Source of the DNA: Bacteroidales bacterium | GTDB lineage: Bacteria; Bacteroidota; Bacteroidia; Bacteroidales; JAAYJT01 | Direction: 5' to 3' | Assembly (NCBI GenBank): GCA_014860575.1 | Contig: JACZJK010000019.1 | Span: 1 to 64,000 of the forward strand | Length of the DNA stretch: 64,000 nucleotides | Part shown: positions 1-64,000 of the stretch, piece after piece | Layout of the letters: each line of letters opens with the position of its first letter | How positions within the stretch are numbered: position 1 is the stretch's first letter | Program-made: the position numbers and the translations under genes | Notes under the pieces: model-generated | Told to the model about the DNA's origin: nothing | The model's input: only the letters and a program-made list of their open reading frames with translations | Databases searched by the model: none

Positions 1-6
1 CATTAC

Positions 7-1311
7 TGTCCCATTAAAATCTAAAAAAGTTCTTTGATATATTTGAAATTTAGTTTGTTACAGGCGTTTTTCAATTAAACGGATTTCAATTTGCATTTTC
101 GCTATTCTTAAAGAGAATAGCAAATGCATAAGGATAAATACGTTTTCGCTCAATTAGCATTCTTCCTGGATAGGAATAAGTTCAATTACATCGTTCGCAA
201 GTATGACGGTGACAAATATGTGAAACATTTCACTTGTTGGAACCAGATGCTTGCTCTGATGTTCGGACAACTGTCGAATCGTGAGAGTCCTAGAGATTTG
301 ATTGTCGCACTTGATGCTCATCACTCCAAATCTTATCATTTAGGCTTGGGCAAGAGTGTTTCTAAATCATCTCTGGCAAGAGCTAATCAAGATAGAGACT
401 ATCACATCTTTGAAGAATATGCTTACTATTTGGTAAACCAAGCAAGGCAGAAACGGGTTTCTGACATCTTCAAACTTGATGGTAACATCTATGCTTTTGA
501 TTCAACAACAATTGACTTATGCCTTTCCGTATTCTGGTGGGCGAAGTTTCGCAGGAAAAAAGGGGGTATCAAAGTGCATACATTATATGATGTAGAGACA
601 CAGATTCCTACATTTTTTCACATCACCGAAGCTTCTGTACACGACTCTACGGCAATGAAAGAAATCCCTTATGAATCAAGCTCATATTACATATTTGACC
701 GTGCGTATAATCACTTCAGGATGTTGTATAAGATTCATCAAATAGGAGCTTTCTTCGTTGTCAGAGCAAAAAAGAATCTCCAATACAAGATAATCAAATG
801 GAAACGAAGATTGCCCAAGAACGTACTTTCAGATGTAATGATTGAATTGACTGGGTTTTATCCTAAGCAATACTATCCAGAACATCTTAGGTTGGTCAGA
901 TATTGGGATGAAGAACAAAAGCGTGAGCTTGTATTTTTAACCAATGCAGTTCACATTTCTGCACTTCAAGTTGCTGAACTTTACAAGAACCGCTGGCAAG
1001 TCGAGCTCTTCTTTAGATGGCTAAAGCAACATCTGAAAATTAAAAAATTCTGGGGAACTACTGAAAATGCTGTTCGGATTCAAATCTACGTTGCCATGTG
1101 CACTTACTGCTTGGTGGCGATCGTCCAAAAAGATATGCAAATTGACAGAAGTACATATGAGGTTTTGCAGATCTTGAGTATATCATTAACCGATAAAACG
1201 CATCTTCGTGACCTATTCCATAGAACTAAATTTCAAAATGACAAAGAACGATTTAGGCTTAATGAGCCAAATTTGTTTAATTTTTAATAGCGTCCCAATT
1301 TTAATGGGACA
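7..1311 (+). mobile_element. IS4-family insertion sequence
   Basis: A complete insertion sequence of about 1.3 kb holding one transposase gene. The ends are perfect 14-bp terminal inverted repeats: TGTCCCATTAAAAT at 7-20 and its reverse complement at 1298-1311. The flanks (CATTAC on the left, CTAGTG on the right) do not form an obvious target-site duplication, but only six bases of left flank are in the window. The element lies about 200 bp upstream of a tRNA-Phe gene. Confidence 0.85.
124..1287 (+). CDS. IS4-family transposase
   Basis: Transposase of 387 residues that catalyses cut-and-paste movement of the surrounding element. It has an N-terminal DUF4372-like region (about residues 1-75) and a DDE catalytic core. 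The first Asp is in YAFDSTT, the second in YIFDRAY, and the Glu lies in YKNRWQVELFFRWLK, which fits the IS4 signature Y-2-R-3-E-6-K exactly. The reading frame is intact and fills the element from just inside the left repeat to just before the right repeat, so the copy may be active. Start is the ATG at 124. Confidence 0.92.
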   Translation: MHKDKYVFAQLAFFLDRNKFNYIVRKYDGDKYVKHFTCWNQMLALMFGQLSNRESPRDLIVALDAHHSKSYHLGLGKSVSKSSLARANQDRDYHIFEEYAYYLVNQARQKRVSDIFKLDGNIYAFDSTTIDLCLSVFWWAKFRRKKGGIKVHTLYDVETQIPTFFHITEASVHDSTAMKEIPYESSSYYIFDRAYNHFRMLYKIHQIGAFFVVRAKKNLQYKIIKWKRRLPKNVLSDVMIELTGFYPKQYYPEHLRLVRYWDEEQKRELVFLTNAVHISALQVAELYKNRWQVELFFRWLKQHLKIKKFWGTTENAVRIQIYVAMCTYCLVAIVQKDMQIDRSTYEVLQILSISLTDKTHLRDLFHRTKFQNDKERFRLNEPNLFNF

Positions 1312-1472
1312 CTAGTGCACAGATATAGTAAATACGCCGTTCAATCAGCTTGCTCCCGGGGATAAAATGCTAAAACCAGTTCTTTTGTAAACAACTTAGC
1401 ATATTGCACTCGATTCATCAGCATGTTTTGTCTTCAGAACAAGGAATCATTTGCCGAAATAAAAAAAACATT
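1312..1472. other. Spacer between IS element and tRNA-Phe
   Basis: A non-coding stretch of about 160 bp between the right end of the insertion sequence and the tRNA promoter. I see no gene, hairpin or repeat that I can support. Confidence 0.5.
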
Positions 1473-1500
1473 TTGAAAGTTGAAATTCTTCTTATCTTTG
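1473..1500 (+). promoter_or_regulatory. Bacteroidota-type promoter of tRNA-Phe
   Basis: A TTG at 1473-1475 (part of TTTTG) is followed after 17 bp by TATCTTTG at 1493-1500. This fits the Bacteroidota sigma-ABfr consensus of a -33 TTG and a -7 TAnnTTTG box. Transcription would begin about 6-8 bp further on, just before the mature tRNA at 1515. Confidence 0.75.
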
Positions 1501-1514
1501 CAGCCTCAACAGGC

Positions 1515-1587
<73 letters not shown>

Positions 1588-1595
1588 CCGCCAAT

Positions 1596-1624
1596 AAAAA
1601 ACCCCGATAATCCGGGGTTTTTTT
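1596..1624. terminator. Bidirectional intrinsic terminator
   Basis: Stem AAAACCCCG / CGGGGTTTT with a 6-nt loop. A T run follows on the plus strand and the complementary A run gives a T run on the minus strand. It lies between the convergent tRNA-Phe and lspA genes and can serve both. Confidence 0.85.
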
Positions 1625-1667
1625 ATTGCTGTTTTATGCAAATTAGATTCGTGACGATTTTTCAGTT

Positions 1668-2378
1668 TCAGGTATCATTTTTAAGCGTATCGGGATATGA
1701 TTCCTTTGGATTCTCTGTGTTTTCCTCAATAATTTGCTCTTGGGTTTCTTCCTGTGATTCACTCATGATAGGTTCTTCCTGGGTTTCCTTAAAAAACTTC
1801 CGCTGGAAAATGATCAGGATGAAAACGCCAATTGAAATGGCTGAATCGGCAACGTTAAATACGGGCCTGAAAAAAATAAAGTCCTGTCCGCCCCAGAATG
1901 GGAACCAGGAAGGATAGTGCCCCTTGATGATAGGAAAGTAAAACATATCCACAACCCTGCCGTGGAAAATGGCAGCATAACCGCCTTCTTCAGGAAGAAA
2001 CCGGGCAGCTTCGAAAAAGGTGCTGCTGCTGAATAGTAGTCCGTAAAAAACACTATCAATGATATTACCCACAGCCCCAGCAAAAATTAATGAGATGCTG
2101 AAAATTAGCAAAGTGTGCTCACGGCGTTGTGTGAGCCGGTAGAGATATACCAGGATAAGGGTGGCTGCGACAATGCGGAACAATGTAAGAATAAGTTTGC
2201 CACTCTCGCCGGCAAACTCCAGCCCGAAGGCCATGCCATAGTTCTCAGTAAAATGGATGATGAACCAATCGCCCAGCACCTTGAATTCCTGTGCAAGGGT
2301 CATATTGGTTTTAATCCAGAACTTGGAAATCTGATCGACTAGAAGGATTAAAATTATAAGAATTGCCGGCTTTCTCAA
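1668..2378 (-). CDS. lspA: Lipoprotein signal peptidase II
   Basis: Inner-membrane aspartyl protease that removes the signal peptide from prolipoproteins after diacylglyceryl addition. The 236-residue protein has the expected four membrane segments and both catalytic Asp motifs: GRVVDMF (about residue 143) and FNVADS (about residue 176). A Glu/Gln-rich cytoplasmic tail of about 35 residues extends beyond the last helix, a length I associate with Bacteroidota LspA. The start is a TTG (MRKPAILII); no in-frame ATG lies just upstream. It is the last gene of the ileS-traR-lspA operon and ends at the shared terminator. Confidence 0.95.
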   Translation of the reverse strand: MRKPAILIILILLVDQISKFWIKTNMTLAQEFKVLGDWFIIHFTENYGMAFGLEFAGESGKLILTLFRIVAATLILVYLYRLTQRREHTLLIFSISLIFAGAVGNIIDSVFYGLLFSSSTFFEAARFLPEEGGYAAIFHGRVVDMFYFPIIKGHYPSWFPFWGGQDFIFFRPVFNVADSAISIGVFILIIFQRKFFKETQEEPIMSESQEETQEQIIEENTENPKESYPDTLKNDT

Positions 2379-2481
2379 TGAAGATACATTTTAGTAGTGT
2401 TCACAGTTCACCCATGATCAGTCAAATAGCATGAAGCTGATTGCTTCTGCATTGTTGCTGAATGGGACGACACGGTTCATG

Positions 2482-2877
2482 TTATTTTTGCGCGCCTTGA
2501 TTAAGCTTGGCTTCAATGCTAAGGGTAGCGTGAGGTACACTGCGTAGCCGTTCCTTAGCTATCAGCTTTCCGGTAACCCTGCAAACGCCGTAGGTTTTGT
2601 TCTGGATACGGATCAAAGCAGCCTCAAGCGATTTAATGAACTTGTCCTGGCGGGCAGCCAAACGACTGTTTTCTTCTTTTGATAACACCTGGTAACCTTC
2701 TTCCAGCACCTTAAAGGTGGGCGAAGTATCGTTGGTGTCGTGCTCGTTATTAAAAGTATAGGCTTCAGTGAGCATTTTAAGGTCACGTTCTGCTTTTTCC
2801 AATTTGCTAAGGATAATTTGTCTGAACTCCTCAAGTTCTTCATCCGAATAGCGGGTCTTTGTCATTTCTTCCTTCAT
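2482..2877 (-). CDS. TraR/DksA-family RNA polymerase-binding protein, zinc-less type
   Basis: A 131-residue DksA/TraR-like protein expected to bind the RNA polymerase secondary channel. The first half is a charged coiled coil (EELEEFRQIILSKLEKAERD and onward). The C-terminal motif is YGVCRVTGKLIAKERL, followed by VPHAT. The family's four-Cys zinc finger is reduced to one Cys, as is common in Bacteroidota homologs, so metal binding is unlikely. It lies between ileS and lspA on the same strand, 43 bp after ileS. Function is inferred from family only. Confidence 0.85.
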   Translation of the reverse strand: MKEEMTKTRYSDEELEEFRQIILSKLEKAERDLKMLTEAYTFNNEHDTNDTSPTFKVLEEGYQVLSKEENSRLAARQDKFIKSLEAALIRIQNKTYGVCRVTGKLIAKERLRSVPHATLSIEAKLNQGAQK

Positions 2878-2920
2878 AATTCATGTCCTCCTCATTGTTT
2901 AATGCTTTTCACGAAGCTGT

Positions 2921-5900
2921 TTAGCTGGTTGATTTGCTTACCAGAATATTTGTTGAAATATCATCAGTTAATTCAACCAACACTTTTTCTTCACTATTTA
3001 TTGTTTCGCCGAGTGTAAGTTTTTCGGCCAGCGTTTCCGAACAAATATATGCAAAATTGTTTTCAATGGCCGAAACAAGGCCATTCTTTTTCTCAATCGT
3101 AAGGTGAATGGTATCAGTGACATCAAAACCATTGTCTTTCCTAAGGTTCTGAATGCGATTGATAAGTTCGCGGGCGATGCCTTCTTCCTGCAATTGCTCG
3201 GTAATTGTAATATCGAGCGCCACGGTAAGGTTGCCCATATTGGTTACAACCCAGCCGGGAATGTCTTCTGTAATTATTTCCACATCGCTGAGCAGAAGCT
3301 CAATCTCTTCTCCATCAACAGTAATTTTGTGCGAACCCAACGTTTCTATTGCCTGTATTTCCTGCTGGCCGAAACCGTTGAAAAGATTAGCAATGGCTTT
3401 CATCAATTTTCCGAACCGTGGGCCCAGGGTCTTGAAATTGGGTTTAATCCTTTTAACCAACAATGTGTTGTCTTCGCCCAGGTATTCAATCTCTTTCACG
3501 TTTACCTCACTAATTATAAGCGTTTTCATTGAATCAACATGGTTCCTGAACTGCATGTCAGATATGGGAATCATGATTTTATTCAATGGCTGCCTTACCC
3601 GTATATTGGTTCGTTTACGAAGTGAAAGTACCATTGATGAAATTTTCTGGGCCAGTTGCATCCTTTCTTCCAGCTCCTTGTCAATCAAATTAGTGTCTGC
3701 CCTCGGGAAATCTGTTAAGTGAACCGACATAGCTTTCTGGCACTTGGTGGCTTGGTTCAGATCCATAAACAGCCTGTCCATGAAGAAAGGTGCAATAGGA
3801 GCTGCAAGGCGGGCAACAGTTTCCAGGCAACGATAAAGTGTCTGGTATGCCGAAATTTTATCTTCTGTGTATTCACCTTTCCAGAAACGGCGGCGCGAAA
3901 GTCGCACATACCAGTTGCTCAGATGCTCGTCAACAAAATCCTGAATGGCGCGGCCTGCCTTTGTAGGCTCATAATCGTTGAGGCTCTCATCCGTAAACTG
4001 AACAAGCGTATTGAGTTCTGATAAAATCCAGCGATCAATTTCCGGGCGGCGCTCATGAGGGATTTCGTCTTCTTTATAGGTGAACCCATCTATGTTAGCA
4101 TAAAGTGCGAAGAAATTATAGGTGTTGTAAAGTGTGCCGAAAAATTTGCGTTGTACCTCGGCTACACCTTCAATGTCGAATTTCAGGTTGTCCCAGGGCT
4201 GCGAATTGGTAAGCATGTACCAGCGGGTGGCATCAGGGCCGTACTTTTCGATGGTAGCAAACGGATCAACAGCGTTACCAAGGCGTTTCGACATTTTATT
4301 GCCGAGTTTATCAAGTACCAGTCCGTTGGAAACTACTGTTTTGAATGCTACATTGTCGAACGCCATGGTAGCGATGGCATGCAGTGTGAAAAACCAGCCG
4401 CGGGTCTGATCCACACCTTCTGCAATGAAATCGGCAGGGAAATATTCATCCAGCTCTTCGCCGCGTTCAAAAGGAAAGTGAAATTGTGCATATGGCATAG
4501 CTCCGGAATCAAACCACACATCAATCAGATCGGCTTCACGACGCATCGGGTTGCCTGATGGAGAAACCAGCACAATGTCATCCACATAAGGTCTGTGAAG
4601 ATCAAAAGTTTTATAATTTTCATCAGATTGATCATCCGGTTCAAAATTGGCCATCGGATTTAATTGCATAAAACCGGCGGCAATAGCCTTTTCAATTTCT
4701 TCTTTAAGTTGCCTTGCCGACCCGATACAAATACGCTCGCTGTTGTCGTCGGTTGACCAGATTGGCAAAGGGGTTCCCCAGAAACGTGAACGGCTGAGGT
4801 TCCAATCCACAAGGTTTTCAAGCCAGTTTCCGAAACGGCCAGTGCCGGTGGCTTCTGGTTTCCAATTGATGGTCTTGTTCAACCCGATCATGCGATCTTT
4901 AAAAGCAGTTGTTTTAATGAACCATGAATCGAGCGGATAGTAAAGTATGGGTTTATCGGTACGCCAGCAATGCGGGTAGGAGTGTTCGTATTTCTCAGCT
5001 TTGAATGCCTGGTTTTCCTTTTTTAGTTTAACAATGATGTCAATGTCAACATTGTCATCTTTGGCGGGGTCAAAATTTGGATCGTATTCCGATTTTACAT
5101 AACGACCTGCAAATTCTCCCATTTCCTCAATAAAGCGGCCTTGTTTGTCCACCATTGTCAATGAACCAAGTCCGTATTGCTTTCCGGTGCGAAAGTCATC
5201 AGCTCCGAAACTGGGCGCAATGTGCACTACGCCGGTTCCGTCTTCGGTGGTAACAAAATCACCGGCAACGATAACAAATGCATCACCGGTTTCGGGTTGG
5301 GCATATGGCATGAGTTGCTTGTATCGAATACCTTCAAGTGCCTTGCCTTTGAATTCGGCAGTAATTTCAAACGGGATGTTTTTCTGGCCAGGTTCATAAT
5401 CATTGAATTTCAGCTCTGTGTTTTTTTCAGGGAAAAAGCGACCAAGCAGGTCTTTGGCTAAAATGACGGTTATGGGCTGGAAAGTGTAAGGATTGTAGGT
5501 TTTAACGCTTACATAATCAATTTTCTTCCCGATCGCCAATGCTGTATTACTCGGCAAAGTCCAGGGTGTAGTTGTCCATGCCAATACGAAAACATCGCCA
5601 AAAGCATCATTGAAAAGGAATTCGCTTTTCAGGTCGCGGGTCACTTTAAACTGTGCAGTAACGGTGTTGTCTTTTACATCGCGGTAGCAACCAGGCTGGT
5701 TCAGCTCATGCGTGCTGAGGCCGGTTCCGGCAGCCGGGGAATATGGCTGAATTGAATAACCTTTGTATATCAGGCCTTTTTCATACAATTTTGAAAGCAG
5801 ATACCATACCGACTCAATATACTTGTTTTCGAAAGTAATGTAGGGATGATCGAGGTCAACCCAATAACCGATCTTACGGGTGAGGTCGTCCCAAAGGTCT

Positions 5901-6289
5901 TTGTATTTCATTACTTCCTCGCGGCACTGGTTGTTGTAGTCAGCCACGGAAATTTTTTTACCAATGTCGTCTTTTGTGATTCCCAGGGTTTTTTCCACAG
6001 CCATCTCAATGGGCAGGCCATGGGTGTCCCATCCGGCTTTGCGTGCGACATGAAAGCCCTTCATGGTTTTGTAACGGCAGAAAATATCTTTAATGGCGCG
6101 TGCCATTACATGGTGAATGCCCGGAATACCATTGGCAGAAGGTGGACCTTCGTAAAACACATAAGGAGGATGGCCTTGGCGAATTTCAAGGCTTTGATCA
6201 AAAATATTATGCTCTTCCCAATATTTGAGTATATCCTTGCCAATGTTGGTAAGATCGAGTTGCTTGTATTCCTTGTACCTGAGCTTCAT
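2921..6289 (-). CDS. ileS: Isoleucyl-tRNA synthetase
   Basis: Class I aminoacyl-tRNA synthetase of 1122 residues that charges tRNA-Ile. The HIGH-region signature lies in PPSANGIPGIHHVMAR (about residues 50-65), followed by the large CP1 editing insertion (about 200-420), the catalytic loop motif GNKMSKRLGN and an anticodon-binding helical domain. Its length and C-terminal region fit the long, eukaryote-like IleRS clade common in Bacteroidota, a clade often naturally less sensitive to mupirocin; that is family knowledge, not shown here. Start ATG at 6289. First gene of the operon with the DksA-like gene and lspA. Confidence 0.97.
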   Translation of the reverse strand: MKLRYKEYKQLDLTNIGKDILKYWEEHNIFDQSLEIRQGHPPYVFYEGPPSANGIPGIHHVMARAIKDIFCRYKTMKGFHVARKAGWDTHGLPIEMAVEKTLGITKDDIGKKISVADYNNQCREEVMKYKDLWDDLTRKIGYWVDLDHPYITFENKYIESVWYLLSKLYEKGLIYKGYSIQPYSPAAGTGLSTHELNQPGCYRDVKDNTVTAQFKVTRDLKSEFLFNDAFGDVFVLAWTTTPWTLPSNTALAIGKKIDYVSVKTYNPYTFQPITVILAKDLLGRFFPEKNTELKFNDYEPGQKNIPFEITAEFKGKALEGIRYKQLMPYAQPETGDAFVIVAGDFVTTEDGTGVVHIAPSFGADDFRTGKQYGLGSLTMVDKQGRFIEEMGEFAGRYVKSEYDPNFDPAKDDNVDIDIIVKLKKENQAFKAEKYEHSYPHCWRTDKPILYYPLDSWFIKTTAFKDRMIGLNKTINWKPEATGTGRFGNWLENLVDWNLSRSRFWGTPLPIWSTDDNSERICIGSARQLKEEIEKAIAAGFMQLNPMANFEPDDQSDENYKTFDLHRPYVDDIVLVSPSGNPMRREADLIDVWFDSGAMPYAQFHFPFERGEELDEYFPADFIAEGVDQTRGWFFTLHAIATMAFDNVAFKTVVSNGLVLDKLGNKMSKRLGNAVDPFATIEKYGPDATRWYMLTNSQPWDNLKFDIEGVAEVQRKFFGTLYNTYNFFALYANIDGFTYKEDEIPHERRPEIDRWILSELNTLVQFTDESLNDYEPTKAGRAIQDFVDEHLSNWYVRLSRRRFWKGEYTEDKISAYQTLYRCLETVARLAAPIAPFFMDRLFMDLNQATKCQKAMSVHLTDFPRADTNLIDKELEERMQLAQKISSMVLSLRKRTNIRVRQPLNKIMIPISDMQFRNHVDSMKTLIISEVNVKEIEYLGEDNTLLVKRIKPNFKTLGPRFGKLMKAIANLFNGFGQQEIQAIETLGSHKITVDGEEIELLLSDVEIITEDIPGWVVTNMGNLTVALDITITEQLQEEGIARELINRIQNLRKDNGFDVTDTIHLTIEKKNGLVSAIENNFAYICSETLAEKLTLGETINSEEKVLVELTDDISTNILVSKSTS

Positions 6290-6326
6290 CTGGTATAGCT
6301 TTTTACCCTGATTTGTAAATAGTTTG

Positions 6327-6334
6327 CAAAAGTA
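6327..6334 (-). promoter_or_regulatory. Possible -7 box for ileS operon
   Basis: TACTTTTG on the minus strand, about 40 bp before the ileS start, matches TAnnTTTG. The nearest upstream TTG is 23 bp away, longer than usual, so only the -7 element is supported. Confidence 0.4.
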
Positions 6335-6453
6335 GTAAAAAAACCTTTTTGAAAGGGCAAGAGGATACGGCGGGCAATTGCACTAAACAGCTATCCACCG
6401 GGTTAAAACACGCATTCGCCGATTTCCGCTTACTGAAAGTTGCCGGATGGTCT

Positions 6454-6461
6454 TACATTTG
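6454..6461 (+). promoter_or_regulatory. -7 box for the LiaF-like gene
   Basis: TACATTTG matches TAnnTTTG and lies 23 bp before the ATG at 6485. No well-spaced TTG is seen. Its position argues that translation starts at 6485, not at the upstream in-frame ATG at 6440. Confidence 0.45.
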
Positions 6462-6484
6462 CTGAAAATTTAAACGATATAATT

Positions 6485-7201
6485 ATGGAAACGAATAACA
6501 CAGAACTCAGGCAGAAAACCTGGAAGAACAAAACTGTTGCTTTCGGGATTTTGGTAATGTTAGCGGGTCTTGCCCTGATGCTTCGTAATTTGGGAGTGAT
6601 GGATCGCTCAGTATCAAATATTATATTTTCATGGCAAATGCTTATCATAGTAATCGGTTTTATCAACACTTTCGGGCATTCCAAAGTATGGGGTTTATTG
6701 TTGATGACAGTTGGGGGGGCTTTCCTGATTGCAAAAATCTACGGGGTCCCTTTGAGCTTCTGGCAAGTGGCGTTGCCATCCCTGGTAATACTCGTTGGTG
6801 TGGCATTGCTCTTCTCTTCCCTCAACTTTTTTTCAAAACGCAGAACAGTTAGGATTAGCGCAAGCGATGATGTGATTGAAGATGTAGCAGTTTTTGCAGG
6901 ATCAGAGCGCTCCATCCATTCCGAATCCTTTAAAGGGGGTAAAATACTGGCCATTTTTGGAGGTTCGAAACTAAACATGAGCAAAGTGGTTCTGGCCCCA
7001 GGCGTTAATGAGCTTGAAATTGTTTGTGTTTTTGGCGGTGTGTCATTGATTGTTCCGCACGATTGGAACATCAAAGTGGAGGTATTCAACATCTTTGGAG
7101 GCTATGAAGACAAACGTAGTGTGAGCCTGGTTGACATGAACAAAACCCTTATTATCAAAGGAGTTACCGTATTTGGTGGTGGAGAAGTGAAAGGTTATTG
7201 A
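6485..7201 (+). CDS. LiaF-like membrane protein (DUF5668/LiaF-type)
   Basis: A 238-residue protein with about four closely spaced membrane helices in the first 115 residues. A soluble C-terminal domain follows with the repeated glycine pattern (AVFAGS, AIFGGS, VFGGV, IFGGY, VFGGG) of the LiaF/YvqF cell-wall-active family. In Firmicutes LiaF damps the LiaRS envelope-stress system. Here a LytS-type kinase and a LytTR regulator lie downstream, which suggests a membrane-stress accessory role by analogy. Start chosen at MET-NNTEL (6485); an upstream ATG at 6440 would add 15 non-conserved residues. Confidence 0.75.
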   Translation: METNNTELRQKTWKNKTVAFGILVMLAGLALMLRNLGVMDRSVSNIIFSWQMLIIVIGFINTFGHSKVWGLLLMTVGGAFLIAKIYGVPLSFWQVALPSLVILVGVALLFSSLNFFSKRRTVRISASDDVIEDVAVFAGSERSIHSESFKGGKILAIFGGSKLNMSKVVLAPGVNELEIVCVFGGVSLIVPHDWNIKVEVFNIFGGYEDKRSVSLVDMNKTLIIKGVTVFGGGEVKGY

Positions 7202-7202
7202 G

Positions 7203-7411
7203 AAACAAGCCCAAAAACCAAAGTCAAAAACTAAAGACACAAGAAACAAGACACGAGAGTTATGGGGTAATGGAGTACTGGACTAATGGAAAATGGAAAA
7301 TGGAAAAGTGAGAAAGTGAGAAAACGAGAAAATGAGAGCGCTGTTTCAACTGTATTACAATGTATGACAACTGCATGACCATGAATGACAATTGTATGAC
7401 TATTTTATAGC
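7203..7411. repeat. Composite low-complexity intergenic element, copy 1
   Basis: A three-part spacer. First a module with ACAAGAAACAAGACACGAGA-like words (7235-7258), then a GAGAAAGTGAG/AAATGAGAG purine module (7305-7337), then a roughly 10-bp-period array of TGTATGACAA-like units (7349-7411). The same modules recur in the same relative order, or as the full reverse complement, at 15885-16090 and in part at 20172-20346, 30012-30137 and 61214-61325. Confidence 0.7.
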
Positions 7412-7478
7412 ATCCACACTACATAACAAACCGATTACCGAATACTGAAAACAGATTACTGCCAACTGATTACCTACC

Positions 7479-8534
7479 ATGAGTGCAATTCTTAAAAAGT
7501 TTCAGCTTCAGTTTCTATATATAATGATGTGGGTCGTGCTTGCCATATTCCATCTGTTTGTTTTAAACTGGGGTTATAATATCCGGTTTTCATCAGCACT
7601 TGCCGATAGCATGGTTTTTAATTTCATGTTTGCTATCCTGGGAGTAGGACTTTGGTTTAGTGTGAAATTCGCACAGTTGCAAAAGAAAAACGTTTTTGAA
7701 ATTTTATTCCAGCACCTCACTACAAGCACCATCCTGCTGCTCTTATGGATGCTAATTTCCAAAGCGCTACTGGGCGTTATGCTCAAGTCAGATGTATTTT
7801 ATATCGAATTCCTGGATCGCTCTATAACTATGCGTATTTTCAGTGGCATACTTTTCTATGGTCTGCTTGTGTCAATTTATTATCTGATCGCAAGTTTTCG
7901 TGAACTCAATGAGAAGGCCAAAAAAGAAGCCCTACTTACAACCATGTTAAAAGAGGCGGAACTGGATATGCTTCGTTCGCAGATCAGGCCGCATTTTTTG
8001 TTTAATAGTTTGAACGCCATAAGTTCATTAACCATCAGCCGGCCGGAACAAGCACAGGAAATGGTGATCAAACTTTCGGAGTTTATGCGCTATTCCCTGA
8101 GCCAGCAAGGTGAGATGATGAGCACACTTGAAAAGGAACTTTACCACATCAAGCTTTATCTTGATATTGAGCAGGTGAGGTTCTCTGGCAAGTTGAAAAT
8201 CAGCCATGAGGTTGATGAAAATGTGCTGGCATGGAAAGTTCCTTCCATGCTCTTGCAACCCCTGGTTGAAAACGCTATTAAATATGGTGTATATGGTTCA
8301 GAAGGCCAATCAAATATTAGCCTGAAAGCCTTTGCTGAAAGCAATCATCTGCAAATTTCCATTTGCAATAATTTCGATCCGGATGATACGCCCAGAAAAG
8401 GCACCGGAACGGGTCTGAGAAATGTGGCACGAAGGCTCGAAACCATTTATAGCCAAACCGGCTTGATGCAAGTAAAAAACAACGGTTCAGATTTTGAAGT
8501 TTTATTAAAAATACCCTCACATGCCAACAATTAG
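7479..8534 (+). CDS. LytS-type sensor histidine kinase
   Basis: A 351-residue membrane kinase with four predicted membrane helices in the first 145 residues and no large extracytoplasmic domain. The His_kinase domain carries the phosphorylated His172 in RSQIRPHFLFNSLNAI, and an HATPase domain follows (N box VENAIKYG, G box GTGTGL). It should phosphorylate the LytTR regulator whose start overlaps its end by 14 bp. The ligand is unknown. The LiaF-like protein upstream suggests a cell-envelope signal, as an inference only. Confidence 0.9.
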   Translation: MSAILKKFQLQFLYIMMWVVLAIFHLFVLNWGYNIRFSSALADSMVFNFMFAILGVGLWFSVKFAQLQKKNVFEILFQHLTTSTILLLLWMLISKALLGVMLKSDVFYIEFLDRSITMRIFSGILFYGLLVSIYYLIASFRELNEKAKKEALLTTMLKEAELDMLRSQIRPHFLFNSLNAISSLTISRPEQAQEMVIKLSEFMRYSLSQQGEMMSTLEKELYHIKLYLDIEQVRFSGKLKISHEVDENVLAWKVPSMLLQPLVENAIKYGVYGSEGQSNISLKAFAESNHLQISICNNFDPDDTPRKGTGTGLRNVARRLETIYSQTGLMQVKNNGSDFEVLLKIPSHANN

Positions 8535-9276
8535 AGCCATTATAGTTGATGATGAAGTACTGGCCCGCGAGCTCGTAAGAAATTACCTGAATGATATTGA
8601 AGAAGTTGAGGTTATTGCTGAATGTCAGAATGGGTTCGATGCGTTGAAAGTAATTCATGAACAAAAGCCCGATCTTGTTTGCCTTGATATCCAGATGCCA
8701 AAGATTGACGGTTTCGAACTGCTGGATGTGTTGGAAACCAAGCCGGAAATCATTTTTACCACTGCTTTCGACCAGTATGCCCTGAAAGCTTTTGAACAAA
8801 ATGCTGTGGATTACCTGCTAAAACCCTTTTCAAGGGAAAGGTTAAAACAAGCTGTTGAGAAAGCAAGGGCAAGAATCCTGGCTGCATTAGCCGGGTCAAC
8901 ATCGCAACCTTTGGAATCGCTTCAGCAGCACCTGGATGAAAGCGATAAAACCTTGAACCGTGTAGTGGCCAGGTTGGGTTCAAAAATCATTGTTATTCCG
9001 GTTGAGAAAATTTATTACCTCGAAGCGCAGGACGATTATGTGATGATTTATTCGGAGTTGGGCAGGCATTTGAAAGAAAAAACCATGAAATATTTTGAAG
9101 CGCACCTGCCGCAGGATGGTTTTATCCGCATACACCGGAAATACATTGCCAATCTTGCATTCATAAGTTCGGTGGAGTTGTATGAGAAAAATACACACCT
9201 TGTGCTGATGAAAAATGGCGACAAAATCCGTGCAAGCCAGGAAGGATATAAAAGGCTACGCGGAATATTTTCTTAA
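8521..9276 (+). CDS. LytTR-family response regulator
   Basis: A 251-residue regulator. The receiver domain (residues 1-120) has the acidic pair D10/D11 and phosphoacceptor D56 in LVCLDIQMP. The LytTR DNA-binding domain (about 145-250) includes YLEAQDDYVMIY and the RIHRKYIAN motif. It overlaps the kinase gene by 14 bp, indicating translational coupling. Targets cannot be read from the sequence. It converges on menE with a gap of only 15 bp. Confidence 0.93.
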   Translation: MPTIRAIIVDDEVLARELVRNYLNDIEEVEVIAECQNGFDALKVIHEQKPDLVCLDIQMPKIDGFELLDVLETKPEIIFTTAFDQYALKAFEQNAVDYLLKPFSRERLKQAVEKARARILAALAGSTSQPLESLQQHLDESDKTLNRVVARLGSKIIVIPVEKIYYLEAQDDYVMIYSELGRHLKEKTMKYFEAHLPQDGFIRIHRKYIANLAFISSVELYEKNTHLVLMKNGDKIRASQEGYKRLRGIFS

Positions 9277-9291
9277 GAACCTCTCAGATTA

Positions 9292-10320
9292 TTACCCATT
9301 CAATAGTTTTTGAATTTCACTGCGATTGATTTTGCCGGTGGAAGTTTCAGGGAATTTTGCAAGAAAAATTATTTCGCGGGGTTTTTCGTAAGATCCCAGG
9401 TTTTCAGCGATGAAACCCGGCAAAGTTTCAAACTCTTCCGGAGTTGTCGTTTCTATCACCAAAACAAGCTTTTCCCCAAGTTTCCCGTCTGGCATTCCAG
9501 CAACGATGAAGCGTTCCTTGATTAGGCCTTCCAATTTTTTCTCAACTTGTTCCGGGAAGATTTTAATTCCTCCGCTGTTAATCACGTTGTCAGCCCGGCC
9601 CAACCAACGAAATTGTGTTGGACTGATGATTTCGACCAAATCGTTTGTGCTCACATCCTGATCATCGAGATGCGGGGCTTGTATGATCAGGCATTCTCTG
9701 CTGTCGGTGCTGATTTTAATTCCGGGCAAAACGCTGAAAAATTCACTTCGCTTGCTTCCATTTAGTTTTCTCAGGGCAATATGGGTAAGGGTTTCGGTCA
9801 TGCCATAGGTTTCGAAAATCTCGCCTGGCAGTTGCCGTAGTTCATCTTCAAGTTGCCGGCTCACAGGCGCTCCACCAATGATCAGCTTCTTAATTTGACT
9901 TAACTTCTTAAATGTTTCAGATTCCTTCAACGTTTCCTGTACCTGCATGGGTGTCATAGCTGCAAAATCTATATTGGATTCTGATGACACTTCCTTCAGC
10001 GGATGGGAGGAGGGTTTTACGGCCACCAGGTTGAGGCTAAGAACCAGAGCACGTACCAGCATCATTTTCCCGGCAACGAATTCCAAAGGCATGCATAACA
10101 AAGCAGTATCACCTTTCTTTAAGTCAAGAACCTGCCCGGTCAGTTGTGCAGACCGGATCATGGATTGCCGGCTCACCCAGATTTGTTTAGGTTTTCCCGT
10201 GGAACCAGAGGTTTGGAGGGCGAAATAATCCAGATCGGATTTCCATTGTTTGATGAAATCTTTTAGTGCAGGTGGAATTTGAAATCCGTCTGGGATTATT
10301 TGAATGTTTGATTCATTCAT
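9292..10320 (-). CDS. menE: o-Succinylbenzoate-CoA ligase
   Basis: AMP-forming ligase that converts o-succinylbenzoate to its CoA ester in menaquinone synthesis. Adenylate-forming motifs are visible: P-loop TSGSTGKPK (about residue 40), GGAPVS, ETYGMTET, the hinge GRADNVINSGG and the C-terminal Lys in STGKINR. At 342 residues it is short for the superfamily but near the usual size of Bacteroidota MenE. I place the start at the ATG at 10320 (MNESNIQ); the longer frame from 10332 begins with TTG. Last gene of the men cluster. Confidence 0.93.
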   Translation of the reverse strand: MNESNIQIIPDGFQIPPALKDFIKQWKSDLDYFALQTSGSTGKPKQIWVSRQSMIRSAQLTGQVLDLKKGDTALLCMPLEFVAGKMMLVRALVLSLNLVAVKPSSHPLKEVSSESNIDFAAMTPMQVQETLKESETFKKLSQIKKLIIGGAPVSRQLEDELRQLPGEIFETYGMTETLTHIALRKLNGSKRSEFFSVLPGIKISTDSRECLIIQAPHLDDQDVSTNDLVEIISPTQFRWLGRADNVINSGGIKIFPEQVEKKLEGLIKERFIVAGMPDGKLGEKLVLVIETTTPEEFETLPGFIAENLGSYEKPREIIFLAKFPETSTGKINRSEIQKLLNG

Positions 10321-10359
10321 TACTGTTTTCAATGACTTCCAACGACTGAACAGTCCACT

Positions 10360-10542
10360 TTATGTTAACCATTTTTTCAGATTTTCCTTTGCCTCTTCAG
10401 TGGAATATGTCTTTCCTTTTTGCGATTGTTCCAAACCTGTTTCTACCTTATTCAGCAGCACAATCCTGTCCAGCACATCGTCAATTGAAAATTTATCTGG
10501 CATTTCATTGATGCTTTGCAGCAGTTTTTCTTTTGTAATCAT
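10360..10542 (-). CDS. Small antitoxin-like protein, orphan
   Basis: A 60-residue acidic protein (MITKEKLLQSINEMPDKF and onward). It resembles small Bacteroidota proteins that often precede ParE/RelE toxin genes: an N-terminal helix, the pattern F-x-D-D-V-L-D-x-I-x-L-L, and a short charged tail ending KKWLT. No toxin gene follows, since the next gene on the strand is menE 40 bp away. Start taken as the ATG at 10542, not the TTG at 10557. Family assignment is by appearance only. Confidence 0.55.
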   Translation of the reverse strand: MITKEKLLQSINEMPDKFSIDDVLDRIVLLNKVETGLEQSQKGKTYSTEEAKENLKKWLT

Positions 10543-10602
10543 GTGATTTTTTTTCAAAGTTAGGTCAATTTTATGAATGGTGGATTAATTGTCAATCGAG
10601 GT

Positions 10603-11634
10603 TTAATACCGTTCCGGATCAAATTTTAGTATTCCGTGTTCAATAATTGATTTCGATGGGAAATTATTCACAAACAATTTCCCGGTTCCCAATCCATGAT
10701 GCATTGGGTTATTCAGGGTGTATGTCCATTGCGCGAGGGCGTTCAGGCCGATGTTGGATTCCAGCGCCGAAGTAATCCACCATCCAATGTTCAAGGTTTT
10801 TGCGGCATCAATCCATTCCTGTGTTTTTGCGAACCCCCCCAACATGGATGGCTTAAGCACAAGGTATTGGGGCTTGATGGTTTGCAGGAGATTAAATTTG
10901 CTGCGGTCAGAATCCGGTGCGAACAGTTCTTCGTCGAGGGCGATAGGCAAAGGTGTTTTATCACACAGAGCGGCCATTGCCGGCCAGTTTCCTGGTTTGA
11001 TGGGTTGTTCAATGGAATGCAGCTTGAAATCTGATAAGCGCTTTAGTTTCTCCAACGCTTCCGATGGTTCAAATGCACCGTTGGCATCCACACGCAGTTG
11101 AATTGCATCAGCATTGAATTTTTTTCTTATTGCTCTCAACAAATCAATCTCTTCCTCGAAATCCATTGCCCCGATTTTCATTTTTATGCAATCGAAACCT
11201 TCGTCAACGCGCTTTCTTATTTGTTGAAGCATATTTTCTTTCGAATCCATCCAGATCAAGCCATTGATCGGTATTCCCATGTTGTCTTCAGTAAATTCTG
11301 ATTTGTAGAGTAAACCGGAACCGCCCTGCCTTAAATCCTGCCACGCCATTTCAAGTCCGAAGCGGATAGATGGAAAGCGATCCAGTTGTGGGTCAGAAAA
11401 AGAAAGAAAATGCGCCGGGTTGGAGCATATTTTGTCCAGCATCGCTTCATAACCCTCGTTAGAGTCAGGACTTAGACCATTGATAATGCTACATTCTCCT
11501 GTTCCAATAATATCGGGGTTTGCCGTGTCAAACAGTTTGATAATCCAGGAGGTTTTTTCGGTTAGCACACCGCGGGACGTCCCGGCCGGGTAATTGAAAG
11601 TGAGGATATGCTTATGATAACTGGCGCTTAGCAT
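10603..11634 (-). CDS. menC: o-Succinylbenzoate synthase
   Basis: Enolase-superfamily dehydratase (343 residues) that turns SHCHC into o-succinylbenzoate. The barrel contains the expected catalytic set: KMKIG (general acid/base Lys), RVDANGAF (metal Asp), SIEQP (metal Glu), ALDEEL (metal Asp/Glu) and LVLKPSMLGG (second Lys). The N-terminal capping domain is present. It lies 22 bp after menA and belongs to the men operon. Confidence 0.94.
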   Translation of the reverse strand: MLSASYHKHILTFNYPAGTSRGVLTEKTSWIIKLFDTANPDIIGTGECSIINGLSPDSNEGYEAMLDKICSNPAHFLSFSDPQLDRFPSIRFGLEMAWQDLRQGGSGLLYKSEFTEDNMGIPINGLIWMDSKENMLQQIRKRVDEGFDCIKMKIGAMDFEEEIDLLRAIRKKFNADAIQLRVDANGAFEPSEALEKLKRLSDFKLHSIEQPIKPGNWPAMAALCDKTPLPIALDEELFAPDSDRSKFNLLQTIKPQYLVLKPSMLGGFAKTQEWIDAAKTLNIGWWITSALESNIGLNALAQWTYTLNNPMHHGLGTGKLFVNNFPSKSIIEHGILKFDPERY

Positions 11635-11656
11635 GGCTGAAGGTTCGAAAAAATAA

Positions 11657-12562
11657 TCAGAAAACCAGGCTCAGCCCGAAGATGATTGAAAATGCAAATG
11701 TGGTGAGGGCAAGGCGTTTCAGGTAGGGGTCAAGCTCGGCAGGAATGGTATGGTGGAACACATTGTAAACATTCATCCAGAAAAACGGGACCGTTATCAG
11801 GAAAAACATCTGGAACGGTGAACGGTAATTGATGATCATGTATAATAGGCCAAAAACAACCGAAGCGCTGATGAGCACAAGATGATAAATACGTGCTGCA
11901 CGAATTCCATGCCTCACCACCAGTGTATATTTACCCGAGCGGGCATCATTCTCACGGTCGCGCATGTTGTTGAGGTTCAACACTGCTACACTGAGAAATC
12001 CAACAGCAGCGGCAGGCAATAGCACTTCGGGCTCAAAACGGTTGGTGATCAGAAAATAGGTTCCCATCACACCCACCAGGCCAAAAAATACGAACACGAA
12101 TAAATCGCCGTAGCCGTAGTATCCATATGGCTTCCGGCCAACAGTATATTTAATGGCTGATACAATGGCCAATAAACCAAGTGCAAAAAAGAAAATTTTA
12201 CCTCCTGGAGCGGCTCCCTGCAAGCCCAGAAAAACCAAGGGTATTCCTGCTGCAAGCGACAAGATTGTGAAAATGATAATAGCAACCTTCATCTGGCCGG
12301 CGCTGATTTTACCGCTTTGCACAGCCCTTTTGGGCCCTACCCGGTTTTCATTATCCACACCGTGAGTTGAATCGCCATAATCGTTGGCAAGGTTTGAAAG
12401 TACCTGCAAGAAAAGAGTCGTGAGCAAAGCAAGAATGAAAACCGGCCAGTTTCTGGCCCCGTCAAAATATGCCAGGAAAGTGCCGAGTGAAACCGTTGAA
12501 AGCGCCAGCGGCAAGGTTCTTAACCTGAAAGCAGAAAGCCAGTATTTTATTTTATTTTCCAA
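11657..12562 (-). CDS. menA: 1,4-Dihydroxy-2-naphthoate polyprenyltransferase
   Basis: UbiA-family membrane prenyltransferase that joins the polyprenyl chain to DHNA to give demethylmenaquinone. Eight or nine membrane segments are visible. The first Asp-rich motif lies in NLANDYGDSTHGVD and the second in NLNNMRDRENDARSGK. The open frame reaches a GTG at 12652, but that extension is encoded by the attC-like repeat upstream. A TTG at 12562 (then ENKIKYWLSAFR) gives 301 residues, the usual size, and is my preferred start. The cassette described at 12576-13184 ends only 13 bp before this codon. Confidence 0.9.
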   Translation of the reverse strand: MENKIKYWLSAFRLRTLPLALSTVSLGTFLAYFDGARNWPVFILALLTTLFLQVLSNLANDYGDSTHGVDNENRVGPKRAVQSGKISAGQMKVAIIIFTILSLAAGIPLVFLGLQGAAPGGKIFFFALGLLAIVSAIKYTVGRKPYGYYGYGDLFVFVFFGLVGVMGTYFLITNRFEPEVLLPAAAVGFLSVAVLNLNNMRDRENDARSGKYTLVVRHGIRAARIYHLVLISASVVFGLLYMIINYRSPFQMFFLITVPFFWMNVYNVFHHTIPAELDPYLKRLALTTFAFSIIFGLSLVF

Positions 12563-12575
12563 CAGTGTATTTTTT

Positions 12576-12706
12576 AACGGTTTGCAGCTACATGAGGGTG
12601 GCGATTTCGGAGACGAAAACTGTTTGCCACCACTGTACTTATTACGAACCACAAAACTTCATTTAACCTCTGAACCGCCAATTTCTTGTAGGTGCTGTTA
12701 TAGGGC
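12576..12706 (-). repeat. attC-like imperfect palindrome (integron-type recombination site)
   Basis: Read on the minus strand, this 131-bp site starts with GCCCTATAAC and ends with AAACCGTT, which places AAC and GTT at the two outer ends as in attC sites. The arms at 12667-12691 and 12588-12612 match at 17 of 25 positions when folded (both start CTACA and share TGGCG), with unpaired bases as in attC hairpins. The stop codon of the upstream ORF lies inside the first core. The cores are not exact RYYYAAC/GTTRRRY matches. Confidence 0.6.
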
Positions 12707-13159
12707 GTTTTTCTTCTTGTCAATTCGTTTTAATTCTTTAGTTTCAATGTCATGAAATGTAATTGTCAGATCGTATGCGTTTGTGTCAAAGTATATTTCG
12801 TAAAATTTCAGTCCGTAAGTTTTTTCTAACTTTTTTAATTCGTCTGTGTCTTGCTTGAGTGTCCAGCCTGGATAAACAACTGCAAAATTTGCACCCCAAA
12901 TAAATCCTTCGGGATAGTCAGGTTCGTCTTGTCGGTCAAGGTCGAGAAGTCTATCGTCCATTGAAAAATTCTCTGGAGCAACTTTTACTTTGTAGTCAAC
13001 TTTGATACAGCCCTTTAAAATAAATTGAACTTCAGAGTCGAAGTCCATACCTGATAAATAACCTATAATTTCATAGTCACGGATGCATTCTAACATTCCG
13101 TGTCGGGTTATTGCTTGGTCAAACAAGTCGTATTCCTCTAACTTTTCTTTTATCGTCAT
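12698..13159 (-). CDS. Hypothetical cassette-borne protein
   Basis: A 153-residue acidic soluble protein of unknown function (MTIKEKLEEYDLFDQA and onward), rich in aromatic and Asp residues, with no signal peptide or membrane segment. The start ATG lies 15 bp inside a GTTATAGGGC core. The TAA stop is formed within the reverse-complement core GCCCTATAAC, so the gene fills the space between two inverted 10-bp cores, as in integron gene cassettes. It interrupts the men operon between menB and menA and has no link to menaquinone chemistry that I can see. Confidence 0.75.
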   Translation of the reverse strand: MTIKEKLEEYDLFDQAITRHGMLECIRDYEIIGYLSGMDFDSEVQFILKGCIKVDYKVKVAPENFSMDDRLLDLDRQDEPDYPEGFIWGANFAVVYPGWTLKQDTDELKKLEKTYGLKFYEIYFDTNAYDLTITFHDIETKELKRIDKKKNAL

Positions 13160-13174
13160 TGTCTGTCTTAAAAT

Positions 13175-13184
13175 GCCCTATAAC
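13175..13184 (-). repeat. Upstream core site of the cassette
   Basis: GTTATAGGGC on the minus strand, exactly the reverse complement of the core at 12697-12706 that overlaps the stop codon of the cassette ORF. The pair frames the gene as expected for a cassette boundary. Confidence 0.6.
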
Positions 13185-13268
13185 TTTTGTGGAACCTCAT
13201 CTTTGAATTTTGGATTTTGATCTTTGGATTTGGGTTTTAAAACTTGCGTCTCGTGTCTTGTCTCTTTT

Positions 13269-14093
13269 TCACGGAAACTTGGGATATTTCTGAAAATCCG
13301 GGTCCCGCTTCTCCAGAAATGCATTTTTCCCTTCCTGTGCTTCTTCGGTCAGGTAATACAGCAGGGTCGCGTTGCCAGCCAACTCCTGTATACCGATTTG
13401 TCCGTCAAGTTCGGCGTTAAAACTGTATTTCAGCATTCGTATGGCCAGTGGACTGCGTTTCATAATGGTTTTACACCAATCCACAACTTCGTCTTCCAGT
13501 TGCGCAAATGGCACAACTTTGTTTACCAATCCCATATCCAGGGCTTCTTTTGAGGAATACTGGCGACACAAGAACCAGATTTCACGGGCTTTTTTCTGGC
13601 CGACTATTCTTGCAAGGTATGACGAACCAAAACCTCCGTCAAAACTTCCAACTTTTGGCCCAACCTGCCCGAAAATGGCATTATCAGAGGCTACAGTCAT
13701 ATCGCAAACCACGTGCAGCACATGGCCACCACCGATGGCATAGCCATTCACCATTGCAATTACGGGTTTTGGCAACGAACGGATAAGTTTTTGCAAATCC
13801 AGTACATTCAGGCGTGGGATTCCATCTTTTCCGATATATCCGCCGTGGCCTTTTACATTTTGATCGCCGCCACTGCAGAAAGCTTTATCGCCTGCCCCGG
13901 TTATGACCACTACTCCAATGTCATTGTTATCGCGGCAGGTTTGCATAGCATCAATCATTTCCTTTACGGTATCGGGTGTAAAAGCATTGTGATACCTTGG
14001 GCGGTTGATAGTGATTCGGGCAATTCCGTCAAAGAAATCAAACAGGATTTCTTCGTAATCTTTCAGTTTTGTCCATTCTCGTTTGGTGGTCAT
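13269..14093 (-). CDS. menB: 1,4-Dihydroxy-2-naphthoyl-CoA synthase
   Basis: Crotonase-family enzyme (274 residues) that cyclises o-succinylbenzoyl-CoA. Visible features are the oxyanion-hole segments FCSGGDQ and [11 protein letters not shown], the active-site loop [14 protein letters not shown], and the C-terminal [13 protein letters not shown] typical of MenB. Its ATG overlaps the menD stop by 4 bp (ATGA), so the two are translationally coupled. The cassette follows about 85 bp downstream of its end. Confidence 0.97.
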
Positions 14094-15778
14094 GACCTTA
14101 AATATTTAAAGTATTCTCTTAACACGGCAGCGCTTGTTTTGTTTGGGGTTTTGATCTCAAGTATCGCTGGTTTCCTGATATTTAAATCCAGGAAAGTTGG
14201 CAGGCAGGCTTTCAATCCACTTTCGTCGGAAGCAGCGTAATAATCAAGTCCAAACATACGTGCCAAATGTTGGATTTCGGGGATATATGGGGTTTCGATG
14301 AATTGCTCAAATTCGGGCATTGTACCAGGCCCTTCGATGATGCGGAAAATATTTCCCCCGCCATTGTTCATCACAATGATGCGCAGGTTAGGCGTTAGGA
14401 GCTGGTTCCATAGGGCATTAGAATCGTACATGAAAGCAACATCCCCAGTGATAAGAACCGTAAGCGCAGGGTTTGCCCAGGCTGCCCCGGCAGCGGTTGA
14501 CATGCACCCGTCAATGCCACTAACACCTCTGTTGCCAAAACAGTTTGTGCTATTGGGTGGATCGAATAATTGCAGGTATCGCACCGGAGTGCTGTTTCCA
14601 GCCTGGATCATCGTTCCTGCAGGAATATATTCCAGGATAATTTCAAATGCCTTGAGATCGGACCAGGTGCATTGACTGAGAAAGCTATTGTGTTTTTCAG
14701 TTCTTATTGCATGGCGTTCAGACCATAATGGGTGATAGCTTCCAGACGTCGGTTTTATCAATTGTATTAAATCACCGAAAAACGCACTTGCATTCATTGG
14801 AATACTGATACTGAGGCTCCGGAAAGCATCCATATGAAACCCCTCGGGTGATATGTGCCAATGGGCATTGGGTTTTTGCTTTTGCAGCCAGGCCTTCACC
14901 TTGCGGGAAACTATATTTCCACCCAGCGTAACAAGCAAGTCCGGTGTAAGATGATTTTCGGGTTCATTCTCAATTCCATCAACAAGCCGGTCAATATGCG
15001 GAAAGAATTTTTTATTGCTCAGGTTTGAAGTTGATTCAGTAAAAATCACGACACTTGGGTCTTCGGCTAATTTGGCCAAAAGTAGATTCAATTTATTATC
15101 TGGCGGCAATAAGCCTGTTATGATCAGTTTTGATCTGGCTTCATTCCATGACTCTGCAAGCCTTAACAAATCATCTTTTCCGGCTTGTGGTTGAACATTG
15201 AGAATTTGCATTAGCGGCACATCCAAAGGAAGGTTCTCATTTTCATTGTATAGCGGCTCACTTAATGGAATGTTGATATGCACTGGGCCGCATATCGGAT
15301 AAGTAGCAGCATCAATGGCTTCGTTGATCAATCGAGCGTTGAAACGCAGCGTAGTTTCGTTCCAGGGTTCGGAAGGGAGTTGTATACTTTTTCGAATACA
15401 ATTTGCGTACAATTCATGTTGACGGATGGTCTGCCCGTCGCCCTGGTCAATCCACTCGGGTGGACGGTCGGCAGTGAGGACAATAAGGGGGATTTGCTGG
15501 TAATAAGCTTCTGCAATAGCCGGGGCATAATTCAAAGCGGCAGTTCCCGAAGTGCAGGAAATGGCAACCGGCTTGCGTATTTGCTGTGCTATTCCCAAAG
15601 CAAAAAATGCTGCCGAGCGTTCATCAACAATGCTCAGGCATTCAATGCCTTCCTGCCTATTTAATGCGGCAATCACTGGTGCATTGCGCGAACCCGGGGA
15701 AACAACAGCTGTGCTGACACCTTTGGCAGCCAGTAGTCGTGCCAGTTGAATGAGCGATTCTTTGCCTTTGTAAAGCAT
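14090..15778 (-). CDS. menD: SEPHCHC synthase
   Basis: Thiamine-diphosphate enzyme (562 residues) for the first committed step of menaquinone synthesis, from isochorismate and 2-oxoglutarate. The N-terminal Pyr domain has SPGSRNAPV and the catalytic Glu in [12 protein letters not shown]. The C-terminal PP domain has NRGVSGIDG and the ThDP/Mg motif [14 protein letters not shown] to NNGGG. An upstream start at 15832 would lie within the -7 box and adds 18 residues from low-complexity spacer, so I choose the ATG at 15778. First gene of the men operon; menF is not in the window. Confidence 0.96.
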
Positions 15779-16058
15779 CGTAAATTGGAAAATTGAGAAA
15801 TTGAGAATTGAAAACTTACTGCCAATGCACAAAAGTAGGGAAATTCTTATTCTTCCTTGAAAGACAATTTTGCAGGCGCGAGATTTTTACGGGTCATACG
15901 AGGTCATACAGTTGTCATACGATGGTTATGCAGTTGTGATTCGTGGTCACACGGTTGTCATACAATTGTGAAGTAGTAGTCATGCAGTTGTATCAGCGCT
16001 TCTCATTTTCTCATCTTCTCACTCTCCCTTTTTCCATTACTCCCTTTCTACTTGTTTC
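15779..16058. other. Divergent intergenic region menD/tadA
   Basis: No gene fits here. The menD side holds A/T-rich words like AAATTGAGAATTGAAAAC and the -7 box. The rest is the second copy of the composite low-complexity element (see 15885-16090), which runs into the tadA promoter. Confidence 0.7.
15830..15837 (-). promoter_or_regulatory. -7 box for the men operon
   Basis: TACTTTTG on the minus strand (TAnnTTTG) 52 bp before the menD ATG at 15778. No TTG at normal spacing is seen. It rules against the longer menD frame from 15832. Confidence 0.45.
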
Positions 16059-16090
16059 TTGTCTCTTGTCTTTTGATTCTTTAGTTTTGC
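15885..16090. repeat. Composite low-complexity intergenic element, copy 2 (inverted)
   Basis: The reverse-complement arrangement of the element at 7203. First an array of GTCATACAGTT-like units with a period near 10-11 bp (15890-15993), then a CTCATTTTCTCATCTTCTC pyrimidine module (15999-16030), then CCATTACTCCC, then a CTTGTTTCTTGTCTCTTGTC module (16051-16070). The last module supplies the -33 TTG of the tadA promoter. Confidence 0.7.
16059..16089 (+). promoter_or_regulatory. Bacteroidota-type promoter of tadA
   Basis: TTG at 16059-16061, 20 bp spacer, then TAGTTTTG (TAnnTTTG) at 16082-16089, 18 bp before the tadA ATG. The upstream half lies in the repeated spacer element. Confidence 0.55.
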
Positions 16091-16107
16091 ACTTCAAACC
16101 GCAGGCA

Positions 16108-16554
16108 ATGGGATTAACTGTTTTTTCTGATGAAAGCTATATGAAGGAAGCATTAAAAGAGGCTCAGAAAGCTTTTGACCTTGATGAAGTTCCGGTGGGT
16201 GCGGTAATCGTTTGCGATAACCGGATCATAGCAAGAGCCCACAACCTTACTGAGCGCCTGAATGATGTAACCGCCCACGCCGAAATGCAGGCCATCACCG
16301 CTGCAGCGAATTTCCTTGGCGGGAAATATCTGAAAGACTGCAGCCTTTATGTGACCCTTGAACCATGTGTGATGTGTGCCGGAGCTATATTCTGGGCACA
16401 GGTTTCAAAGCTTGTATATGGTGCGAGTGATGAGAAACGGGGCTTCACAAAACTTGATAAAAGAATCATTCACCCCACTACAATAGTGCAGTCAGGTGTG
16501 ATGGAAGATATAAGCGCGCGCTTACTGAAAGAATTTTTCAGAAACAGGCGATAA
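16108..16554 (+). CDS. tadA: tRNA-specific adenosine deaminase
   Basis: Zinc-dependent deaminase (148 residues) that converts A34 of tRNA-Arg(ACG) to inosine. The cytidine-deaminase fold motifs are HAEMQAI (zinc His and catalytic Glu) and PCVMCAGAI (two zinc Cys). The frame is open for 55 codons upstream, but that part is encoded by low-complexity repeats. The ATG at 16108 (MGLTVFSDESYM) follows the promoter and gives the usual length; 16141 is an alternative. It converges with the TlpA-like gene 1 bp away. Confidence 0.95.
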   Translation: MGLTVFSDESYMKEALKEAQKAFDLDEVPVGAVIVCDNRIIARAHNLTERLNDVTAHAEMQAITAAANFLGGKYLKDCSLYVTLEPCVMCAGAIFWAQVSKLVYGASDEKRGFTKLDKRIIHPTTIVQSGVMEDISARLLKEFFRNRR

Positions 16555-16555
16555 T

Positions 16556-17668
16556 CTATTTTCCCTCAGAAAGGGAGCCAAAGATTTCTTCAAGCTTTTC
16601 GTGCAGTGCTTCTTCTCTGAGATTGCGGGCAATGATAACCCCGTTTTTGTCGAGTAGCACACTTGAAGGGATCGAATTGACTGCATACAAGGCAGCCGCT
16701 TCATTGCTCCATCCTGCAAGGTCGGATACGTGATGCCATGTGAGTTGGTCGTCATGGATAGCTTTGATCCAGCGGTCGCGGTCAGTATCAAGGGATACAC
16801 CAAGTACATCAAATCCTAAATGACTGAACTTCTGGTAAGCCGCTACAATATTCGGGTTTTCCTGCCTGCAGGGTCCACACCATGATGCCCAGAAATCAAC
16901 CAAAAGATATTTTCCCTGGAGGGATGAAAGGGCTACTGCATTTCCCGTTGAGTCGTTCATCATGAAATCCGGGGCCTGCTGACCAATTTGCACGTTCTTT
17001 AACTTGGTTACCCTGTCGTTCAGGTCGACTACATAGGTTGAGCCACTGATAGCCGGGTCGAATTTTGCAACAATCGCTTCGATATCGCTCAGCTCAAGAA
17101 TGTAAAGGTTACGCAATGCGATAAAAGCTGAGACAACCGAATTTGAATTTTCATGAATAAAACGAATTACATATTCGTTTTTATCGGTCTCAGTTGTGTC
17201 ATACTGTTGTCTGTATTCCTCCATCATTTCCGTATTGCCTTCTTTTTCTACTTCAGTATAATTTTTGTATATGGTGGCCAACTTTTCATCATAGCCTTTC
17301 ATATCATCCTGATAAGTTCGGTAAACATCCTGGCTTTGCGAACCAGTTACAGCTGGGTTGCTTAAATCATCAATAGTACCTTTAAGTTCAATTTCGCCGG
17401 GTTCAAGAAAGAAGGAGATTTGATTTTGCTGATTTTCAAGTTTGAGGTAAGCCAACATTGGCAAATCAATCTCACCTGAAAAAGTGAATTCACCATTTAC
17501 GGCCATCACAGAGTCGAGAGGAATAAACTTGCCTTTTTCGCGCTTAAGTATCTGAACCATACCTGATTCATAGCCTTCAATATCACCTTTAAGCGTATAA
17601 GCGTTTTCGTTTGTGCTGCATGCCATTAAGATGGCGGGCAGAAGCATCAGGAACCATTTTTTTTTCAT
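16556..17668 (-). CDS. TlpA/ResA-like thioredoxin lipoprotein with DUF4369-type N-domain
   Basis: A 370-residue lipoprotein (lipobox AILMAC at about residue 17). The N-terminal beta-rich domain (about 20-110) resembles DUF4369, followed by a helical linker. The C-terminal AhpC/TSA thioredoxin fold has the active site WASWCGPC (about residue 265) and a cis-Pro region (NSIPSSVLL). Such proteins act as extracytoplasmic thiol-disulfide oxidoreductases, some in c-type cytochrome maturation. No cytochrome genes are adjacent here, so the substrate is not known. Confidence 0.88.
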   Translation of the reverse strand: MKKKWFLMLLPAILMACSTNENAYTLKGDIEGYESGMVQILKREKGKFIPLDSVMAVNGEFTFSGEIDLPMLAYLKLENQQNQISFFLEPGEIELKGTIDDLSNPAVTGSQSQDVYRTYQDDMKGYDEKLATIYKNYTEVEKEGNTEMMEEYRQQYDTTETDKNEYVIRFIHENSNSVVSAFIALRNLYILELSDIEAIVAKFDPAISGSTYVVDLNDRVTKLKNVQIGQQAPDFMMNDSTGNAVALSSLQGKYLLVDFWASWCGPCRQENPNIVAAYQKFSHLGFDVLGVSLDTDRDRWIKAIHDDQLTWHHVSDLAGWSNEAAALYAVNSIPSSVLLDKNGVIIARNLREEALHEKLEEIFGSLSEGK

Positions 17669-17705
17669 TTTTTCCGGGTTTTAAATATTTAACAATATGG
17701 CAATA

Positions 17706-18212
17706 CTAATGTTTGGTGTAAAAAAGATATTGTGCAATGATAATCAATAACATTGTAAAGAGCATGCTGAGGCCTGAGCGCATGAGCGTTTGCAAGATTT
17801 CGCTAAAGCGGAAAACTTCAAGAAGGAAGAGGCTTGTGTGATGAATGAATACCAAAAGGAACGCATAGGTAAAAAAAGTCTGTAACCCCATTGATCCCAG
17901 CGATGGGTAACTGCCGGGGTCATATTCCTGTTTCTGGGTTAGCAGTCGTAAAACAGCCGGCCTGCTAAAAGCCATGAACACGGTTGCAGCCAGATGCATT
18001 CCCGGGGTGTTTGTAAAAATATCTATGGTGTAACCCAATATAAAGGACAATGCCAATAGCGCCCAACCGGGAATTTCGTACGGAAGCATCAAAACAAACA
18101 GCACATAAAGATAAGGATTGATATAACCTCCGAAGTGGATATTATTGAGTATAAACACCTGCAACGCAACCAGGATGATAAATCTCAACAGTATTTGAAG
18201 GCTCAGGTTCAT
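17706..18212 (-). CDS. mreD: Rod shape-determining protein MreD
   Basis: A 168-residue integral membrane protein with about five helices, part of the elongasome with MreB and MreC. The sequence is poorly conserved, as usual for MreD, and the assignment rests on topology and position. Its ATG overlaps the mreC stop by 4 bp. Confidence 0.85.
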   Translation of the reverse strand: MNLSLQILLRFIILVALQVFILNNIHFGGYINPYLYVLFVLMLPYEIPGWALLALSFILGYTIDIFTNTPGMHLAATVFMAFSRPAVLRLLTQKQEYDPGSYPSLGSMGLQTFFTYAFLLVFIHHTSLFLLEVFRFSEILQTLMRSGLSMLFTMLLIIIAQYLFYTKH

Positions 18213-19030
18213 AGCTGTTTCATTATCGAAAGTTGTTCTGCTCTCATAAGGTTTTTGACCACATACACATGAGAGAGGCGGTTAAAGTCAACCGAAAACT
18301 GTAGGTTGACCGTATAAAAATGGTCGCCGCTGGCAATAAAATAATCCGTGATGGTGCCAATCATGATGTCTTTTGGAAACATCAGCGAAAACCCGCTTGT
18401 AACAATGGTATCGCCGGTTTGCAGATGTGCATGTGATGGAACATCCCTGAAAATACCATACCTGCTATTGCCCCCATCCCACGAAAGTGAGCCCTGGTAG
18501 TTGCTGTTTTTTAAACGCCCGTTGATTTTGGTGTTCTTGTTCAGAACCGACATCAGCCATGCGAAATTATCTGAAACATTGATCACAATACCCACAACAC
18601 CTTCGGGCGATATAACAGCCATGTCAAGGCCAATCCCTTGCTTGCGGCCTTTGTCAATCATAATGTAATTGTTACGTTTGTTGGTGGAATTGCTGATCAC
18701 CTTGGCTGAAATATAATCAAACTGCAAGGGAGCAAGCGAATCGTTTGATGTTAATGGTTCAAGCTGGCTGTGAACTTCTGATTGCTGAAGCCTTTCTCTT
18801 AAACTCGCATTTTCTTCAGCGAGTTGCAAATTTACCTGCTTAAGTGAGAAGTATTCCGAGATGCCCATATTCCAGGTGTACAGAGTTCCCGTTAATTTGT
18901 TTGCGCTGTTGATAAAGATATACCGCTGGTAAAAAGAGTGGTTGATAATCATTGAAAATGCAACAACCTCCATTGTCAGAAAAATGAAGAAGAACTTGTA
19001 TCTCAGAAGGAATGCAAAAAGATTTTGCAT
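18209..19030 (-). CDS. mreC: Rod shape-determining protein MreC
   Basis: A 273-residue bitopic protein: one N-terminal membrane helix (about 10-30), a short coiled coil (about 65-90, NLQLAEENASLRERLQQ), and the beta-rich periplasmic MreC domain (GIGLDMAVISPEGVVGIV and GDTIVTSGFS). It scaffolds the cell-wall elongation complex. It lies between mreB and mreD in the usual order, 93 bp after mreB. Confidence 0.95.
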   Translation of the reverse strand: MQNLFAFLLRYKFFFIFLTMEVVAFSMIINHSFYQRYIFINSANKLTGTLYTWNMGISEYFSLKQVNLQLAEENASLRERLQQSEVHSQLEPLTSNDSLAPLQFDYISAKVISNSTNKRNNYIMIDKGRKQGIGLDMAVISPEGVVGIVINVSDNFAWLMSVLNKNTKINGRLKNSNYQGSLSWDGGNSRYGIFRDVPSHAHLQTGDTIVTSGFSLMFPKDIMIGTITDYFIASGDHFYTVNLQFSVDFNRLSHVYVVKNLMRAEQLSIMKQL

Positions 19031-19123
19031 AGTTGTGGCAGGTGATAATTGATTTTATCAGGTTTCAGGGACAATCTGTAAAAACATTCATCATGATTGT
19101 TCGCTAAATCCCATATCCAATGT

Positions 19124-20146
19124 CTACTTAATAAGAAAGTTGAATTTGTTAAAATTCTTCAACGCTATACCCGTTCCTCTGGCAACAGCCCTCAAAGGAT
19201 CTTCCGCAACATGCACGGGAAGCTTTGTTTTTGCGGCAATCCTTTTATCCAGCCCTCTTAGCAATGATCCGCCACCAGCAAGATAAATACCGGTTTTAAA
19301 GATGTCGGCGGCCAATTCAGGCGGGGTCATTTCCAGTGCGTTTAATACAGCCGCTTCAATCTTGGAAATTGATTTATCGAGGCAATGCGCAATTTCAGCA
19401 TAGTTTACAATGATTTCTTTGGGGATGCCCGTGAGCAAATCGCGTCCGTGAACAGCATAATCAGGTGGAGGATTTTCAATTTCGGTCATGGCAGCGCCCA
19501 CCTCAATTTTAATCATTTCCGAAGTGCGCTCTCCGATCACAATATTGTGCTGCTTGCGCATGTATTCTTCAATGTCGGCATTGAACTCATCGCCTGCAAT
19601 GCGTATGGATTTATTGTTAACAATCCCACCCAATGCGATCACGGCAATCTCGCTGGTTCCACCCCCAATATCAATTACCATATTGCCATTGGGTTCCATT
19701 ACGTCAATTCCGATTCCAATTGCAGCGGCCATAGGTTCGTGTATAAGCCTTACTTCTTTTGCCCCGGCTTGCTCAGCGGAATCTTTCACTGCCCGTTCTT
19801 CCACTTCTGTAATACCTGAAGGGATGCAGATTACCATTTTCAATGCCGGAGGGAACAAGGTTTTTTTATGGTTGATCATTTTGATCATTTCCCTGAGCAT
19901 GTGCTCGGCTGATTGAAAATCGGCGATCACACCATCGCGTAAAGGCCTGATGGTTCTGATGTTATCATGGGTTTTACCATGCATCATCTGGGCTTTCTTG
20001 CCAACAGCTATGATCCGGTTGGTGCTTCGCTCAATGGCTACAATGGATGGCTCGTCAACCACCACCTTGTCGTTGTAAATGATAACTGTATTGGCTGTGC
20101 CAAGGTCTATGGCTATTTCGCGTGTAAGAAATGAAAATAATCCCAT
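19124..20146 (-). CDS. mreB: Rod shape-determining protein MreB
   Basis: Bacterial actin (340 residues) that organises lateral cell-wall synthesis. Actin-fold nucleotide motifs are visible: IDLGTANTVIIY (phosphate 1), VIDIGGGTSEIAVIALGG (phosphate 2) and GIYLAGGGSLLRGLD (adenosine). An amphipathic N-terminus (MGLFSFLTREIA) fits membrane binding. First gene of mreBCD; the cell is therefore probably rod-shaped. Confidence 0.97.
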   Translation of the reverse strand: MGLFSFLTREIAIDLGTANTVIIYNDKVVVDEPSIVAIERSTNRIIAVGKKAQMMHGKTHDNIRTIRPLRDGVIADFQSAEHMLREMIKMINHKKTLFPPALKMVICIPSGITEVEERAVKDSAEQAGAKEVRLIHEPMAAAIGIGIDVMEPNGNMVIDIGGGTSEIAVIALGGIVNNKSIRIAGDEFNADIEEYMRKQHNIVIGERTSEMIKIEVGAAMTEIENPPPDYAVHGRDLLTGIPKEIIVNYAEIAHCLDKSISKIEAAVLNALEMTPPELAADIFKTGIYLAGGGSLLRGLDKRIAAKTKLPVHVAEDPLRAVARGTGIALKNFNKFNFLIK

Positions 20147-20171
20147 GTTTTGTCTCTCTGTAAAATTATCC

Positions 20172-20346
20172 TGGTTGTTATCCTAATTGTTCAGTTCAAA
20201 GTTCAAGGTTCGGCGTTCGGTGTTGTGGGTTCAAAGTTCACCAATCAACCTTCCATTACTCCATCACTCCCTCTTCTCATTTTCTCATCTTCTCCCTTTC
20301 TCTCAGTCCCTGAGTCTCCCGCTCTCCCCTTCTCCCACTCTCCCCA
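20172..20346. repeat. Composite low-complexity intergenic element, copy 3 (partial)
   Basis: The gap between purH and mreB contains TTCAAAGTTCA-like words (20193-20240), then CCATTACTCCATCACTCCC, then a pyrimidine module with CTTCTCATTTTCTCATCTTC (20275 on) and CTCTCCCCTTCTCCCACTCT. The 10-bp TGTATGACAA array is missing. I see no gene or clear promoter here. Confidence 0.65.
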
Positions 20347-20356
20347 TCCTGCCCAA

Positions 20357-21874
20357 CTAGTGCTTAAAATGCCTTATTCCCGTAAACACCATCGCCACTT
20401 CATTCGCATTGCAGAAATCAATTGTTTCCTGGTCGCGAACCGAGCCTCCAGGTTGTATCACTGCCCGAATTCCTGCCTTGTACGCCAGTTCAACCGAATC
20501 AGCGAAAGGGAAGAACGCATCCGAAGCCATCACCGCGCCATTGAGGTCGAACCCAAAATGAACCGCCTTTTCTATTGCTTGTTTCAAGGCGTCCACCCGC
20601 GAAGTCTGGCCTGTTCCGCTGCCCAGCAATTGCCGGTTTTTAGCCAACACAATGGCGTTGGATTTGGTATGCTTCACCAGATGGTTGGCCCAGAGCAGAT
20701 CAGCAAGTTCTTCGTCTGATGGCTGGCGATTAGTCATAACCTTTAAATTTTCCCGACTTTCCTGTTTCAGGTCTTTGTTCTGCCAAAGTACTCCATTCAT
20801 TACCGACCTGAACTGTTCAGCTTGAAAATCAAACGATTTCTGTTGCAAAATTATTCTATTTTTCCTTGATTTGAGTATTTCAAGTGCATTATCTTCAAAA
20901 CCGGGCGCCAGAACAATCTCGAAAAACAAATGATCCATTTCCCTTGCCGTGCTTTCATCAATCACGCGGTTTGTGATGATCACACCGCCAAAAGCTGAGA
21001 TTTGGTCGCCGGCCAATGCGTCATTCCATGCTTCTAACAGCGTTTCTCTTGTTGCAACTCCACAGGCATTGGTATGTTTAAGGATCGCAAAAGTGGGTTC
21101 TGTAAATTCCTGGATCAAAGCTATGGCAGCATCAAGGTCAACAAGGTTGTTGTAGGAAATGGCTTTGCCGTGAAGCTGTGTGAACACTTCATCCAGTTGC
21201 CCGTAAAAGATGCCTTGTTGGTGAGGGTTCTCACCATAGCGCATAATGTTTTTTGTCTGAACGCTAAGCTTGAATGCATCAACACCCTTATCTGCATTGA
21301 AATAATTGAAAATGGCTGTATCATAGTGCGAACTCACATTGAAAGCAAGGGCAGCAAAATGGCGGCGGTCTTCCAGGGAGCTTTCCCCGTTCTTTTCTTC
21401 CAGCAAAGCAAGCAAATTGCTGTAAAGCCCGCGGCTCGGAACAATGAGCACATCGTTGAAATTCTTTGCGGCAGCGCGGATCAACGAAATACCCCCAATA
21501 TCAATTTTTTCAATGATCTCTTTTTCATCGCCTGTGTGGCGAAGTGTTTCCTCAAAAGGGTATAGGTCAACAATCACCAGGTCAAGTTCCGGGATTGCAT
21601 ATTCAGCAAGTTGTTGCAGGTCTGATTCATGGCTGCGCCGGGCAAGTATGCCGCCAAACACTTTTGGGTGCAGGGTTTTGACCCGCCCGCCAAGAATAGA
21701 AGGGTAACCGGTTAGCTCATCAATGCCGGTGACTGTTACGCCACATTCTTCAAGAAATTGCTGTGTGCCTCCGGTAGAAAAGATTTTAACACCCAGTTCG
21801 TTTAGTCTTTCAACAACAGGCTTCAAACCATCTTTATAATACACTGAGATTAACGCTGATTTTATTTTTTTCAT
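20357..21874 (-). CDS. purH: Bifunctional AICAR formyltransferase / IMP cyclohydrolase
   Basis: A 505-residue enzyme for the last two steps of purine synthesis. The N-terminal MGS-like IMP cyclohydrolase domain (residues 1-150) starts SALISVYYKDGL and contains FSTGGTQQFL. The C-terminal AICARFT domain includes RYGENPHQQG, the Lys-His pair in ILKHTNACG, and SDAFFPFAD. It ends with GIRHFKH, the typical PurH terminus. Monocistronic as far as can be seen. Confidence 0.97.
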   Translation of the reverse strand: MKKIKSALISVYYKDGLKPVVERLNELGVKIFSTGGTQQFLEECGVTVTGIDELTGYPSILGGRVKTLHPKVFGGILARRSHESDLQQLAEYAIPELDLVIVDLYPFEETLRHTGDEKEIIEKIDIGGISLIRAAAKNFNDVLIVPSRGLYSNLLALLEEKNGESSLEDRRHFAALAFNVSSHYDTAIFNYFNADKGVDAFKLSVQTKNIMRYGENPHQQGIFYGQLDEVFTQLHGKAISYNNLVDLDAAIALIQEFTEPTFAILKHTNACGVATRETLLEAWNDALAGDQISAFGGVIITNRVIDESTAREMDHLFFEIVLAPGFEDNALEILKSRKNRIILQQKSFDFQAEQFRSVMNGVLWQNKDLKQESRENLKVMTNRQPSDEELADLLWANHLVKHTKSNAIVLAKNRQLLGSGTGQTSRVDALKQAIEKAVHFGFDLNGAVMASDAFFPFADSVELAYKAGIRAVIQPGGSVRDQETIDFCNANEVAMVFTGIRHFKH

Positions 21875-22063
21875 GAATGGTATTTGAAAATGGATAAATG
21901 ATTAATGAAAGTTGAGGTTTTATTGGGGTTTTCTGGTTCTGGAAACCGATTGCAAGTTTATTAAAATATGCAGTGCAAGCCCTAAGCCGGATGTGATTTT
22001 TTATAGTATTTTTACTTTTTCTTTAACAGCAAGAAATTGTTTTAACCCACACATCAACTGATC

Positions 22064-23314
22064 ATGCTCTTTTTTAAGTTAATAGGCGAGAGTTTTATAT
22101 TTGCGATCCAGGCCATTGTTGTGAATAAAACCCGCACGCTACTTACGCTGCTGGGTATCACCATTGGCATTTTCTGCATTATTTCGGTTTTCACAGTTTT
22201 TGATTCCATTGAGCGAACCATACGAACCAGCGTAGAATCATTGGGCAGCAATGTAGTTTTTGTGCAAAAGTGGCCCTGGGCGATGGGTGGCCGCGATTAT
22301 CCCTGGTGGAAATACATGCGCAGGCCCGAACCTAAAATTCATGAACTGGATGAGCTTGTAAGGCGCAGCCAGACTACCGAGGCGGCAGCTTTTTTTGTAG
22401 GTGCAACGCGTGAAGTCAGTTACCTGGCCAGCACCATGGAGGGTGCAAGCATTGTGGGTGTGTCGCACGACTATGATGCGGTATTCCCTGTTGAAATTGT
22501 AAACGGGCGTTATTTTACGCATGGTGAGTCAGCATCAGGCCGCAATGTTGCCATCATTGGTGATGATATCCGCAAAAACCTGTTTGGTGAGCTCGAACCT
22601 GTGGGCCGGCAGGTGATGGTCTGGGGCCGCAAACTGGAAGTGATTGGCGTGCTAAAGCGCCAGGGTCAGAATACATTCGGCGGTTCATCCGATAACCAGG
22701 TGATAGTGCCGGTGAATTTTGCACGCAGTTTTATTGATCTTAACAGCAATAATGTCGGTACCACCATTGTGGTGAAAGCCATGCCCAATGTTTCGAACGA
22801 GGAAATGAAGGATGAACTGACCGGTGTAATGCGCTCGGTAAGGCGGCTTAAACCGGCGGCAGAAGACGATTTCTCAATCAATGAAACCAGCCTGATTACC
22901 CAGGGTTTTGATGCGCTTTTCAATGTAATTTCCGTGGTGGGCTGGATCATTGGCGGATTTTCGCTACTGGTGGGCGGCTTTGGGATCGCCAATATCATGT
23001 TTGTTTCTGTAAAGGAGCGGACCGGTATTATCGGCATTCAAAAATCGGTGGGAGCCAAAAACTTTGTGGTGCTTTTCCAGTTTTTGTTCGAAGCCATTTT
23101 CCTTTCGGTTTTTGGTGGCATCATCGGTTTGATTATCATTTTTATAGGAACCCTTGTGTTTTCGTATGCCCTTGATATGGAGCTGGTGCTTACAGCCAGC
23201 AATATCTTCCTGGGTGTTTTTGTATCGGCGATTATTGGCCTGCTTTCCGGTTTTATCCCTGCCTGGTCGGCTTCAAGATTAGATCCGGTGGAGGCGATGC
23301 GGACGGCGATTTAG
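22064..23314 (+). CDS. MacB/FtsX-type ABC transporter permease
   Basis: A 416-residue permease with one N-terminal helix (about 20-45), a large periplasmic MacB-PCD domain (about 50-270) and three C-terminal helices (about 285-410) ending in the FtsX signature with SVGAKNFVVL and SRLDPVEAMRT. Such permeases form mechanotransmission or lipoprotein-release pumps with a separate ATPase. No ATPase gene is adjacent; a MacA-like adaptor and a TolC-like channel lie 23 kb away at 46-49 kb. Substrate unknown. Confidence 0.9.
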   Translation: MLFFKLIGESFIFAIQAIVVNKTRTLLTLLGITIGIFCIISVFTVFDSIERTIRTSVESLGSNVVFVQKWPWAMGGRDYPWWKYMRRPEPKIHELDELVRRSQTTEAAAFFVGATREVSYLASTMEGASIVGVSHDYDAVFPVEIVNGRYFTHGESASGRNVAIIGDDIRKNLFGELEPVGRQVMVWGRKLEVIGVLKRQGQNTFGGSSDNQVIVPVNFARSFIDLNSNNVGTTIVVKAMPNVSNEEMKDELTGVMRSVRRLKPAAEDDFSINETSLITQGFDALFNVISVVGWIIGGFSLLVGGFGIANIMFVSVKERTGIIGIQKSVGAKNFVVLFQFLFEAIFLSVFGGIIGLIIIFIGTLVFSYALDMELVLTASNIFLGVFVSAIIGLLSGFIPAWSASRLDPVEAMRTAI

Positions 23315-23349
23315 CCTGAAAAATTCAAGCGTAACAAAGGAATATAACA

Positions 23350-24489
23350 ATGGAAAACTTCACAATCTTCAACCCCACAACTCTGCATTTCGGCAAGGAT
23401 GTAATACTTAAGCTGCCAGATACTCTCAAAGCTTATGGCAAAAAGGTATTGCTTGTTTATGGTAAAAATTCCATTAAAAACAACGGGATATATGATCAGG
23501 TAATGGAGCAGCTGAATGCAGCCGGCGCAGAGGTTTTCGAATACTTCGGCATCAAATCAAACCCCATTGTCGAAGATGTGGATGCCGCAGCAAAACTTGG
23601 CCGTGAAAACAATGTGGATGTGATTGTGGCCGTAGGCGGGGGCAGCGTGATTGATTCGGCCAAGGTGATCGGCATTGCTATTCCGGTGCAGCACAGCGCA
23701 TGGGATTTTTTAGCCGGAAAAGCCAAGCCGCAAAAAGCCGTGCCGCTGATTGCCGTGCTTACGCTTGCAGCCACCGGCACTGAAATGAATATGTTTGCCG
23801 TGGTTCAAAACAATGCTGAAGGCCGTAAATTGGGTTATGGCCACAAGCTCATGTATCCGGCACATTCATTCCTCGATCCGGCTTACACCATTTCCGTTCC
23901 CGCTGATTATACTGCTTATGGGATTGCCGATCTGATTGCCCATTGCCTTGAGAATTACTTTGGTAAAGGCAAAGCAACACTTACCGACCGCTTCATATTT
24001 TCAATCATTTCAGATGCCGTTGAGATCGCACCCAAGGTATTGGCTGAGCCGGATAATTATGAAAACCGCGCCGCAATCATGTATGCCGCCACTGCGGCTT
24101 TAAATGGCTTGACTTCATTTGGTAAGGGCATGGGCGATTGGGGCGTGCACAGCGTTGGCCATGTGTTTTCGCTGCTTTACGACGTTCCTCATGGCGCAAG
24201 TCTTACCATCGTTTACCCGGCCTGGATGAAGTTTAATAAAAATGAGCTTGAAGCAGAAATAGCACATCTCGGAAAATCTGTATTCGGAACACAAAACGCC
24301 GATGAAGCCATTGCAGCGTTTGAAAAGTTCTTCAGCAGCATTGGCTGCCCGGTAAGCCTGGCTGATGCAGGCATAGGTTCAGATAAAAAGCAGGAAATCC
24401 TTGAATCAATGAAATACAACAAGGTTCAGGGAAACCATCAGAAATTTACTCACGGACAAATGGAGGAGTTGCTGGATTTGATGTACTAA
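23350..24489 (+). CDS. Iron-containing alcohol dehydrogenase
   Basis: Group III alcohol dehydrogenase of 379 residues, close in type to butanol dehydrogenases (BdhA/YqhD-like). The N-terminal Rossmann part has AVGGGSVIDSAKV (NAD(P) binding). Metal ligands lie in GIADLIAHCLENYF (Asp and His) and in VHSVGHVFSLLYDVPHG (two His). It likely reduces aldehydes or ketones to alcohols with NAD(P)H during fermentation. It follows the permease by 35 bp, perhaps co-transcribed. Confidence 0.93.
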   Translation: MENFTIFNPTTLHFGKDVILKLPDTLKAYGKKVLLVYGKNSIKNNGIYDQVMEQLNAAGAEVFEYFGIKSNPIVEDVDAAAKLGRENNVDVIVAVGGGSVIDSAKVIGIAIPVQHSAWDFLAGKAKPQKAVPLIAVLTLAATGTEMNMFAVVQNNAEGRKLGYGHKLMYPAHSFLDPAYTISVPADYTAYGIADLIAHCLENYFGKGKATLTDRFIFSIISDAVEIAPKVLAEPDNYENRAAIMYAATAALNGLTSFGKGMGDWGVHSVGHVFSLLYDVPHGASLTIVYPAWMKFNKNELEAEIAHLGKSVFGTQNADEAIAAFEKFFSSIGCPVSLADAGIGSDKKQEILESMKYNKVQGNHQKFTHGQMEELLDLMY

Positions 24490-24537
24490 GATTAATGTCC
24501 TCATATAAAAATCAAAATATTCAAAAAAACTATTGAG

Positions 24538-24545
24538 TATCTTTG
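24538..24545 (+). promoter_or_regulatory. -7 box upstream of the nucleotidyltransferase module
   Basis: TATCTTTG matches TAnnTTTG; no well-placed TTG is seen upstream. It lies 43 bp before the GTG at 24589 and overlaps the alternative TTG start at 24547, favouring the GTG. Confidence 0.4.
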
Positions 24546-24588
24546 TTTGCTATTAATCCTAACATTCGTGTGCGACACCAATAATCAA

Positions 24589-24873
24589 GTGCTTTACAGG
24601 CAATTATCCTGGGACTATAATATCAGCCCTGAGGAAATTGCATTGGTGATAAAAGGTGAAAAGGAAATGGCTGGCCACTACAATCGTCAGACAATTTTTA
24701 AGAAAGCATTGGAAACTTACCCTTGGTTTACGATCATTCAACTTTTCGAACCCGGCGATATCAGCCTGTTGTTAACTGACGAGTTAATCTCAAGTCTAAG
24801 AATGCCCTCTTTGAGAAAACAGTATGAATTCATTAAAAAACGATTACAGGAAACTTTACCAACAGCAGGATAA
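24589..24873 (+). CDS. Hypothetical protein, partner of an AbiEii-like nucleotidyltransferase
   Basis: A 94-residue protein (start GTG; LYRQLSWDYNISPEE follows) with no membrane segment. Its end (LRKQYEFIKKRLQE) overlaps the start of the decayed nucleotidyltransferase by about 50 bp, as expected for a two-gene module in which the small first gene is the antitoxin-like partner. I recognise the general look (short W-D-Y motif, then a helical region) from Bacteroidota AbiEii neighbours but cannot name the family with certainty. The frame is intact although its partner is broken. Confidence 0.55.
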   Translation: MLYRQLSWDYNISPEEIALVIKGEKEMAGHYNRQTIFKKALETYPWFTIIQLFEPGDISLLLTDELISSLRMPSLRKQYEFIKKRLQETLPTAG

Positions 24874-25540
24874 ATTTCTTAGTTGGTGGAGAACGCTACA
24901 ATTGCCTTTTTACCTTACTGGTGGAACCGCTTTGGGATGATTCTATCTGAACCACAGATTTAGTGAAGACCTTGATTTCTTTGTTAATTCCGATCCCAAT
25001 TTCAATCAGTACATCAGCTTAATCAAGACGGAAATTGTTAAAGCATTTGATGTAAATCTTAATGATTCGCTTTTTACTGATGATTTTGTCCGTGTTTTCA
25101 CGCATTCAGAATCAACGAGTCTTAAGATTGAGTTTGTGAATGAAGTAGCTTACAGGGCTAGGAACCCCACTGATATTTATTTTGGCCTGGTAGATGATCC
25201 TTTAAACATCCTGACCAATAAAATCACAGCAATTATTGGCAGGGACGAACCGAAGGATGTCTTCGATATCATCTATATCGCATCAAATTACTCATTCAAA
25301 TAGAATGAGGTGTTCTATCATGCTAAACAAAAAGCAGTCATTAATGAAATTGATGTTGAAGAAAGGTTAGTCACCTTTCCCTTCCAATCATTGGTAAATG
25401 TTGACTGGTTGATGTATCCTATTGATACGGCATCGCTTATAGTTAAATTGAAAAGAATTGCAGATGACTTTCTGCTTGGTTCGCAGAATACTCTGGGCTT
25501 GGGCAAGATGGATATAGCTGATGCAAAGCCACATCTATAG
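24824..25540 (+). pseudogene. AbiEii/AbiGii-type nucleotidyltransferase, broken by two stop codons
   Basis: A continuous 239-codon frame starting MNSLKNDYRKL. It shows the nucleotidyltransferase pattern LTGGTALG (then a stop), FYLNHRFSEDLDFFVN, and later YFGLVDDPLNILTNKITAIIGRDEPKDVFDI, all typical of AbiEii toxins and related MenT-type transferases. In-frame TGA at 24938-24940 and TAG at 25301-25303 interrupt it. No frameshift is seen, so decay is by two point mutations. The G-G-T and D-x-D-F catalytic core remains. Probably inactive, as part of a lost type IV toxin-antitoxin or phage-defence pair. Confidence 0.8.
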
Positions 25541-25562
25541 TGGCGGACTTTTGATGATGAAA

Positions 25563-25596
25563 AAGGGCTGGCAGAGTTATAAATCTGCCAGCCCTT
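25563..25596 (-). terminator. Intrinsic terminator of the EF-G paralog
   Basis: A perfect 13-bp stem (AAGGGCTGGCAGA / TCTGCCAGCCCTT) with an 8-nt loop. On the minus strand it is followed by a T run (TTTTTCATC), 25 bp after the stop of the EF-G-like gene. Confidence 0.85.
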
Positions 25597-25621
25597 CATT
25601 ATTAGAAATATTTTGAGTTTT

Positions 25622-27754
25622 CTAATCCTCGTCGCCTTCCTGTTCTTCGTAAGCTTTGAGCAGCGCGGTTTGAACATCGGGCGGTACCTGTTGGTACTCG
25701 GCAAACTTAAGTCCGTAGGTGGCACGGCCACTTGTAATTGAACTTAACGATGTTGAATAGCGGTTCATTTCAGCCAGTGGAACACGGGCTTTTATTTTCT
25801 GGTAGTTTCCTTCACTTTCCATGCCCATGATCACGGCGCGTCGTCCCTGAAGATCGGTCATTACATCACCCATTTTTTCTTCCGGAACCATTACTTCTAC
25901 ATCGTAAATAGGTTCAAGAATTTTTGGACCTGCATTTTTAAAAGCTTCCCTGAAAGCATTTCGTCCGGCAAGTTTAAAGGAAATTTCATTCGAGTCAACC
26001 GGGTGCATTTTGCCGTCATAAATGTAAACGGAAATATCGCGGGCATAAGAGCCGGTGAGCGGGCCTTGTTCAATTTTTTCCATGATCCCTTTCAGGATAG
26101 CAGGCATAAAACGGGTATCAATGGCTCCACCAACAATACAGTTGTTGAATATCAGCTTACCACCCCACGGAAGTTCATGTTCTTCGGTACCACGAACCGG
26201 GAATTCGGTTGGTTTTTGCATATCCTCGGTGTAAGGTTGGATAAGCATATGTACCTCGCCAAACTGACCGGCACCACCTGATTGCTTCTTGTGACGGTAC
26301 ATGGATTTAGCCTGTTTGGTAATGGTTTCGCGGTAGGCAATTTTGGGGGCAATAAAATCAATTGGAATTTTATCAATGGTTTCGATATGCCATTTTGCAA
26401 TGTTTAAATGTAATTCGCCCTGGCCTTCGATGATCAATTGCCTCAGTTCTTTTGATTGCTGAGCAATAAGCGTAGGATCAACCTTATGCATCTCATTGAG
26501 AATGGTTCCCAGCTTTTCGTCGTCAGTTGAAGCCTTTGCCTTCATTGCCATCCTGATTTTTGGTTCGGGATACACAATTGGTTCAACAAGATCGTCAGAA
26601 TTCTTAGGGGAATTGAGGGTTTGGTTCGTACGAACACTTTTTAATTTGATGGCAGCGCCTATATCGCCGGCTACAATTTTTTCAACTTTCTCGCGGTTCT
26701 TACCGGCCACGACAAATAACTGTGTGAGCCTTTCCTTGTTGCCCGATTTCCCGTTAACCATGTCCGAACCTTCTGAAATCTCGCCGCCATAAACCTTAAA
26801 GTAAGAAACCTCGCCAAGGTGTGGCTCAATGGATGTTTTGAAAATAAAGGCAGTAGGGGCGTCGGCAGGGTTGCATTTCAGCTCCTTGCCACCAATGGTT
26901 TTTACAGCTGGAACTTCATTAGGGGCAGGCAAAGTAGTAACAATGAAATCCATGAGCAGGTCAATGCCCTTGAATGGTTTGGCAGCCACGCACAACACCG
27001 GGAACAGACCGCGGTTGGTAATACCAAGTTTTAATCCTTTCTGGATTTCAGCTTCTGTGAGTGTTCCGTTTTCGAAAAAGACTTCCATCAAAGCTTCATC
27101 GTTTTCGGCAGCGCTTTCAATCAGTGCAGCCTGCAGTTCTTCTGCTTTATCTTTTTCTGAAGCTGGAATATCGAGTACTTCTGCTTTTCCGCTATCGCTG
27201 TACTTTATCATCTTCATCTTCATCAGGTCAATGATGGAGTCGAAACTGAGGCCTTCATTTACGGGATATTGAAGTACTGTAACACTGTTGCCAAATTGCT
27301 GTTTGAGCTGGCGCAATGTTTCGTCAAAATTTGATTTCTCGTGTTCAAGGTGATTGATTGCAAATACAACAGGGGTATTATTTTTAACGGTATGTCTCCA
27401 ATGAATTTCGGTTCCGACTTCAATTCCATTTTGTCCGTTTACAAGCATGATGGCCGAATCACAAACACGCAGGGCTGCTACAACTTCTCCAACAAAATCG
27501 TCGAAACCAGGATTATCAATCAGATTTATTTTGTGACCTTTATACTCTGTGTAGAGCACAGTTGAAGAAACTGAGTTCTGGCGCTCCAGTTCAATTTCCC
27601 GATAATCTGAAACAGTGTTTTTATCGTCAACCGAACCGCGGCGGTTAATCAGGCCACCATGGAAAAGCATGGATTCCGAGAGTGTGGTTTTTCCCGACTT
27701 GGCGCTCCCGATAAGGGCGACATTTCTTACTTCATTGGTTTTATATACCTTCAT
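25622..27754 (-). CDS. EF-G paralog (EF-G2-like, degenerate GTPase centre)
   Basis: A 710-residue protein with all EF-G domains: G domain (1-270), beta barrel domain II, domains III and V with the ferredoxin-like folds, and domain IV (KIAYRET, then SGGAGQFGEV). The GTPase motifs are altered. G1 is GSAKSGKTTL. G3 is DNPGFDD instead of DTPGH, so the catalytic His is missing. G4 is NHLE instead of NKMD. The second gut-Bacteroides EF-G has been reported to promote translocation without GTP hydrolysis and to matter under carbon limitation; this gene resembles that type. It has its own promoter and terminator. Confidence 0.9.
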   Translation of the reverse strand: MKVYKTNEVRNVALIGSAKSGKTTLSESMLFHGGLINRRGSVDDKNTVSDYREIELERQNSVSSTVLYTEYKGHKINLIDNPGFDDFVGEVVAALRVCDSAIMLVNGQNGIEVGTEIHWRHTVKNNTPVVFAINHLEHEKSNFDETLRQLKQQFGNSVTVLQYPVNEGLSFDSIIDLMKMKMIKYSDSGKAEVLDIPASEKDKAEELQAALIESAAENDEALMEVFFENGTLTEAEIQKGLKLGITNRGLFPVLCVAAKPFKGIDLLMDFIVTTLPAPNEVPAVKTIGGKELKCNPADAPTAFIFKTSIEPHLGEVSYFKVYGGEISEGSDMVNGKSGNKERLTQLFVVAGKNREKVEKIVAGDIGAAIKLKSVRTNQTLNSPKNSDDLVEPIVYPEPKIRMAMKAKASTDDEKLGTILNEMHKVDPTLIAQQSKELRQLIIEGQGELHLNIAKWHIETIDKIPIDFIAPKIAYRETITKQAKSMYRHKKQSGGAGQFGEVHMLIQPYTEDMQKPTEFPVRGTEEHELPWGGKLIFNNCIVGGAIDTRFMPAILKGIMEKIEQGPLTGSYARDISVYIYDGKMHPVDSNEISFKLAGRNAFREAFKNAGPKILEPIYDVEVMVPEEKMGDVMTDLQGRRAVIMGMESEGNYQKIKARVPLAEMNRYSTSLSSITSGRATYGLKFAEYQQVPPDVQTALLKAYEEQEGDED

Positions 27755-27798
27755 TGTTATATAGGGTTAGAGATGAATGAATAAACCGAAAAGGGCTG

Positions 27799-27828
27799 CA
27801 AAAGTATTAAAATGTGCTGAAACAGCAA
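27799..27828 (-). promoter_or_regulatory. Bacteroidota-type promoter of the EF-G paralog
   Basis: On the minus strand: TTG (27828-27826), 19 bp spacer, TACTTTTG (27806-27799). It lies about 45 bp before the ATG. Both elements fit the consensus. Confidence 0.7.
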
Positions 27829-28139
27829 AGTTTAGATACTTTTATTCGAACTAATAACTTACCCTAACGCGGTATTAGGGACCAGGAGCCAATTGCCAAA
27901 CATTTGTAGACTAGAATCATGAATAAGGGTTAAATTATTCTTTTTCTTTTATGCCTGATAATTTTACATTCTTTACATCAGATGTGTTAAGACTTTTTAC
28001 GAAATGCTGGAAATGGTTCGACAAAGCTTTGCTTCTTTACAACCTCTTATTGTTTTTGTGTAAAATAAAACTCTGCTTGCATGTATGCATTCACTCCGAT
28101 CGGAATAGAATATAAATTTAAATACATTCACTTATTTCG
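27829..28139. other. Intergenic region between EF-G paralog and T9SS protein
   Basis: About 310 bp without a gene. It contains an inverted repeat CCCTAA/TTAGGG around 27863-27881 and a short palindrome TGCATGTATGCA near 28079-28090. Either could be a regulator site; neither matches a motif I can name. Confidence 0.5.
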
Positions 28140-28167
28140 TTGAGATATAGAAAATAATTTATGTTTG
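28140..28167 (+). promoter_or_regulatory. Bacteroidota-type promoter of the T9SS cargo gene
   Basis: TTG at 28140-28142, 17 bp spacer, TATGTTTG at 28160-28167, about 38 bp before the ATG at 28206. A close match to consensus. Confidence 0.7.
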
Positions 28168-28205
28168 CATGCCGAACAATTAACCCATCATAATACTTAT
28201 TGGCC

Positions 28206-29981
28206 ATGAGAACGAAATGTGAAATTAATTACATTTTTATACTGATTTTTGTTTTCAGTGCATGTTTTACAAAAGTTTATTCACAGGTTTTATCAAACAA
28301 TGCAACAATCGTTGTTCCGGAAAATGCCTTCCTTTCGGTAACGGGTGATTTAATCAACAGATCGTCCGGTGATTTAAATTTGAACGGTGTAATCAAACTC
28401 AAAGGCAACTGGATTAATTACAATGATGGTCTTGAAGTTGGGGGTGAGATTAGGTTTGTTTCAAACCCAGGACAAGAAATCAATGGTCCGGAAACTACTA
28501 CTTTTAAAGATGTAACTATTATAGCCGGAAGCAAAGTCATTTTAGGGGAATGTATTTTCGGATGCAAATATGTTACGATCACGGGGATTTTTACGAATGA
28601 AAATGGTGAATCAGGTTTTATATTGAAGCCCGGAGCATCGCTTTTACATCAAAGCCCGGAGGTTGCAGCAAGCATTGAGCAGGAATTTATAGGAGATGAA
28701 TGGGCCTGGCACATGCTATCGTCCCCGGTATCTGCGCAAAACATTGAAGCTGGATTTGACGATGGCGGTTTTTATGCCTGGCACGAGCCTGCTCAAACAT
28801 GGGTAAATTATAGTAACACGATCGTTTGGCCAACCTGGGGTGATGTGAACAATCCCGTAAGTACTTTTAATATCGGCAAAGGTTACATGACGGCATATCC
28901 TTATAATGGTGATAGAGCATCGCCACAAACAAAAACTTTCATGGGGCACATGAACCAGGGACAGGTCAGTTTTAACCTGCAGCGTCTTGCTCATCCCAAT
29001 GATGCGTATGAAGGTTTTAACCTGTTGGGCAATCCTTATCCATCATCCATTGACTGGAAAGCAGAAAGTGGATGGGGCGGACGAGACAACCTTCAAACTC
29101 CCGACTCAACATCCAACCCTGCGGGCTATAACATGTGGGTTTGGAATGACGTAGTTGGAAATTACGGCGCTCACAACAGCGCTTCCATTTCCGATTATTT
29201 TCATAATGGGGTTAGCCGCTATATACCACCCATGCAGGCATTCTGGGTAAGGGCCGAAAATCATGGGTCTTCCATGACAATGGACAACAATGTGCGCTTA
29301 CATACAAATCAGGAATGGTTGAAATCGCATAAAGAAACCCCTGATGTTCTTCAACTTGCCGTAAACAGCGATGTTAACCGCTATAGTGATGAAATAATAA
29401 TTGAGTTCGGCCACCAAACCGACCGCGGCGGAGCCCAGAAAATGTTCAGCATGTATCAGGAAGCCCCTGGATTGTATTCAAAAAAATATAGCGAAAACTG
29501 GAGCATCAATTTTCTTACAAGTATCAGCGAACATCCGGTTGTACCGCTTGGGTTCAGGGCCGGTGCGAATGCTTTCTACACCATTTCATCATCAGGGACA
29601 GGATTTTTTGAAGAAGTAACCCTCGAAGACCTTCATAGCGGAATCCTGCATGATCTTTCGCAATACAGCAGTTATCATTTCAGTGCCGAACCAGGCGACC
29701 CACAAGACCGATTCCTTCTGCACTTCATGACAGTTGGTACGGACATTCATTCCCTGGTAAAAGCTTCGGTTTATTACAACAATTCCATTTTGCATGTTTT
29801 TAACCCATGGAACGAAAACATATCCGTTCAGTTGTTTGACGCTAGTGGCCGCTTTATCAGCCGGTTTAATGCTCCTTCAAAAGGGCTGCACCGCTTTGGT
29901 TTCAAACCCCAGCCAGGAATATACCTTGTTAGAATGATGGGCGAAAAGAAAGTTTATACCGACAAAATTATTGTCTTATAA
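28206..29981 (+). CDS. Secreted protein with type IX secretion C-terminal domain
   Basis: A 591-residue protein with an N-terminal signal peptide (about residues 1-27, FSACFTKVYSQ), a long beta-rich region with no named catalytic domain, and a C-terminal type A T9SS sorting domain (about 520-591). That domain shows VYYNNSILHVFN, QLFDASGRFISR, then PGIYLVRMMG and the terminal KVYTDKIIVL. It is therefore exported across the outer membrane and probably anchored or released at the surface. Start ATG 28206 preferred over the TTG at 28200. Role unknown. Confidence 0.85.
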   Translation: MRTKCEINYIFILIFVFSACFTKVYSQVLSNNATIVVPENAFLSVTGDLINRSSGDLNLNGVIKLKGNWINYNDGLEVGGEIRFVSNPGQEINGPETTTFKDVTIIAGSKVILGECIFGCKYVTITGIFTNENGESGFILKPGASLLHQSPEVAASIEQEFIGDEWAWHMLSSPVSAQNIEAGFDDGGFYAWHEPAQTWVNYSNTIVWPTWGDVNNPVSTFNIGKGYMTAYPYNGDRASPQTKTFMGHMNQGQVSFNLQRLAHPNDAYEGFNLLGNPYPSSIDWKAESGWGGRDNLQTPDSTSNPAGYNMWVWNDVVGNYGAHNSASISDYFHNGVSRYIPPMQAFWVRAENHGSSMTMDNNVRLHTNQEWLKSHKETPDVLQLAVNSDVNRYSDEIIIEFGHQTDRGGAQKMFSMYQEAPGLYSKKYSENWSINFLTSISEHPVVPLGFRAGANAFYTISSSGTGFFEEVTLEDLHSGILHDLSQYSSYHFSAEPGDPQDRFLLHFMTVGTDIHSLVKASVYYNNSILHVFNPWNENISVQLFDASGRFISRFNAPSKGLHRFGFKPQPGIYLVRMMGEKKVYTDKIIVL

Positions 29982-30011
29982 ATTATTGTTTCCCTTGATA
30001 GAATCAACAAT

Positions 30012-30137
30012 GAAGGTCAAAGTCCAACAACTGTTTGACAACTGTTTGACCATTGTATTACAACTGTATTACTGCATCCGCTATCAAACCCACTAGCCCG
30101 TGCTTTCGGCGGACAAGTCATTGTATCACTGTATCAC
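30012..30137. repeat. Composite low-complexity intergenic element, copy 4 (array part)
   Basis: Repeated words such as CAACTGTTTGA, CATTGTATTA and CAACTGTATTA with a period near 10 bp (30027-30075), and a second patch TCATTGTATCACTGTATCAC (30118-30137). This is the same array as at 7349-7411. It lies between the convergent T9SS gene and the Crp/Fnr gene. Confidence 0.65.
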
Positions 30138-30143
30138 ACACAA

Positions 30144-30836
30144 TCAGCCATTCTTGCTGATAGCTTCCAGCTTAGCCAGGCTCAGGATTTCGAGACGGTT
30201 ACCTTCGAGGGTTATTATGTTTTCGTCTTTGAATTTTTTCATAACCCTGATGGCGCTTTCCTTTGTCATTCCTGAAAGATCGGCGAGGTCCTGACGGGAG
30301 ATGGTGAGATCAAAAGGATTGTCTTTGTAGATATTTGCCTGGAGATAAATCAGCATATCGGCCATTCGGCCAAAAACATGCTTTTGTGAATAACTTGATA
30401 TTTTTTTTAAAAGGTCAATTGCCTGAATACTGACTTTGTTGATGTACTCAGTTGCAAATTCCGGGTTTGACCTCATTAGTTCCTGCATGATGCTTGCATC
30501 AATTAGACAGGCCGAAGTTTCTTCACTAGCTACGGCAGTGAAATGGTGCCGCTGGTCAACAAAAGCTCCGGGTTCGAAAATATAGTTGATTGGCCTTATC
30601 AGACCCAGAATCACATTATGACTGTTTTCGTGCTCAATGTAAAGCTTAACAAGACCAGAGGTTATACAAATAAAATTGTTGCAGGGTGTTCCCTGTTTAA
30701 AGATTATCTCACCTGGATTATAGTGAATGCTAACGCGTTGACAATCTACTCTCTGGATCTCTTCAACCCCCAGGGCATTGAAAACATCAGACCGGCTTCG
30801 GCAGGCCATGCAATTTGTGCTAATTAACTTACCCAT
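30144..30836 (-). CDS. Crp/Fnr-family transcription regulator
   Basis: A 230-residue regulator with a cyclic-nucleotide-binding-like barrel (about 20-140), a dimerisation helix and a C-terminal winged HTH (ISRQDLADLSGMTKESAIRVMKKF). The recognition helix keeps the Glu and Arg that contact TTGAT-type half sites in FNR. Cys residues at 9, 12 and 32 (C-x2-C then a third) could bind an iron-sulfur cluster as in FNR, but the spacing differs and this is unproven. It is divergent from the cytochrome operon, with an FNR-like palindrome between them, so it probably controls that operon under low oxygen. Confidence 0.88.
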   Translation of the reverse strand: MGKLISTNCMACRSRSDVFNALGVEEIQRVDCQRVSIHYNPGEIIFKQGTPCNNFICITSGLVKLYIEHENSHNVILGLIRPINYIFEPGAFVDQRHHFTAVASEETSACLIDASIMQELMRSNPEFATEYINKVSIQAIDLLKKISSYSQKHVFGRMADMLIYLQANIYKDNPFDLTISRQDLADLSGMTKESAIRVMKKFKDENIITLEGNRLEILSLAKLEAISKNG

Positions 30837-30912
30837 AGATACAGAAACTTAAGAAAGCTAATAATCAATAAATGCAATATTAACGAAAAATTGTTTTGTA
30901 TGTTCGCTTTCA

Positions 30913-30926
30913 TTGATTTAAATCAA
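30913..30926. promoter_or_regulatory. FNR-type operator
   Basis: TTGATTTAAATCAA, a perfect match to the FNR consensus TTGAT-N4-ATCAA, within the 16-bp palindrome 30912-30927. It lies 77 bp from the regulator start and 110 bp from the first cytochrome gene, in a position to control either or both. Confidence 0.75.
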
Positions 30927-31035
30927 TATTATCGTGTAATGTATCAATGCAATTAACTGCATCTATCAATCGCAAAAATGTGCCTAATATGTGGATAATT
31001 AGTTCTTTTGTAGCGTAATGTAAACCATTGGGATT

Positions 31036-31419
31036 ATGAATCGTTCAGACATTAAACATTTTGTATCATCAGCGTTTATACTGCTGGTTTTACTGCTTGC
31101 CTTGGGTTCCTGCGAGTATGAATTTATTGAAATTGATCAGCCTGATCCAAATGTGACTGTCAAGTTTTCAGAAAGTATTCTACCCATCTTTGAAAGCAAC
31201 AGTTGTACTGGCTGCCACAAGCTTGGGGCTACCGCTCCTGACCTGACGGCTGCAAATGCATATAATTCAATTGTACCAGACCGTGTTAATCTGTCTGATC
31301 CGGAATCAAGCAAGATTTATACAGTTCCCGGCCCTTCATCAGCTCATCCCGCAAGGTATAATCTTGCGCAGGCCGCGCTGGTTCTAACCTGGATTAAACA
31401 AGGTGCAGAGAATAATTAA
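31036..31419 (+). CDS. Monoheme c-type cytochrome lipoprotein
   Basis: A 127-residue lipoprotein. The signal sequence ends in lipobox LALGSC (Cys26), and one heme-binding motif CTGCH lies at residues 57-61. The short domain after it (DLTAANAYNSIV to ALVLTWIKQGAENN) resembles small cytochrome c domains often attached to outer-membrane or surface electron-transfer partners. First gene of a cytochrome operon downstream of the FNR-type site. Redox partner unknown. Confidence 0.85.
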   Translation: MNRSDIKHFVSSAFILLVLLLALGSCEYEFIEIDQPDPNVTVKFSESILPIFESNSCTGCHKLGATAPDLTAANAYNSIVPDRVNLSDPESSKIYTVPGPSSAHPARYNLAQAALVLTWIKQGAENN

Positions 31420-31437
31420 TATAAAAAGCACACGCAA

Positions 31438-32301
31438 ATGAAAAGAAGTATTCTCATCAGCATTTCATTAATTATTGGGATTTGCCTTTTTGCACAGGAA
31501 GAAAAGGAAAAGGACAGGCCTGTTAGAGCTCCTTTTAACAGTGGGATTTTAATTGATAACCAAACCACTGCCATTCCATCGGTTAAAACCCTGGAATACC
31601 ATATCCAGCATAAGTTTGGTCAAATTGATAACGGCTTTTCTGACCTGTTCGGACTTTATGCGCCTGGTGCAAATATTCGTATGGCGTTGAATTATGTTCC
31701 CCTGAAAAATTTACAGGTTGCCTACGGACTAAGCCGTGTAAGAATGTACAGCGATTTCTCGGTCAAATACACTATACTGGAACAAACCCGACAGAACACT
31801 GTTCCGGTTGCAGTTGGTGTTTTTGCCAATATGGCCATTGATGGGCGCAATGATGAAGCATTTGGAAAGAACTATAAATTTTCGAACCGGTTCTCCTATT
31901 TTACACAACTCATTGTTGGGCGCAAGTTCAATGAATGGCTATCAGTGCAGGCCAATGCAAGTTTTACTCATTATAATATTACTGAACCTGGTATTGACCA
32001 CGATAAAGTATCCGTTGGTTTTAATGGACGTGCTAATTTTTCACCACAGTCGTCCATTCTGTTTCAGTATGATATCCCATTGCAGATACAAGGAATTGCC
32101 GAACATCGTGATTTTCTGAACCCTGCCAAACCAAACCTGGGTATTGGTTGGGAAATAAGGACCAGTACACACGCTTTCCATATTTATCTTTCCTCTACCG
32201 ATGCTATGATCTCACAGCACAGCATGTTGTATAATCAAAACGACTGGACAAAGGGTGATTTGATGATTGGGTTTTCAATAACCCGTATGTGGAGTTTTTA
32301 A
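31438..32301 (+). CDS. Outer-membrane beta-barrel protein (DUF5777-like)
   Basis: A 287-residue protein with a cleavable signal peptide (about 1-19, ending LFAQ). Alternating amphipathic strands throughout and a terminal aromatic (RMWSF) are typical of outer-membrane barrels. It resembles DUF5777 family proteins, which I know as companions of c-type cytochromes in Bacteroidota. Lying between two monoheme cytochrome genes (18 bp after the first), it could hold or insulate them in the outer membrane; that is inference. Confidence 0.75.
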   Translation: MKRSILISISLIIGICLFAQEEKEKDRPVRAPFNSGILIDNQTTAIPSVKTLEYHIQHKFGQIDNGFSDLFGLYAPGANIRMALNYVPLKNLQVAYGLSRVRMYSDFSVKYTILEQTRQNTVPVAVGVFANMAIDGRNDEAFGKNYKFSNRFSYFTQLIVGRKFNEWLSVQANASFTHYNITEPGIDHDKVSVGFNGRANFSPQSSILFQYDIPLQIQGIAEHRDFLNPAKPNLGIGWEIRTSTHAFHIYLSSTDAMISQHSMLYNQNDWTKGDLMIGFSITRMWSF

Positions 32302-32338
32302 TAAATTCAATTAATGTTAAATTTAAAACGATCGAAAA

Positions 32339-32755
32339 ATGAAAAAGAGAATTTTTAGCCTTACCATAATTGCCATAGGGGCTTTTGCCATGATGGCATT
32401 TATATTACCACAGGATCAGAAAATTGGTGGTCCCTGGGAAATTCCCAAGGAATACAAAGAAAAGGTAAATCCTCATAAAGGAGATGCCTCACTCGAAAAG
32501 CTTGGGCGCGCTACGTACAGCAGGCATTGCCGCTCATGCCATGGCAATACCGGACTGGGTGATGGCCCGATGACAAAAAACCTGAAAACCTTTCCTGGCG
32601 ATTTTTCTGATGCAACATTTCAGAAACATACCGATGGAGACATTTATTACATGTCGTTCATAGGCCGGGATGAAATGCCCAATTTTGAAAGCAAAATTAC
32701 CGATGAAGAAGAAAGATGGGCTGTTGTGAACTACATACGCAGTATGAAGAAATAA
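32339..32755 (+). CDS. Monoheme cytochrome c
   Basis: A 138-residue periplasmic class I cytochrome c. N-terminal signal or anchor (about 1-23), heme motif CRSCH at 64-68, and probable distal Met in DEMPNFE near the C-terminus, with the closing helix EERWAVVNYIRSMKK. It resembles small diffusible electron carriers. Third gene of the operon; a strong hairpin follows it. Confidence 0.9.
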   Translation: MKKRIFSLTIIAIGAFAMMAFILPQDQKIGGPWEIPKEYKEKVNPHKGDASLEKLGRATYSRHCRSCHGNTGLGDGPMTKNLKTFPGDFSDATFQKHTDGDIYYMSFIGRDEMPNFESKITDEEERWAVVNYIRSMKK

Positions 32756-32764
32756 CGTCTATAC

Positions 32765-32797
32765 CCGGAAAGAAACTATAGGCTTGTTTCTTTCCGG
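32765..32797 (+). terminator. Strong intra-operon hairpin
   Basis: A perfect 12-bp stem (CCGGAAAGAAAC / GTTTCTTTCCGG) with a 9-nt loop, 10 bp after the monoheme cytochrome stop. The T tract is weak (ATTTACTTTA), so it may be a partial terminator or an mRNA-processing or stabilising structure. Confidence 0.6.
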
Positions 32798-32827
32798 ATT
32801 TACTTTATCAACTATACTCACTCAGCA

Positions 32828-33832
32828 ATGATGTCAGCATTCTCAAGAAGCACTATCCGATCACTTACCAGGTGGCTCTTTCTTTTAGCCCCGGTAATGG
32901 TTGCATGGTTGCTTTCGGGTGTGCGGGCTACTGAAGGAACCGAACCAAATCTGGATCCAGATACACAAAAATGTCTTGAGTGCCACGGTGAAATGAGATA
33001 TACCCTGGTTGATCCCGTTACCGGAGACGAAGTATCAATGAAGATTTATGATGAAATAAGGATAGATGCCTGGGAATATACAAATGCCACACATGGCAGT
33101 TTTGCCTGCACTGATTGCCATTCAATGGATTATGAGATACACCCGCACCCTATTGATGTAAAGTTTGAATTTAAATATGCCTGCATTGATTGCCATGGTT
33201 CTGATGAGCAATATGCAGATTTTAACTTCCAAACTATCGAAGAGGAGTTTCAGCTCAGCGTACACGGCGATCATTTCATCGAAAACTTTAGTTGCTGGAG
33301 TTGTCATAATCCGCATACCTATAAAAATACCGCCCGCCTTGGGGGAGCTATTACTGATATTGTAGCCTACAACAATTCCATGTGCCTGGATTGTCATGGC
33401 GATATCAGCCATTATGATGTGTTGATTGAAAGGCAACTTACCAATATGCTTTCAAAGCACGATTGGTTGCCTAACCAAAGCCTGCATTTTCGTAAGGTGA
33501 GGTGCATTGACTGTCATGCATCAACGCACAAGGACATACTGGTGGCACATCATGTTCTGCCTGCCGATCAGGCTGTTCGAAATTGTGTGGATTGCCACTC
33601 CACCAACTCCATACTTATGGCTTCGCTCTACAAGCACCAGATTCAGGAGCGGAGAAGTAAATATGGGTTTTTCAATCCTTCAATCACCAGTGAAGCATAT
33701 ATAATTGGTGCGAACCGTAATTACTACTTCAATGTGATCAGCGCAGTTATTTTTGGATTGGTGTTGCTGGGAATTGCCATTCATGCTACCCTCAGGTACA
33801 TAAATTACAGGAGGAAACATGGGAAATCCTAA
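32828..33832 (+). CDS. Seven-heme membrane-anchored c-type cytochrome
   Basis: A 334-residue protein with an N-terminal signal or anchor (about 15-35), seven CXXCH motifs (CLECH, CTDCH, CIDCH, CWSCH, CLDCH, CIDCH, CVDCH) between about residues 49 and 256, and a C-terminal membrane helix (about 300-322). The next gene, a cytochrome b, overlaps its end by 14 bp. Together they look like a membrane quinol:cytochrome c oxidoreductase, comparable in layout to the cytochrome bc modules of metal-reducing bacteria. Exact partner unknown. Confidence 0.9.
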   Translation: MMSAFSRSTIRSLTRWLFLLAPVMVAWLLSGVRATEGTEPNLDPDTQKCLECHGEMRYTLVDPVTGDEVSMKIYDEIRIDAWEYTNATHGSFACTDCHSMDYEIHPHPIDVKFEFKYACIDCHGSDEQYADFNFQTIEEEFQLSVHGDHFIENFSCWSCHNPHTYKNTARLGGAITDIVAYNNSMCLDCHGDISHYDVLIERQLTNMLSKHDWLPNQSLHFRKVRCIDCHASTHKDILVAHHVLPADQAVRNCVDCHSTNSILMASLYKHQIQERRSKYGFFNPSITSEAYIIGANRNYYFNVISAVIFGLVLLGIAIHATLRYINYRRKHGKS

Positions 33833-34505
33833 GAGACTTTACCTTTATCCCCTATGGCTCAGGATATGGCATCATGTGAATGCCCTGCTCATGATTGTGC
33901 TTATCACCACAGGATTAAGCATGCAGTATTCGGATCCGGCTTATCCGCTCATTAGATTCGATCTTGCGGTTAGCTATCACAACGTTGCGGGAGTCTATCT
34001 AACTGCATCCTACTTTATTTTTCTTGTGGGTGTTTTATTCACATCAATTGGCCGCTATTACATAGTTAAAACCGAAGGGTTGCTGACTTCATTTGTAAGA
34101 CAATTGAAGTATTATTTATTTGGAATTTTCAGAGGCGAAACCAGTCCGTTTAAGGTTACTGAAAAGCAGAAATTTAATCCTATCCAGCTTATTACCTACA
34201 ACGTGACGATGCATGCCATCATTCCTGTAACCTTTATCACCGGTTGGGCGTTGATTTATCCGGAAACTATCGTTTTGAATGTATTTGGCTACAGCGGCAT
34301 CATGCTTACCAGTCTGGTGCATTCAATAGCAGGTTTCTTTATTTCTATTTTCCTCATCATTCATCTTTATGTCATTACCATTGGTCCAAGTACCATTACC
34401 AATTTGAAAAGTATTTTATATGGCTATCATGAAGAACATGAAACTCATCATGAAGAACATGAAAGCGTGGAGAATAATAATCAGGAAAGTCAGGAAAGCA
34501 AATAA
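33819..34505 (+). CDS. Di-heme cytochrome b (b561/hydrogenase-type) subunit
   Basis: A 228-residue integral membrane protein with four helices. Conserved His residues (RIWHHVNALLM, SYHNVAGVY, MHAIIPVTF, LVHSIAGFF, IHLYVIT) are suitable as b-heme ligands, like cytochrome b subunits of hydrogenases and thiosulfate reductases. It has a Shine-Dalgarno AGGAGG before its ATG, rare in this window, and overlaps the multiheme gene. The cytoplasmic tail is a His/Glu-rich repeat (HEEHETHHEEHES) that could bind metal. Probably oxidises menaquinol and feeds the 7-heme subunit. Confidence 0.87.
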   Translation: MGNPKRLYLYPLWLRIWHHVNALLMIVLITTGLSMQYSDPAYPLIRFDLAVSYHNVAGVYLTASYFIFLVGVLFTSIGRYYIVKTEGLLTSFVRQLKYYLFGIFRGETSPFKVTEKQKFNPIQLITYNVTMHAIIPVTFITGWALIYPETIVLNVFGYSGIMLTSLVHSIAGFFISIFLIIHLYVITIGPSTITNLKSILYGYHEEHETHHEEHESVENNNQESQESK

Positions 34506-34524
34506 CAACAAAACAACAACTATT

Positions 34525-35565
34525 ATGAAAATTAAATTCACATTCTTAACAATTGCAACCATCGTGGTATTCGTATTAGGGAATATGTTTATCACCAGTT
34601 GTACGAAAGAAGGCCCGGAAGGTAAACCCGGACTTGATGGAATTGATGGCAAGGATGGAGCAGAAAGCTGTAGTTCGTGCCATAATTTTGCAGAGCATCT
34701 GCTTGCTAAGATCCAGCAGTACTCCAACTCTGTGCATGCACAGGGGGCCAATATTACACGCAACACTGAAGGCTGTTCCCATTGTCATACGAGCATGGGT
34801 TTCAGGAACTATCTGGCCGATGGTACTTTGGGTGTAATCAATGATCCAACACCGATCAATTGTCGCACCTGCCATCCTATTCACGAATCTTATACATTTG
34901 AAGATTATTCATTGCGAACATCCACTGCTGTTGATTTGATCGTGGGCGATGCAACCTACGATTATGGTAGCTCCAATTTGTGTGCAAATTGCCATCAGGC
35001 ACGTTCGGTTAGCCCATATCCGGTAGCCGGGGGAGATGATGTTACCATTACCAATGCCCGTTATGGCCCGCATTATGGCCCACAGTCCAATATGCTGGCA
35101 GGCAAGGGCCCTTACCAGATACCTGGAAGCATGGCATACCTGAATTCAGCTCATACCAATCTTGTAACAAATGGTTGTGTAACTTGCCATATGGGACCGG
35201 CAACCGGCACATTTGGCGGCGGACACCAAATGAATGTACACTATACCACAGCTTCCGGAGGCACATCTTATCAATACACAGGATGCCTGGAATCAGGTTG
35301 CCATAATTCTGCCGCTGACGTTACCGCTATGATCAATCCCAATCGCACTGAAATCCAGGGATTGCTCACACAGTTGAAAGAGAAATTGCAGGAGAATGGA
35401 CTGCTGAATGATGCTGAACTGGTGCCTGTTCCACTCACGATGACTCAGATGGAAGCCGCTGCTGTAATGAATTACAAATTTGTTTATGGCGATCATAGTT
35501 ATGGTGCGCATAACTACCGGTTCACAAAGGCTTTACTTGTTAACACACTCGAATCGTTAAATTAA
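34525..35565 (+). CDS. Six-heme c-type cytochrome lipoprotein with collagen-like linker
   Basis: A 346-residue lipoprotein. The lipobox (FITSC) is followed directly by six Gly-X-Y triplets (GPEGKPGLDGIDGKDG), then five CXXCH motifs (CSSCH, CSHCH, CRTCH, CANCH, CVTCH) and one expanded CX4CH site (CLESGCH). The Gly-X-Y stretch would act as an extended spacer from the membrane. The upstream frame to 34420 overlaps the cytochrome b tail and is not likely translated. Last gene of the operon before a strong terminator. Probably outer-membrane or periplasmic electron transfer. Confidence 0.87.
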   Translation: MKIKFTFLTIATIVVFVLGNMFITSCTKEGPEGKPGLDGIDGKDGAESCSSCHNFAEHLLAKIQQYSNSVHAQGANITRNTEGCSHCHTSMGFRNYLADGTLGVINDPTPINCRTCHPIHESYTFEDYSLRTSTAVDLIVGDATYDYGSSNLCANCHQARSVSPYPVAGGDDVTITNARYGPHYGPQSNMLAGKGPYQIPGSMAYLNSAHTNLVTNGCVTCHMGPATGTFGGGHQMNVHYTTASGGTSYQYTGCLESGCHNSAADVTAMINPNRTEIQGLLTQLKEKLQENGLLNDAELVPVPLTMTQMEAAAVMNYKFVYGDHSYGAHNYRFTKALLVNTLESLN

Positions 35566-35606
35566 GTCATGCCATCTTAATCAGAGAGCATTAACTGATA
35601 TTTTTG

Positions 35607-35645
35607 AGAGGTTGCCTGACTTAGTACAGGCAACCTCTTTTTTTA
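35607..35645 (+). terminator. Intrinsic terminator of the cytochrome operon
   Basis: A perfect 12-bp stem (AGAGGTTGCCTG / CAGGCAACCTCT) with an 8-nt loop, followed by TTTTTTTAT. It ends the 31.0-35.6 kb operon. Confidence 0.95.
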
Positions 35646-35686
35646 TAGACTTGATTATATCTTTCAACATTAAAAGATTGTAAATC

Positions 35687-37189
35687 ATGAAACTTCCATC
35701 ATCTGTACGAAACTGGACTTCGATTGCAGGCGCCTCACTGGCAGTAATCAGCATAGTAACTATTGCCTTCCTGTTTTTTATTTCCATGGTGTTTGATGCA
35801 GGAAGTTCGTACCTGGGCATATTCATCTGGATAATTTTACCTGTTTTCCTTGTCATCGGTTTGGTACTTATTCCAACAGGAATGTGGATCACACACCGTA
35901 AACAACTGAAGAGCCACTCTCAACAGACGGCCCTAAAATGGCCGGTTATTGATTTTAATTCGTCAACGGTTCGTAATGCAACCATTGTTTTTATTACCGG
36001 CACACTTGTGTTCTTAATGCTGACCGGAATAGGAAGTTATGAGGCATTTCATTACACCGAATCGGTGGAGTTTTGTGGTACAGTTTGTCATAAGGTTATG
36101 GAACCTGAATATGTAGCCTACCATGAATCTTCGCACGAAAGGGTAAAGTGTGTAGAATGCCATGTGGGATCAGGTGCAGATTGGTATGTTAAAAGCAAAC
36201 TATCAGGATTGTACCAGATTTATTCAGTTATGTTTGATAAATATCCCCGGCCTATTCCAACACCATTGCATAACCTTCGCCCGGCGAGAGAAACCTGTGA
36301 AGAATGCCATTGGACTGAAAAGTTTTATGAACCCATGCTTCGTCTGAAACGATCCTATCTTTCGGACTATGATAATACGGAATGGGATATCAACCTGATG
36401 ATGAAAACCAGCGCTACATATAGCGCTTTGGGTTTACAGGAAGGTATTCACTGGCACATCAATCCCGATGTACATATTGAATACCAAACCGATCCTGATG
36501 ACCCCAATATTATTCCCTGGGTTCGCTATACGAACCTTAAAACCGGGGAAGTTCAGATATACAAGGACTCTGAATATCAATTCAACAATAGCAATTTTAG
36601 TGAGAATGGGCTGAAAACAATGGACTGTATAGATTGTCATAATCGTCCTTCACACAATTACCAGGTTCCACAGAATTTTATTGATGATGCCATCACGGCT
36701 GGAGAAATTTCGAGGGAACTGCCTGATATTAAATACCTGGCAATGGAAATACTCGGGCAGGATTACCCTAGCAGAGACAGCGCATTCATAGCAATCAGTG
36801 TAAAGGTGACAGAGTATTACGAATCAATGTATGATTATATGCTTGAATCCCACAAAGATGAGATTGAATGGGCCATCCTGGCAATACAGATGGGATATCG
36901 CCGTAATATTTTCCCCGAAATGAAAGTGAAGTGGAACCAATATCCCAATCATCTTGGTCATCTTGAAACAAATGGTTGCTATCGCTGCCATAGCGACCGG
37001 CACATTACAGAGGCAGGCAAAGTAATTACCCGCGAATGCACCACCTGCCATAATATCCTGGCACAGGGCGAACCCGGAAATATGGAATATTCAGGCACAT
37101 TTGAATCACTGGAATTCAAACATCCCATTGAGATTGGTGACGCCTGGCAAACAACTTTTTGTTCAGATTGCCATTTTCAATTGTACTAA
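35687..37189 (+). CDS. NapC/NirT-type multiheme cytochrome c (seven hemes)
   Basis: A 500-residue protein with two or three N-terminal membrane helices (about 10-35, 45-65, 98-118) and then a periplasmic part. The first heme site is the unusual CX3CH motif CGTVCH (130-135), in the NapC/NrfH context FCGTVCHKVMEPEY. Six CXXCH sites follow (CVECH, CEECH, CIDCH, CYRCH, CTTCH, CSDCH). NapC/NrfH proteins take electrons from menaquinol and hand them to periplasmic reductases. No nitrite or nitrate reductase gene is beside it. It follows the strong terminator and so has its own transcript. Confidence 0.9.
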   Translation: MKLPSSVRNWTSIAGASLAVISIVTIAFLFFISMVFDAGSSYLGIFIWIILPVFLVIGLVLIPTGMWITHRKQLKSHSQQTALKWPVIDFNSSTVRNATIVFITGTLVFLMLTGIGSYEAFHYTESVEFCGTVCHKVMEPEYVAYHESSHERVKCVECHVGSGADWYVKSKLSGLYQIYSVMFDKYPRPIPTPLHNLRPARETCEECHWTEKFYEPMLRLKRSYLSDYDNTEWDINLMMKTSATYSALGLQEGIHWHINPDVHIEYQTDPDDPNIIPWVRYTNLKTGEVQIYKDSEYQFNNSNFSENGLKTMDCIDCHNRPSHNYQVPQNFIDDAITAGEISRELPDIKYLAMEILGQDYPSRDSAFIAISVKVTEYYESMYDYMLESHKDEIEWAILAIQMGYRRNIFPEMKVKWNQYPNHLGHLETNGCYRCHSDRHITEAGKVITRECTTCHNILAQGEPGNMEYSGTFESLEFKHPIEIGDAWQTTFCSDCHFQLY

Positions 37190-37451
37190 TGTTTTGGAAC
37201 GCTCAAGAAGAGATACTTAGCCGGTTTTTAATTGATGTTCTCTAGTCCTTTTCGTCCTGAGAAATCAAACTTATATCTTATGTGTTGAATTTAACAACAC
37301 GTGCATAAAATATCAACACACATAATAACAAGCTGTTATTTAGCTTCTTATGCCATTTCTTAAAATTTAGTGTTGAATATATAAACATAAGGCTGTTGAA
37401 GAATTGATCACAAAATCTCCTATATTACTGTATTACAGTTATATATAAGTT
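37190..37451. other. Regulatory region upstream of the sigma-54 promoter
   Basis: About 260 bp without a gene, very A/T-rich. It holds the repeated GTGTTGAAT words and the dyad described separately; their distance from the promoter (about 80-170 bp) suits enhancer sites for an NtrC-type activator. Confidence 0.55.
37282..37300. promoter_or_regulatory. Candidate activator-binding dyad
   Basis: GTGTTG, 7 bp, CAACAC: a perfect inverted repeat centred about 165 bp before the -24/-12 promoter. GTGTTGAAT recurs at 37370-37378 and TGTTGAA at 37394-37400. These are candidate upstream activating sequences for the NtrC-type regulator at 43.0 kb. Confidence 0.45.
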
Positions 37452-37468
37452 TTGGCACGGCAATTGAA
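37452..37468 (+). promoter_or_regulatory. Sigma-54 (-24/-12) promoter
   Basis: TTGGCAC at 37452-37458, 5 bp, TTGAA at 37464-37468. The consensus is TTGGCAC-N5-TTGCA, so one key base differs (A for C at -12). It lies 50 bp before the first gene of the GcvH-like/NrfD module, and a sigma-54 activator gene follows the module. Confidence 0.65.
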
Positions 37469-37517
37469 ATAGAGTGCGAGCAAAACAAAAGAGAAATAAC
37501 CCCTTAAACTTAAAAAA

Positions 37518-38198
37518 ATGGAAGCACTAATTTTAGCAGCAATCGTACTCATAGTAATAGGAGTAGATATTACAATTCAGTACATGAATAGCAAAAAAAA
37601 AACAGTTCTCGAATCTAACTCTCAGTTACAAGAGGTTTTTGATGAACAAACCGTCAGAATCCCCAAAGGGATTTATTTCGACAAAACACATACCTGGGCG
37701 TTTATGAACAGAAATGGAAAAGTAGAAGTTGGGATCAACGATTTCCTGCAAAACATTACCGGAACTCCCAGTCGTATAGAGATGAAACAGACAGGTGACT
37801 CTGTTAGAAAAGGTGACCACTTGCTCACCCTTGTCCAGGATGGAAAGCGCCTGAACATCTATTCACCTGTTTCCGGGATCGTAAAAGCCTCCAATGAGAA
37901 ACTGATTAACCAGCCCTCTTTGCTCAACTCAGCGCCTTATGCTGAAGGTTGGGTTTATCATATTGAACCGGTTAACTGGTTCAGGGAAACACAGTTTATG
38001 TTGATGGCCGACCAAACAGCCAACTGGATGAAAAAAGAATTTTCACGACTGAAAGATGTTTTGGCCAATGCTTATGCTGTAAATAAACTTGTCCCTGTTA
38101 TGCAGGATGGCGGTGCATTGAAAAGCCATTTGCTTGAAAACGCCGAGCCAGAGGTGTGGGAAGAGTTTCAAACAAACTTCATTGACACCATTAAGTAA
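37518..38198 (+). CDS. Membrane-anchored GcvH-like protein, paralog 1
   Basis: A 226-residue protein: N-terminal membrane helix (about 3-22) followed by a Lys-rich stretch that suggests a cytoplasmic C-terminus. A glycine-cleavage-H-like domain (about 45-150) has FDKTHTWAF, VEVGINDFLQNITG, GDHLLTLVQDGK, IYSPVSG and APYAEGWVYHI. Aligned to GcvH without gaps, the lipoyl-Lys position is Gly and a Lys sits one residue later. A C-terminal region (about 155-226) with NWFRETQ, PVMQDGG and a final W-x2-F is shared with the second paralog. First gene of the sigma-54-type operon. Not a glycine cleavage enzyme by context. Confidence 0.8.
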   Translation: MEALILAAIVLIVIGVDITIQYMNSKKKTVLESNSQLQEVFDEQTVRIPKGIYFDKTHTWAFMNRNGKVEVGINDFLQNITGTPSRIEMKQTGDSVRKGDHLLTLVQDGKRLNIYSPVSGIVKASNEKLINQPSLLNSAPYAEGWVYHIEPVNWFRETQFMLMADQTANWMKKEFSRLKDVLANAYAVNKLVPVMQDGGALKSHLLENAEPEVWEEFQTNFIDTIK

Positions 38199-38231
38199 GG
38201 ATCTAAAAACTGAACTAAATCAAAATCAAGA

Positions 38232-39101
38232 ATGAGCTTAAATAGAAGAACATTTTTTAAGTTCTGGGGTGTAGCGGGTGCGGCACTGGCCTTTGGCAAA
38301 AGCCTCGAAGCAGCTCCGGCAAGCGACGATGGTGTTGAGTTGATGGGAGTACTTTATGATGCCAGCAGATGTGTTGGATGTCAAACCTGTGAGTTTGCAT
38401 GTGCTGACTCGCACAATATGGAATTCCCTGAGGACGGGCCCAGCACTGATATTAAGAGAAGTTTGGACCCAACCAAACGAACCGTGGTGAACTGGTACAA
38501 TTTGCCCGATGGCAGCGAGGGATACAGCAAGAAACAGTGCATGCATTGCAACGAACCGGCATGTTTTACTGCCTGCCTGACGCAAGCATTATATAAAACC
38601 AAAGAAGGCCCGGTAGTGTGGCGCGAAGACAAATGTATGGGATGCCGTTTCTGCATGATCTCATGCCCCTTCGAAATACCCAAGGCTGAATACGACAACA
38701 ACAACCCACGCATTGTGAAGTGCAATATGTGCTACCACAAGTGGGCAGATAGCGAAAGACCAGCCTGTGTTAACGATTGCCCATACGATGCTTTGATGTT
38801 TGGCACACGTCGCGAATTGCTTGATGAAGCCCGCAAGCGCATGCTCGAAAACCCTGATACTTATCATCCTCACATTTATGGCGAAAAAGAAGCTGGCGGA
38901 ACAAGCTGGTTGGTAATTTCACCTGTTCCTGTTGAACAGATTGGTTTTAACAACAAAATCCAACTGAAATCCTACCCAACCCTTACCAAAGGATTTGTAT
39001 CATCCATTGCGCCAGTTGATTTATTGCTCCCCGCTTTTTTGCTCGGACTGTATGAAGCCACAAAAGTACGTACCCAAAACACTGAGGAGGAAGAACTTTG
39101 A
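38232..39101 (+). CDS. Tat-exported 4x[4Fe-4S] ferredoxin subunit (HmcB/HybA-type)
   Basis: A 289-residue electron-transfer subunit. The N-terminus has a twin-arginine signal (NRRTFFK, residues 4-10). Four [4Fe-4S] clusters are suggested by Cys motifs CVGCQTCEFAC, CMHCNEPACFTAC, CMGCRFCMISCP and the CNMC...C...CP group. A hydrophobic C-terminal segment (about 255-275) may anchor it. The family pairs with NrfD-type membrane subunits. The next gene starts inside its stop codon region (overlap), so the two are coupled. Confidence 0.92.
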   Translation: MSLNRRTFFKFWGVAGAALAFGKSLEAAPASDDGVELMGVLYDASRCVGCQTCEFACADSHNMEFPEDGPSTDIKRSLDPTKRTVVNWYNLPDGSEGYSKKQCMHCNEPACFTACLTQALYKTKEGPVVWREDKCMGCRFCMISCPFEIPKAEYDNNNPRIVKCNMCYHKWADSERPACVNDCPYDALMFGTRRELLDEARKRMLENPDTYHPHIYGEKEAGGTSWLVISPVPVEQIGFNNKIQLKSYPTLTKGFVSSIAPVDLLLPAFLLGLYEATKVRTQNTEEEEL

Positions 39102-40327
39102 ACCAGACCACAGCAATTCAATACGCAGACAACAAAGGCAATAATACCTGGAAGTTCTTTATAAACGAACTGAAGCCTAAAACAAAAATTTTCACCGCTT
39201 TCAACATCATCACTTTGCCAATTATTCTTTTGGGCCTTGGTATTATTGTTTACAGGTTTATGTATGGCCTGGGCTCAGTTACCAACCTTACACAGGAAAT
39301 GCCCTGGGGTATATGGAAGGCTTTTAACGTGGTTGTGGGCGTTGCTATGGCCGGTGGAGCTTATGTGCTTGTTTTTATCACCCATGTGCTACACCTTAAA
39401 AAGTACAACCCTATCCTAAAGGTAGCTGTATTAAATGGCCTGCTGGCTTATATATTCTATTCATTTGCCCTGATCCTTGAGTTGGGTCGCCCACTTGATA
39501 TTTTTAATGTGATTATTGGAAATGATTATGGCGTCAGCTCTATCCTGTTCCTGGTAGCATGGCATTTTATGCTCTATATCCTATGCCTTATGCTTGAGTT
39601 TTCGCCTTCGGTTGCCGAATGGCTTAACGCACGCAAAACATACAAATTCCTGGCAGGCATCACTTTGGTGGCCGTTGTGTTTGGGATCACACTTTCGGTG
39701 CTGCACCAGGCCGGTATCGGCGGCCTCTTTATGCTGGCCAAAGGCAAGGTTCACCCCTTGTGGTACAACCAATATATGCCATTGATGTTTGTGATTCAAA
39801 GTGTTTTTGGCGGACTTGCACTTGTGATTGCTTTAGTTACCCTTTGCTGGAAGATATTTGCCTATCAGCTTGACGAAACCTACCGCAAAGCCAAAGATCC
39901 AATATTAGTAGGACTGGCAGGCATCTGTGCCCTAAGCATGTTCTCCTACTTCTTTATGCATGTAATCATTTTCGCCCACGAAAAAAACTGGGTATATATG
40001 GGAACCGGCTGGGGCTGGTGGTATCTCCTCGAAATGATTCCTTTTGTGGTGGTGCCCATGTTTATGTTCCTCTATGGCTTCAAACTCAAAAACATCAGAC
40101 TGATCAATATCGCTGCAGTGCTCACACTGGTTGGTATTATTCTGAACCGAATGAACACCTCCCTGATCGCCTACAATATTGATGCCCCCATAAGATATGT
40201 ACCTACAATCTGGGAAATTATTGTATCGATATCGGTTATACTGATTCAGATATGGGTTTTCCGATGGATCGTTTTAAGAATGCCCGTGCTGCGCAAATCA
40301 CCTGATTGGGCCAAAGGAGCACATTAA
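39098..40327 (+). CDS. NrfD/PsrC/HmcC-type quinol-interacting membrane subunit
   Basis: A 409-residue integral membrane protein with about ten helices, of the NrfD superfamily (the long HmcC/HybB-like form). Conserved-looking polar residues lie in WGIWKAFNVVVG, LELGRPLDIF and SVLHQAGIGGLF. It begins with a TTG overlapping the ferredoxin stop and preceded by a good Shine-Dalgarno (GAGGAGG). It should exchange electrons between the menaquinone pool and the iron-sulfur subunit. No catalytic molybdoenzyme is encoded nearby. Confidence 0.92.
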   Translation: MNQTTAIQYADNKGNNTWKFFINELKPKTKIFTAFNIITLPIILLGLGIIVYRFMYGLGSVTNLTQEMPWGIWKAFNVVVGVAMAGGAYVLVFITHVLHLKKYNPILKVAVLNGLLAYIFYSFALILELGRPLDIFNVIIGNDYGVSSILFLVAWHFMLYILCLMLEFSPSVAEWLNARKTYKFLAGITLVAVVFGITLSVLHQAGIGGLFMLAKGKVHPLWYNQYMPLMFVIQSVFGGLALVIALVTLCWKIFAYQLDETYRKAKDPILVGLAGICALSMFSYFFMHVIIFAHEKNWVYMGTGWGWWYLLEMIPFVVVPMFMFLYGFKLKNIRLINIAAVLTLVGIILNRMNTSLIAYNIDAPIRYVPTIWEIIVSISVILIQIWVFRWIVLRMPVLRKSPDWAKGAH

Positions 40328-40389
40328 AAAAATATTCCTATTAAACAATTGAAATAAATACAAAAAATAACCTTTAAAAAAATAATAAA

Positions 40390-41109
40390 ATGGACGGCTT
40401 TAGCTATTACAACATTTTCGAGACCAAGGGAATAGAGTACCTTATCACTGTAGCCTTCTTCTTATTGCTGGTGCCTTTTTGGATAGCACTGAACAGACAA
40501 GCAAAAGCTACTAAAAAACTAAATGAAGCATTGGGCATTCTCTCAGCCAACTTGCTAAAAATTCCACAAGGATTGTTCTATAGTAAAAACCACACCTGGA
40601 CTTTCCTCGAAAGAGGCGGTGCTGCACGCATTGGTTTGGATGACTTGCTGCTGAATATCATAGGCGAAGTAAAGGTTAACAACCTGAAATCGCCCGGAGA
40701 TAAAATCAAAAAAGGTGATGTGATTGCCGAAATCGGACAGAACGGCAAAAACCTGAAAATTGTATCCCCCGTTTCTGGCGAGGTTCTTAAATCGAACCAT
40801 ATCTTGCACGAAACACCTGAAATGTTGAATGATGACCCTTATGGACAAGGATGGATATACAAAGTGAAGCCTACCAACTGGATGGCCGAAACACAAGCCT
40901 GCTACATGGCCGAAGATGCCATTAACTGGTCAAGACGCGAAGTGGAACGTTTTAAGGATTTCATGGCTGAAAGCATGAAAGCACATTCTTCCGAACCTTC
41001 GATGGTTATCATGCAGGATGGTGGAGAAATCAGCAGAAATGCCCTGGCAGAAATGCCCAGCGAAATTTGGAAGGATTTCGAAAAGAACTTTATGACTGCC
41101 ACGACTTAA
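40390..41109 (+). CDS. Membrane-anchored GcvH-like protein, paralog 2
   Basis: A 239-residue relative of the protein at 37518: membrane helix at about 17-35 followed by a basic stretch (NRQAKATKK), then a GcvH-like domain (YSKNHTWTF, GDVIAEIGQNGK, IVSPVSGEV, DPYGQGWIYKV) and the same C-terminal region (NWMAETQ, VIMQDGG, EIWKDFEKNF). The lipoyl-Lys position is again Gly with Lys one residue later (NGK). The two paralogs bracket the ferredoxin and NrfD genes and probably form a structural part of that membrane complex on the cytoplasmic side. Confidence 0.8.
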   Translation: MDGFSYYNIFETKGIEYLITVAFFLLLVPFWIALNRQAKATKKLNEALGILSANLLKIPQGLFYSKNHTWTFLERGGAARIGLDDLLLNIIGEVKVNNLKSPGDKIKKGDVIAEIGQNGKNLKIVSPVSGEVLKSNHILHETPEMLNDDPYGQGWIYKVKPTNWMAETQACYMAEDAINWSRREVERFKDFMAESMKAHSSEPSMVIMQDGGEISRNALAEMPSEIWKDFEKNFMTATT

Positions 41110-41150
41110 CTTAATTACAGTTGGGGATTTGCCCCTGATACGAACCCTGC

Positions 41151-41193
41151 TTTTCGCCGGCCAAGCTATCACCATAGCCTGGTTCGGCGAAAA
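41151..41193. terminator. Long hairpin after the NrfD/GcvH-like operon
   Basis: TTTTCGCCG pairs with CGGCGAAAA, with an inner GCTAT/ATAGC stem. It follows a smaller GGGG-ATTTG-CCCC hairpin at about 41123. No T tract follows on the plus strand, so it may only partly terminate, letting some transcripts reach the two-component genes. Confidence 0.55.
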
Positions 41194-41369
41194 ATGTTAT
41201 TGGGAGAACACACTTTTTTGTATCTTGCATGTGTTATTAAGTCAATTGAAAACCAATCAATAAGCTTTTCAAAATGTTGATTATCATTTTATTATGATGC
41301 CAAGACCACAAACACCAGGAAACTGACCACAGCCCCTGATACGCTGTAAACGCTAATCAAAAACAAAAC

Positions 41370-43034
41370 ATGACCAGTACAAGCGAAACTAAAAAAGATA
41401 AAAAAACCGGCCTCTCTTTTTTCAAGAAATATGAAAAAATCAGGTCCTCCATCTATGGGCAGGTCATTTACTCCATCCTTATTTTATCCATCTTTCTCTT
41501 TTTGTTGTTTGGTATTATATTCCGATCAGTAAATGAGCGCTTTATGGAAAGGGTGATTTACCAAAACGGCTACAATGTCGGGCATTTTGTACAAGGGGCA
41601 TTGTATCATTCAATGCTTGAAAATGACAAAGCCGTGCTTCAAAACACCCTGGATGTGATCAACCGCTTGCCCAATATTGATGAGGTAAATATGTACAACG
41701 AATTTGATAGCCTGGTATATACCACCCAGGCAGAAGATTCATTGTCCGGGCTAGTTGATTTCAAGGGGTACTTTAGTGAGCCAAAAGAAATTGATGAAAA
41801 GTCCTATGTGGTACTTGACTCAACCAATGGATTTGGATTGTTTAGCAAATACCAGCGGGAAAGGCATTTGCTGATCCGTTCGCCCATTTTAAACGAACCC
41901 TCTTGTATGCAATGCCACTGGGTTCACAAGGAAACAGATGTGGTGCTGGGATCACTCATTATAAAAATTCCGCTTAATGAACTGGACTCGGCCCTGCGCG
42001 AATCATCGGTGGACTTTTTCATTCTGGCAACCATTATGACAGTGCTGCTGCTGGTCTTTCTGGTGCTGTTTACCACGAAGAACATCAGAAAACCATTTAA
42101 TGCCATTGTTTTGGCAAGTGAGGCGGTTGCCAGCGGCGATAAAAAAATGCGTCTCAATGTTGAGCCAAACCAATTGTCGGATATTCGTACCGTTTCCATC
42201 GCCTTTAACAATATGCTGGACAATTTGGAAAGAGCCAATCTTGAATTGCAAAACTGGTCGCAACAACTGGAGCATAAGGTGCAGAAAAAAACAGAGGAAT
42301 TAGGCGCGGTCCAAAATGAATTGATCAATATTGAGCGCATTGCATCCCTCGGCAAGCTGTCCATGTCAGTAGCACACGAAATTAACAATCCACTTACTGG
42401 CATACTCACCTATACCAAATTGGTGCAAAAGCAACTCAACAACCAGGAAGTGCCTCCACCAAAAATGGACTCGATGATGAAACACCTGAAAATTATCGAA
42501 ACAGAAACCAAAAGGTGTGGGGATATTGTAAAAGGATTACTCGACTTTTCTCGCAAAGACCAAAAGAATTTTGAAGCCAAGAACTTACACGAAGTGCTTC
42601 GCGACACTTTCAACATCATGTCGCACCCCATGAAGATTGCCAATATTGAATTCATTTCGCACTTTGTTGCCGAACAAGACCTGATTTTTTGCAGTCCCAA
42701 TCAAATAAAACAAGCTTGTATCGCCTTGCTGGTCAACAGCAAAGAAGCGATCAACGAAAATGGTGAAATAGTTATCAAAACCGACAATCCCGACCCAGAC
42801 CATGTTAGTATTATAATTTCGGATAATGGCACGGGCATTCCGGAAGCAGACCTGCCGCATATTTTTGAACCTTTCTTTTCGAGCAAACAAAAAACAGGTG
42901 GTTCGGGCTTAGGCCTTTCTATCGTTCACGGCATTGTAAACAGCCACAAAGGTAAAATTGACGTGCAGTCGGTGCAGGGACAATCCACAACAATGACATT
43001 CACATTACCTTTGATAAAAAACAAGGAGAGTTAA
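41370..43034 (+). CDS. Sensor histidine kinase with periplasmic c-heme motif
   Basis: A 554-residue kinase: membrane helix 1 (about 30-53), a periplasmic domain (about 55-212) with a c-heme motif CMQCH (Cys179, Cys182, His183), helix 2 (about 213-236), a HAMP linker, HisKA with phosphoacceptor His336 in VAHEINNPLTG, and HATPase (N box ALLVNSKEAI, G boxes DNGTGIP and GGSGLGLS). It ends 3 bp before the NtrC-type regulator. The heme suggests sensing of redox state, oxygen, NO or CO at the outer side of the membrane. Likely controls the upstream operon through its partner. Confidence 0.92.
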   Translation: MTSTSETKKDKKTGLSFFKKYEKIRSSIYGQVIYSILILSIFLFLLFGIIFRSVNERFMERVIYQNGYNVGHFVQGALYHSMLENDKAVLQNTLDVINRLPNIDEVNMYNEFDSLVYTTQAEDSLSGLVDFKGYFSEPKEIDEKSYVVLDSTNGFGLFSKYQRERHLLIRSPILNEPSCMQCHWVHKETDVVLGSLIIKIPLNELDSALRESSVDFFILATIMTVLLLVFLVLFTTKNIRKPFNAIVLASEAVASGDKKMRLNVEPNQLSDIRTVSIAFNNMLDNLERANLELQNWSQQLEHKVQKKTEELGAVQNELINIERIASLGKLSMSVAHEINNPLTGILTYTKLVQKQLNNQEVPPPKMDSMMKHLKIIETETKRCGDIVKGLLDFSRKDQKNFEAKNLHEVLRDTFNIMSHPMKIANIEFISHFVAEQDLIFCSPNQIKQACIALLVNSKEAINENGEIVIKTDNPDPDHVSIIISDNGTGIPEADLPHIFEPFFSSKQKTGGSGLGLSIVHGIVNSHKGKIDVQSVQGQSTTMTFTLPLIKNKES

Positions 43035-43037
43035 AAA

Positions 43038-44378
43038 ATGGCAAAGCAAATTTCCCTACTCATTGTTGATGATGAGGAATCCGTAAGGGATTCTTTGTTC
43101 AACTGGTTCATTGAGGACGATTACTATGTTGAATGTGCCGAAGATGCCAAACAGGCACTTTCGATAATCGAAACCAAACACTTTGATATAATTATTTCCG
43201 ACATTAAAATGCCCGGCATGGATGGCATGGAGATGCACAGAAGAATCAAAGCACTGAACAAAAAATCCATCGTCATCATCATGACAGCTTTCGCAACAGT
43301 TGATACAGCTGTGCAAGCGCTCAAAGATGGTGCCTTTGACTATATTACCAAACCCTTTGATCCAGACGAGCTTTCGCATCTGATCAAGAATGCCGCCAGG
43401 CAAATCTCGCTTGAGCAGGAAAACCTGGCACTGAAAGAAAAGTTCACCGAACTTGAAAATGTAGATGATATCGTAGGTGACAGCGAGCCTATGAAACAGG
43501 TCTTGAAAGAAGTGAGGAGCGTGGCTCAATCCAATTCCTCAGTAGTTATTACCGGCGTAAGCGGAACAGGAAAGGAGCTGATAGCAAGGGCTATACACTC
43601 CAATTCGCCGCGGAAATATTTCCCACTCGTAAGTGTGCATTGCGGGGCCTTATCCGAAAGTCTGCTCGAAAGCGAATTGTTCGGGCACGAAAAAGGAGCT
43701 TTTACAGGTGCCATGTACAACCGCAAGGGCCGTTTTGAAATGGCCGACGGCGGCACCATTTTCCTGGATGAGATTGCTACCATTTCAGCCAAAATGCAAA
43801 TTGAGCTGTTGCGTGTGCTCGAAACAAAGAAATTTGTACGTGTGGGCGGCAACAAGGAAATAAGTTCCGATTTCCGGGTCATATGCGCCACCAACCGCGA
43901 CTTGAAGAGCATGGTTGAAAAAGGCACCTTCCGCGAAGACCTGTATTACCGACTCAATGTGGTAAACATCAATGTGCCACCACTGCGTGAACGGCCAAGC
44001 GATATTCCGCTATTGGTTAACTTCTTCATCAAGAAGTATTGTGTAGCCATGAACAAAGCGCCCATTAGCATTGACGAACAAGCACTGATGCGTATGAAGG
44101 AATTCGATTATCCTGGCAATGTGCGCGAACTCGAAAATATGATCGAGCGGGCAATTGTTATCGGCGATGGCAAAAAAATCAGGCTCAGCGACCTGCCCCT
44201 GGCCAAAGACAGCGTGATCAGCGGCTATGAAAGCCTCGAAGACCTTGAGAAAGCGCACATAATCCAAATTCTAAATAAATATGGGTGGAACATTTCGCAA
44301 TCGGCAAAAGCACTGAAGGTGGACCGGGTTACCCTGTACAACAAAATCAAAAAATTTGACCTGAAACAACCGGAATGA
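43038..44378 (+). CDS. NtrC-family sigma-54-dependent response regulator
   Basis: A 446-residue activator: receiver domain (1-120) with D55 in IIISDIKMPG, and an AAA+ domain (about 145-380) with Walker A GVSGTGKE, the sigma-54-contacting GAFTGA loop, GGTIFLDE and the arginine-finger region. A Fis-type HTH (about 405-446, WNISQSAKALKVDRVTLYNKIKKF) completes it. A Shine-Dalgarno AAGGAGAG precedes the ATG. Partner of the heme kinase; the only sigma-54-type promoter I can support nearby is at 37452. Confidence 0.95.
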   Translation: MAKQISLLIVDDEESVRDSLFNWFIEDDYYVECAEDAKQALSIIETKHFDIIISDIKMPGMDGMEMHRRIKALNKKSIVIIMTAFATVDTAVQALKDGAFDYITKPFDPDELSHLIKNAARQISLEQENLALKEKFTELENVDDIVGDSEPMKQVLKEVRSVAQSNSSVVITGVSGTGKELIARAIHSNSPRKYFPLVSVHCGALSESLLESELFGHEKGAFTGAMYNRKGRFEMADGGTIFLDEIATISAKMQIELLRVLETKKFVRVGGNKEISSDFRVICATNRDLKSMVEKGTFREDLYYRLNVVNINVPPLRERPSDIPLLVNFFIKKYCVAMNKAPISIDEQALMRMKEFDYPGNVRELENMIERAIVIGDGKKIRLSDLPLAKDSVISGYESLEDLEKAHIIQILNKYGWNISQSAKALKVDRVTLYNKIKKFDLKQPE

Positions 44379-44457
44379 CTTCTTTCAGGTCGGCAAATCA
44401 AATCAGCCTGACAACCCATCTTGTGAAGGAAAGGCTTGATATTGTGGTCAGTAGAAT

Positions 44458-44994
44458 ATGCATACAATCACATTAATCGCATACGGACAATTTGATATGG
44501 AATTTTTGGAGCGCATAGCTGCTGAAATTGCTACTGAACTGAATTATCCGCTGAGCCTGATCCAAGGCCATTTGGATATGGGCGATTATTATGACCCACG
44601 CCGAAGGCAATACGACGGCAACAAACTGATCAAAGTGGTTGATACCATGGCACCTCCCGAAGCTTCAAAAGTAATGGGATTGTTCACTGTTGATTTGTTT
44701 ATCCCCATCCTCACCTACATATTTGGCCAGGCGTTCCTGAATGGACGCACAGGCATTGCCTCATTACACAGGCTGAAAAATGAGTATTACGGCATGAAAC
44801 CAAATAATTTCCTGCTTTTCGAACGTTTCAAAAAAGAAATCATACACGAACTGGGACACACCCTGAGCCTGAAGCATTGCTACTTCCCCCCCTGTGTGAT
44901 GCAATCAAGTACCTATGTGGAGGATATTGACCAAAAAGAGCCCGGCTTTTGTCTGCACTGCCTTAGCTCCATAAAAAAAGAGCCTGAAAAATAA
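44458..44994 (+). CDS. Archaemetzincin-like zinc metallopeptidase (M54)
   Basis: A 178-residue protein with the archaemetzincin signature HELGHTLSLKHC (His130, Glu131, His134, His140, Cys141), then C-V-M (about 146-148) and FCLHC, the second zinc-site Cys set. The usual Gly three residues after the second His is Ser here. Archaemetzincins are cytoplasmic putative aminopeptidases of unknown substrate, common in archaea and patchy in bacteria. It follows the regulator by 79 bp and may share its transcript. Confidence 0.9.
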   Translation: MHTITLIAYGQFDMEFLERIAAEIATELNYPLSLIQGHLDMGDYYDPRRRQYDGNKLIKVVDTMAPPEASKVMGLFTVDLFIPILTYIFGQAFLNGRTGIASLHRLKNEYYGMKPNNFLLFERFKKEIIHELGHTLSLKHCYFPPCVMQSSTYVEDIDQKEPGFCLHCLSSIKKEPEK

Positions 44995-45227
44995 ATGCAG
45001 GGTCTATAATGCACTGGCTTTAACCTTGGTTTTTATGGTTATTTCCATTGTAAACTCAAGGTTATCGTTGGTGGTGGTTCCGTCTGATTCCACGGTAAAC
45101 TCATTACTTGACTCCAATATGGATTGCATATTGGCGAATTGACCATTGGCACCAAGTGTCGTGACATGCAGCATGTTTGCCGGAATCAAATTAGGCAATG
45201 ATCTTTAACTTGTTCAACAATTGTTAA
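44995..45227. other. Gap downstream of the archaemetzincin gene
   Basis: A gap with no gene I can support. A minus-strand open frame (45004-45198) starts with TTG and encodes about 64 Thr/Asn/Glu-rich residues; it could be the eroded end of a longer gene. The tRNA-Asn terminator follows. Confidence 0.4.
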
Positions 45228-45263
45228 CGAAAAAAGGGTTCCAACGATTTGCTGTAACCCTTT
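45228..45263 (-). terminator. Terminator of tRNA-Asn
   Basis: On the minus strand AAAGGGTT (45263-45256) pairs with AACCCTTT (45240-45233), followed by TTTCG. It lies directly after the tRNA 3' end. Confidence 0.75.
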
Positions 45264-45266
45264 CTG

Positions 45267-45340
45267 CTCCCCCTGCTGGACTTGAACCAGCGACCCTCTG
45301 ATTAACAGTCAGATGCTCTAACCAACTGAGCTAAGGAGGA
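45267..45340 (-). tRNA. tRNA-Asn (GTT)
   Basis: A 74-nt cloverleaf on the minus strand. Acceptor TCCTCCT pairs with AGGGGGA (one G-T pair), discriminator G. D arm GCTC/GAGC. Anticodon stem TCTGA/TCAGA encloses loop CTGTTAA, anticodon GTT (Asn). T stem GCTGG/CCAGC with loop TTCAAGT. CCA is not encoded. Confidence 0.97.
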
Positions 45341-45355
45341 ATTTGTTTCGGGCTG

Positions 45356-45386
45356 CAAAAGTAAATTTTATTTGAATACTACACAA
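45356..45386 (-). promoter_or_regulatory. Bacteroidota-type promoter of tRNA-Asn
   Basis: On the minus strand: TTG (45386-45384), 20 bp, TACTTTTG (45363-45356), 15 bp before the tRNA 5' end. A close consensus match. Confidence 0.7.
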
Positions 45387-45453
45387 CATGAATGTGCATT
45401 TTTTTGTGTAGGTATAACATCATGTTGTAATCACTGACTTTGCTCTCTGAATA

Positions 45454-46155
45454 TTACCTCAACCCTTTCACAACCGGCTTTCCGGCAACAAAATCCTTAA
45501 GATAGAAAGGTTCGAAATAGGCCACATCTTCAAACTTTGCTGACTTAAAGTAATTGGCTGCCAGGCTTGCCATGTGGCTGGCTGAATTGATGAAACCCGG
45601 AACAAAATTCCAATCAGATCTATGGTTGAGTGTATCCAGGCATTTTTCAGCTCCATCGCCAAAATAGTAAACCGGACGATTACCAGTCAGTCCAGGGAAA
45701 GCTTCGTCATTCACAAAAATTGCATCCACGGGGCTAATAGCCTCCAGTTTCAGATCATAAATAGCAGCAAATACTTCCATTCGACGGGCATCTATCATTG
45801 GGCAAAGCAATGCGTTTTCAGGAAGTCCAGGGTGCTCGTTTACAAAACCAGAGGCCATACACAACAAGGTATCAGGGGCTATTACAGGAATATCCAGCGC
45901 ATAACACAATCCTTTTGCAGTTGAAACACCGATGCGTAGCCCTGTATAAGATCCGGGGCCTTTGCTCACGGCAACAGCATTGAGATCGGAAAATTGAAAT
46001 CCTGAAAATGCAAGTAGCTCGTTTATAAGAATGTTAAGAATAGTTGAATGTGCATTTTTCTTATCAGAATGTCTGATTTCAATCAGTGCACCGTTTTTTA
46101 TAAGAGCAACTGAGCAGGCGGTTGTAGCGGTTTCGATGCAAAGGATGAGCGGCAT
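45454..46155 (-). CDS. tsaB: tRNA threonylcarbamoyladenosine biosynthesis protein TsaB
   Basis: A 233-residue ASKHA-fold protein that dimerises with TsaD in t6A37 tRNA modification. It starts with ILCIETATTACSVAL and has the TsaB-typical VSKGPGSYTGLRIGVSTAKGLCYAL (about 62-86), but lacks the metal-binding motif of TsaD. It is the last gene after the efflux pair on the same strand, 3 bp after the MacA-like gene, so probably co-transcribed. Confidence 0.95.
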   Translation of the reverse strand: MPLILCIETATTACSVALIKNGALIEIRHSDKKNAHSTILNILINELLAFSGFQFSDLNAVAVSKGPGSYTGLRIGVSTAKGLCYALDIPVIAPDTLLCMASGFVNEHPGLPENALLCPMIDARRMEVFAAIYDLKLEAISPVDAIFVNDEAFPGLTGNRPVYYFGDGAEKCLDTLNHRSDWNFVPGFINSASHMASLAANYFKSAKFEDVAYFEPFYLKDFVAGKPVVKGLR

Positions 46156-46158
46156 TTT

Positions 46159-47508
46159 TTACTTAGCTTTATAAAGATCACTGCGTTCAACCTTTTTTAC
46201 GGCATCACCATCCTTGAGGGTTGTTGATACGGCACGGTAAGGCCCGGTAATCACCTCGCTGTCCTCATCCAATCCTTCCAGTATCTGAATATACATATTG
46301 TCCTGAATGCCTGTTTTTACTTTTGTAAGCTGCGCTATATTGTCTTTGAAAAGGAAAACGTATTCAATGAGTTCATCAGGTGAACCGTTTGCTGCTTGTT
46401 CGGTTTCTTCCTTATTTTCCGAAACACGATTCCGTGTATTTAAGGTATCGGTACGTGTTGTCACGGCCTGGATCGGAACTGTTAAGACATCAATTTCTGA
46501 TTTGGTTTGAATGTCAACAGTGGCTGACATACCCGGGCGAAAAGGGGTATAGTCAAGCATGCCCTCACGCATCAGGTCGGTATAGCTATCGGAAAGGATA
46601 CGGATGCGAACGTCGAAATTGGTTACCTGGTCGGCGCTCACACCTGTTAAATTTGCTGACGTTGCAATACTGGTTACAACACCTTTGAACTTCCGGTTCA
46701 GATAAGCATCTACCTCAACAAGCGCGGTATCATTCAGGTTCACCCTTACAATATCCATTTCGGCAACACTCACAATTACCTCCATGCTTGAGAGGCGGGC
46801 AATGCGCATGATCTCGGTCCCGGCAAACTGTGAGGTTCCTACCACGCGTTCGCCTTTTTCAATGGAGAGTTTTGAAATGGTTCCCTCAATGGGTGAAAAC
46901 AAAGATGTTTTAGTGAGGTTTTCACGGGCTTCATTAACCGAAGCTTCTGCGCTTTTCACACTGTATTCGGCAGCAACAACACTTTGTTCGGCTGCTTCAA
47001 CTTCCGCCTGGGCTACCAGATAACTTGCCCGTGCACCGTCGTAATCAGCCTGCGAAACAGCACTTTGTTCAAGCAACGAACTTGTGCGGGTATAAGAAAC
47101 CTCTGCATTGATGAATTGCGCCCTTGTTTGAGCCAATCGTGCTTTGGCATTTGATAGGTTGGCTTTTTGCATGTTCAGCGATGCAACAATCCGGTCATAA
47201 TTTGAAAGATAAATTTCAGGATTGATCTTTGCAAGGAATTGCCCTTTTTTCACATAATCGCCTTCTTTTACTTCCAGTTCTACAACTTCTCCTGAAAGAT
47301 CAGGCGAAAGTTTTACTTCCACTTCGGGTTGGATCTTCCCACTGGCAGCAACAATTTCAATGATGGTGCGCTTTTCGGCTTTTTCAGTTGTAACGCTTAT
47401 GCCCGGCTGTTCTCCAATCCAGCCTTGCTTTTTCGCAACAGCAAGCACGATCACCAATAGCACGACGAGGCCAATCAAGACCTTGAGCATGGTTTTTCTT
47501 TTTTTCAT
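46159..47508 (-). CDS. MacA/HlyD-type efflux periplasmic adaptor
   Basis: A 449-residue membrane-fusion protein: N-terminal membrane anchor (about 7-26), a lipoyl-like half motif (GKIQPEVEVKLSPDLSGEVVEL), a long alpha hairpin (about 105-205, Ala-rich coiled coil), the second lipoyl half (FSPIEGTISKL), and beta-barrel and membrane-proximal domains. It bridges an inner-membrane pump and a TolC channel. The channel gene lies just upstream, but no pump permease is adjacent; the MacB-like permease at 22 kb is a candidate partner. Confidence 0.92.
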   Translation of the reverse strand: MKKRKTMLKVLIGLVVLLVIVLAVAKKQGWIGEQPGISVTTEKAEKRTIIEIVAASGKIQPEVEVKLSPDLSGEVVELEVKEGDYVKKGQFLAKINPEIYLSNYDRIVASLNMQKANLSNAKARLAQTRAQFINAEVSYTRTSSLLEQSAVSQADYDGARASYLVAQAEVEAAEQSVVAAEYSVKSAEASVNEARENLTKTSLFSPIEGTISKLSIEKGERVVGTSQFAGTEIMRIARLSSMEVIVSVAEMDIVRVNLNDTALVEVDAYLNRKFKGVVTSIATSANLTGVSADQVTNFDVRIRILSDSYTDLMREGMLDYTPFRPGMSATVDIQTKSEIDVLTVPIQAVTTRTDTLNTRNRVSENKEETEQAANGSPDELIEYVFLFKDNIAQLTKVKTGIQDNMYIQILEGLDEDSEVITGPYRAVSTTLKDGDAVKKVERSDLYKAK

Positions 47509-47577
47509 TGGGGGTAATTTTCGCCAAATTTATCAATAATACTTTAAAGGCTTTAATATGTATCGGTAAAAAGCTTA

Positions 47578-48993
47578 TCAAAGTTTGATTGGGATGCCCA
47601 TGTAAAAATCAAGCACCTTGGTTTTGAATAAATAGTCATATTTGGCTTGCAGCATTTCACTTTGAGCCCGCTGCAACTCGTTCTTTGAATTGTTATAATC
47701 CAGCGAAGTCAGCATACCCACGTTGAATCGTTGTTCGGCGTACTTGAAGGATTCTTCGGTTGCTTCAACCTTTTTACCCGATGCGGTATATTTTTTAAGT
47801 GAAGATGAAGCATCGGCCCAGGCTTGCTGTATGGTTTTATTTAATTGCAGCTTGGCGCTTTCATGTTCATATTGGGCATTTTCGATGGATATCCTTGCGC
47901 GGCTGACGTTAGTTCGTGCAAATCCACCATTAAAGAGTGGGATACGGAGGGCAAAGTTAATGGTCCGGTTATTATTATCACTGAACTGATTGCTGAACGG
48001 TTTGGTTTCAAAAGTTTCATAACGCTGAACTGAGGTGTAAACGGGGTTCATTTCGCTGTCATAACCAATGGCCACTTCTTCAAAAAAAGGATTTCTGCCA
48101 ATTGTTTGGGCTCCGCTAAAACCGGTTCCCCACGATAAATCCATACTAAGCGTAGGACTATGGCTACCGCGTGCAACGGCCAGCCCTTTTGATGCGCTTT
48201 CCACTTTGAGCTCTGCACTTCTGATATTGGGCCGTTTTACCACAGCATTGTCATAAATCTGCTCTGGTGTCATGGTCATGCTTTGGGTTTCATCTAATTC
48301 TATTTCGGGTTTTACAATTTCAAACCCTTCAGCTGAAGGAAAATCAAGCATGTGGGCCAAAATCAGATACGACATATCAAGATTATTGCGCGCCTCAATT
48401 TCCTGAAGTTCTTCTGCAGCCAGCTGGGCCTCCAGCATAAGCAGATCGCCCCTTGCCAATGTGCCGGCTTCAACAAGTTTTCCCATTCTTGTCACCTGCT
48501 GTTGCGTGATGTCAAGCTGGTTAGTGGCAATCTCAAGTAATTCCTGGGCAAATAATATTTGAAGATAAGCAGTGGCAATATTCAAAGCGATGTCGTCCAT
48601 GAAATTATCCGCATCAAGCTTGCTGGCCAATAGATCCAACTGGTTTTGCCGCACAGTGTTCATTTTCTGAAAGCCACTAAATACAGTAAAAGAAGAGGAG
48701 CCATAGAAGTTGTTCGACTGCACCCGGGCAGTGGCAAATTGATTGGTAAAACGGTCAATGGTCTGACCCCAGTTATATCCATGCGATACATAAGCATTCA
48801 GATTGGGCAGCAAATTCATTTTACTTTGCGCCAGATTGATTTCCGCATTTTCCACCCCAAGCATGAATTGCTTGATTTGGATATTGTTTTTAAAAGCATG
48901 ATCAATACAGTCTTCAAGAGTCCACGTTTTTTGGGCTGAAATTGAAAAGCCCGATAATGCAAAAATTAAAAATACAAGTGCGATCTTTTTCAT
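47578..48993 (-). CDS. TolC-family outer-membrane efflux protein
   Basis: A 471-residue protein with a signal peptide (about 1-20, GFSISAQ) and the duplicated TolC structure: long coiled-coil helices (around 130-230 and 360-450) and two beta-strand pairs each half (NLNAYVSHGYNWGQ, LSMDLSWGTGFSG). It forms the trimeric outer-membrane duct. First gene of the tolC-macA-tsaB group. Confidence 0.92.
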   Translation of the reverse strand: MKKIALVFLIFALSGFSISAQKTWTLEDCIDHAFKNNIQIKQFMLGVENAEINLAQSKMNLLPNLNAYVSHGYNWGQTIDRFTNQFATARVQSNNFYGSSSFTVFSGFQKMNTVRQNQLDLLASKLDADNFMDDIALNIATAYLQILFAQELLEIATNQLDITQQQVTRMGKLVEAGTLARGDLLMLEAQLAAEELQEIEARNNLDMSYLILAHMLDFPSAEGFEIVKPEIELDETQSMTMTPEQIYDNAVVKRPNIRSAELKVESASKGLAVARGSHSPTLSMDLSWGTGFSGAQTIGRNPFFEEVAIGYDSEMNPVYTSVQRYETFETKPFSNQFSDNNNRTINFALRIPLFNGGFARTNVSRARISIENAQYEHESAKLQLNKTIQQAWADASSSLKKYTASGKKVEATEESFKYAEQRFNVGMLTSLDYNNSKNELQRAQSEMLQAKYDYLFKTKVLDFYMGIPIKL

Positions 48994-49275
48994 TTTAATG
49001 GGTTTTATTGAAAAGCAATATTAGGTAATCAGTATAATTTTAAGCTGGCGTTAACGAAATATTGTGCCAACCTTATACGGTTCTGCAAAACAATAATTTA
49101 CACACGTTTCTTTAGGACATTATGTTCATTAACGCTCAGCAACAGTTCATTATTGGACACCACCCAGTCTTTATTCCTGTGCCTATTCGACAACATTTTG
49201 CTGAAAATGTTACAGCTTACAGTTGTAATTTGTAACCGTTCTAAATCACGCCCTGGCCAATCGTTTACGGCAATG
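48994..49275. other. Divergent intergenic region TolC gene / 5-heme cytochrome
   Basis: About 280 bp. On the minus strand, TTGGCACAATATTTCG near 49055-49070 resembles a sigma-54 element, but the -12 GC is inverted. No gene is supported; a 65-codon minus-strand frame looks random. Confidence 0.45.
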
Positions 49276-49304
49276 TTGTTGTAATTTAGCATCAATTATG
49301 TTTG
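49276..49304 (+). promoter_or_regulatory. Bacteroidota-type promoter of the 5-heme cytochrome
   Basis: TTG at 49276-49278, 18 bp, TATGTTTG at 49297-49304, about 55 bp before the ATG at 49359. Confidence 0.65.
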
Positions 49305-49358
49305 CTTCCCGGTGTAAACTAAACTCCGGCAAAAATATTTATTTAATGCCAACCAATC

Positions 49359-50729
49359 ATGAGATTACAAAAAACAATTCATCTACGCTTTCTTGTTGGC
49401 CTAGCCATAGTATTTACAATCGTAATTTCTGCCGCGATGCTTAAAGGCAAGGAGAATGACCAAAAAGCGTATAAGTACGATGATTTCAAAACGCCGGAAT
49501 ATTGCGGCACGGCTTGCCACAACGATATTTACCGGCAGTGGAAGCAAAGCATGATGGCGCAGGCTTTCACGCATCACTGGGACGAAATCGAATATTTTGA
49601 GCTGGCGATTCCGCATGCAAAGCTCGAACCAAAAGTGGCCGAAGTCGAAGCAGCTTGTAATGGTTGTCATACACCTATGGCTTACCTCACCGGCGACATT
49701 CCTCCGCAAAGACCTGATAAAAACACACGTGCAAACGAAGCGGTTTCCTGTGAGGTCTGCCACTTGATTTCCGGTTTCACAGGCGATATTCCTTACAATT
49801 TCAATTACATTATTGAACCCGGGTTCACAAAATACAGTGGCCGTAAAGGAGGGGTTCAATCTCCCAACCACGAAATAAAAATCAGTGAATTACATCGCAG
49901 TGGCGATTTTTGCGGTATCTGCCACAATGAGAAAAGCCCTTTTGATGTATGGGTGAAATCAACCCACCTTGAATGGAAGGAAGGCCCTTATTATAAAGAA
50001 GGTGTGCAATGCCAGGATTGCCACATGCCGAAAGCCGAAGGCAAAATTGCACTCATGGGAAACACTTACGGGGATGCACGCCAACATTTATTTCATGGTG
50101 CACACGATCCGGGAAAAGTGCGGGGAACCGTTGAACTGCGCATCCATTCTGATATAGCTGAAGCAGAACCTGGCGAACCCGTAAAGTTTACCATCGTACT
50201 CTTCAACCAGAAAACAGGACATAAATTCCCGACCGGCTCAGTGGAAGACCGACTATTGTGGATGCATGTTGAGGCTACCGATACCAAAGGCAATGTGTAT
50301 CATTTGCCTGTTGACCGCAAAGGTTTTGAAGGTGAGGATTACACCATCGCCTCTGATGTTCTTGCTTATCAGGATATGGGTGTTCCGCTTGGGAAAGAAA
50401 ATTTCCCTGGTTTACAACGCGATGGCATTCCACTGGGCAACCGCATTTTCCGGATGGCTTATTTTGACCCTCAGGGCCGTATGACCATTCAGCAGTGGAA
50501 TACAGCATCCCTCGGTGTTGATTACCGGTTCGAACCCAGGGGCAGTATCATCGAAACCTGTACCTTTACAATTCCGCTCAATGCAGCGCCCGGAAAAATG
50601 ACTGTCAAAGCTTCACTTAACTATCAATTACTTGTGAAACCCGTTGCCGATTTCTTAAAAGTTCCTGATGAAGAATCAGCTATTATGCTGGTGAATGAGC
50701 ATAGTACTCGAGTGGAGGTGTTGTTGTGA
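49359..50729 (+). CDS. Five-heme c-type cytochrome (c554-like)
   Basis: A 456-residue protein with an N-terminal signal or anchor (about 10-28). Five heme sites: a CX3CH motif CGTACH (49-54) followed by CNGCH, CEVCH, CGICH and CQDCH. After about residue 265 comes a beta-rich domain (VELRIHSDIAEAEPGEPVKFTI) without hemes. The heme part resembles cytochrome c554-type multiheme proteins. It precedes a heme-porin gene by 77 bp and probably works with it in periplasmic-to-outer-membrane electron transfer. Confidence 0.88.
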   Translation: MRLQKTIHLRFLVGLAIVFTIVISAAMLKGKENDQKAYKYDDFKTPEYCGTACHNDIYRQWKQSMMAQAFTHHWDEIEYFELAIPHAKLEPKVAEVEAACNGCHTPMAYLTGDIPPQRPDKNTRANEAVSCEVCHLISGFTGDIPYNFNYIIEPGFTKYSGRKGGVQSPNHEIKISELHRSGDFCGICHNEKSPFDVWVKSTHLEWKEGPYYKEGVQCQDCHMPKAEGKIALMGNTYGDARQHLFHGAHDPGKVRGTVELRIHSDIAEAEPGEPVKFTIVLFNQKTGHKFPTGSVEDRLLWMHVEATDTKGNVYHLPVDRKGFEGEDYTIASDVLAYQDMGVPLGKENFPGLQRDGIPLGNRIFRMAYFDPQGRMTIQQWNTASLGVDYRFEPRGSIIETCTFTIPLNAAPGKMTVKASLNYQLLVKPVADFLKVPDEESAIMLVNEHSTRVEVLL

Positions 50730-50806
50730 ACATCCTTTTCAATTCAATAATTTACAGGATTTAATAATCATATCTTCCAAACATTCAGCAACAAAATTTT
50801 AACATC

Positions 50807-51994
50807 ATGAAACGTTTAGTAACCACAATTTGCCTGTTTGCTTTAGTATTTGCGATCACAAACCAGGCTGGGGCTATTCCAGCTTTTGCGCGCAAGTATC
50901 AGCTTAGCTGCCAAACCTGTCATAATCCTGCTCCACGGCTCAAACCTTTCGGAGATGAATTTGCTGGCAACGGATTTAAAATGCTTGACCAGGAAGCGCC
51001 ACGCTATTTTATTCCAACCGGCGACCCTGAACTTAACCTGCTGCGCGATCTGCCATTGGCTATACGTCTTGAAGGGTTTCTAAGTTTCAAGGAACAAGCA
51101 GAACAAAAATTTGATTTTGCAGCGCCTTATCTTGTAAAAATCATGAGTGGCGGGGAGCTTACCAATAGCATTGCATATTATTTCTATTTTTACTTCGACG
51201 AAAGGGGAGAAGTAGCCGGGGTTGAAGATGCATTTATTATGTTTAACGATCTGCTGGGTCTTGATCTCGATATGTATGTTGGCCAATTCCAGGTTGCCGA
51301 TCCACTCTTTAAAGGTGAACTGCGGCTAACTCTGAGCGATTACGAAATCTATCGTTTAAGACCAGGATTATCCCGAACCAATCTTGCCTACGACAAAGGA
51401 ATTATGGCAACCCTCGGCCTTGAAACGGGAACTGAAATAGTTGTTTCAGTCGTTAATGGCAATGGCCTGACGCGCGCTGACCGTAACAGGGTTTTTGACT
51501 ACGATAAATACAAGAATTTTTCAGGAAGAATTTCGCAGGATATTGGTGAAAAACTCAGGTTGGGTGCTTTTGCATATTATGGCAAAGAGGTCCCTGAATT
51601 GTTTTCCGGTCCGGTGAATAATATTTTTTACTTTGGCCCTGACATGACTTTGTCTTTTGGCGAGAAACTCGAGTTTAATTTACAATACCTTTTCAGAAGC
51701 GACAGTGATTTGCAAATTTCGGAAGAAACACCCACCGTTCAATTTACTAAAACCCAAGGTGGTTTTGCCGAAGTAATATACATGCCTAAGGGTATTGAGA
51801 GTAAATGGTATTTTGCAGGCTTGCTCAACTATATTGAGTCCGATCTCAGTGAATTTGATTATCGCTCGGCAACAATCCATGCCGGCTATCTTGTAAAAAG
51901 AAATATCAGGTTGGCTGCGGAATACACCTTGCTCGAAAAACAAAGCGGCTCATTGAAGAACCAGTTTTCAGTTGGCTTCTCAACAGCATTATAA
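50807..51994 (+). CDS. Monoheme cytochrome fused to an outer-membrane beta barrel
   Basis: A 395-residue protein: signal peptide (about 1-23, ending AGA), then one CQTCH heme motif (35-39) in the context FARKYQLSCQTCHNPAP, then a long series of amphipathic strands typical of a 12-16-strand outer-membrane barrel, ending GFSTAL. A c-heme at the mouth of a porin is an economical design for electron passage across the outer membrane. It follows the 5-heme cytochrome gene. Function is inferred. Confidence 0.82.
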   Translation: MKRLVTTICLFALVFAITNQAGAIPAFARKYQLSCQTCHNPAPRLKPFGDEFAGNGFKMLDQEAPRYFIPTGDPELNLLRDLPLAIRLEGFLSFKEQAEQKFDFAAPYLVKIMSGGELTNSIAYYFYFYFDERGEVAGVEDAFIMFNDLLGLDLDMYVGQFQVADPLFKGELRLTLSDYEIYRLRPGLSRTNLAYDKGIMATLGLETGTEIVVSVVNGNGLTRADRNRVFDYDKYKNFSGRISQDIGEKLRLGAFAYYGKEVPELFSGPVNNIFYFGPDMTLSFGEKLEFNLQYLFRSDSDLQISEETPTVQFTKTQGGFAEVIYMPKGIESKWYFAGLLNYIESDLSEFDYRSATIHAGYLVKRNIRLAAEYTLLEKQSGSLKNQFSVGFSTAL

Positions 51995-52011
51995 TGACTA
52001 ATTTCATTTAA

Positions 52012-54327
52012 ATGAAGCACAGTATTTTATTTTTATTTATCTTCTTCGTGGTCTGGCCCTTTCCAGCCCATTGCAATGTAAAAGGAGATTTTGATGTGAC
52101 CCATTATGAAATCCGGCTTGATGTGCTGGATTTTACCACAAAGGTTATTCATGGGCAAACCACCGTAACTTTTGTGTCAAATATTGCGAACCTCAATTCA
52201 ATAGAACTTGAGTTAAGGCAATTGGGCATTGATTCTGTATTTTTTGAGAGCCAAAAAATATCATCTTTTAGCCACAGTGCCGATAACCTGGCGATCACTT
52301 TCCCAAACCCCGTCGCGCAAGACGATACAGTTGCGGTAACTGTTTTCTATCATGGGATTCCGTTCAGCGAATCCTGGGGCGGTTTCCATTTCAGCGGACA
52401 ATACGCGTTTAACCTTGGCGTCGGATTTGAAACCTACCCGCCTAACCTCGGCAAGGCATGGTTTCCGTGTGCTGACGATTTTTACGACCGCGCCTTGTTT
52501 GATTTCCATATCCGGATCACCGATAACAAGCAGGCCTCCTGCGGTGGATTGCTGCAGGAAATCACTTCTCATGGAGATGGTACACACACATTTCACTGGA
52601 AAATGGATTATAACATCCCCACCTATCTCGCTTCTGTGGCTATTGGGGATTATGTTGCGGTTACAGATACCTTCAATGGCATGGAACGCGATATTCCCAT
52701 CATCATTTATGTTCGACCCGCTGATGAATGGAAAGTAGCCGGTTCTTTTGCGAACCTGCAAACCATCATGGCGAACCTCGAAGCCAGGTTCGGGCCTTAT
52801 CCGTTTGAACGCATCGGATATTCAGGGACAGCGCTTGGCGCTATGGAACATGCCGGAAATGTAGCCTATCCGAGCAACTACATTGATAACACATTGACTT
52901 ATGAATGGTTATACACCCATGAAATTTCTCACATGTGGTTCGGGAATAGGGTAACCTGTGCCGGGCCTGGCGAAATGTGGCTGAATGAAGGCTGGGCAGT
53001 CTGGAATGAACTCTTGTTTCGCGAAGACCTGTACGGGCCTGAAACATCTTTGATAACACAGCGAAGCAAACACCGCCAGATCTTGCAATACCTGCACACA
53101 TCCCAGGGTGATGGCGGCTACCATGCGCTTTACAATATTCCACCGGCTTATGTGTATGGCAATACCGTTTATCAAAAAGGCGGGTTGGTGGTTCACACCC
53201 TACGGAATTACCTGGGCGATGATCTTTTTTTTCCGGCGGTTCAATTTTACCTTGATACCTTTGCTTACCATCATGCCTCAAGCTTTGATTTGCGTGATGT
53301 GCTTTCGCAGCACAGCGGGCTTGATCTTACCGGTTTTTTTGATTCCTGGGTGTTCGAACCCGGATTCCCACATTATTCAATTGATTCATTTAATCTTACG
53401 ACCCAGGGTGCAGAAGTTTTTGTGCGGCAGCGTGGGAAAGGCCGCGATTTTCTGGGTGATGCCAATATTGTTGAGATCACTTTTATGGATCAGAACCGGC
53501 AAATCTTTTCTGATACATTGAAATTTGACGGACAAACAGGCAGCAAGGTTTTCAATATTCCTTTTGAACCTGTGATTGCCATGATGGATTATAACGAAAA
53601 AATCTGCGATGCCACCACCGACCGTGCCCATACTATCGTCAATACAGGAACAATTGAGTTTGCCGATACTTTCAGCAAATTGCTCGTATCTTCCGTTGAG
53701 GATACTGCTTTTGTACGGATCACACATAACTGGGTTCCTCCCGATCCACTGCAGGATTCTCTTCCCGGGCTCACCCTTTCGCCTTACCGACACTGGCATG
53801 TTGATGGGATTATTCCCGAGGGGTTTGACTCAGAGATTCATTTCTTTTACCAAAGCACAGCCTATATTGACAATGATTTGATCATCAATGCTGCCGATTC
53901 GCTTGTGATCCTTTACCGGCCCACCATAGCCGACGACTGGCAATCGGTTCCTTTTACCCGTTACGGGCCATGGAGTGTTGGCTGGATCATGCTGGATACA
54001 TTGAGGCTGGGAGAATACACCCTTGCCATCTGGGATGCAATGTATGTTGGCAACAAGGAAATAGAACATTATGGAAATCAACTTAATTGCTACCCGAACC
54101 CTTCGAATGGGAAGGTAAACATCAGTTGGCAGGCTGCCAATGCCGGCAGATTGCAGATTACCGATCTCCAGGGAAAAGTGGTTGATGAATTCAAGACTCC
54201 GTTAGCCGAAGGGGTTTTGAACTGGGATGCCGCCAATCGCAAGCCGGGAATTTATCTGGCAACGTTGTACTCACGAAACAATGAACCTATCATCAGTACT
54301 AAAGTGGTGATCAGATCAGGTGAATAA
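52012..54327 (+). CDS. M1-family metallopeptidase with T9SS C-terminal domain
   Basis: A 771-residue secreted aminopeptidase-like protein: signal peptide (about 1-21), N-terminal beta domain, and catalytic domain with substrate motif GAMEH (a variant of GAMEN) and zinc site HEISH (His303, Glu304, His307) with Glu326 in WLNEGWAVW, spacing HEXXH-X18-E. A C-terminal T9SS type A sorting domain (about 690-771: NCYPNPSNGKVNISW, ITDLQGKVV, PGIYLATLY) completes it. It likely digests peptides at the cell surface. It starts 17 bp after the heme-porin but has no functional link visible. Confidence 0.93.
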   Translation: MKHSILFLFIFFVVWPFPAHCNVKGDFDVTHYEIRLDVLDFTTKVIHGQTTVTFVSNIANLNSIELELRQLGIDSVFFESQKISSFSHSADNLAITFPNPVAQDDTVAVTVFYHGIPFSESWGGFHFSGQYAFNLGVGFETYPPNLGKAWFPCADDFYDRALFDFHIRITDNKQASCGGLLQEITSHGDGTHTFHWKMDYNIPTYLASVAIGDYVAVTDTFNGMERDIPIIIYVRPADEWKVAGSFANLQTIMANLEARFGPYPFERIGYSGTALGAMEHAGNVAYPSNYIDNTLTYEWLYTHEISHMWFGNRVTCAGPGEMWLNEGWAVWNELLFREDLYGPETSLITQRSKHRQILQYLHTSQGDGGYHALYNIPPAYVYGNTVYQKGGLVVHTLRNYLGDDLFFPAVQFYLDTFAYHHASSFDLRDVLSQHSGLDLTGFFDSWVFEPGFPHYSIDSFNLTTQGAEVFVRQRGKGRDFLGDANIVEITFMDQNRQIFSDTLKFDGQTGSKVFNIPFEPVIAMMDYNEKICDATTDRAHTIVNTGTIEFADTFSKLLVSSVEDTAFVRITHNWVPPDPLQDSLPGLTLSPYRHWHVDGIIPEGFDSEIHFFYQSTAYIDNDLIINAADSLVILYRPTIADDWQSVPFTRYGPWSVGWIMLDTLRLGEYTLAIWDAMYVGNKEIEHYGNQLNCYPNPSNGKVNISWQAANAGRLQITDLQGKVVDEFKTPLAEGVLNWDAANRKPGIYLATLYSRNNEPIISTKVVIRSGE

Positions 54328-54336
54328 ATTACAATT

Positions 54337-55020
54337 ATGCACACGTACCTTCATCCGTTAACCGGGCTTTATAAAGTAATCGCTAATCCAGCCGACGCAG
54401 CATTTATGAAAAAATATATGCTGAACCAGTTTGAATATTTTGGTATCCGATCCCCACAACAGAAAGAAATCAGGAAAATATTTTTTGAAACCTTTGGCCT
54501 TCCCGACCCGGCTGAAGTTCCTGAAATGGTGAAAGAACTCTGGATTCAACCTGAAAGAGAATACCAGTATTTTGCCATTGACCTGAGTGAAAAGGTTCTG
54601 AAAAAAATGGGTGAAGATGCCATTGAAACCATTGAGTTCATGGTTGTGAACAAGCCGTGGTGGGATACGGTGGACTGGATTGCCAGCCACCATGCAGGCA
54701 CATATTTTAAACTTTTTCCCAATAAGATTCCTGAAATAACTGCTGCCTGGATGGATTCGGGAAATATGTGGCTGCAGCGCACGGCCTTGCTATTCCAGTT
54801 AAAGTACAAAAAGACCACCGATGAAGATTTGATGTTTGAATATATACGGCGTTTGAGCGGGAGCAAGGAGTTTTTTATCCGCAAGGCCATTGGCTGGGCA
54901 TTGCGAGAATATTCAAAAACTGCACCTGAAAGTGTGATCAGATTTGTTGAAAGCACTGAACTCTCAGGACTCAGCCGCCGGGAAGCGTTGAAAGTGATTG
55001 AAAGAAACAAATCAAAATGA
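54337..55020 (+). CDS. DNA alkylation repair protein (AlkD-like)
   Basis: A 227-residue all-helical HEAT-repeat protein of the AlkD/AlkC glycosylase family. Visible features include FGIRSPQQKEIRK, PWWDTVDWIASH and the conserved GWALREYSK near the C-terminus. AlkD enzymes remove bulky or charged alkylpurines such as 3-methyladenine without base flipping. Its stop overlaps the start of the acetyltransferase gene by 4 bp. Confidence 0.9.
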   Translation: MHTYLHPLTGLYKVIANPADAAFMKKYMLNQFEYFGIRSPQQKEIRKIFFETFGLPDPAEVPEMVKELWIQPEREYQYFAIDLSEKVLKKMGEDAIETIEFMVVNKPWWDTVDWIASHHAGTYFKLFPNKIPEITAAWMDSGNMWLQRTALLFQLKYKKTTDEDLMFEYIRRLSGSKEFFIRKAIGWALREYSKTAPESVIRFVESTELSGLSRREALKVIERNKSK

Positions 55021-55556
55021 GCAGCATCAACAGCATCCCGGTTCGCACATGGTACCTTGAAACGAAAACACCACCGCAGGGTCCGCCACCAGCATTCGAT
55101 CTGGAAGTGAATATTGTGCATGCTGTGAAACCAACAATTTCATTCTATCAGTTTCTTTACAAAGAAGTGGGCAAGGGTTTATCATGGTATAACCGCCTGC
55201 TGATTTTTGATGATGAATTGCTGAAAATCATCCATGACGATAAGGTTGAAATATATGTGCTTTGGGTAAACGGCGTTCCTGCTGGCTTTTGCGAACTCGA
55301 TTTCCGCAAAGCCAATGAAGTTGAAATTGCCTATTTCGGCATCATACCTGAATTCCGCGGACGTGGTTTAGGGCCTCGTTTCCTGCAATGGAATCTACAC
55401 AAAGCCTGGTCGCACAGCCCTTTACGTGTGTGGCTTCACACCTGCGAACTCGACGGCAAAGCCGCCATGCCTATGTACCTCAAGGCAGGATTTGAGCAAT
55501 ATGATGAAAGGATGGAAAACCAACACATTATGACTGGCGACAGAGAATCATTGTAA
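55017..55556 (+). CDS. GNAT-family N-acetyltransferase
   Basis: A 179-residue protein with an N-terminal part of about 90 residues and a GNAT core. The acetyl-CoA binding motif A is IIPEFRGRGLGPRFLQW (R-G-x-G-L/G type), followed by VWLHTCELDGKAAMPMYLKAGF, typical of the C-terminal GNAT region. Substrate unknown. Coupled to the AlkD-like gene (ATGA overlap). Confidence 0.88.
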   Translation: MSSINSIPVRTWYLETKTPPQGPPPAFDLEVNIVHAVKPTISFYQFLYKEVGKGLSWYNRLLIFDDELLKIIHDDKVEIYVLWVNGVPAGFCELDFRKANEVEIAYFGIIPEFRGRGLGPRFLQWNLHKAWSHSPLRVWLHTCELDGKAAMPMYLKAGFEQYDERMENQHIMTGDRESL

Positions 55557-55834
55557 CTGGAGTTATTCAAGATTCCTGATTCATGATTCCAGATTGGGCA
55601 TCAGCCGATAATGATCTTGAATCCTCTCCGAAAAGTCTTTGAACCTCTCAAGAGGCTATCTAATTAGGTTGATCTTGTCATCCTGAACGAAGTGAAGGAT
55701 CTAGATGTAGCTGTAAATTAGATTCTTCGCTGCGCTCAGAATGACAAAAAAAACACTCCACTCGGTAGTTTGAGACCTTTCGAAACGGACTCAATCTTGA
55801 ATCTTAAATTTGGAATTTTGAATTGTAATAAATT
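55557..55834. other. Gap between GNAT gene and Omp85-like gene
   Basis: Holds the inverted repeat at 55676-55746, words such as TTGATTCATGATTCCAGATT on the left, and A/T-rich TTTGGAATTTTGAATTG words on the right. No gene. Confidence 0.6.
55676..55746. repeat. Inverted-repeat element of the TCATCCTGAACG/AGAATGACA type
   Basis: Left arm TGTCATCCTGAACGAAGTGA continues to GGATCT at 55702. The right arm (55720-55746) is its near reverse complement, read as TGTCATTCTGAGCGCAGCGA then AGAATCT. The arms are 27 bp with five mismatches and a 17-bp loop. I recognise the word pair as a mobile-looking intergenic repeat seen in many unrelated bacterial genomes. Confidence 0.85.
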
Positions 55835-57199
55835 CTAAAACAGATAGTTTAATCCAATGTACAGCCCGCCCCCACCATCACGTTTTTCAAACGGGCGGCC
55901 GTAATCTACAGCAACAATAAAATTCTCGTTTAATACAATCCGTAAACCTGCACCAAGTGTAGCATGGATGGTTTCTTCATCGGTGAGGAAGAAATCTTCT
56001 TCAACGGATGTGGTTGATTTTGATGGAATATCAAACTCAGGTATTTCGAAATCAACTTTTTTCAGCACTGTGCCGGCATCTGCAAAAAGGTTCAGGCCCA
56101 GGTATAGGTTTTGTCCGAACACAACGGTACGATAAAACTTCCAGCGAAACTCGGCATTACCAAATGCAAAAGCATCTCCAACCACCCGGTTACGCAACAT
56201 ACCGCGAACTGTTTTTGATCCGCCCAGCCCATCGGTGTTCGAAGAGTTGCTGAAAGAATTGATCATGTAAGGTTGCATGTAAAAAGGCACTGTTCCAGCA
56301 ATGGTTCCCTGGTAATTTAAACGATAAGCAAACGAAAGTTTCTCTTTCACCAACGTGAAGTATTGGCGGTATGTGGCTGAAATTTTTGCATAACCAAAAT
56401 CGCCATTGCCTAAAAATCCGGGGGCGGCAAATAGCACTACTTCGCTCCAGAGGCCTTTCATGGGGTTGGGTTCAAAATCGCGGGTATCGTAAACCAAACC
56501 CAATTTGATGTTGTTCGACCAGCCGCCATCTTTTTCATCTTCGCCAATGATGCCCCACTCCACGTATTTATCATACAAACCGGGAACATCGGGCAATTTA
56601 TCTTCTTCATCCTTGCCTTTGTTCAATGCCTCGATGTCTACTGGTGCCACTGCATTGTGCAGGATACCGAAACCTGCCACCCAACGGAGTTCTTTACCCA
56701 CCAGCGCTCCCTGGAAATCGGTCATAATGCGAAACATCTTTCTTTCATGGCGGTAAAACATCCGGGAAATGTAATCCGGATCAGTATCATCTTCCCAGTT
56801 TGTGTTGTACACGGCATCATAGCCGTTAAATCCGTAGAAGTCAAGGGCTTTATCTGTCAGATAGCTAAAATCGGAAGTTACCCGGATGTTTGGGATCAGA
56901 TATTCCGAATCATAGAAAAAGCGGTTGATACCACTGCCTTTTGTATAGCGGGAAACTTCGCCGTAAAGCGAATGCATATACTTGGGATAGGAAGTTCCAT
57001 CGCCGAAGTAGTAGAAATTCACCAGGGCGCCATACTGGAATCCGAGATCGGAATTGTATGAGATTGCCGGAAGTGCGCCAAAGGTCCAGCCGGTTTTGAT
57101 TTTTTCATCTTCCTGGGCCTGCACCTTAATGGTGAAGAATAGCGCCGCAACAACAAGCATGAAGCAGCACACAATACTTGTAAGTGTTGATTTTTTCAT
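55835..57199 (-). CDS. Omp85/BamA-type outer-membrane barrel protein
   Basis: A 454-residue protein with a signal peptide (about 1-28, ending VQAQ) and a 16-strand-type barrel of the surface-antigen D15 family. The conserved GLR-like turn appears as GLYIGLNYLF at the C-terminus, with ending F, and DTRDFEPNPMKGLWSEV and VRGMLRNRVVGDAF are typical Omp85 strand motifs. No POTRA domains precede the barrel, so it is a POTRA-less member, not BamA itself. Function unknown. Confidence 0.88.
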   Translation of the reverse strand: MKKSTLTSIVCCFMLVVAALFFTIKVQAQEDEKIKTGWTFGALPAISYNSDLGFQYGALVNFYYFGDGTSYPKYMHSLYGEVSRYTKGSGINRFFYDSEYLIPNIRVTSDFSYLTDKALDFYGFNGYDAVYNTNWEDDTDPDYISRMFYRHERKMFRIMTDFQGALVGKELRWVAGFGILHNAVAPVDIEALNKGKDEEDKLPDVPGLYDKYVEWGIIGEDEKDGGWSNNIKLGLVYDTRDFEPNPMKGLWSEVVLFAAPGFLGNGDFGYAKISATYRQYFTLVKEKLSFAYRLNYQGTIAGTVPFYMQPYMINSFSNSSNTDGLGGSKTVRGMLRNRVVGDAFAFGNAEFRWKFYRTVVFGQNLYLGLNLFADAGTVLKKVDFEIPEFDIPSKSTTSVEEDFFLTDEETIHATLGAGLRIVLNENFIVAVDYGRPFEKRDGGGGLYIGLNYLF

Positions 57200-57434
57200 C
57201 GGGGTGAAATAAGTTTAAATTTGGGCGGAAAGATAGTATAAATTTTAATGCAATGATATTTCTGGAAATAGCATGCGCAATTTTCCGGAACACTACTGCG
57301 CGGCATTGCATTAGCCGATTAGCCGGGAATCACAAATAATAGTGAAGGTCGGCATACGAGTTTCCGCTTAGCCAGGTTCAAATAGGAATTTAAGTATTTT
57401 GTATTGTGACCTATTGGGCCAAAGTATTTAACAT
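57200..57434. other. Gap between Omp85-like and T9SS genes
   Basis: About 235 bp with no gene. TATCTTTC on the minus strand near 57229-57236 is one base off a TAnnTTTG box and could serve the Omp85-like gene. Confidence 0.35.
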
Positions 57435-59312
57435 TCACAATTTGACAACTTTCTTTACAATCATTTGATTATCAAAATAAATTCTGGCGAAATAAATCCC
57501 CGCCTGAAGTAGGCTGATGTCGAATTCCGTGCTGTGGAGTACGAGGTGCTGCGTGAGTGATTCGAGTACTTTCCCATACATGTCAATTATTTCAACTCCT
57601 TTAACCGACACTTTGCACTGTTCTGTTTGAACTTTAAATCTGTAGGAGGTGGGATTGGGATAGATTTTAATATGCTCCGTGAGATTTTTTTCGCTAATAC
57701 CAACATACCCCCCATCTACGATCAAATACCACCACTTTTCAGTCTGCTCGTCAAACGAGGTGATGTTGTACCACACAGGTTCTATAAAACTGGTAATAAT
57801 CTCATCTTCCGGATACATACAGGAGTGTTCCGACCTGGTGATAAAAGGGACCAGGTACGCCAGGTTAGCAGTGTCGTGAACCGTAGCAATTACCCTATGA
57901 TTCTCATAATCAATTAGAGGAGGCAAAACTTGGGATTCAAAATAGACATCGAGGACATCCGCCTCGTAAACGGGCGGAGTAGCTGCCTGATAACGAACCG
58001 TAGTGGCATCATTTACCTGAATAGAGTCGAACGCAGCCGCAGCAACAACAAAGTCATCATCACCAATTACTTCAATTTCCCATGGAATTCCATACAGCTT
58101 GGGAACCCAAACATCCCAAACCACATCACCCTGTGGATTGATTTTAACGATTGTAACAAAATTGTACGGATAGCAGCTTTTCATAGTGATACCGCAGATA
58201 TAAACATCGCCTGAAGGACCCAAATCAAAATCGAATGGATGGTCATTTAAGAAATTATGATGATCGTACCGGGCATCCCAGATCAGGCTGCCTGATGGAG
58301 AGTATTTCAGCAAAATATAATCCTTTCCGGTGCCAGGATAAGGGTCTTCATAGGCACTATATCCGCCAACCAATAAATCGCCTGCTTCAGTTATGGCAAG
58401 ATAATACGCGTTGTTATCCCTGTATCCGGGATTCCCATAACTGTGTTTCCATTGAAACACCCCGTTCTGATCGTATTTTACGGTCACGATATCTGTCAGG
58501 TTGGAACTGATCTGGTTGTAGCCGGTGATGTAGACATTTCCGGCATCATCCACTATAACGTTTTCAGCAATATCGGTGTTGTGATACACGTCACCGTCAA
58601 GGAATTCGTCCCAGACCAAATTGCCATTGGGATCAAATTTTGCGACGCAATAATCAATGGATGCATTCCAGGCATCTCCGGCTATGTATATATAACCCGA
58701 TTGATCAACGCAAATGCTTTTGGCGTTGGCATAAATGCCGGTTCCGGATAGCGTTTCATTCCATAAAATTTGTCCTTCGAAATCCAGTTTCATTACCAGC
58801 ATTTCCGATCCTGTGACTCCCGGTTCAAATTTGGTGCCGGCTACATATAAATAGTTATCATCAATGGTCATAAAGGTAGGTTTCACCTGCCATTCAAAGC
58901 CGTTGAACTGAGCATTGGCAAGTTCTGATGTCCAGCTAATTGCTCCATCGCTGTCGTTATATCTCTGCACCGCTATTGACCAATAGGTTCCACCAGGGGT
59001 ATGTTTCATGAAGGTGATGTAAGCATTTCCCTGGTTGTCGACGCAAAGGGTGTTTGGTGCTTCGGAAATTGTATCCCCACAGTCGTATGTTTGCAACCAC
59101 AGCACTTCACCGTCAGGATTGTGTTTTATCACGAAATTGGTTCCTTGCGTTCCACCCATAAATACATAGCCCGATTGATCCACGTTCACAACTGTAGCAG
59201 TAGAAGAACTTGCACCGGGAAAATGGTTGTTTGATATCCATGAGGGGAACACCTGGGCTGAAGTTTCAACAGCAAGTAGTGAACAGAGGAGGAGGATGCT
59301 GGATTTTTTCAT
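57435..59312 (-). CDS. Secreted beta-propeller-like repeat protein with T9SS domain
   Basis: A 625-residue protein with a signal peptide (about 1-19, VETSAQ). It has about eight degenerate repeats of the SBBP type, each with a pattern like D-x-x-G-N-x-Y-I-T-G and W-x-x-x-Y (YVFMGGTQG, NAYITFMKH, YIYIAGDAWN, NVYITGYNQ, DVYICGITM). A C-terminal T9SS type A domain (about 545-625: IKIYPNPTSYRFKV, IIDMYGKVLES, LLQAGIYFARIYF, KKVVKL) follows. Surface-exposed; role unknown. Confidence 0.9.
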   Translation of the reverse strand: MKKSSILLLCSLLAVETSAQVFPSWISNNHFPGASSSTATVVNVDQSGYVFMGGTQGTNFVIKHNPDGEVLWLQTYDCGDTISEAPNTLCVDNQGNAYITFMKHTPGGTYWSIAVQRYNDSDGAISWTSELANAQFNGFEWQVKPTFMTIDDNYLYVAGTKFEPGVTGSEMLVMKLDFEGQILWNETLSGTGIYANAKSICVDQSGYIYIAGDAWNASIDYCVAKFDPNGNLVWDEFLDGDVYHNTDIAENVIVDDAGNVYITGYNQISSNLTDIVTVKYDQNGVFQWKHSYGNPGYRDNNAYYLAITEAGDLLVGGYSAYEDPYPGTGKDYILLKYSPSGSLIWDARYDHHNFLNDHPFDFDLGPSGDVYICGITMKSCYPYNFVTIVKINPQGDVVWDVWVPKLYGIPWEIEVIGDDDFVVAAAAFDSIQVNDATTVRYQAATPPVYEADVLDVYFESQVLPPLIDYENHRVIATVHDTANLAYLVPFITRSEHSCMYPEDEIITSFIEPVWYNITSFDEQTEKWWYLIVDGGYVGISEKNLTEHIKIYPNPTSYRFKVQTEQCKVSVKGVEIIDMYGKVLESLTQHLVLHSTEFDISLLQAGIYFARIYFDNQMIVKKVVKL

Positions 59313-59329
59313 TTTCGATTTGGTTTATG

Positions 59330-59412
59330 GAACGCGAATAAACACGAATGCGGCGGATTTATAAGGATTTTTAACTCGCGATCATCCGTTGTATTCGCGT
59401 TATCCGTGTTCT
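59330..59412. repeat. Inverted-repeat element of the CGCGAATAAACACGAAT type
   Basis: The left arm (about 59331-59360: AACGCGAATAAACACGAAT then GCGGCGGAT) and the right arm (about 59381-59412, reverse complement AACACGGATAACGCGAAT then ACAACGGAT) are imperfect inverted copies of about 30 bp. It lies between the T9SS gene and a decayed T9SS tail. Confidence 0.7.
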
Positions 59413-59416
59413 ATTA

Positions 59417-59540
59417 TCATAATTTAATGATCTTCTTCACTATCGTTTGATCTTCCAGATTTATTCGGATGAAATAGATGCTTACCGGCAAATCGTTGAT
59501 ATTTAGTTCAAGATTCCTGGTCTCTGCTAAGTGGCAATGC
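59417..59540 (-). pseudogene. Relic of a T9SS C-terminal tail
   Basis: On the minus strand the frame ending at TGA 59417-59419 reads LAETRNLELNINDLPVSIYF, then IRINLEDQTIVKKIIKL. This is the closing part of a type A T9SS sorting domain (compare LLQAGIYFARIYF and VVKL of the neighbouring gene). No gene body or start precedes it, so it is a leftover of a deleted T9SS cargo gene. Confidence 0.75.
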
Positions 59541-59851
59541 AATTCCTGCTTGCAATAACGGATAATTTGCAATTACCCATCACCACATCTTCTGCCTTTC
59601 AAAATTATTTAATTGTTCTGTCGCTGTTAGCTTAGCTTCACAAAGTTATGATATAATTTTAAATTGTAAATTCATTTTTTTGAGTGGAATAAATAGAATT
59701 AATTAATTACCATAAAACGCTAGCGAAGAACGAAAACGGCCTGATAAAAATCTCGTAGTAATTTAAGAAGCTTTTGATTAACATTTTCTTAACCCCCTGC
59801 ATGTTGAAGTTATTCAGCTTTTTCTTAGTATTGCATGTAAAATCAAACAAC
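59541..59851. other. Gap upstream of the phospholipase-like gene
   Basis: About 310 bp, A/T-rich, without a recognisable gene, promoter or repeat. An in-frame ATG at 59774 exists but precedes the signal peptide of the next gene. Confidence 0.5.
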
Positions 59852-61207
59852 ATGAAAAAAGTAAATCCTTACACCCGCCTCCTTTTAATTTTACTCATAA
59901 GTTTGAAGGTTTCGCTTCCCGCCTGGGCCTGGTCTGAACATCCTATGTTGATCCGCCCGGCCCTTTCAGAGGTTTTTAGCTGGGAACAGATGGATCCCAT
60001 TGAAGCGAAAACCCTGCAAACTTTCCTGATTGAAATTGAACAAGACCTCGAAGAATTTCTTGCGAACCATGAAGCCTGGTCGCGGGCCAACCTGCCCAAT
60101 TATTCCCCCCGTCCCGATGAACTGGCTTTTAAAGCCACCAGCAATCCCGACGATATCCTGGAGCGGTTTTTTAATGCCATTCGTGTGAACCCGAACATCA
60201 AAGTGCCATTATACCTGCATCTATTGCCCAATGATGATCCCGGCGAAAGGGCAATTGCAGATGCCAGCGATGTTTCTACCCTGGAAGATCTCAGTTCACT
60301 GAAACATACTACCTATGTGTGGCTCAGAGAAGGCGAAGCTGTTTCCCCCTTTGATGTTTTGTGCACCGCCAACGATGAACCGGATTATGGTTTCGACCTC
60401 GGCCTTTTTGAAGACAACAACACCGACTATGGGAAACGCTATGGTTTCGGAACCCAGCCTTTCGGCAATCCCAACCTTGAATACAGCAGTCAGGCGCCCT
60501 TCCACATGGGCTTTTACCACGAAGCCTGGATTCTCTACAAAGCCGGCCCGTTCCTGAAACGCACCCATCTCGATTACAGGATTCATTTATACAAACTGCT
60601 TTCTGAATTTGCGTTCAAACGGAATCAGCCATACTGGGGCTGGCGTTTTATGGGTTGGGGAATGCATTACGTAGGCGATGTTTCCATGCCTTACCACAGC
60701 AAGCCGTTGCCCGGTGTTAGCGTATTGCGCATGATCTGGATCAACCTCAAAGCCATGCTTGGGTTCACAAAGAGCAGGGACCATGCCGTTCAGCTTGTTT
60801 CGAACCGGCATACGGTGTACGAAGAATTCCAGGTTCAGGTACTTCGCATGGCACACCAGCAGCAGGACTGGGATCACCCTTTCATCCAGGCGCTGAAGAA
60901 CCCGAAAGAGCACATACCTTATTCAGAGGATTTTATTGTAGAGGTTGCGGCCAAAGAAGCCGTAAGCAAATCGGTTTTTATTGACCAATCGCTTGAAAAA
61001 TATATGCCTTATTCATTGGTTTCCGACCCAAATGTTGAAGCCAACGATGCAGCTGAAACCAAACGCATAGTTGAAGTAATGCACGAAGAAAAAGGCCAGG
61101 AAGCCGTTGACCAGATGACCCTCGCAATTGCCGAACGCCTGGAATCCTACAGCATGCATACCCGGAGCTATATGCTTGGCATTATGGAAGCAATGCACGG
61201 GTTTTAG
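59852..61207 (+). CDS. Zinc-dependent phospholipase C / P1 nuclease-like protein
   Basis: A 451-residue secreted protein. The signal peptide (about 1-22, SLPAWA) would leave a mature N-terminal Trp (WSEHPML), the position whose amino group binds zinc in phospholipase C and P1 nuclease. Other candidate zinc ligands are HMGFYHEAW and the family motif WGMHYVGDVSMPYH. It is all-helical and longer than Bacillus PLC. Start set at 59852, where the signal peptide begins; the frame from 59774 adds 26 residues. Substrate (lipid or nucleic acid) unknown. Confidence 0.8.
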   Translation: MKKVNPYTRLLLILLISLKVSLPAWAWSEHPMLIRPALSEVFSWEQMDPIEAKTLQTFLIEIEQDLEEFLANHEAWSRANLPNYSPRPDELAFKATSNPDDILERFFNAIRVNPNIKVPLYLHLLPNDDPGERAIADASDVSTLEDLSSLKHTTYVWLREGEAVSPFDVLCTANDEPDYGFDLGLFEDNNTDYGKRYGFGTQPFGNPNLEYSSQAPFHMGFYHEAWILYKAGPFLKRTHLDYRIHLYKLLSEFAFKRNQPYWGWRFMGWGMHYVGDVSMPYHSKPLPGVSVLRMIWINLKAMLGFTKSRDHAVQLVSNRHTVYEEFQVQVLRMAHQQQDWDHPFIQALKNPKEHIPYSEDFIVEVAAKEAVSKSVFIDQSLEKYMPYSLVSDPNVEANDAAETKRIVEVMHEEKGQEAVDQMTLAIAERLESYSMHTRSYMLGIMEAMHGF

Positions 61208-61213
61208 TTTAAG

Positions 61214-61325
61214 GAGTATGGGGAAATGGGAATTTGAGACAAGGGGAAGGGGAGACTTATAGACTAAGAGACTAAGAGACGAAGCGACTGCATCACTGTA
61301 TCACTGTATAACTGCATCACAAAAA
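61214..61325. repeat. Composite low-complexity intergenic element, copy 5
   Basis: A purine module (GACAAGGGGAAGGGGAGAC, then GACTAAGAGACTAAGAGAC, 61235-61280) followed by a roughly 10-bp-period array ACTGCATCACTGTATCACTG (61287 on). Same purine-module-then-array order as at 7305-7411. Confidence 0.65.
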
Positions 61326-61334
61326 AAAGAGCAA

Positions 61335-63728
61335 ATGAAAATCTTCAAACGAATCCTCCAGGGCCTTCTGATTTTGCTGGCCGTTGTAGCTATTGCGGGC
61401 TACTTCTTTGTGAATCATATTGCAAAAAAAGCATTGCCCGATTATGACAAACCCGTCGAGTTAAGCGGCCTGTTTGACGAAGTGAACGTTTACCACGATG
61501 ACTATGCCGTTCCGCATATTTATGCCAAAAATGAGCACGATCTTTACCTGACAACCGGCTACCTGATGGCGCAGGACCGTCTGTGGCAAATGGATTTGCT
61601 GCGCCGGGTCACCATGGGGCGACTTTCCGAGATTTTCGGGGAAGATATGATTGGAGCGGACCACCTGCTCAGGGCGCTGCGGATACCCGAAAAATCGCGT
61701 TTGGTTCTTTCTAATTCCGATGAGAACCTGATTCTTGCACTCCAGGCTTTTGTCGATGGTGTGAACCAGTTTATTGAAAACAACCAGAAAAAACTCTCCC
61801 CGGAATTTACAATCCTGGGTTATCAACCTGAACCCTGGGAACCAATACACACTGTTAACCTGATTGGTTATATGGCATGGGATCTTGCCGGTTCGTGGAA
61901 AACTGAGATAACGCTTTACAAACTCATGTCACAGGTTGAAGAAGAAAAATTCGTTCAGCTCATCCCCGATTTGAACCAGCATAGAACTTTGGTGCATCCG
62001 GCCATTGGCTTCAAAAGTACTTCGGATATGTTTGAGATGCTTGACCATAACAAGATACTTCAGGAGCTAGGCCTCGAGGTTTTCAGCGGCAGCAACAACT
62101 GGGCTGTTGCAGGATCGAAAAGCGAAACTGGGCAACCTATTCTTTCAAACGATATGCACCTGGGTTTTGGCGCCCCGGGAATCTGGTATCAGATACACCA
62201 GGTAATCGAAGGCCAGTTGAATGTTACAGGAGTTGCGCTTCCGGGCGCGCCCGTGATTGTTGTCGGGCATAACGAAAACATTGCCTGGGGAATGACCAAT
62301 CTGTATGTGGATGAAATGGATTTTTATCTCGAAACACTGAATGATGACGGAACCAAATATCTGCTGGATGATGAATGGCTTGATCTTGACGTCGTACAGG
62401 AAATGATCATAACCAAAAAGGGAGATACTGTGGTTAAAGAGATTCAGTTTACCCACCGCGGGCCGATAGTTTCAGGGTTTAAAAAAGTAGGCGATCAGGC
62501 CATTTCCAAACGTTGGACCGGCAACGATTATAGCAATGAATTGCGAAGTATTTATTTGCTGAACCAGGCGAGCAACTGGGATGAGTTTCGTGATGCCCTA
62601 AGCACATTTGGCGCTGTCAGCCAGAATGTGATTTATGCCGATGTAGAAGGCAATATTGGATTGCAAACCGCAGGGGCAGTTCCAATGCGCAACGCCGGAG
62701 GAAATCCAATTCTGCCACTGCCCGGGAATACCCGCGAACATGATTGGACCGGCATGATCCCGTTTGAAGAACTTCCTTACACCTATAATCCGCCTGAGGG
62801 TTATGTAGCTTCTGCCAACAACCGCACCGTTGGTGATGAGTATCCTTATTACATTGGTTATTGGTATGATATGCCTTTCCGGATTGACCGCATCCGCGAA
62901 ATGTTGGAAGCAAAGGAAAAGCTTGGAGTTGATGATTTTAAAGTTATGTTGGGAGATTTTAAATCAAAAGCGGTTGAGGAATACATTGATGACATGGTTC
63001 AAATATTGTCATTGCAATCCGATCTTAGTAGCAACGAAAGGAAGGCAATGGAGATGCTGGCAGCATGGGATATGGTTCTGACGAAAGAAAGCAGCGAGGC
63101 AAGTATTTTTGAGCAGTTTTATCAAACCTTTATCAGGAACATTCTGCTTGATGAGATGGGGGCCGATCTTTACAGGGAATTCGGCGACGGTCTGATCCGC
63201 AACATGTTCGATCGCATCTGGAAAAACCCGGGATCATCATGGGTAAATAATATCAACACTGATCAGGTTGAAACCTTTGAACAAATGGTGGTGCTGAGTT
63301 TCAGGGAAACCATACAATGGCTGGAAGAAAACATGGGCGCCGATCCTGACAACTGGAAATGGGGTGAGATCCATCAATTGAGCATCAATCATCCAATGGG
63401 TTCGGTGAAAATCCTTGATCGCATTTTTGGATTGAACAAGGGGCCTTTCCCGGTTGGTGGCAGTTTTCATACTGTGAACCCAAAGGCATACAGTTTTCAT
63501 AATCCCTATGCTGTGGTGCATGGGGCTTCTCAAAGGCATATTTTTAATATGGGCAATTTAAAAGAATCTTATGTGGTGATCCCAACCGGAACGTCGGGAA
63601 TACCTGCCAGCAAATATTATGTTAGCCAGATTGAAATGTTCATCAACAACCAATACAAAAAAGACCTGTGGCTCAAGCAGGATGTGATAAACGGGGCAAA
63701 ATACCACGCAATTATCAGCCCGCAATAA
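61335..63728 (+). CDS. Penicillin acylase-family amidohydrolase
   Basis: A 797-residue Ntn-hydrolase precursor with an N-terminal signal or anchor (about 7-27). The alpha chain (about 35-230) includes LYLTTGYLMAQDRLWQMDLLRR. A short linker follows, then the nucleophile Ser253 in SGSNNWAVAG, so autocleavage is expected between Gly252 and Ser253. The beta chain has GHNENIAWGMTN, ASANNR and a C-terminal barrel. The natural substrate is unknown; the family includes acyl-homoserine-lactone and beta-lactam acylases. Probably periplasmic. Confidence 0.94.
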   Translation: MKIFKRILQGLLILLAVVAIAGYFFVNHIAKKALPDYDKPVELSGLFDEVNVYHDDYAVPHIYAKNEHDLYLTTGYLMAQDRLWQMDLLRRVTMGRLSEIFGEDMIGADHLLRALRIPEKSRLVLSNSDENLILALQAFVDGVNQFIENNQKKLSPEFTILGYQPEPWEPIHTVNLIGYMAWDLAGSWKTEITLYKLMSQVEEEKFVQLIPDLNQHRTLVHPAIGFKSTSDMFEMLDHNKILQELGLEVFSGSNNWAVAGSKSETGQPILSNDMHLGFGAPGIWYQIHQVIEGQLNVTGVALPGAPVIVVGHNENIAWGMTNLYVDEMDFYLETLNDDGTKYLLDDEWLDLDVVQEMIITKKGDTVVKEIQFTHRGPIVSGFKKVGDQAISKRWTGNDYSNELRSIYLLNQASNWDEFRDALSTFGAVSQNVIYADVEGNIGLQTAGAVPMRNAGGNPILPLPGNTREHDWTGMIPFEELPYTYNPPEGYVASANNRTVGDEYPYYIGYWYDMPFRIDRIREMLEAKEKLGVDDFKVMLGDFKSKAVEEYIDDMVQILSLQSDLSSNERKAMEMLAAWDMVLTKESSEASIFEQFYQTFIRNILLDEMGADLYREFGDGLIRNMFDRIWKNPGSSWVNNINTDQVETFEQMVVLSFRETIQWLEENMGADPDNWKWGEIHQLSINHPMGSVKILDRIFGLNKGPFPVGGSFHTVNPKAYSFHNPYAVVHGASQRHIFNMGNLKESYVVIPTGTSGIPASKYYVSQIEMFINNQYKKDLWLKQDVINGAKYHAIISPQ

Positions 63729-63762
63729 GAAGTTTCGTTCATTCATTGCAACCTTTTTAATA

Positions 63763-63877
63763 GCTACGAATGCACGAATGAAAGCCAGGTGGTTATTCAC
63801 CAGGATGGTCTCAGAAATGAAATAAAGTCGCAACTAGGGCTGTTATAAACATAAAGAATTATTCGTGCATTCGTGGC
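63763..63877. repeat. Inverted-repeat element of the ACGAATGCACGAAT type
   Basis: GCTACGAATGCACGAAT (63763-63779) and ATTCGTGCATTCGTGGC (63861-63877) are inverted copies (16 of 17 pairs), 81 bp apart. They fill most of the gap between the acylase and the last gene. Confidence 0.75.
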
Positions 63878-63893
63878 AACAAAAAATTAAACA

Positions 63894-64000
63894 ATGAAAA
63901 AAATACTTTTAGCAATTTTTAGCCTGATTCTGATTCTTCCTTCCTGCGATATTCTGCAACAAGTTGGGGAAATGCAGATGTTGTCGAAATGTGAGTTCAG
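63894..64000 (+). CDS. Lipoprotein, partial (cut by window end)
   Basis: The first 35 codons of a lipoprotein: signal sequence MKKILLAIFSLILILPS with lipobox ILPSC (Cys18), then DILQQVGEMQMLSKCEF. The frame is open to the window end. The family cannot be decided from this fragment. Confidence 0.75.
   Translation, partial: MKKILLAIFSLILILPSCDILQQVGEMQMLSKCEF

Follow-up and report, generated by a model that had tools for sequence, protein, structure and literature searches.

GcvH, the H protein of glycine cleavage, is a carrier protein of central metabolism whose linkage to gcvP and gcvT is common, although not universal, and, in lipoyl domains, a shift of the lysine by one residue is known to impair lipoylation. 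Lipoyl-like folds also serve redox complexes without lipoate, as does the barrel-sandwich hybrid of RnfC and NqrA. A lipoate-binding GcvH relative outside glycine cleavage is LbpA, which is tied to the redox gene set of sHdr sulfur oxidation (PMC6067878 and PMC10332631, in the sections available) and whose lipoyl lysine is given as strictly conserved in 95 aligned proteins in the available part of the former report. With regard to membrane redox modules, other NrfD-containing gene clusters are described in the accessible portion of PMC10732223, and a term search of the available text of a review of the NrfD family (PMC8076601) did not return the word GcvH.

The locus described here is located in the window, i.e., the whole stretch of 64,000 nucleotides from a Bacteroidales bacterium that was analysed. 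The initial annotation had described two membrane-anchored GcvH-fold proteins (hereafter A and B) bracketing a Tat-type 4x[4Fe-4S] protein and an NrfD subunit, which agrees with both the Pfam matches and the four ORFs, all of which were found on the + strand at the coordinates listed below. Its four-gene unit (37518-41109, + strand) stands, and a histidine kinase (HK), a sigma-54 response regulator (RR), and a metalloprotease, archaemetzincin (AMZ), which it had not linked to these genes, continue the unit beyond 41109. Gene starts and signal peptides were judged by eye. Multihaem genes are also present upstream of A in the window. This cytochrome cluster was considered as part of the cassette and rejected because L022, the nearest relative (92% in A), has no cytochromes upstream.

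Table. Features of the cassette in the window.
Feature	Coordinates	Strand	Description
Sigma-54-like promoter, TTGGCAC-N5-TTGAA	37452..37468	+	about 50 bp upstream of A; pattern match
GcvH-like A, 226 aa	37518..38198	+	single TM helix at the N terminus; GcvH fold, lipoyl Lys missing (D108-G109-K110); helical C-terminal region
Tat-type ferredoxin-like protein, 289 aa	38232..39101	+	16 Cys (4x[4Fe-4S]), NRRTFFK, C-terminal TM segment
NrfD-family membrane subunit, 409 aa	39098..40327	+	10 hydrophobic segments; listed with a TTG start
GcvH-like B, 239 aa	40390..41109	+	single TM helix; GcvH fold, lipoyl Lys missing (NGK); C-terminal region as in A
Histidine kinase	41370..43034	+	two TM helices, sensor in between with c-type haem motif SCMQCH
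NtrC/AtoC-type sigma-54 response regulator	43038..44378	+	GAFTGA in translation
Archaemetzincin (Peptidase_M54), HELGHTLSLKHC	44458..44994	+	Pfam M54 77.6 bits, cut-off 24.4

The likeness of A and B to GcvH lies in the fold. Both score well above the Pfam GCV_H cut-off of 22.2 (80.6 and 81.4 bits, respectively), far higher than their weak matches to RnfC_N and NQRA_N, which fall below the curated cut-offs, and the modelled structure of A matches 1htp over 131 residues (Z 19.0, rmsd 1.5). In contrast to GcvH, A and B are membrane-anchored, lack the lipoyl lysine, carry additional C-terminal helices, score below the GcvH equivalog cut-off of 115.85 bits (64.6 and 70.8 bits), and belong to a fixed gene set without glycine-cleavage genes. 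The two proteins share 37% identity, and the C-terminal region that the initial annotation had considered common to them is indeed present in both. In the tree, they form separate clades; the rule used to name A and B missed 11 rows that the tree places in the B clade.

At the lipoyl position, profile-based alignment with GcvH sequences of known structure, read by eye, places Gly in both A and B with Lys one residue later, just as had been noticed previously. This feature extends well beyond the window: Lys is found at the lipoyl position in 0 of 156 relatives and at the next position in 149 of them, including 85/85 A-position proteins, all with the Gly-Lys pair, and 64/71 B-position proteins. 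The remaining seven B-position proteins have Arg, Asn, or Ile instead (B was assigned by gene order in this count, and one A-clade protein of L082 is thus among the 71), and several distant members of types II and III have Arg. The ordinary GcvH of the same genome (contig C5) retains its lipoyl lysine (EAVKT), as does LbpA, in contrast to all 156 relatives; in addition, neither sHdr nor lipoate-ligase genes occur in the conserved order, based on the order tally. For A, AlphaFold predicts two strands (101-107 and 110-115) joined by the turn D108-G109, with K110 as the first residue of the second strand. The possibility that A is a broken copy was rejected because its open frame is kept across species and a form without the periplasmic domain described below recurs.

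A periplasmic PstS-like domain is present in 70/80 relatives of A and missing from the window protein and 10/80 loci; the PstS-less forms appear in separate parts of the tree, mostly alongside the remaining cassette genes. In the L099 protein, model residues 33-311 match 4omb_A (Z 20.0, rmsd 3.9 over 254 residues). Since the PstS fold precedes the single TM helix, the GcvH domain is argued to be inside, and it most likely lies on the cytoplasmic side of the membrane.

The Fe-S protein and NrfD are closest to HmcB/HybA and HmcC/HybB, respectively, their best NCBIfam matches. The 10 hydrophobic segments of NrfD (PF03916, 53.9 bits) together with its 16-Cys partner correspond to an NrfD-family module, which combines 8-10 TM segments with 4x[4Fe-4S]. 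However, both proteins remain below the equivalog cut-offs (295 bits versus 420 for HmcB, 338 versus 550 for HmcC), and the fixed set includes neither HmcA nor a hydrogenase subunit. HmcA had no match among the three upstream window cytochromes tested and is absent from the conserved order, and the order tally of loci revealed no catalytic subunit in the conserved gene set.

The window kinase contains HisKA and HATPase_c domains and is followed by a receiver-AAA+ regulator whose GAFTGA motif is conserved in 65/66 relatives, the composition of a two-component system. The kinase sensor has one c-type haem motif in the window, compared with two in 70/72 relatives and at least one in 72/72, and both motifs are kept in 7/7 NrfD-less loci checked, which implies that NrfD is not necessarily the electron source for a kinase haem. 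Assignment of the sensor to a named family was rejected: no solved relative emerged (best E 0.05, unrelated names), and any resemblance to an Mcp40H-type family was weak and scored below the cut-off. In archaemetzincin, HExxH and HExxHx5HC are found in 66/66 relatives and HExxHxxGxxH in 62/66; the window protein reads HELGHTLSLKHC, with Ser for Gly relative to the extended zinc motif HExxHxxGxxHC (PMC3427221, as given in the part available).

The full order A-FeS-NrfD-B-HK-RR-AMZ is preserved in 53 of 80 species loci. A, FeS, NrfD, and B are all present in two isolates, Sunxiuqinia dokdonensis DH1 (L099) and Tangfeifania diversioriginum DSM 27063 (L028). Among 295 genomes of the order, which overlap the genomes behind L022-L101 and several of which contributed rows to the query alignments, A and the kinase sensor occur together in 35/35 kinase genomes and 35/37 A genomes; these searches, like the phylum-wide one that follows, scored the best first-look candidates (a maximum of 7 or 9 in each genome), and misses are possible. 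The cut for extended GcvH (E < 1e-40) was set in the interval separating 1e-43 from 1e-27. Across the phylum, 53/395 genomes gave matches with E up to 1e-25, a small number of them perhaps to ordinary GcvH. In the loci tallied, B occurs only together with Fe-S/NrfD. By comparison, ten genomes carry A, HK, RR, and AMZ without adjoining Fe-S, NrfD, or B genes, and in none of the ten did NrfD give a match at E up to 0.001, whereas NrfD was found at 1e-128 to 1e-151 in five other, full-cassette genomes; completeness is given for five of the ten (95-97%), and L055 and L080 are close kin (545/565 residues of A identical). On the tree (quick method, midpoint root), the A rows that lack NrfD do not group together, and at least five label changes are forced.

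Further exceptions include L028 and L046, which have no kinase within 6 kb after B but one elsewhere in the genome; L081, with no kinase after B and none found in the genome; and L034, in which the kinase is present and the following 4 kb contain no regulator or protease. Pairs of GcvH-like genes beside glycine-cleavage genes, an arrangement that the initial annotation had set against its own reading, are largely absent: gcvP is located in the fetched flanks of 2/86 loci, approximately 6 kb away, and many flanks are shorter than that distance.

The cassette also has more distant relatives (type II and type III). All 12 type III proteins tested combine the GcvH-like domain with a receiver domain in one chain, with receiver residues retained as judged by eye, and in this they resemble response regulators with non-DNA-binding output domains; a limited literature search found no paper on a GcvH-like output domain. 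Neighbours in type III loci include an Fe-S protein, a haem-motif kinase, a 13-haem cytochrome (6/6 loci), and NrfD in 5/6 as called; the simple ORF caller did not resolve L117 (one of 16 distant loci) or the NrfD of L122. In type II, no Tat signal was seen by eye in the Fe-S protein, which does not fit a periplasmic path from Fe-S clusters to haem, and the type II locus L120 lacks HK, RR, and AMZ.

A promoter-like site is also conserved. TGGCA-N6-TTG is present near the start of A in 75/80 loci, versus 0/68 near the kinase start and 0.2 in shuffles that preserved letter content only; the scan covered -300 to +90 around each uncurated ORF start, and the TTGA variant, one of six patterns tried, was picked after the window had been seen and the textbook form had failed. 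The window has the exact long form, in which the -12 element is GA rather than the textbook GC, and a textbook sigma-54 promoter (with TTGC) precedes A in 2/80 loci in a looser form and 1/80 in a stricter one. The long form does not reveal a regulon, occurring twice in the whole genome compared with three times for a reversed-pattern control, and allowing one mismatch gives two sites in the window, approximately the chance expectation. The second long-form site in the genome is L128.

Taken together, we consider this locus a conserved redox-signalling cassette in which lipoyl-less GcvH domains would act as cytoplasmic docking or effector modules, A for the two-component core and B for the NrfD module, with a probability of approximately 0.5. 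The core would consist of A (mostly with its periplasmic PstS-like domain), the kinase with c-haem motifs in its presumably periplasmic sensor, the sigma-54 regulator, and archaemetzincin, and the Tat Fe-S protein, NrfD, and B would form an optional redox module that exchanges electrons between menaquinone and the periplasmic side. This module might report the state of the quinone pool, plausibly via its Fe-S clusters to haem bound by the kinase. On the cytoplasmic side of the membrane, the lipoyl-less domains of A and B would offer docking points through which kinase and regulator are connected with both the redox module and the periplasmic binding domain, and the sigma-54-like promoter ahead of A may then be activated by the regulator. 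The initial annotation had regarded both GcvH-like proteins as parts of a menaquinol-linked complex. The GcvH fold, the loss of the lipoyl lysine (156/156), the probable cytoplasmic domain, and the confinement of B to loci with Fe-S/NrfD favour this proposal, but it does not hold well for A, which stays with kinase, regulator, and protease in the ten genomes without an NrfD match and whose distant relatives carry receiver domains. A bolder version, which we advance tentatively, is that the lipoyl-less GcvH domain is a two-component effector or docking domain linking the phosphorelay to a membrane quinone-redox module and, in some lineages, the sole, membrane-anchored output of a response regulator; besides its effect on transcription, the signal could then reach the redox complex directly.

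Adjacency and co-occurrence are also consistent with a respiratory complex that is simply under transcriptional control. It is possible, if doubtful, that the locus encodes an Hmc/Hyb-type quinone oxidoreductase, in which Fe-S/NrfD would transfer electrons between menaquinone and cytochromes in the periplasm, with A and B as structural subunits and the kinase-regulator pair controlling expression only. The nearest named relatives of both redox subunits, the promoter-like site ahead of A, together with the sigma-54 regulator encoded two genes past B, the multihaem genes upstream in the window, and the type III 13-haem cytochromes, one of which was tested and is weakly HmcA-like (61.6 bits, cut-off 400), are all in line with such an enzyme, whereas the retention of A in ten genomes without an NrfD match, the lack of upstream cytochromes in L022, the GcvH-receiver fusions, and a conserved set without a catalytic subunit argue against it. 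The persistence of A, HK, RR, and AMZ without the redox genes, as well as the PstS-like fold in L099, could instead suggest that A is mainly a co-sensor whose PstS-like domain binds a periplasmic solute and whose GcvH part relays to the kinase, the redox module being a later add-on; this is unlikely considering that the domain is missing from the window and from A in separate parts of the tree, in most cases with the rest of the cassette in place. Finally, A and B might still be carriers, the shifted Lys holding lipoate or another adduct for chemistry on the cytoplasmic side. Despite the invariance of this Lys among A-position proteins, such a role appears highly improbable, as its replacement elsewhere by Arg, Asn, or Ile fits a need for charge better than an attachment site, the modelled residue lies at a strand start outside the turn, and the conserved order, as tallied, contains no ligase gene.

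Under the preferred reading of a redox-signalling cassette, our results suggest that an old carrier fold has been reused as part of redox signalling in many Bacteroidota. Because the cassette proteins fall under Pfam GCV_H, automated annotation may label them as H proteins of glycine cleavage. If this reading is true, a carrier domain of central metabolism would have lost its cofactor and taken on a new role in signalling, and the cassette would represent a widespread bacterial link between quinone-pool chemistry and a two-component system with haem motifs.

The initial annotation had placed four genes side by side in the window, encoding a GcvH-like protein (A), a Tat-type 4x[4Fe-4S] protein (FeS), an NrfD membrane subunit and a second GcvH-like protein (B), and all of them were found in this order and at these positions on the forward strand. 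The unit is larger than those four genes; in the window, too, B is followed by a histidine kinase with a c-haem motif (HK), a sigma-54 response regulator (RR) and an archaemetzincin (Peptidase_M54, AMZ) at 41370-44994. The surrounding genome comprises 4.4 Mb and, judging from its relatives, is probably that of a Bacteroidales-like member of the Bacteroidota; a second contig encodes an ordinary GcvH with a normal lipoyl Lys. Immediately upstream (30144-37189) lie a Crp/Fnr-like ORF, recognized by eye, and a cytochrome cluster that comprises c-type, multihaem and MtrC-like members and a cytochrome b561; these cytochromes were ruled out as part of the conserved cassette because the closest relative, L022, lacks them. 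The ORF at 49359-50729 also resembles a multihaem cytochrome, several CxxCH motifs being recognized in it by eye.

Features of the cassette in the window
Feature	Position	Strand	Remark
TGGCA-N6-TTG promoter-like site	37452-37468		~50 bp ahead of A
GcvH-like A	37518-38198	+	
Tat 4x[4Fe-4S] protein	38232-39101	+	
NrfD subunit	39098-40327	+	
GcvH-like B	40390-41109	+	

A scan of species genomes identified 283 relatives, the best 80 loci of which were retained for the gene-order tally. The full order A, FeS, NrfD, B, HK, RR, AMZ was present in 53 of the 80 (a PstS-like domain on A together with a single kinase in 42, no such domain in eight, two kinases in three), A, HK, RR and AMZ alone in five, and HK-RR-AMZ preceding A in one (L089). 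The other 21 were incomplete, mostly interrupted by a contig end. Despite available sequence, L028 and L046 show no kinase over more than 6 kb beyond B, L034 has the kinase and neither regulator nor protease in the next 4 kb, and L081 carries the protease ahead of A and no kinase in nearly 4 kb beyond B. A cassette-type kinase was present in seven of eight genomes checked, including those of L028 and L046, and was not found in that of L081. At the expected regulator place in L034 (7897-9018), an ORF with a zinc-finger-like start is perhaps a transposase (by eye). Tandem cassette-type sensor kinases precede the regulator in L016, L033, L070 and L086. L055 is labelled Alphaproteobacteria, yet its A is identical to that of Bacteroidales L080 at 545 of 565 positions and falls within the Bacteroidota clade of the tree, so that the label may be wrong.

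A goes with the signalling genes, and FeS, NrfD and B form a set of their own, as indicated by co-occurrence, an NrfD search and the scattered positions of A from NrfD-less loci (A, HK, RR and AMZ without FeS, NrfD and B alongside). Among 295 genomes of the same order, GcvH with the C-terminal extension was detected at E below 1e-40 in 37 and the kinase sensor in 35, all 35 of which had the extended GcvH, and the remaining 258 had neither at these cuts. The two genomes with the extended GcvH only were G019 (70% complete) and G531, whose cassette (L130, 7932-12455) has apparently decayed by real deletion or assembly fault: its FeS gene continues in one frame into the kinase part, the regulator is short, and no NrfD or B was called. 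The window NrfD used as query matched none of 10 genomes with NrfD-less cassettes at E up to 0.001 and gave 1e-128 to 1e-151 in five other genomes, which carry the full cassette. In a 178-row tree (87 rows of A and 71 of B), A and B formed separate groups with support of 99 each, and the seven NrfD-less A rows were dispersed, supported branches forcing at least five changes.

A and B share 37% identity. In its AlphaFold model (pLDDT 89.8), A matches H-proteins of known structure (1htp with Z 19.0 and an rmsd of 1.5 over 131 residues), and the lipoyl Lys aligns with G109 of its D108-G109 hairpin turn. Across 156 relatives (loci L016-L101), this position is Gly in 146, Asp in seven, Asn in two and Ser in one, and the next residue is Lys in 149, Arg in three, Asn in three and Ile in one. 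When these proteins were divided by gene order, the site proved invariant at the A position (Gly-Lys in 85/85) and not at the B position (Gly in 61/71, Lys following in 64/71). No Lys occupied the lipoyl position among the distant type II/III members aligned.

In 70 of the 80 best loci, A is longer (commonly 555-600 residues as called), with a signal-peptide-like start (by eye), a periplasmic domain, one TM helix, the GcvH domain and the C-terminal region. The periplasmic domain was PBP_like_2 in all three cases tested. In the model of A from Sunxiuqinia dokdonensis DH1 (L099; pLDDT 78.7), residues 33-311 are folded like a phosphate-binding protein (4omb_A with Z 20.0 and an rmsd of 3.9 over 254 residues) and residues 373-505 like GcvH (1htp with Z 19.2 and an rmsd of 1.4); this modelled arrangement, with a periplasmic PstS-like fold ahead of the TM helix and GcvH beyond it, argues that the GcvH domain would be cytoplasmic. 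The PstS-like domain is missing from A of the window and of L022. Where present (L099, 7957-9627, and relatives), it has a conserved loop, D-x-N-x-N-G-x-I-D-x-x-E, which we take to resemble an EF-hand calcium loop.

TGGCA-N6-TTG occurs near the A start in 75 of 80 loci (0.2 in shuffles) and near the kinase start in none of 68; its spacing is compatible with -24/-12, and its -12 element is GA, not GC. GAFTGA is present in the regulator of 65 of 66 relatives, and the simplest reading would be that the regulator activates its own A operon. At least one c-haem motif was found in all 72 kinases (one CxxCH plus one CxxxxCH in 70), both motifs being retained in the seven kinases of NrfD-less loci; the window kinase has one. 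The sensor matched no named sensor family above cut-off.

Two additional layouts, type II (11 clusters) and type III (six clusters), were recognized among 16 loci read in distant Bacteroidota, with L117 unclassified and L115 and L124 containing one of each. Type II begins with TM-GcvH, FeS without a Tat signal (by eye) and NrfD, followed in eight of 11 by a soluble protein whose N-terminus is rich in Cys (by eye; GcvH-like in both tested), and ends with HK, RR and AMZ in 10 of 11. The N-terminal C-x-W...YKLCD-x-x-F-x-C-x-x-C of this soluble protein (L113, 4550-5401; L114, 10299-11126; similar) is a possible metal site. Type III contains FeS, NrfD (5/6 as called), a 13-haem cytochrome, a haem-motif kinase, REC-GcvH and TM-REC-GcvH, where REC is a receiver domain; all 12 type III GcvH proteins passed both the Response_reg and GCV_H cut-offs, the aligned receivers, inspected by eye, retain the acidic pair, phospho-Asp, Thr/Ser and Lys, and no DNA-binding regulator was called within the six clusters. 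In the type III kinase at L115, 11164-13032, a zinc-ribbon-like match below cut-off lies between HisKA and HATPase_c.

The main rival explanation is an Hmc/Hyb-like respiratory complex that HK-RR only controls, which leaves unexplained both the persistence of A after NrfD loss and the fusions of GcvH to receivers. The best-supported reading is that the cassette serves redox signalling and that the GcvH fold, minus its lipoyl site, acts in it as a docking or effector domain on the cytoplasmic side; haem binding, electron transfer, docking and signal direction are what we infer for it. The component families are all known already, and no description of their combination, of the PstS-TM-GcvH chain or of REC-GcvH regulators was found in the literature searched. 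The cassette is likened to a two-component system equipped with a redox module, in which the FeS/NrfD module would be an add-on that could pass the state of the quinone pool to the kinase.
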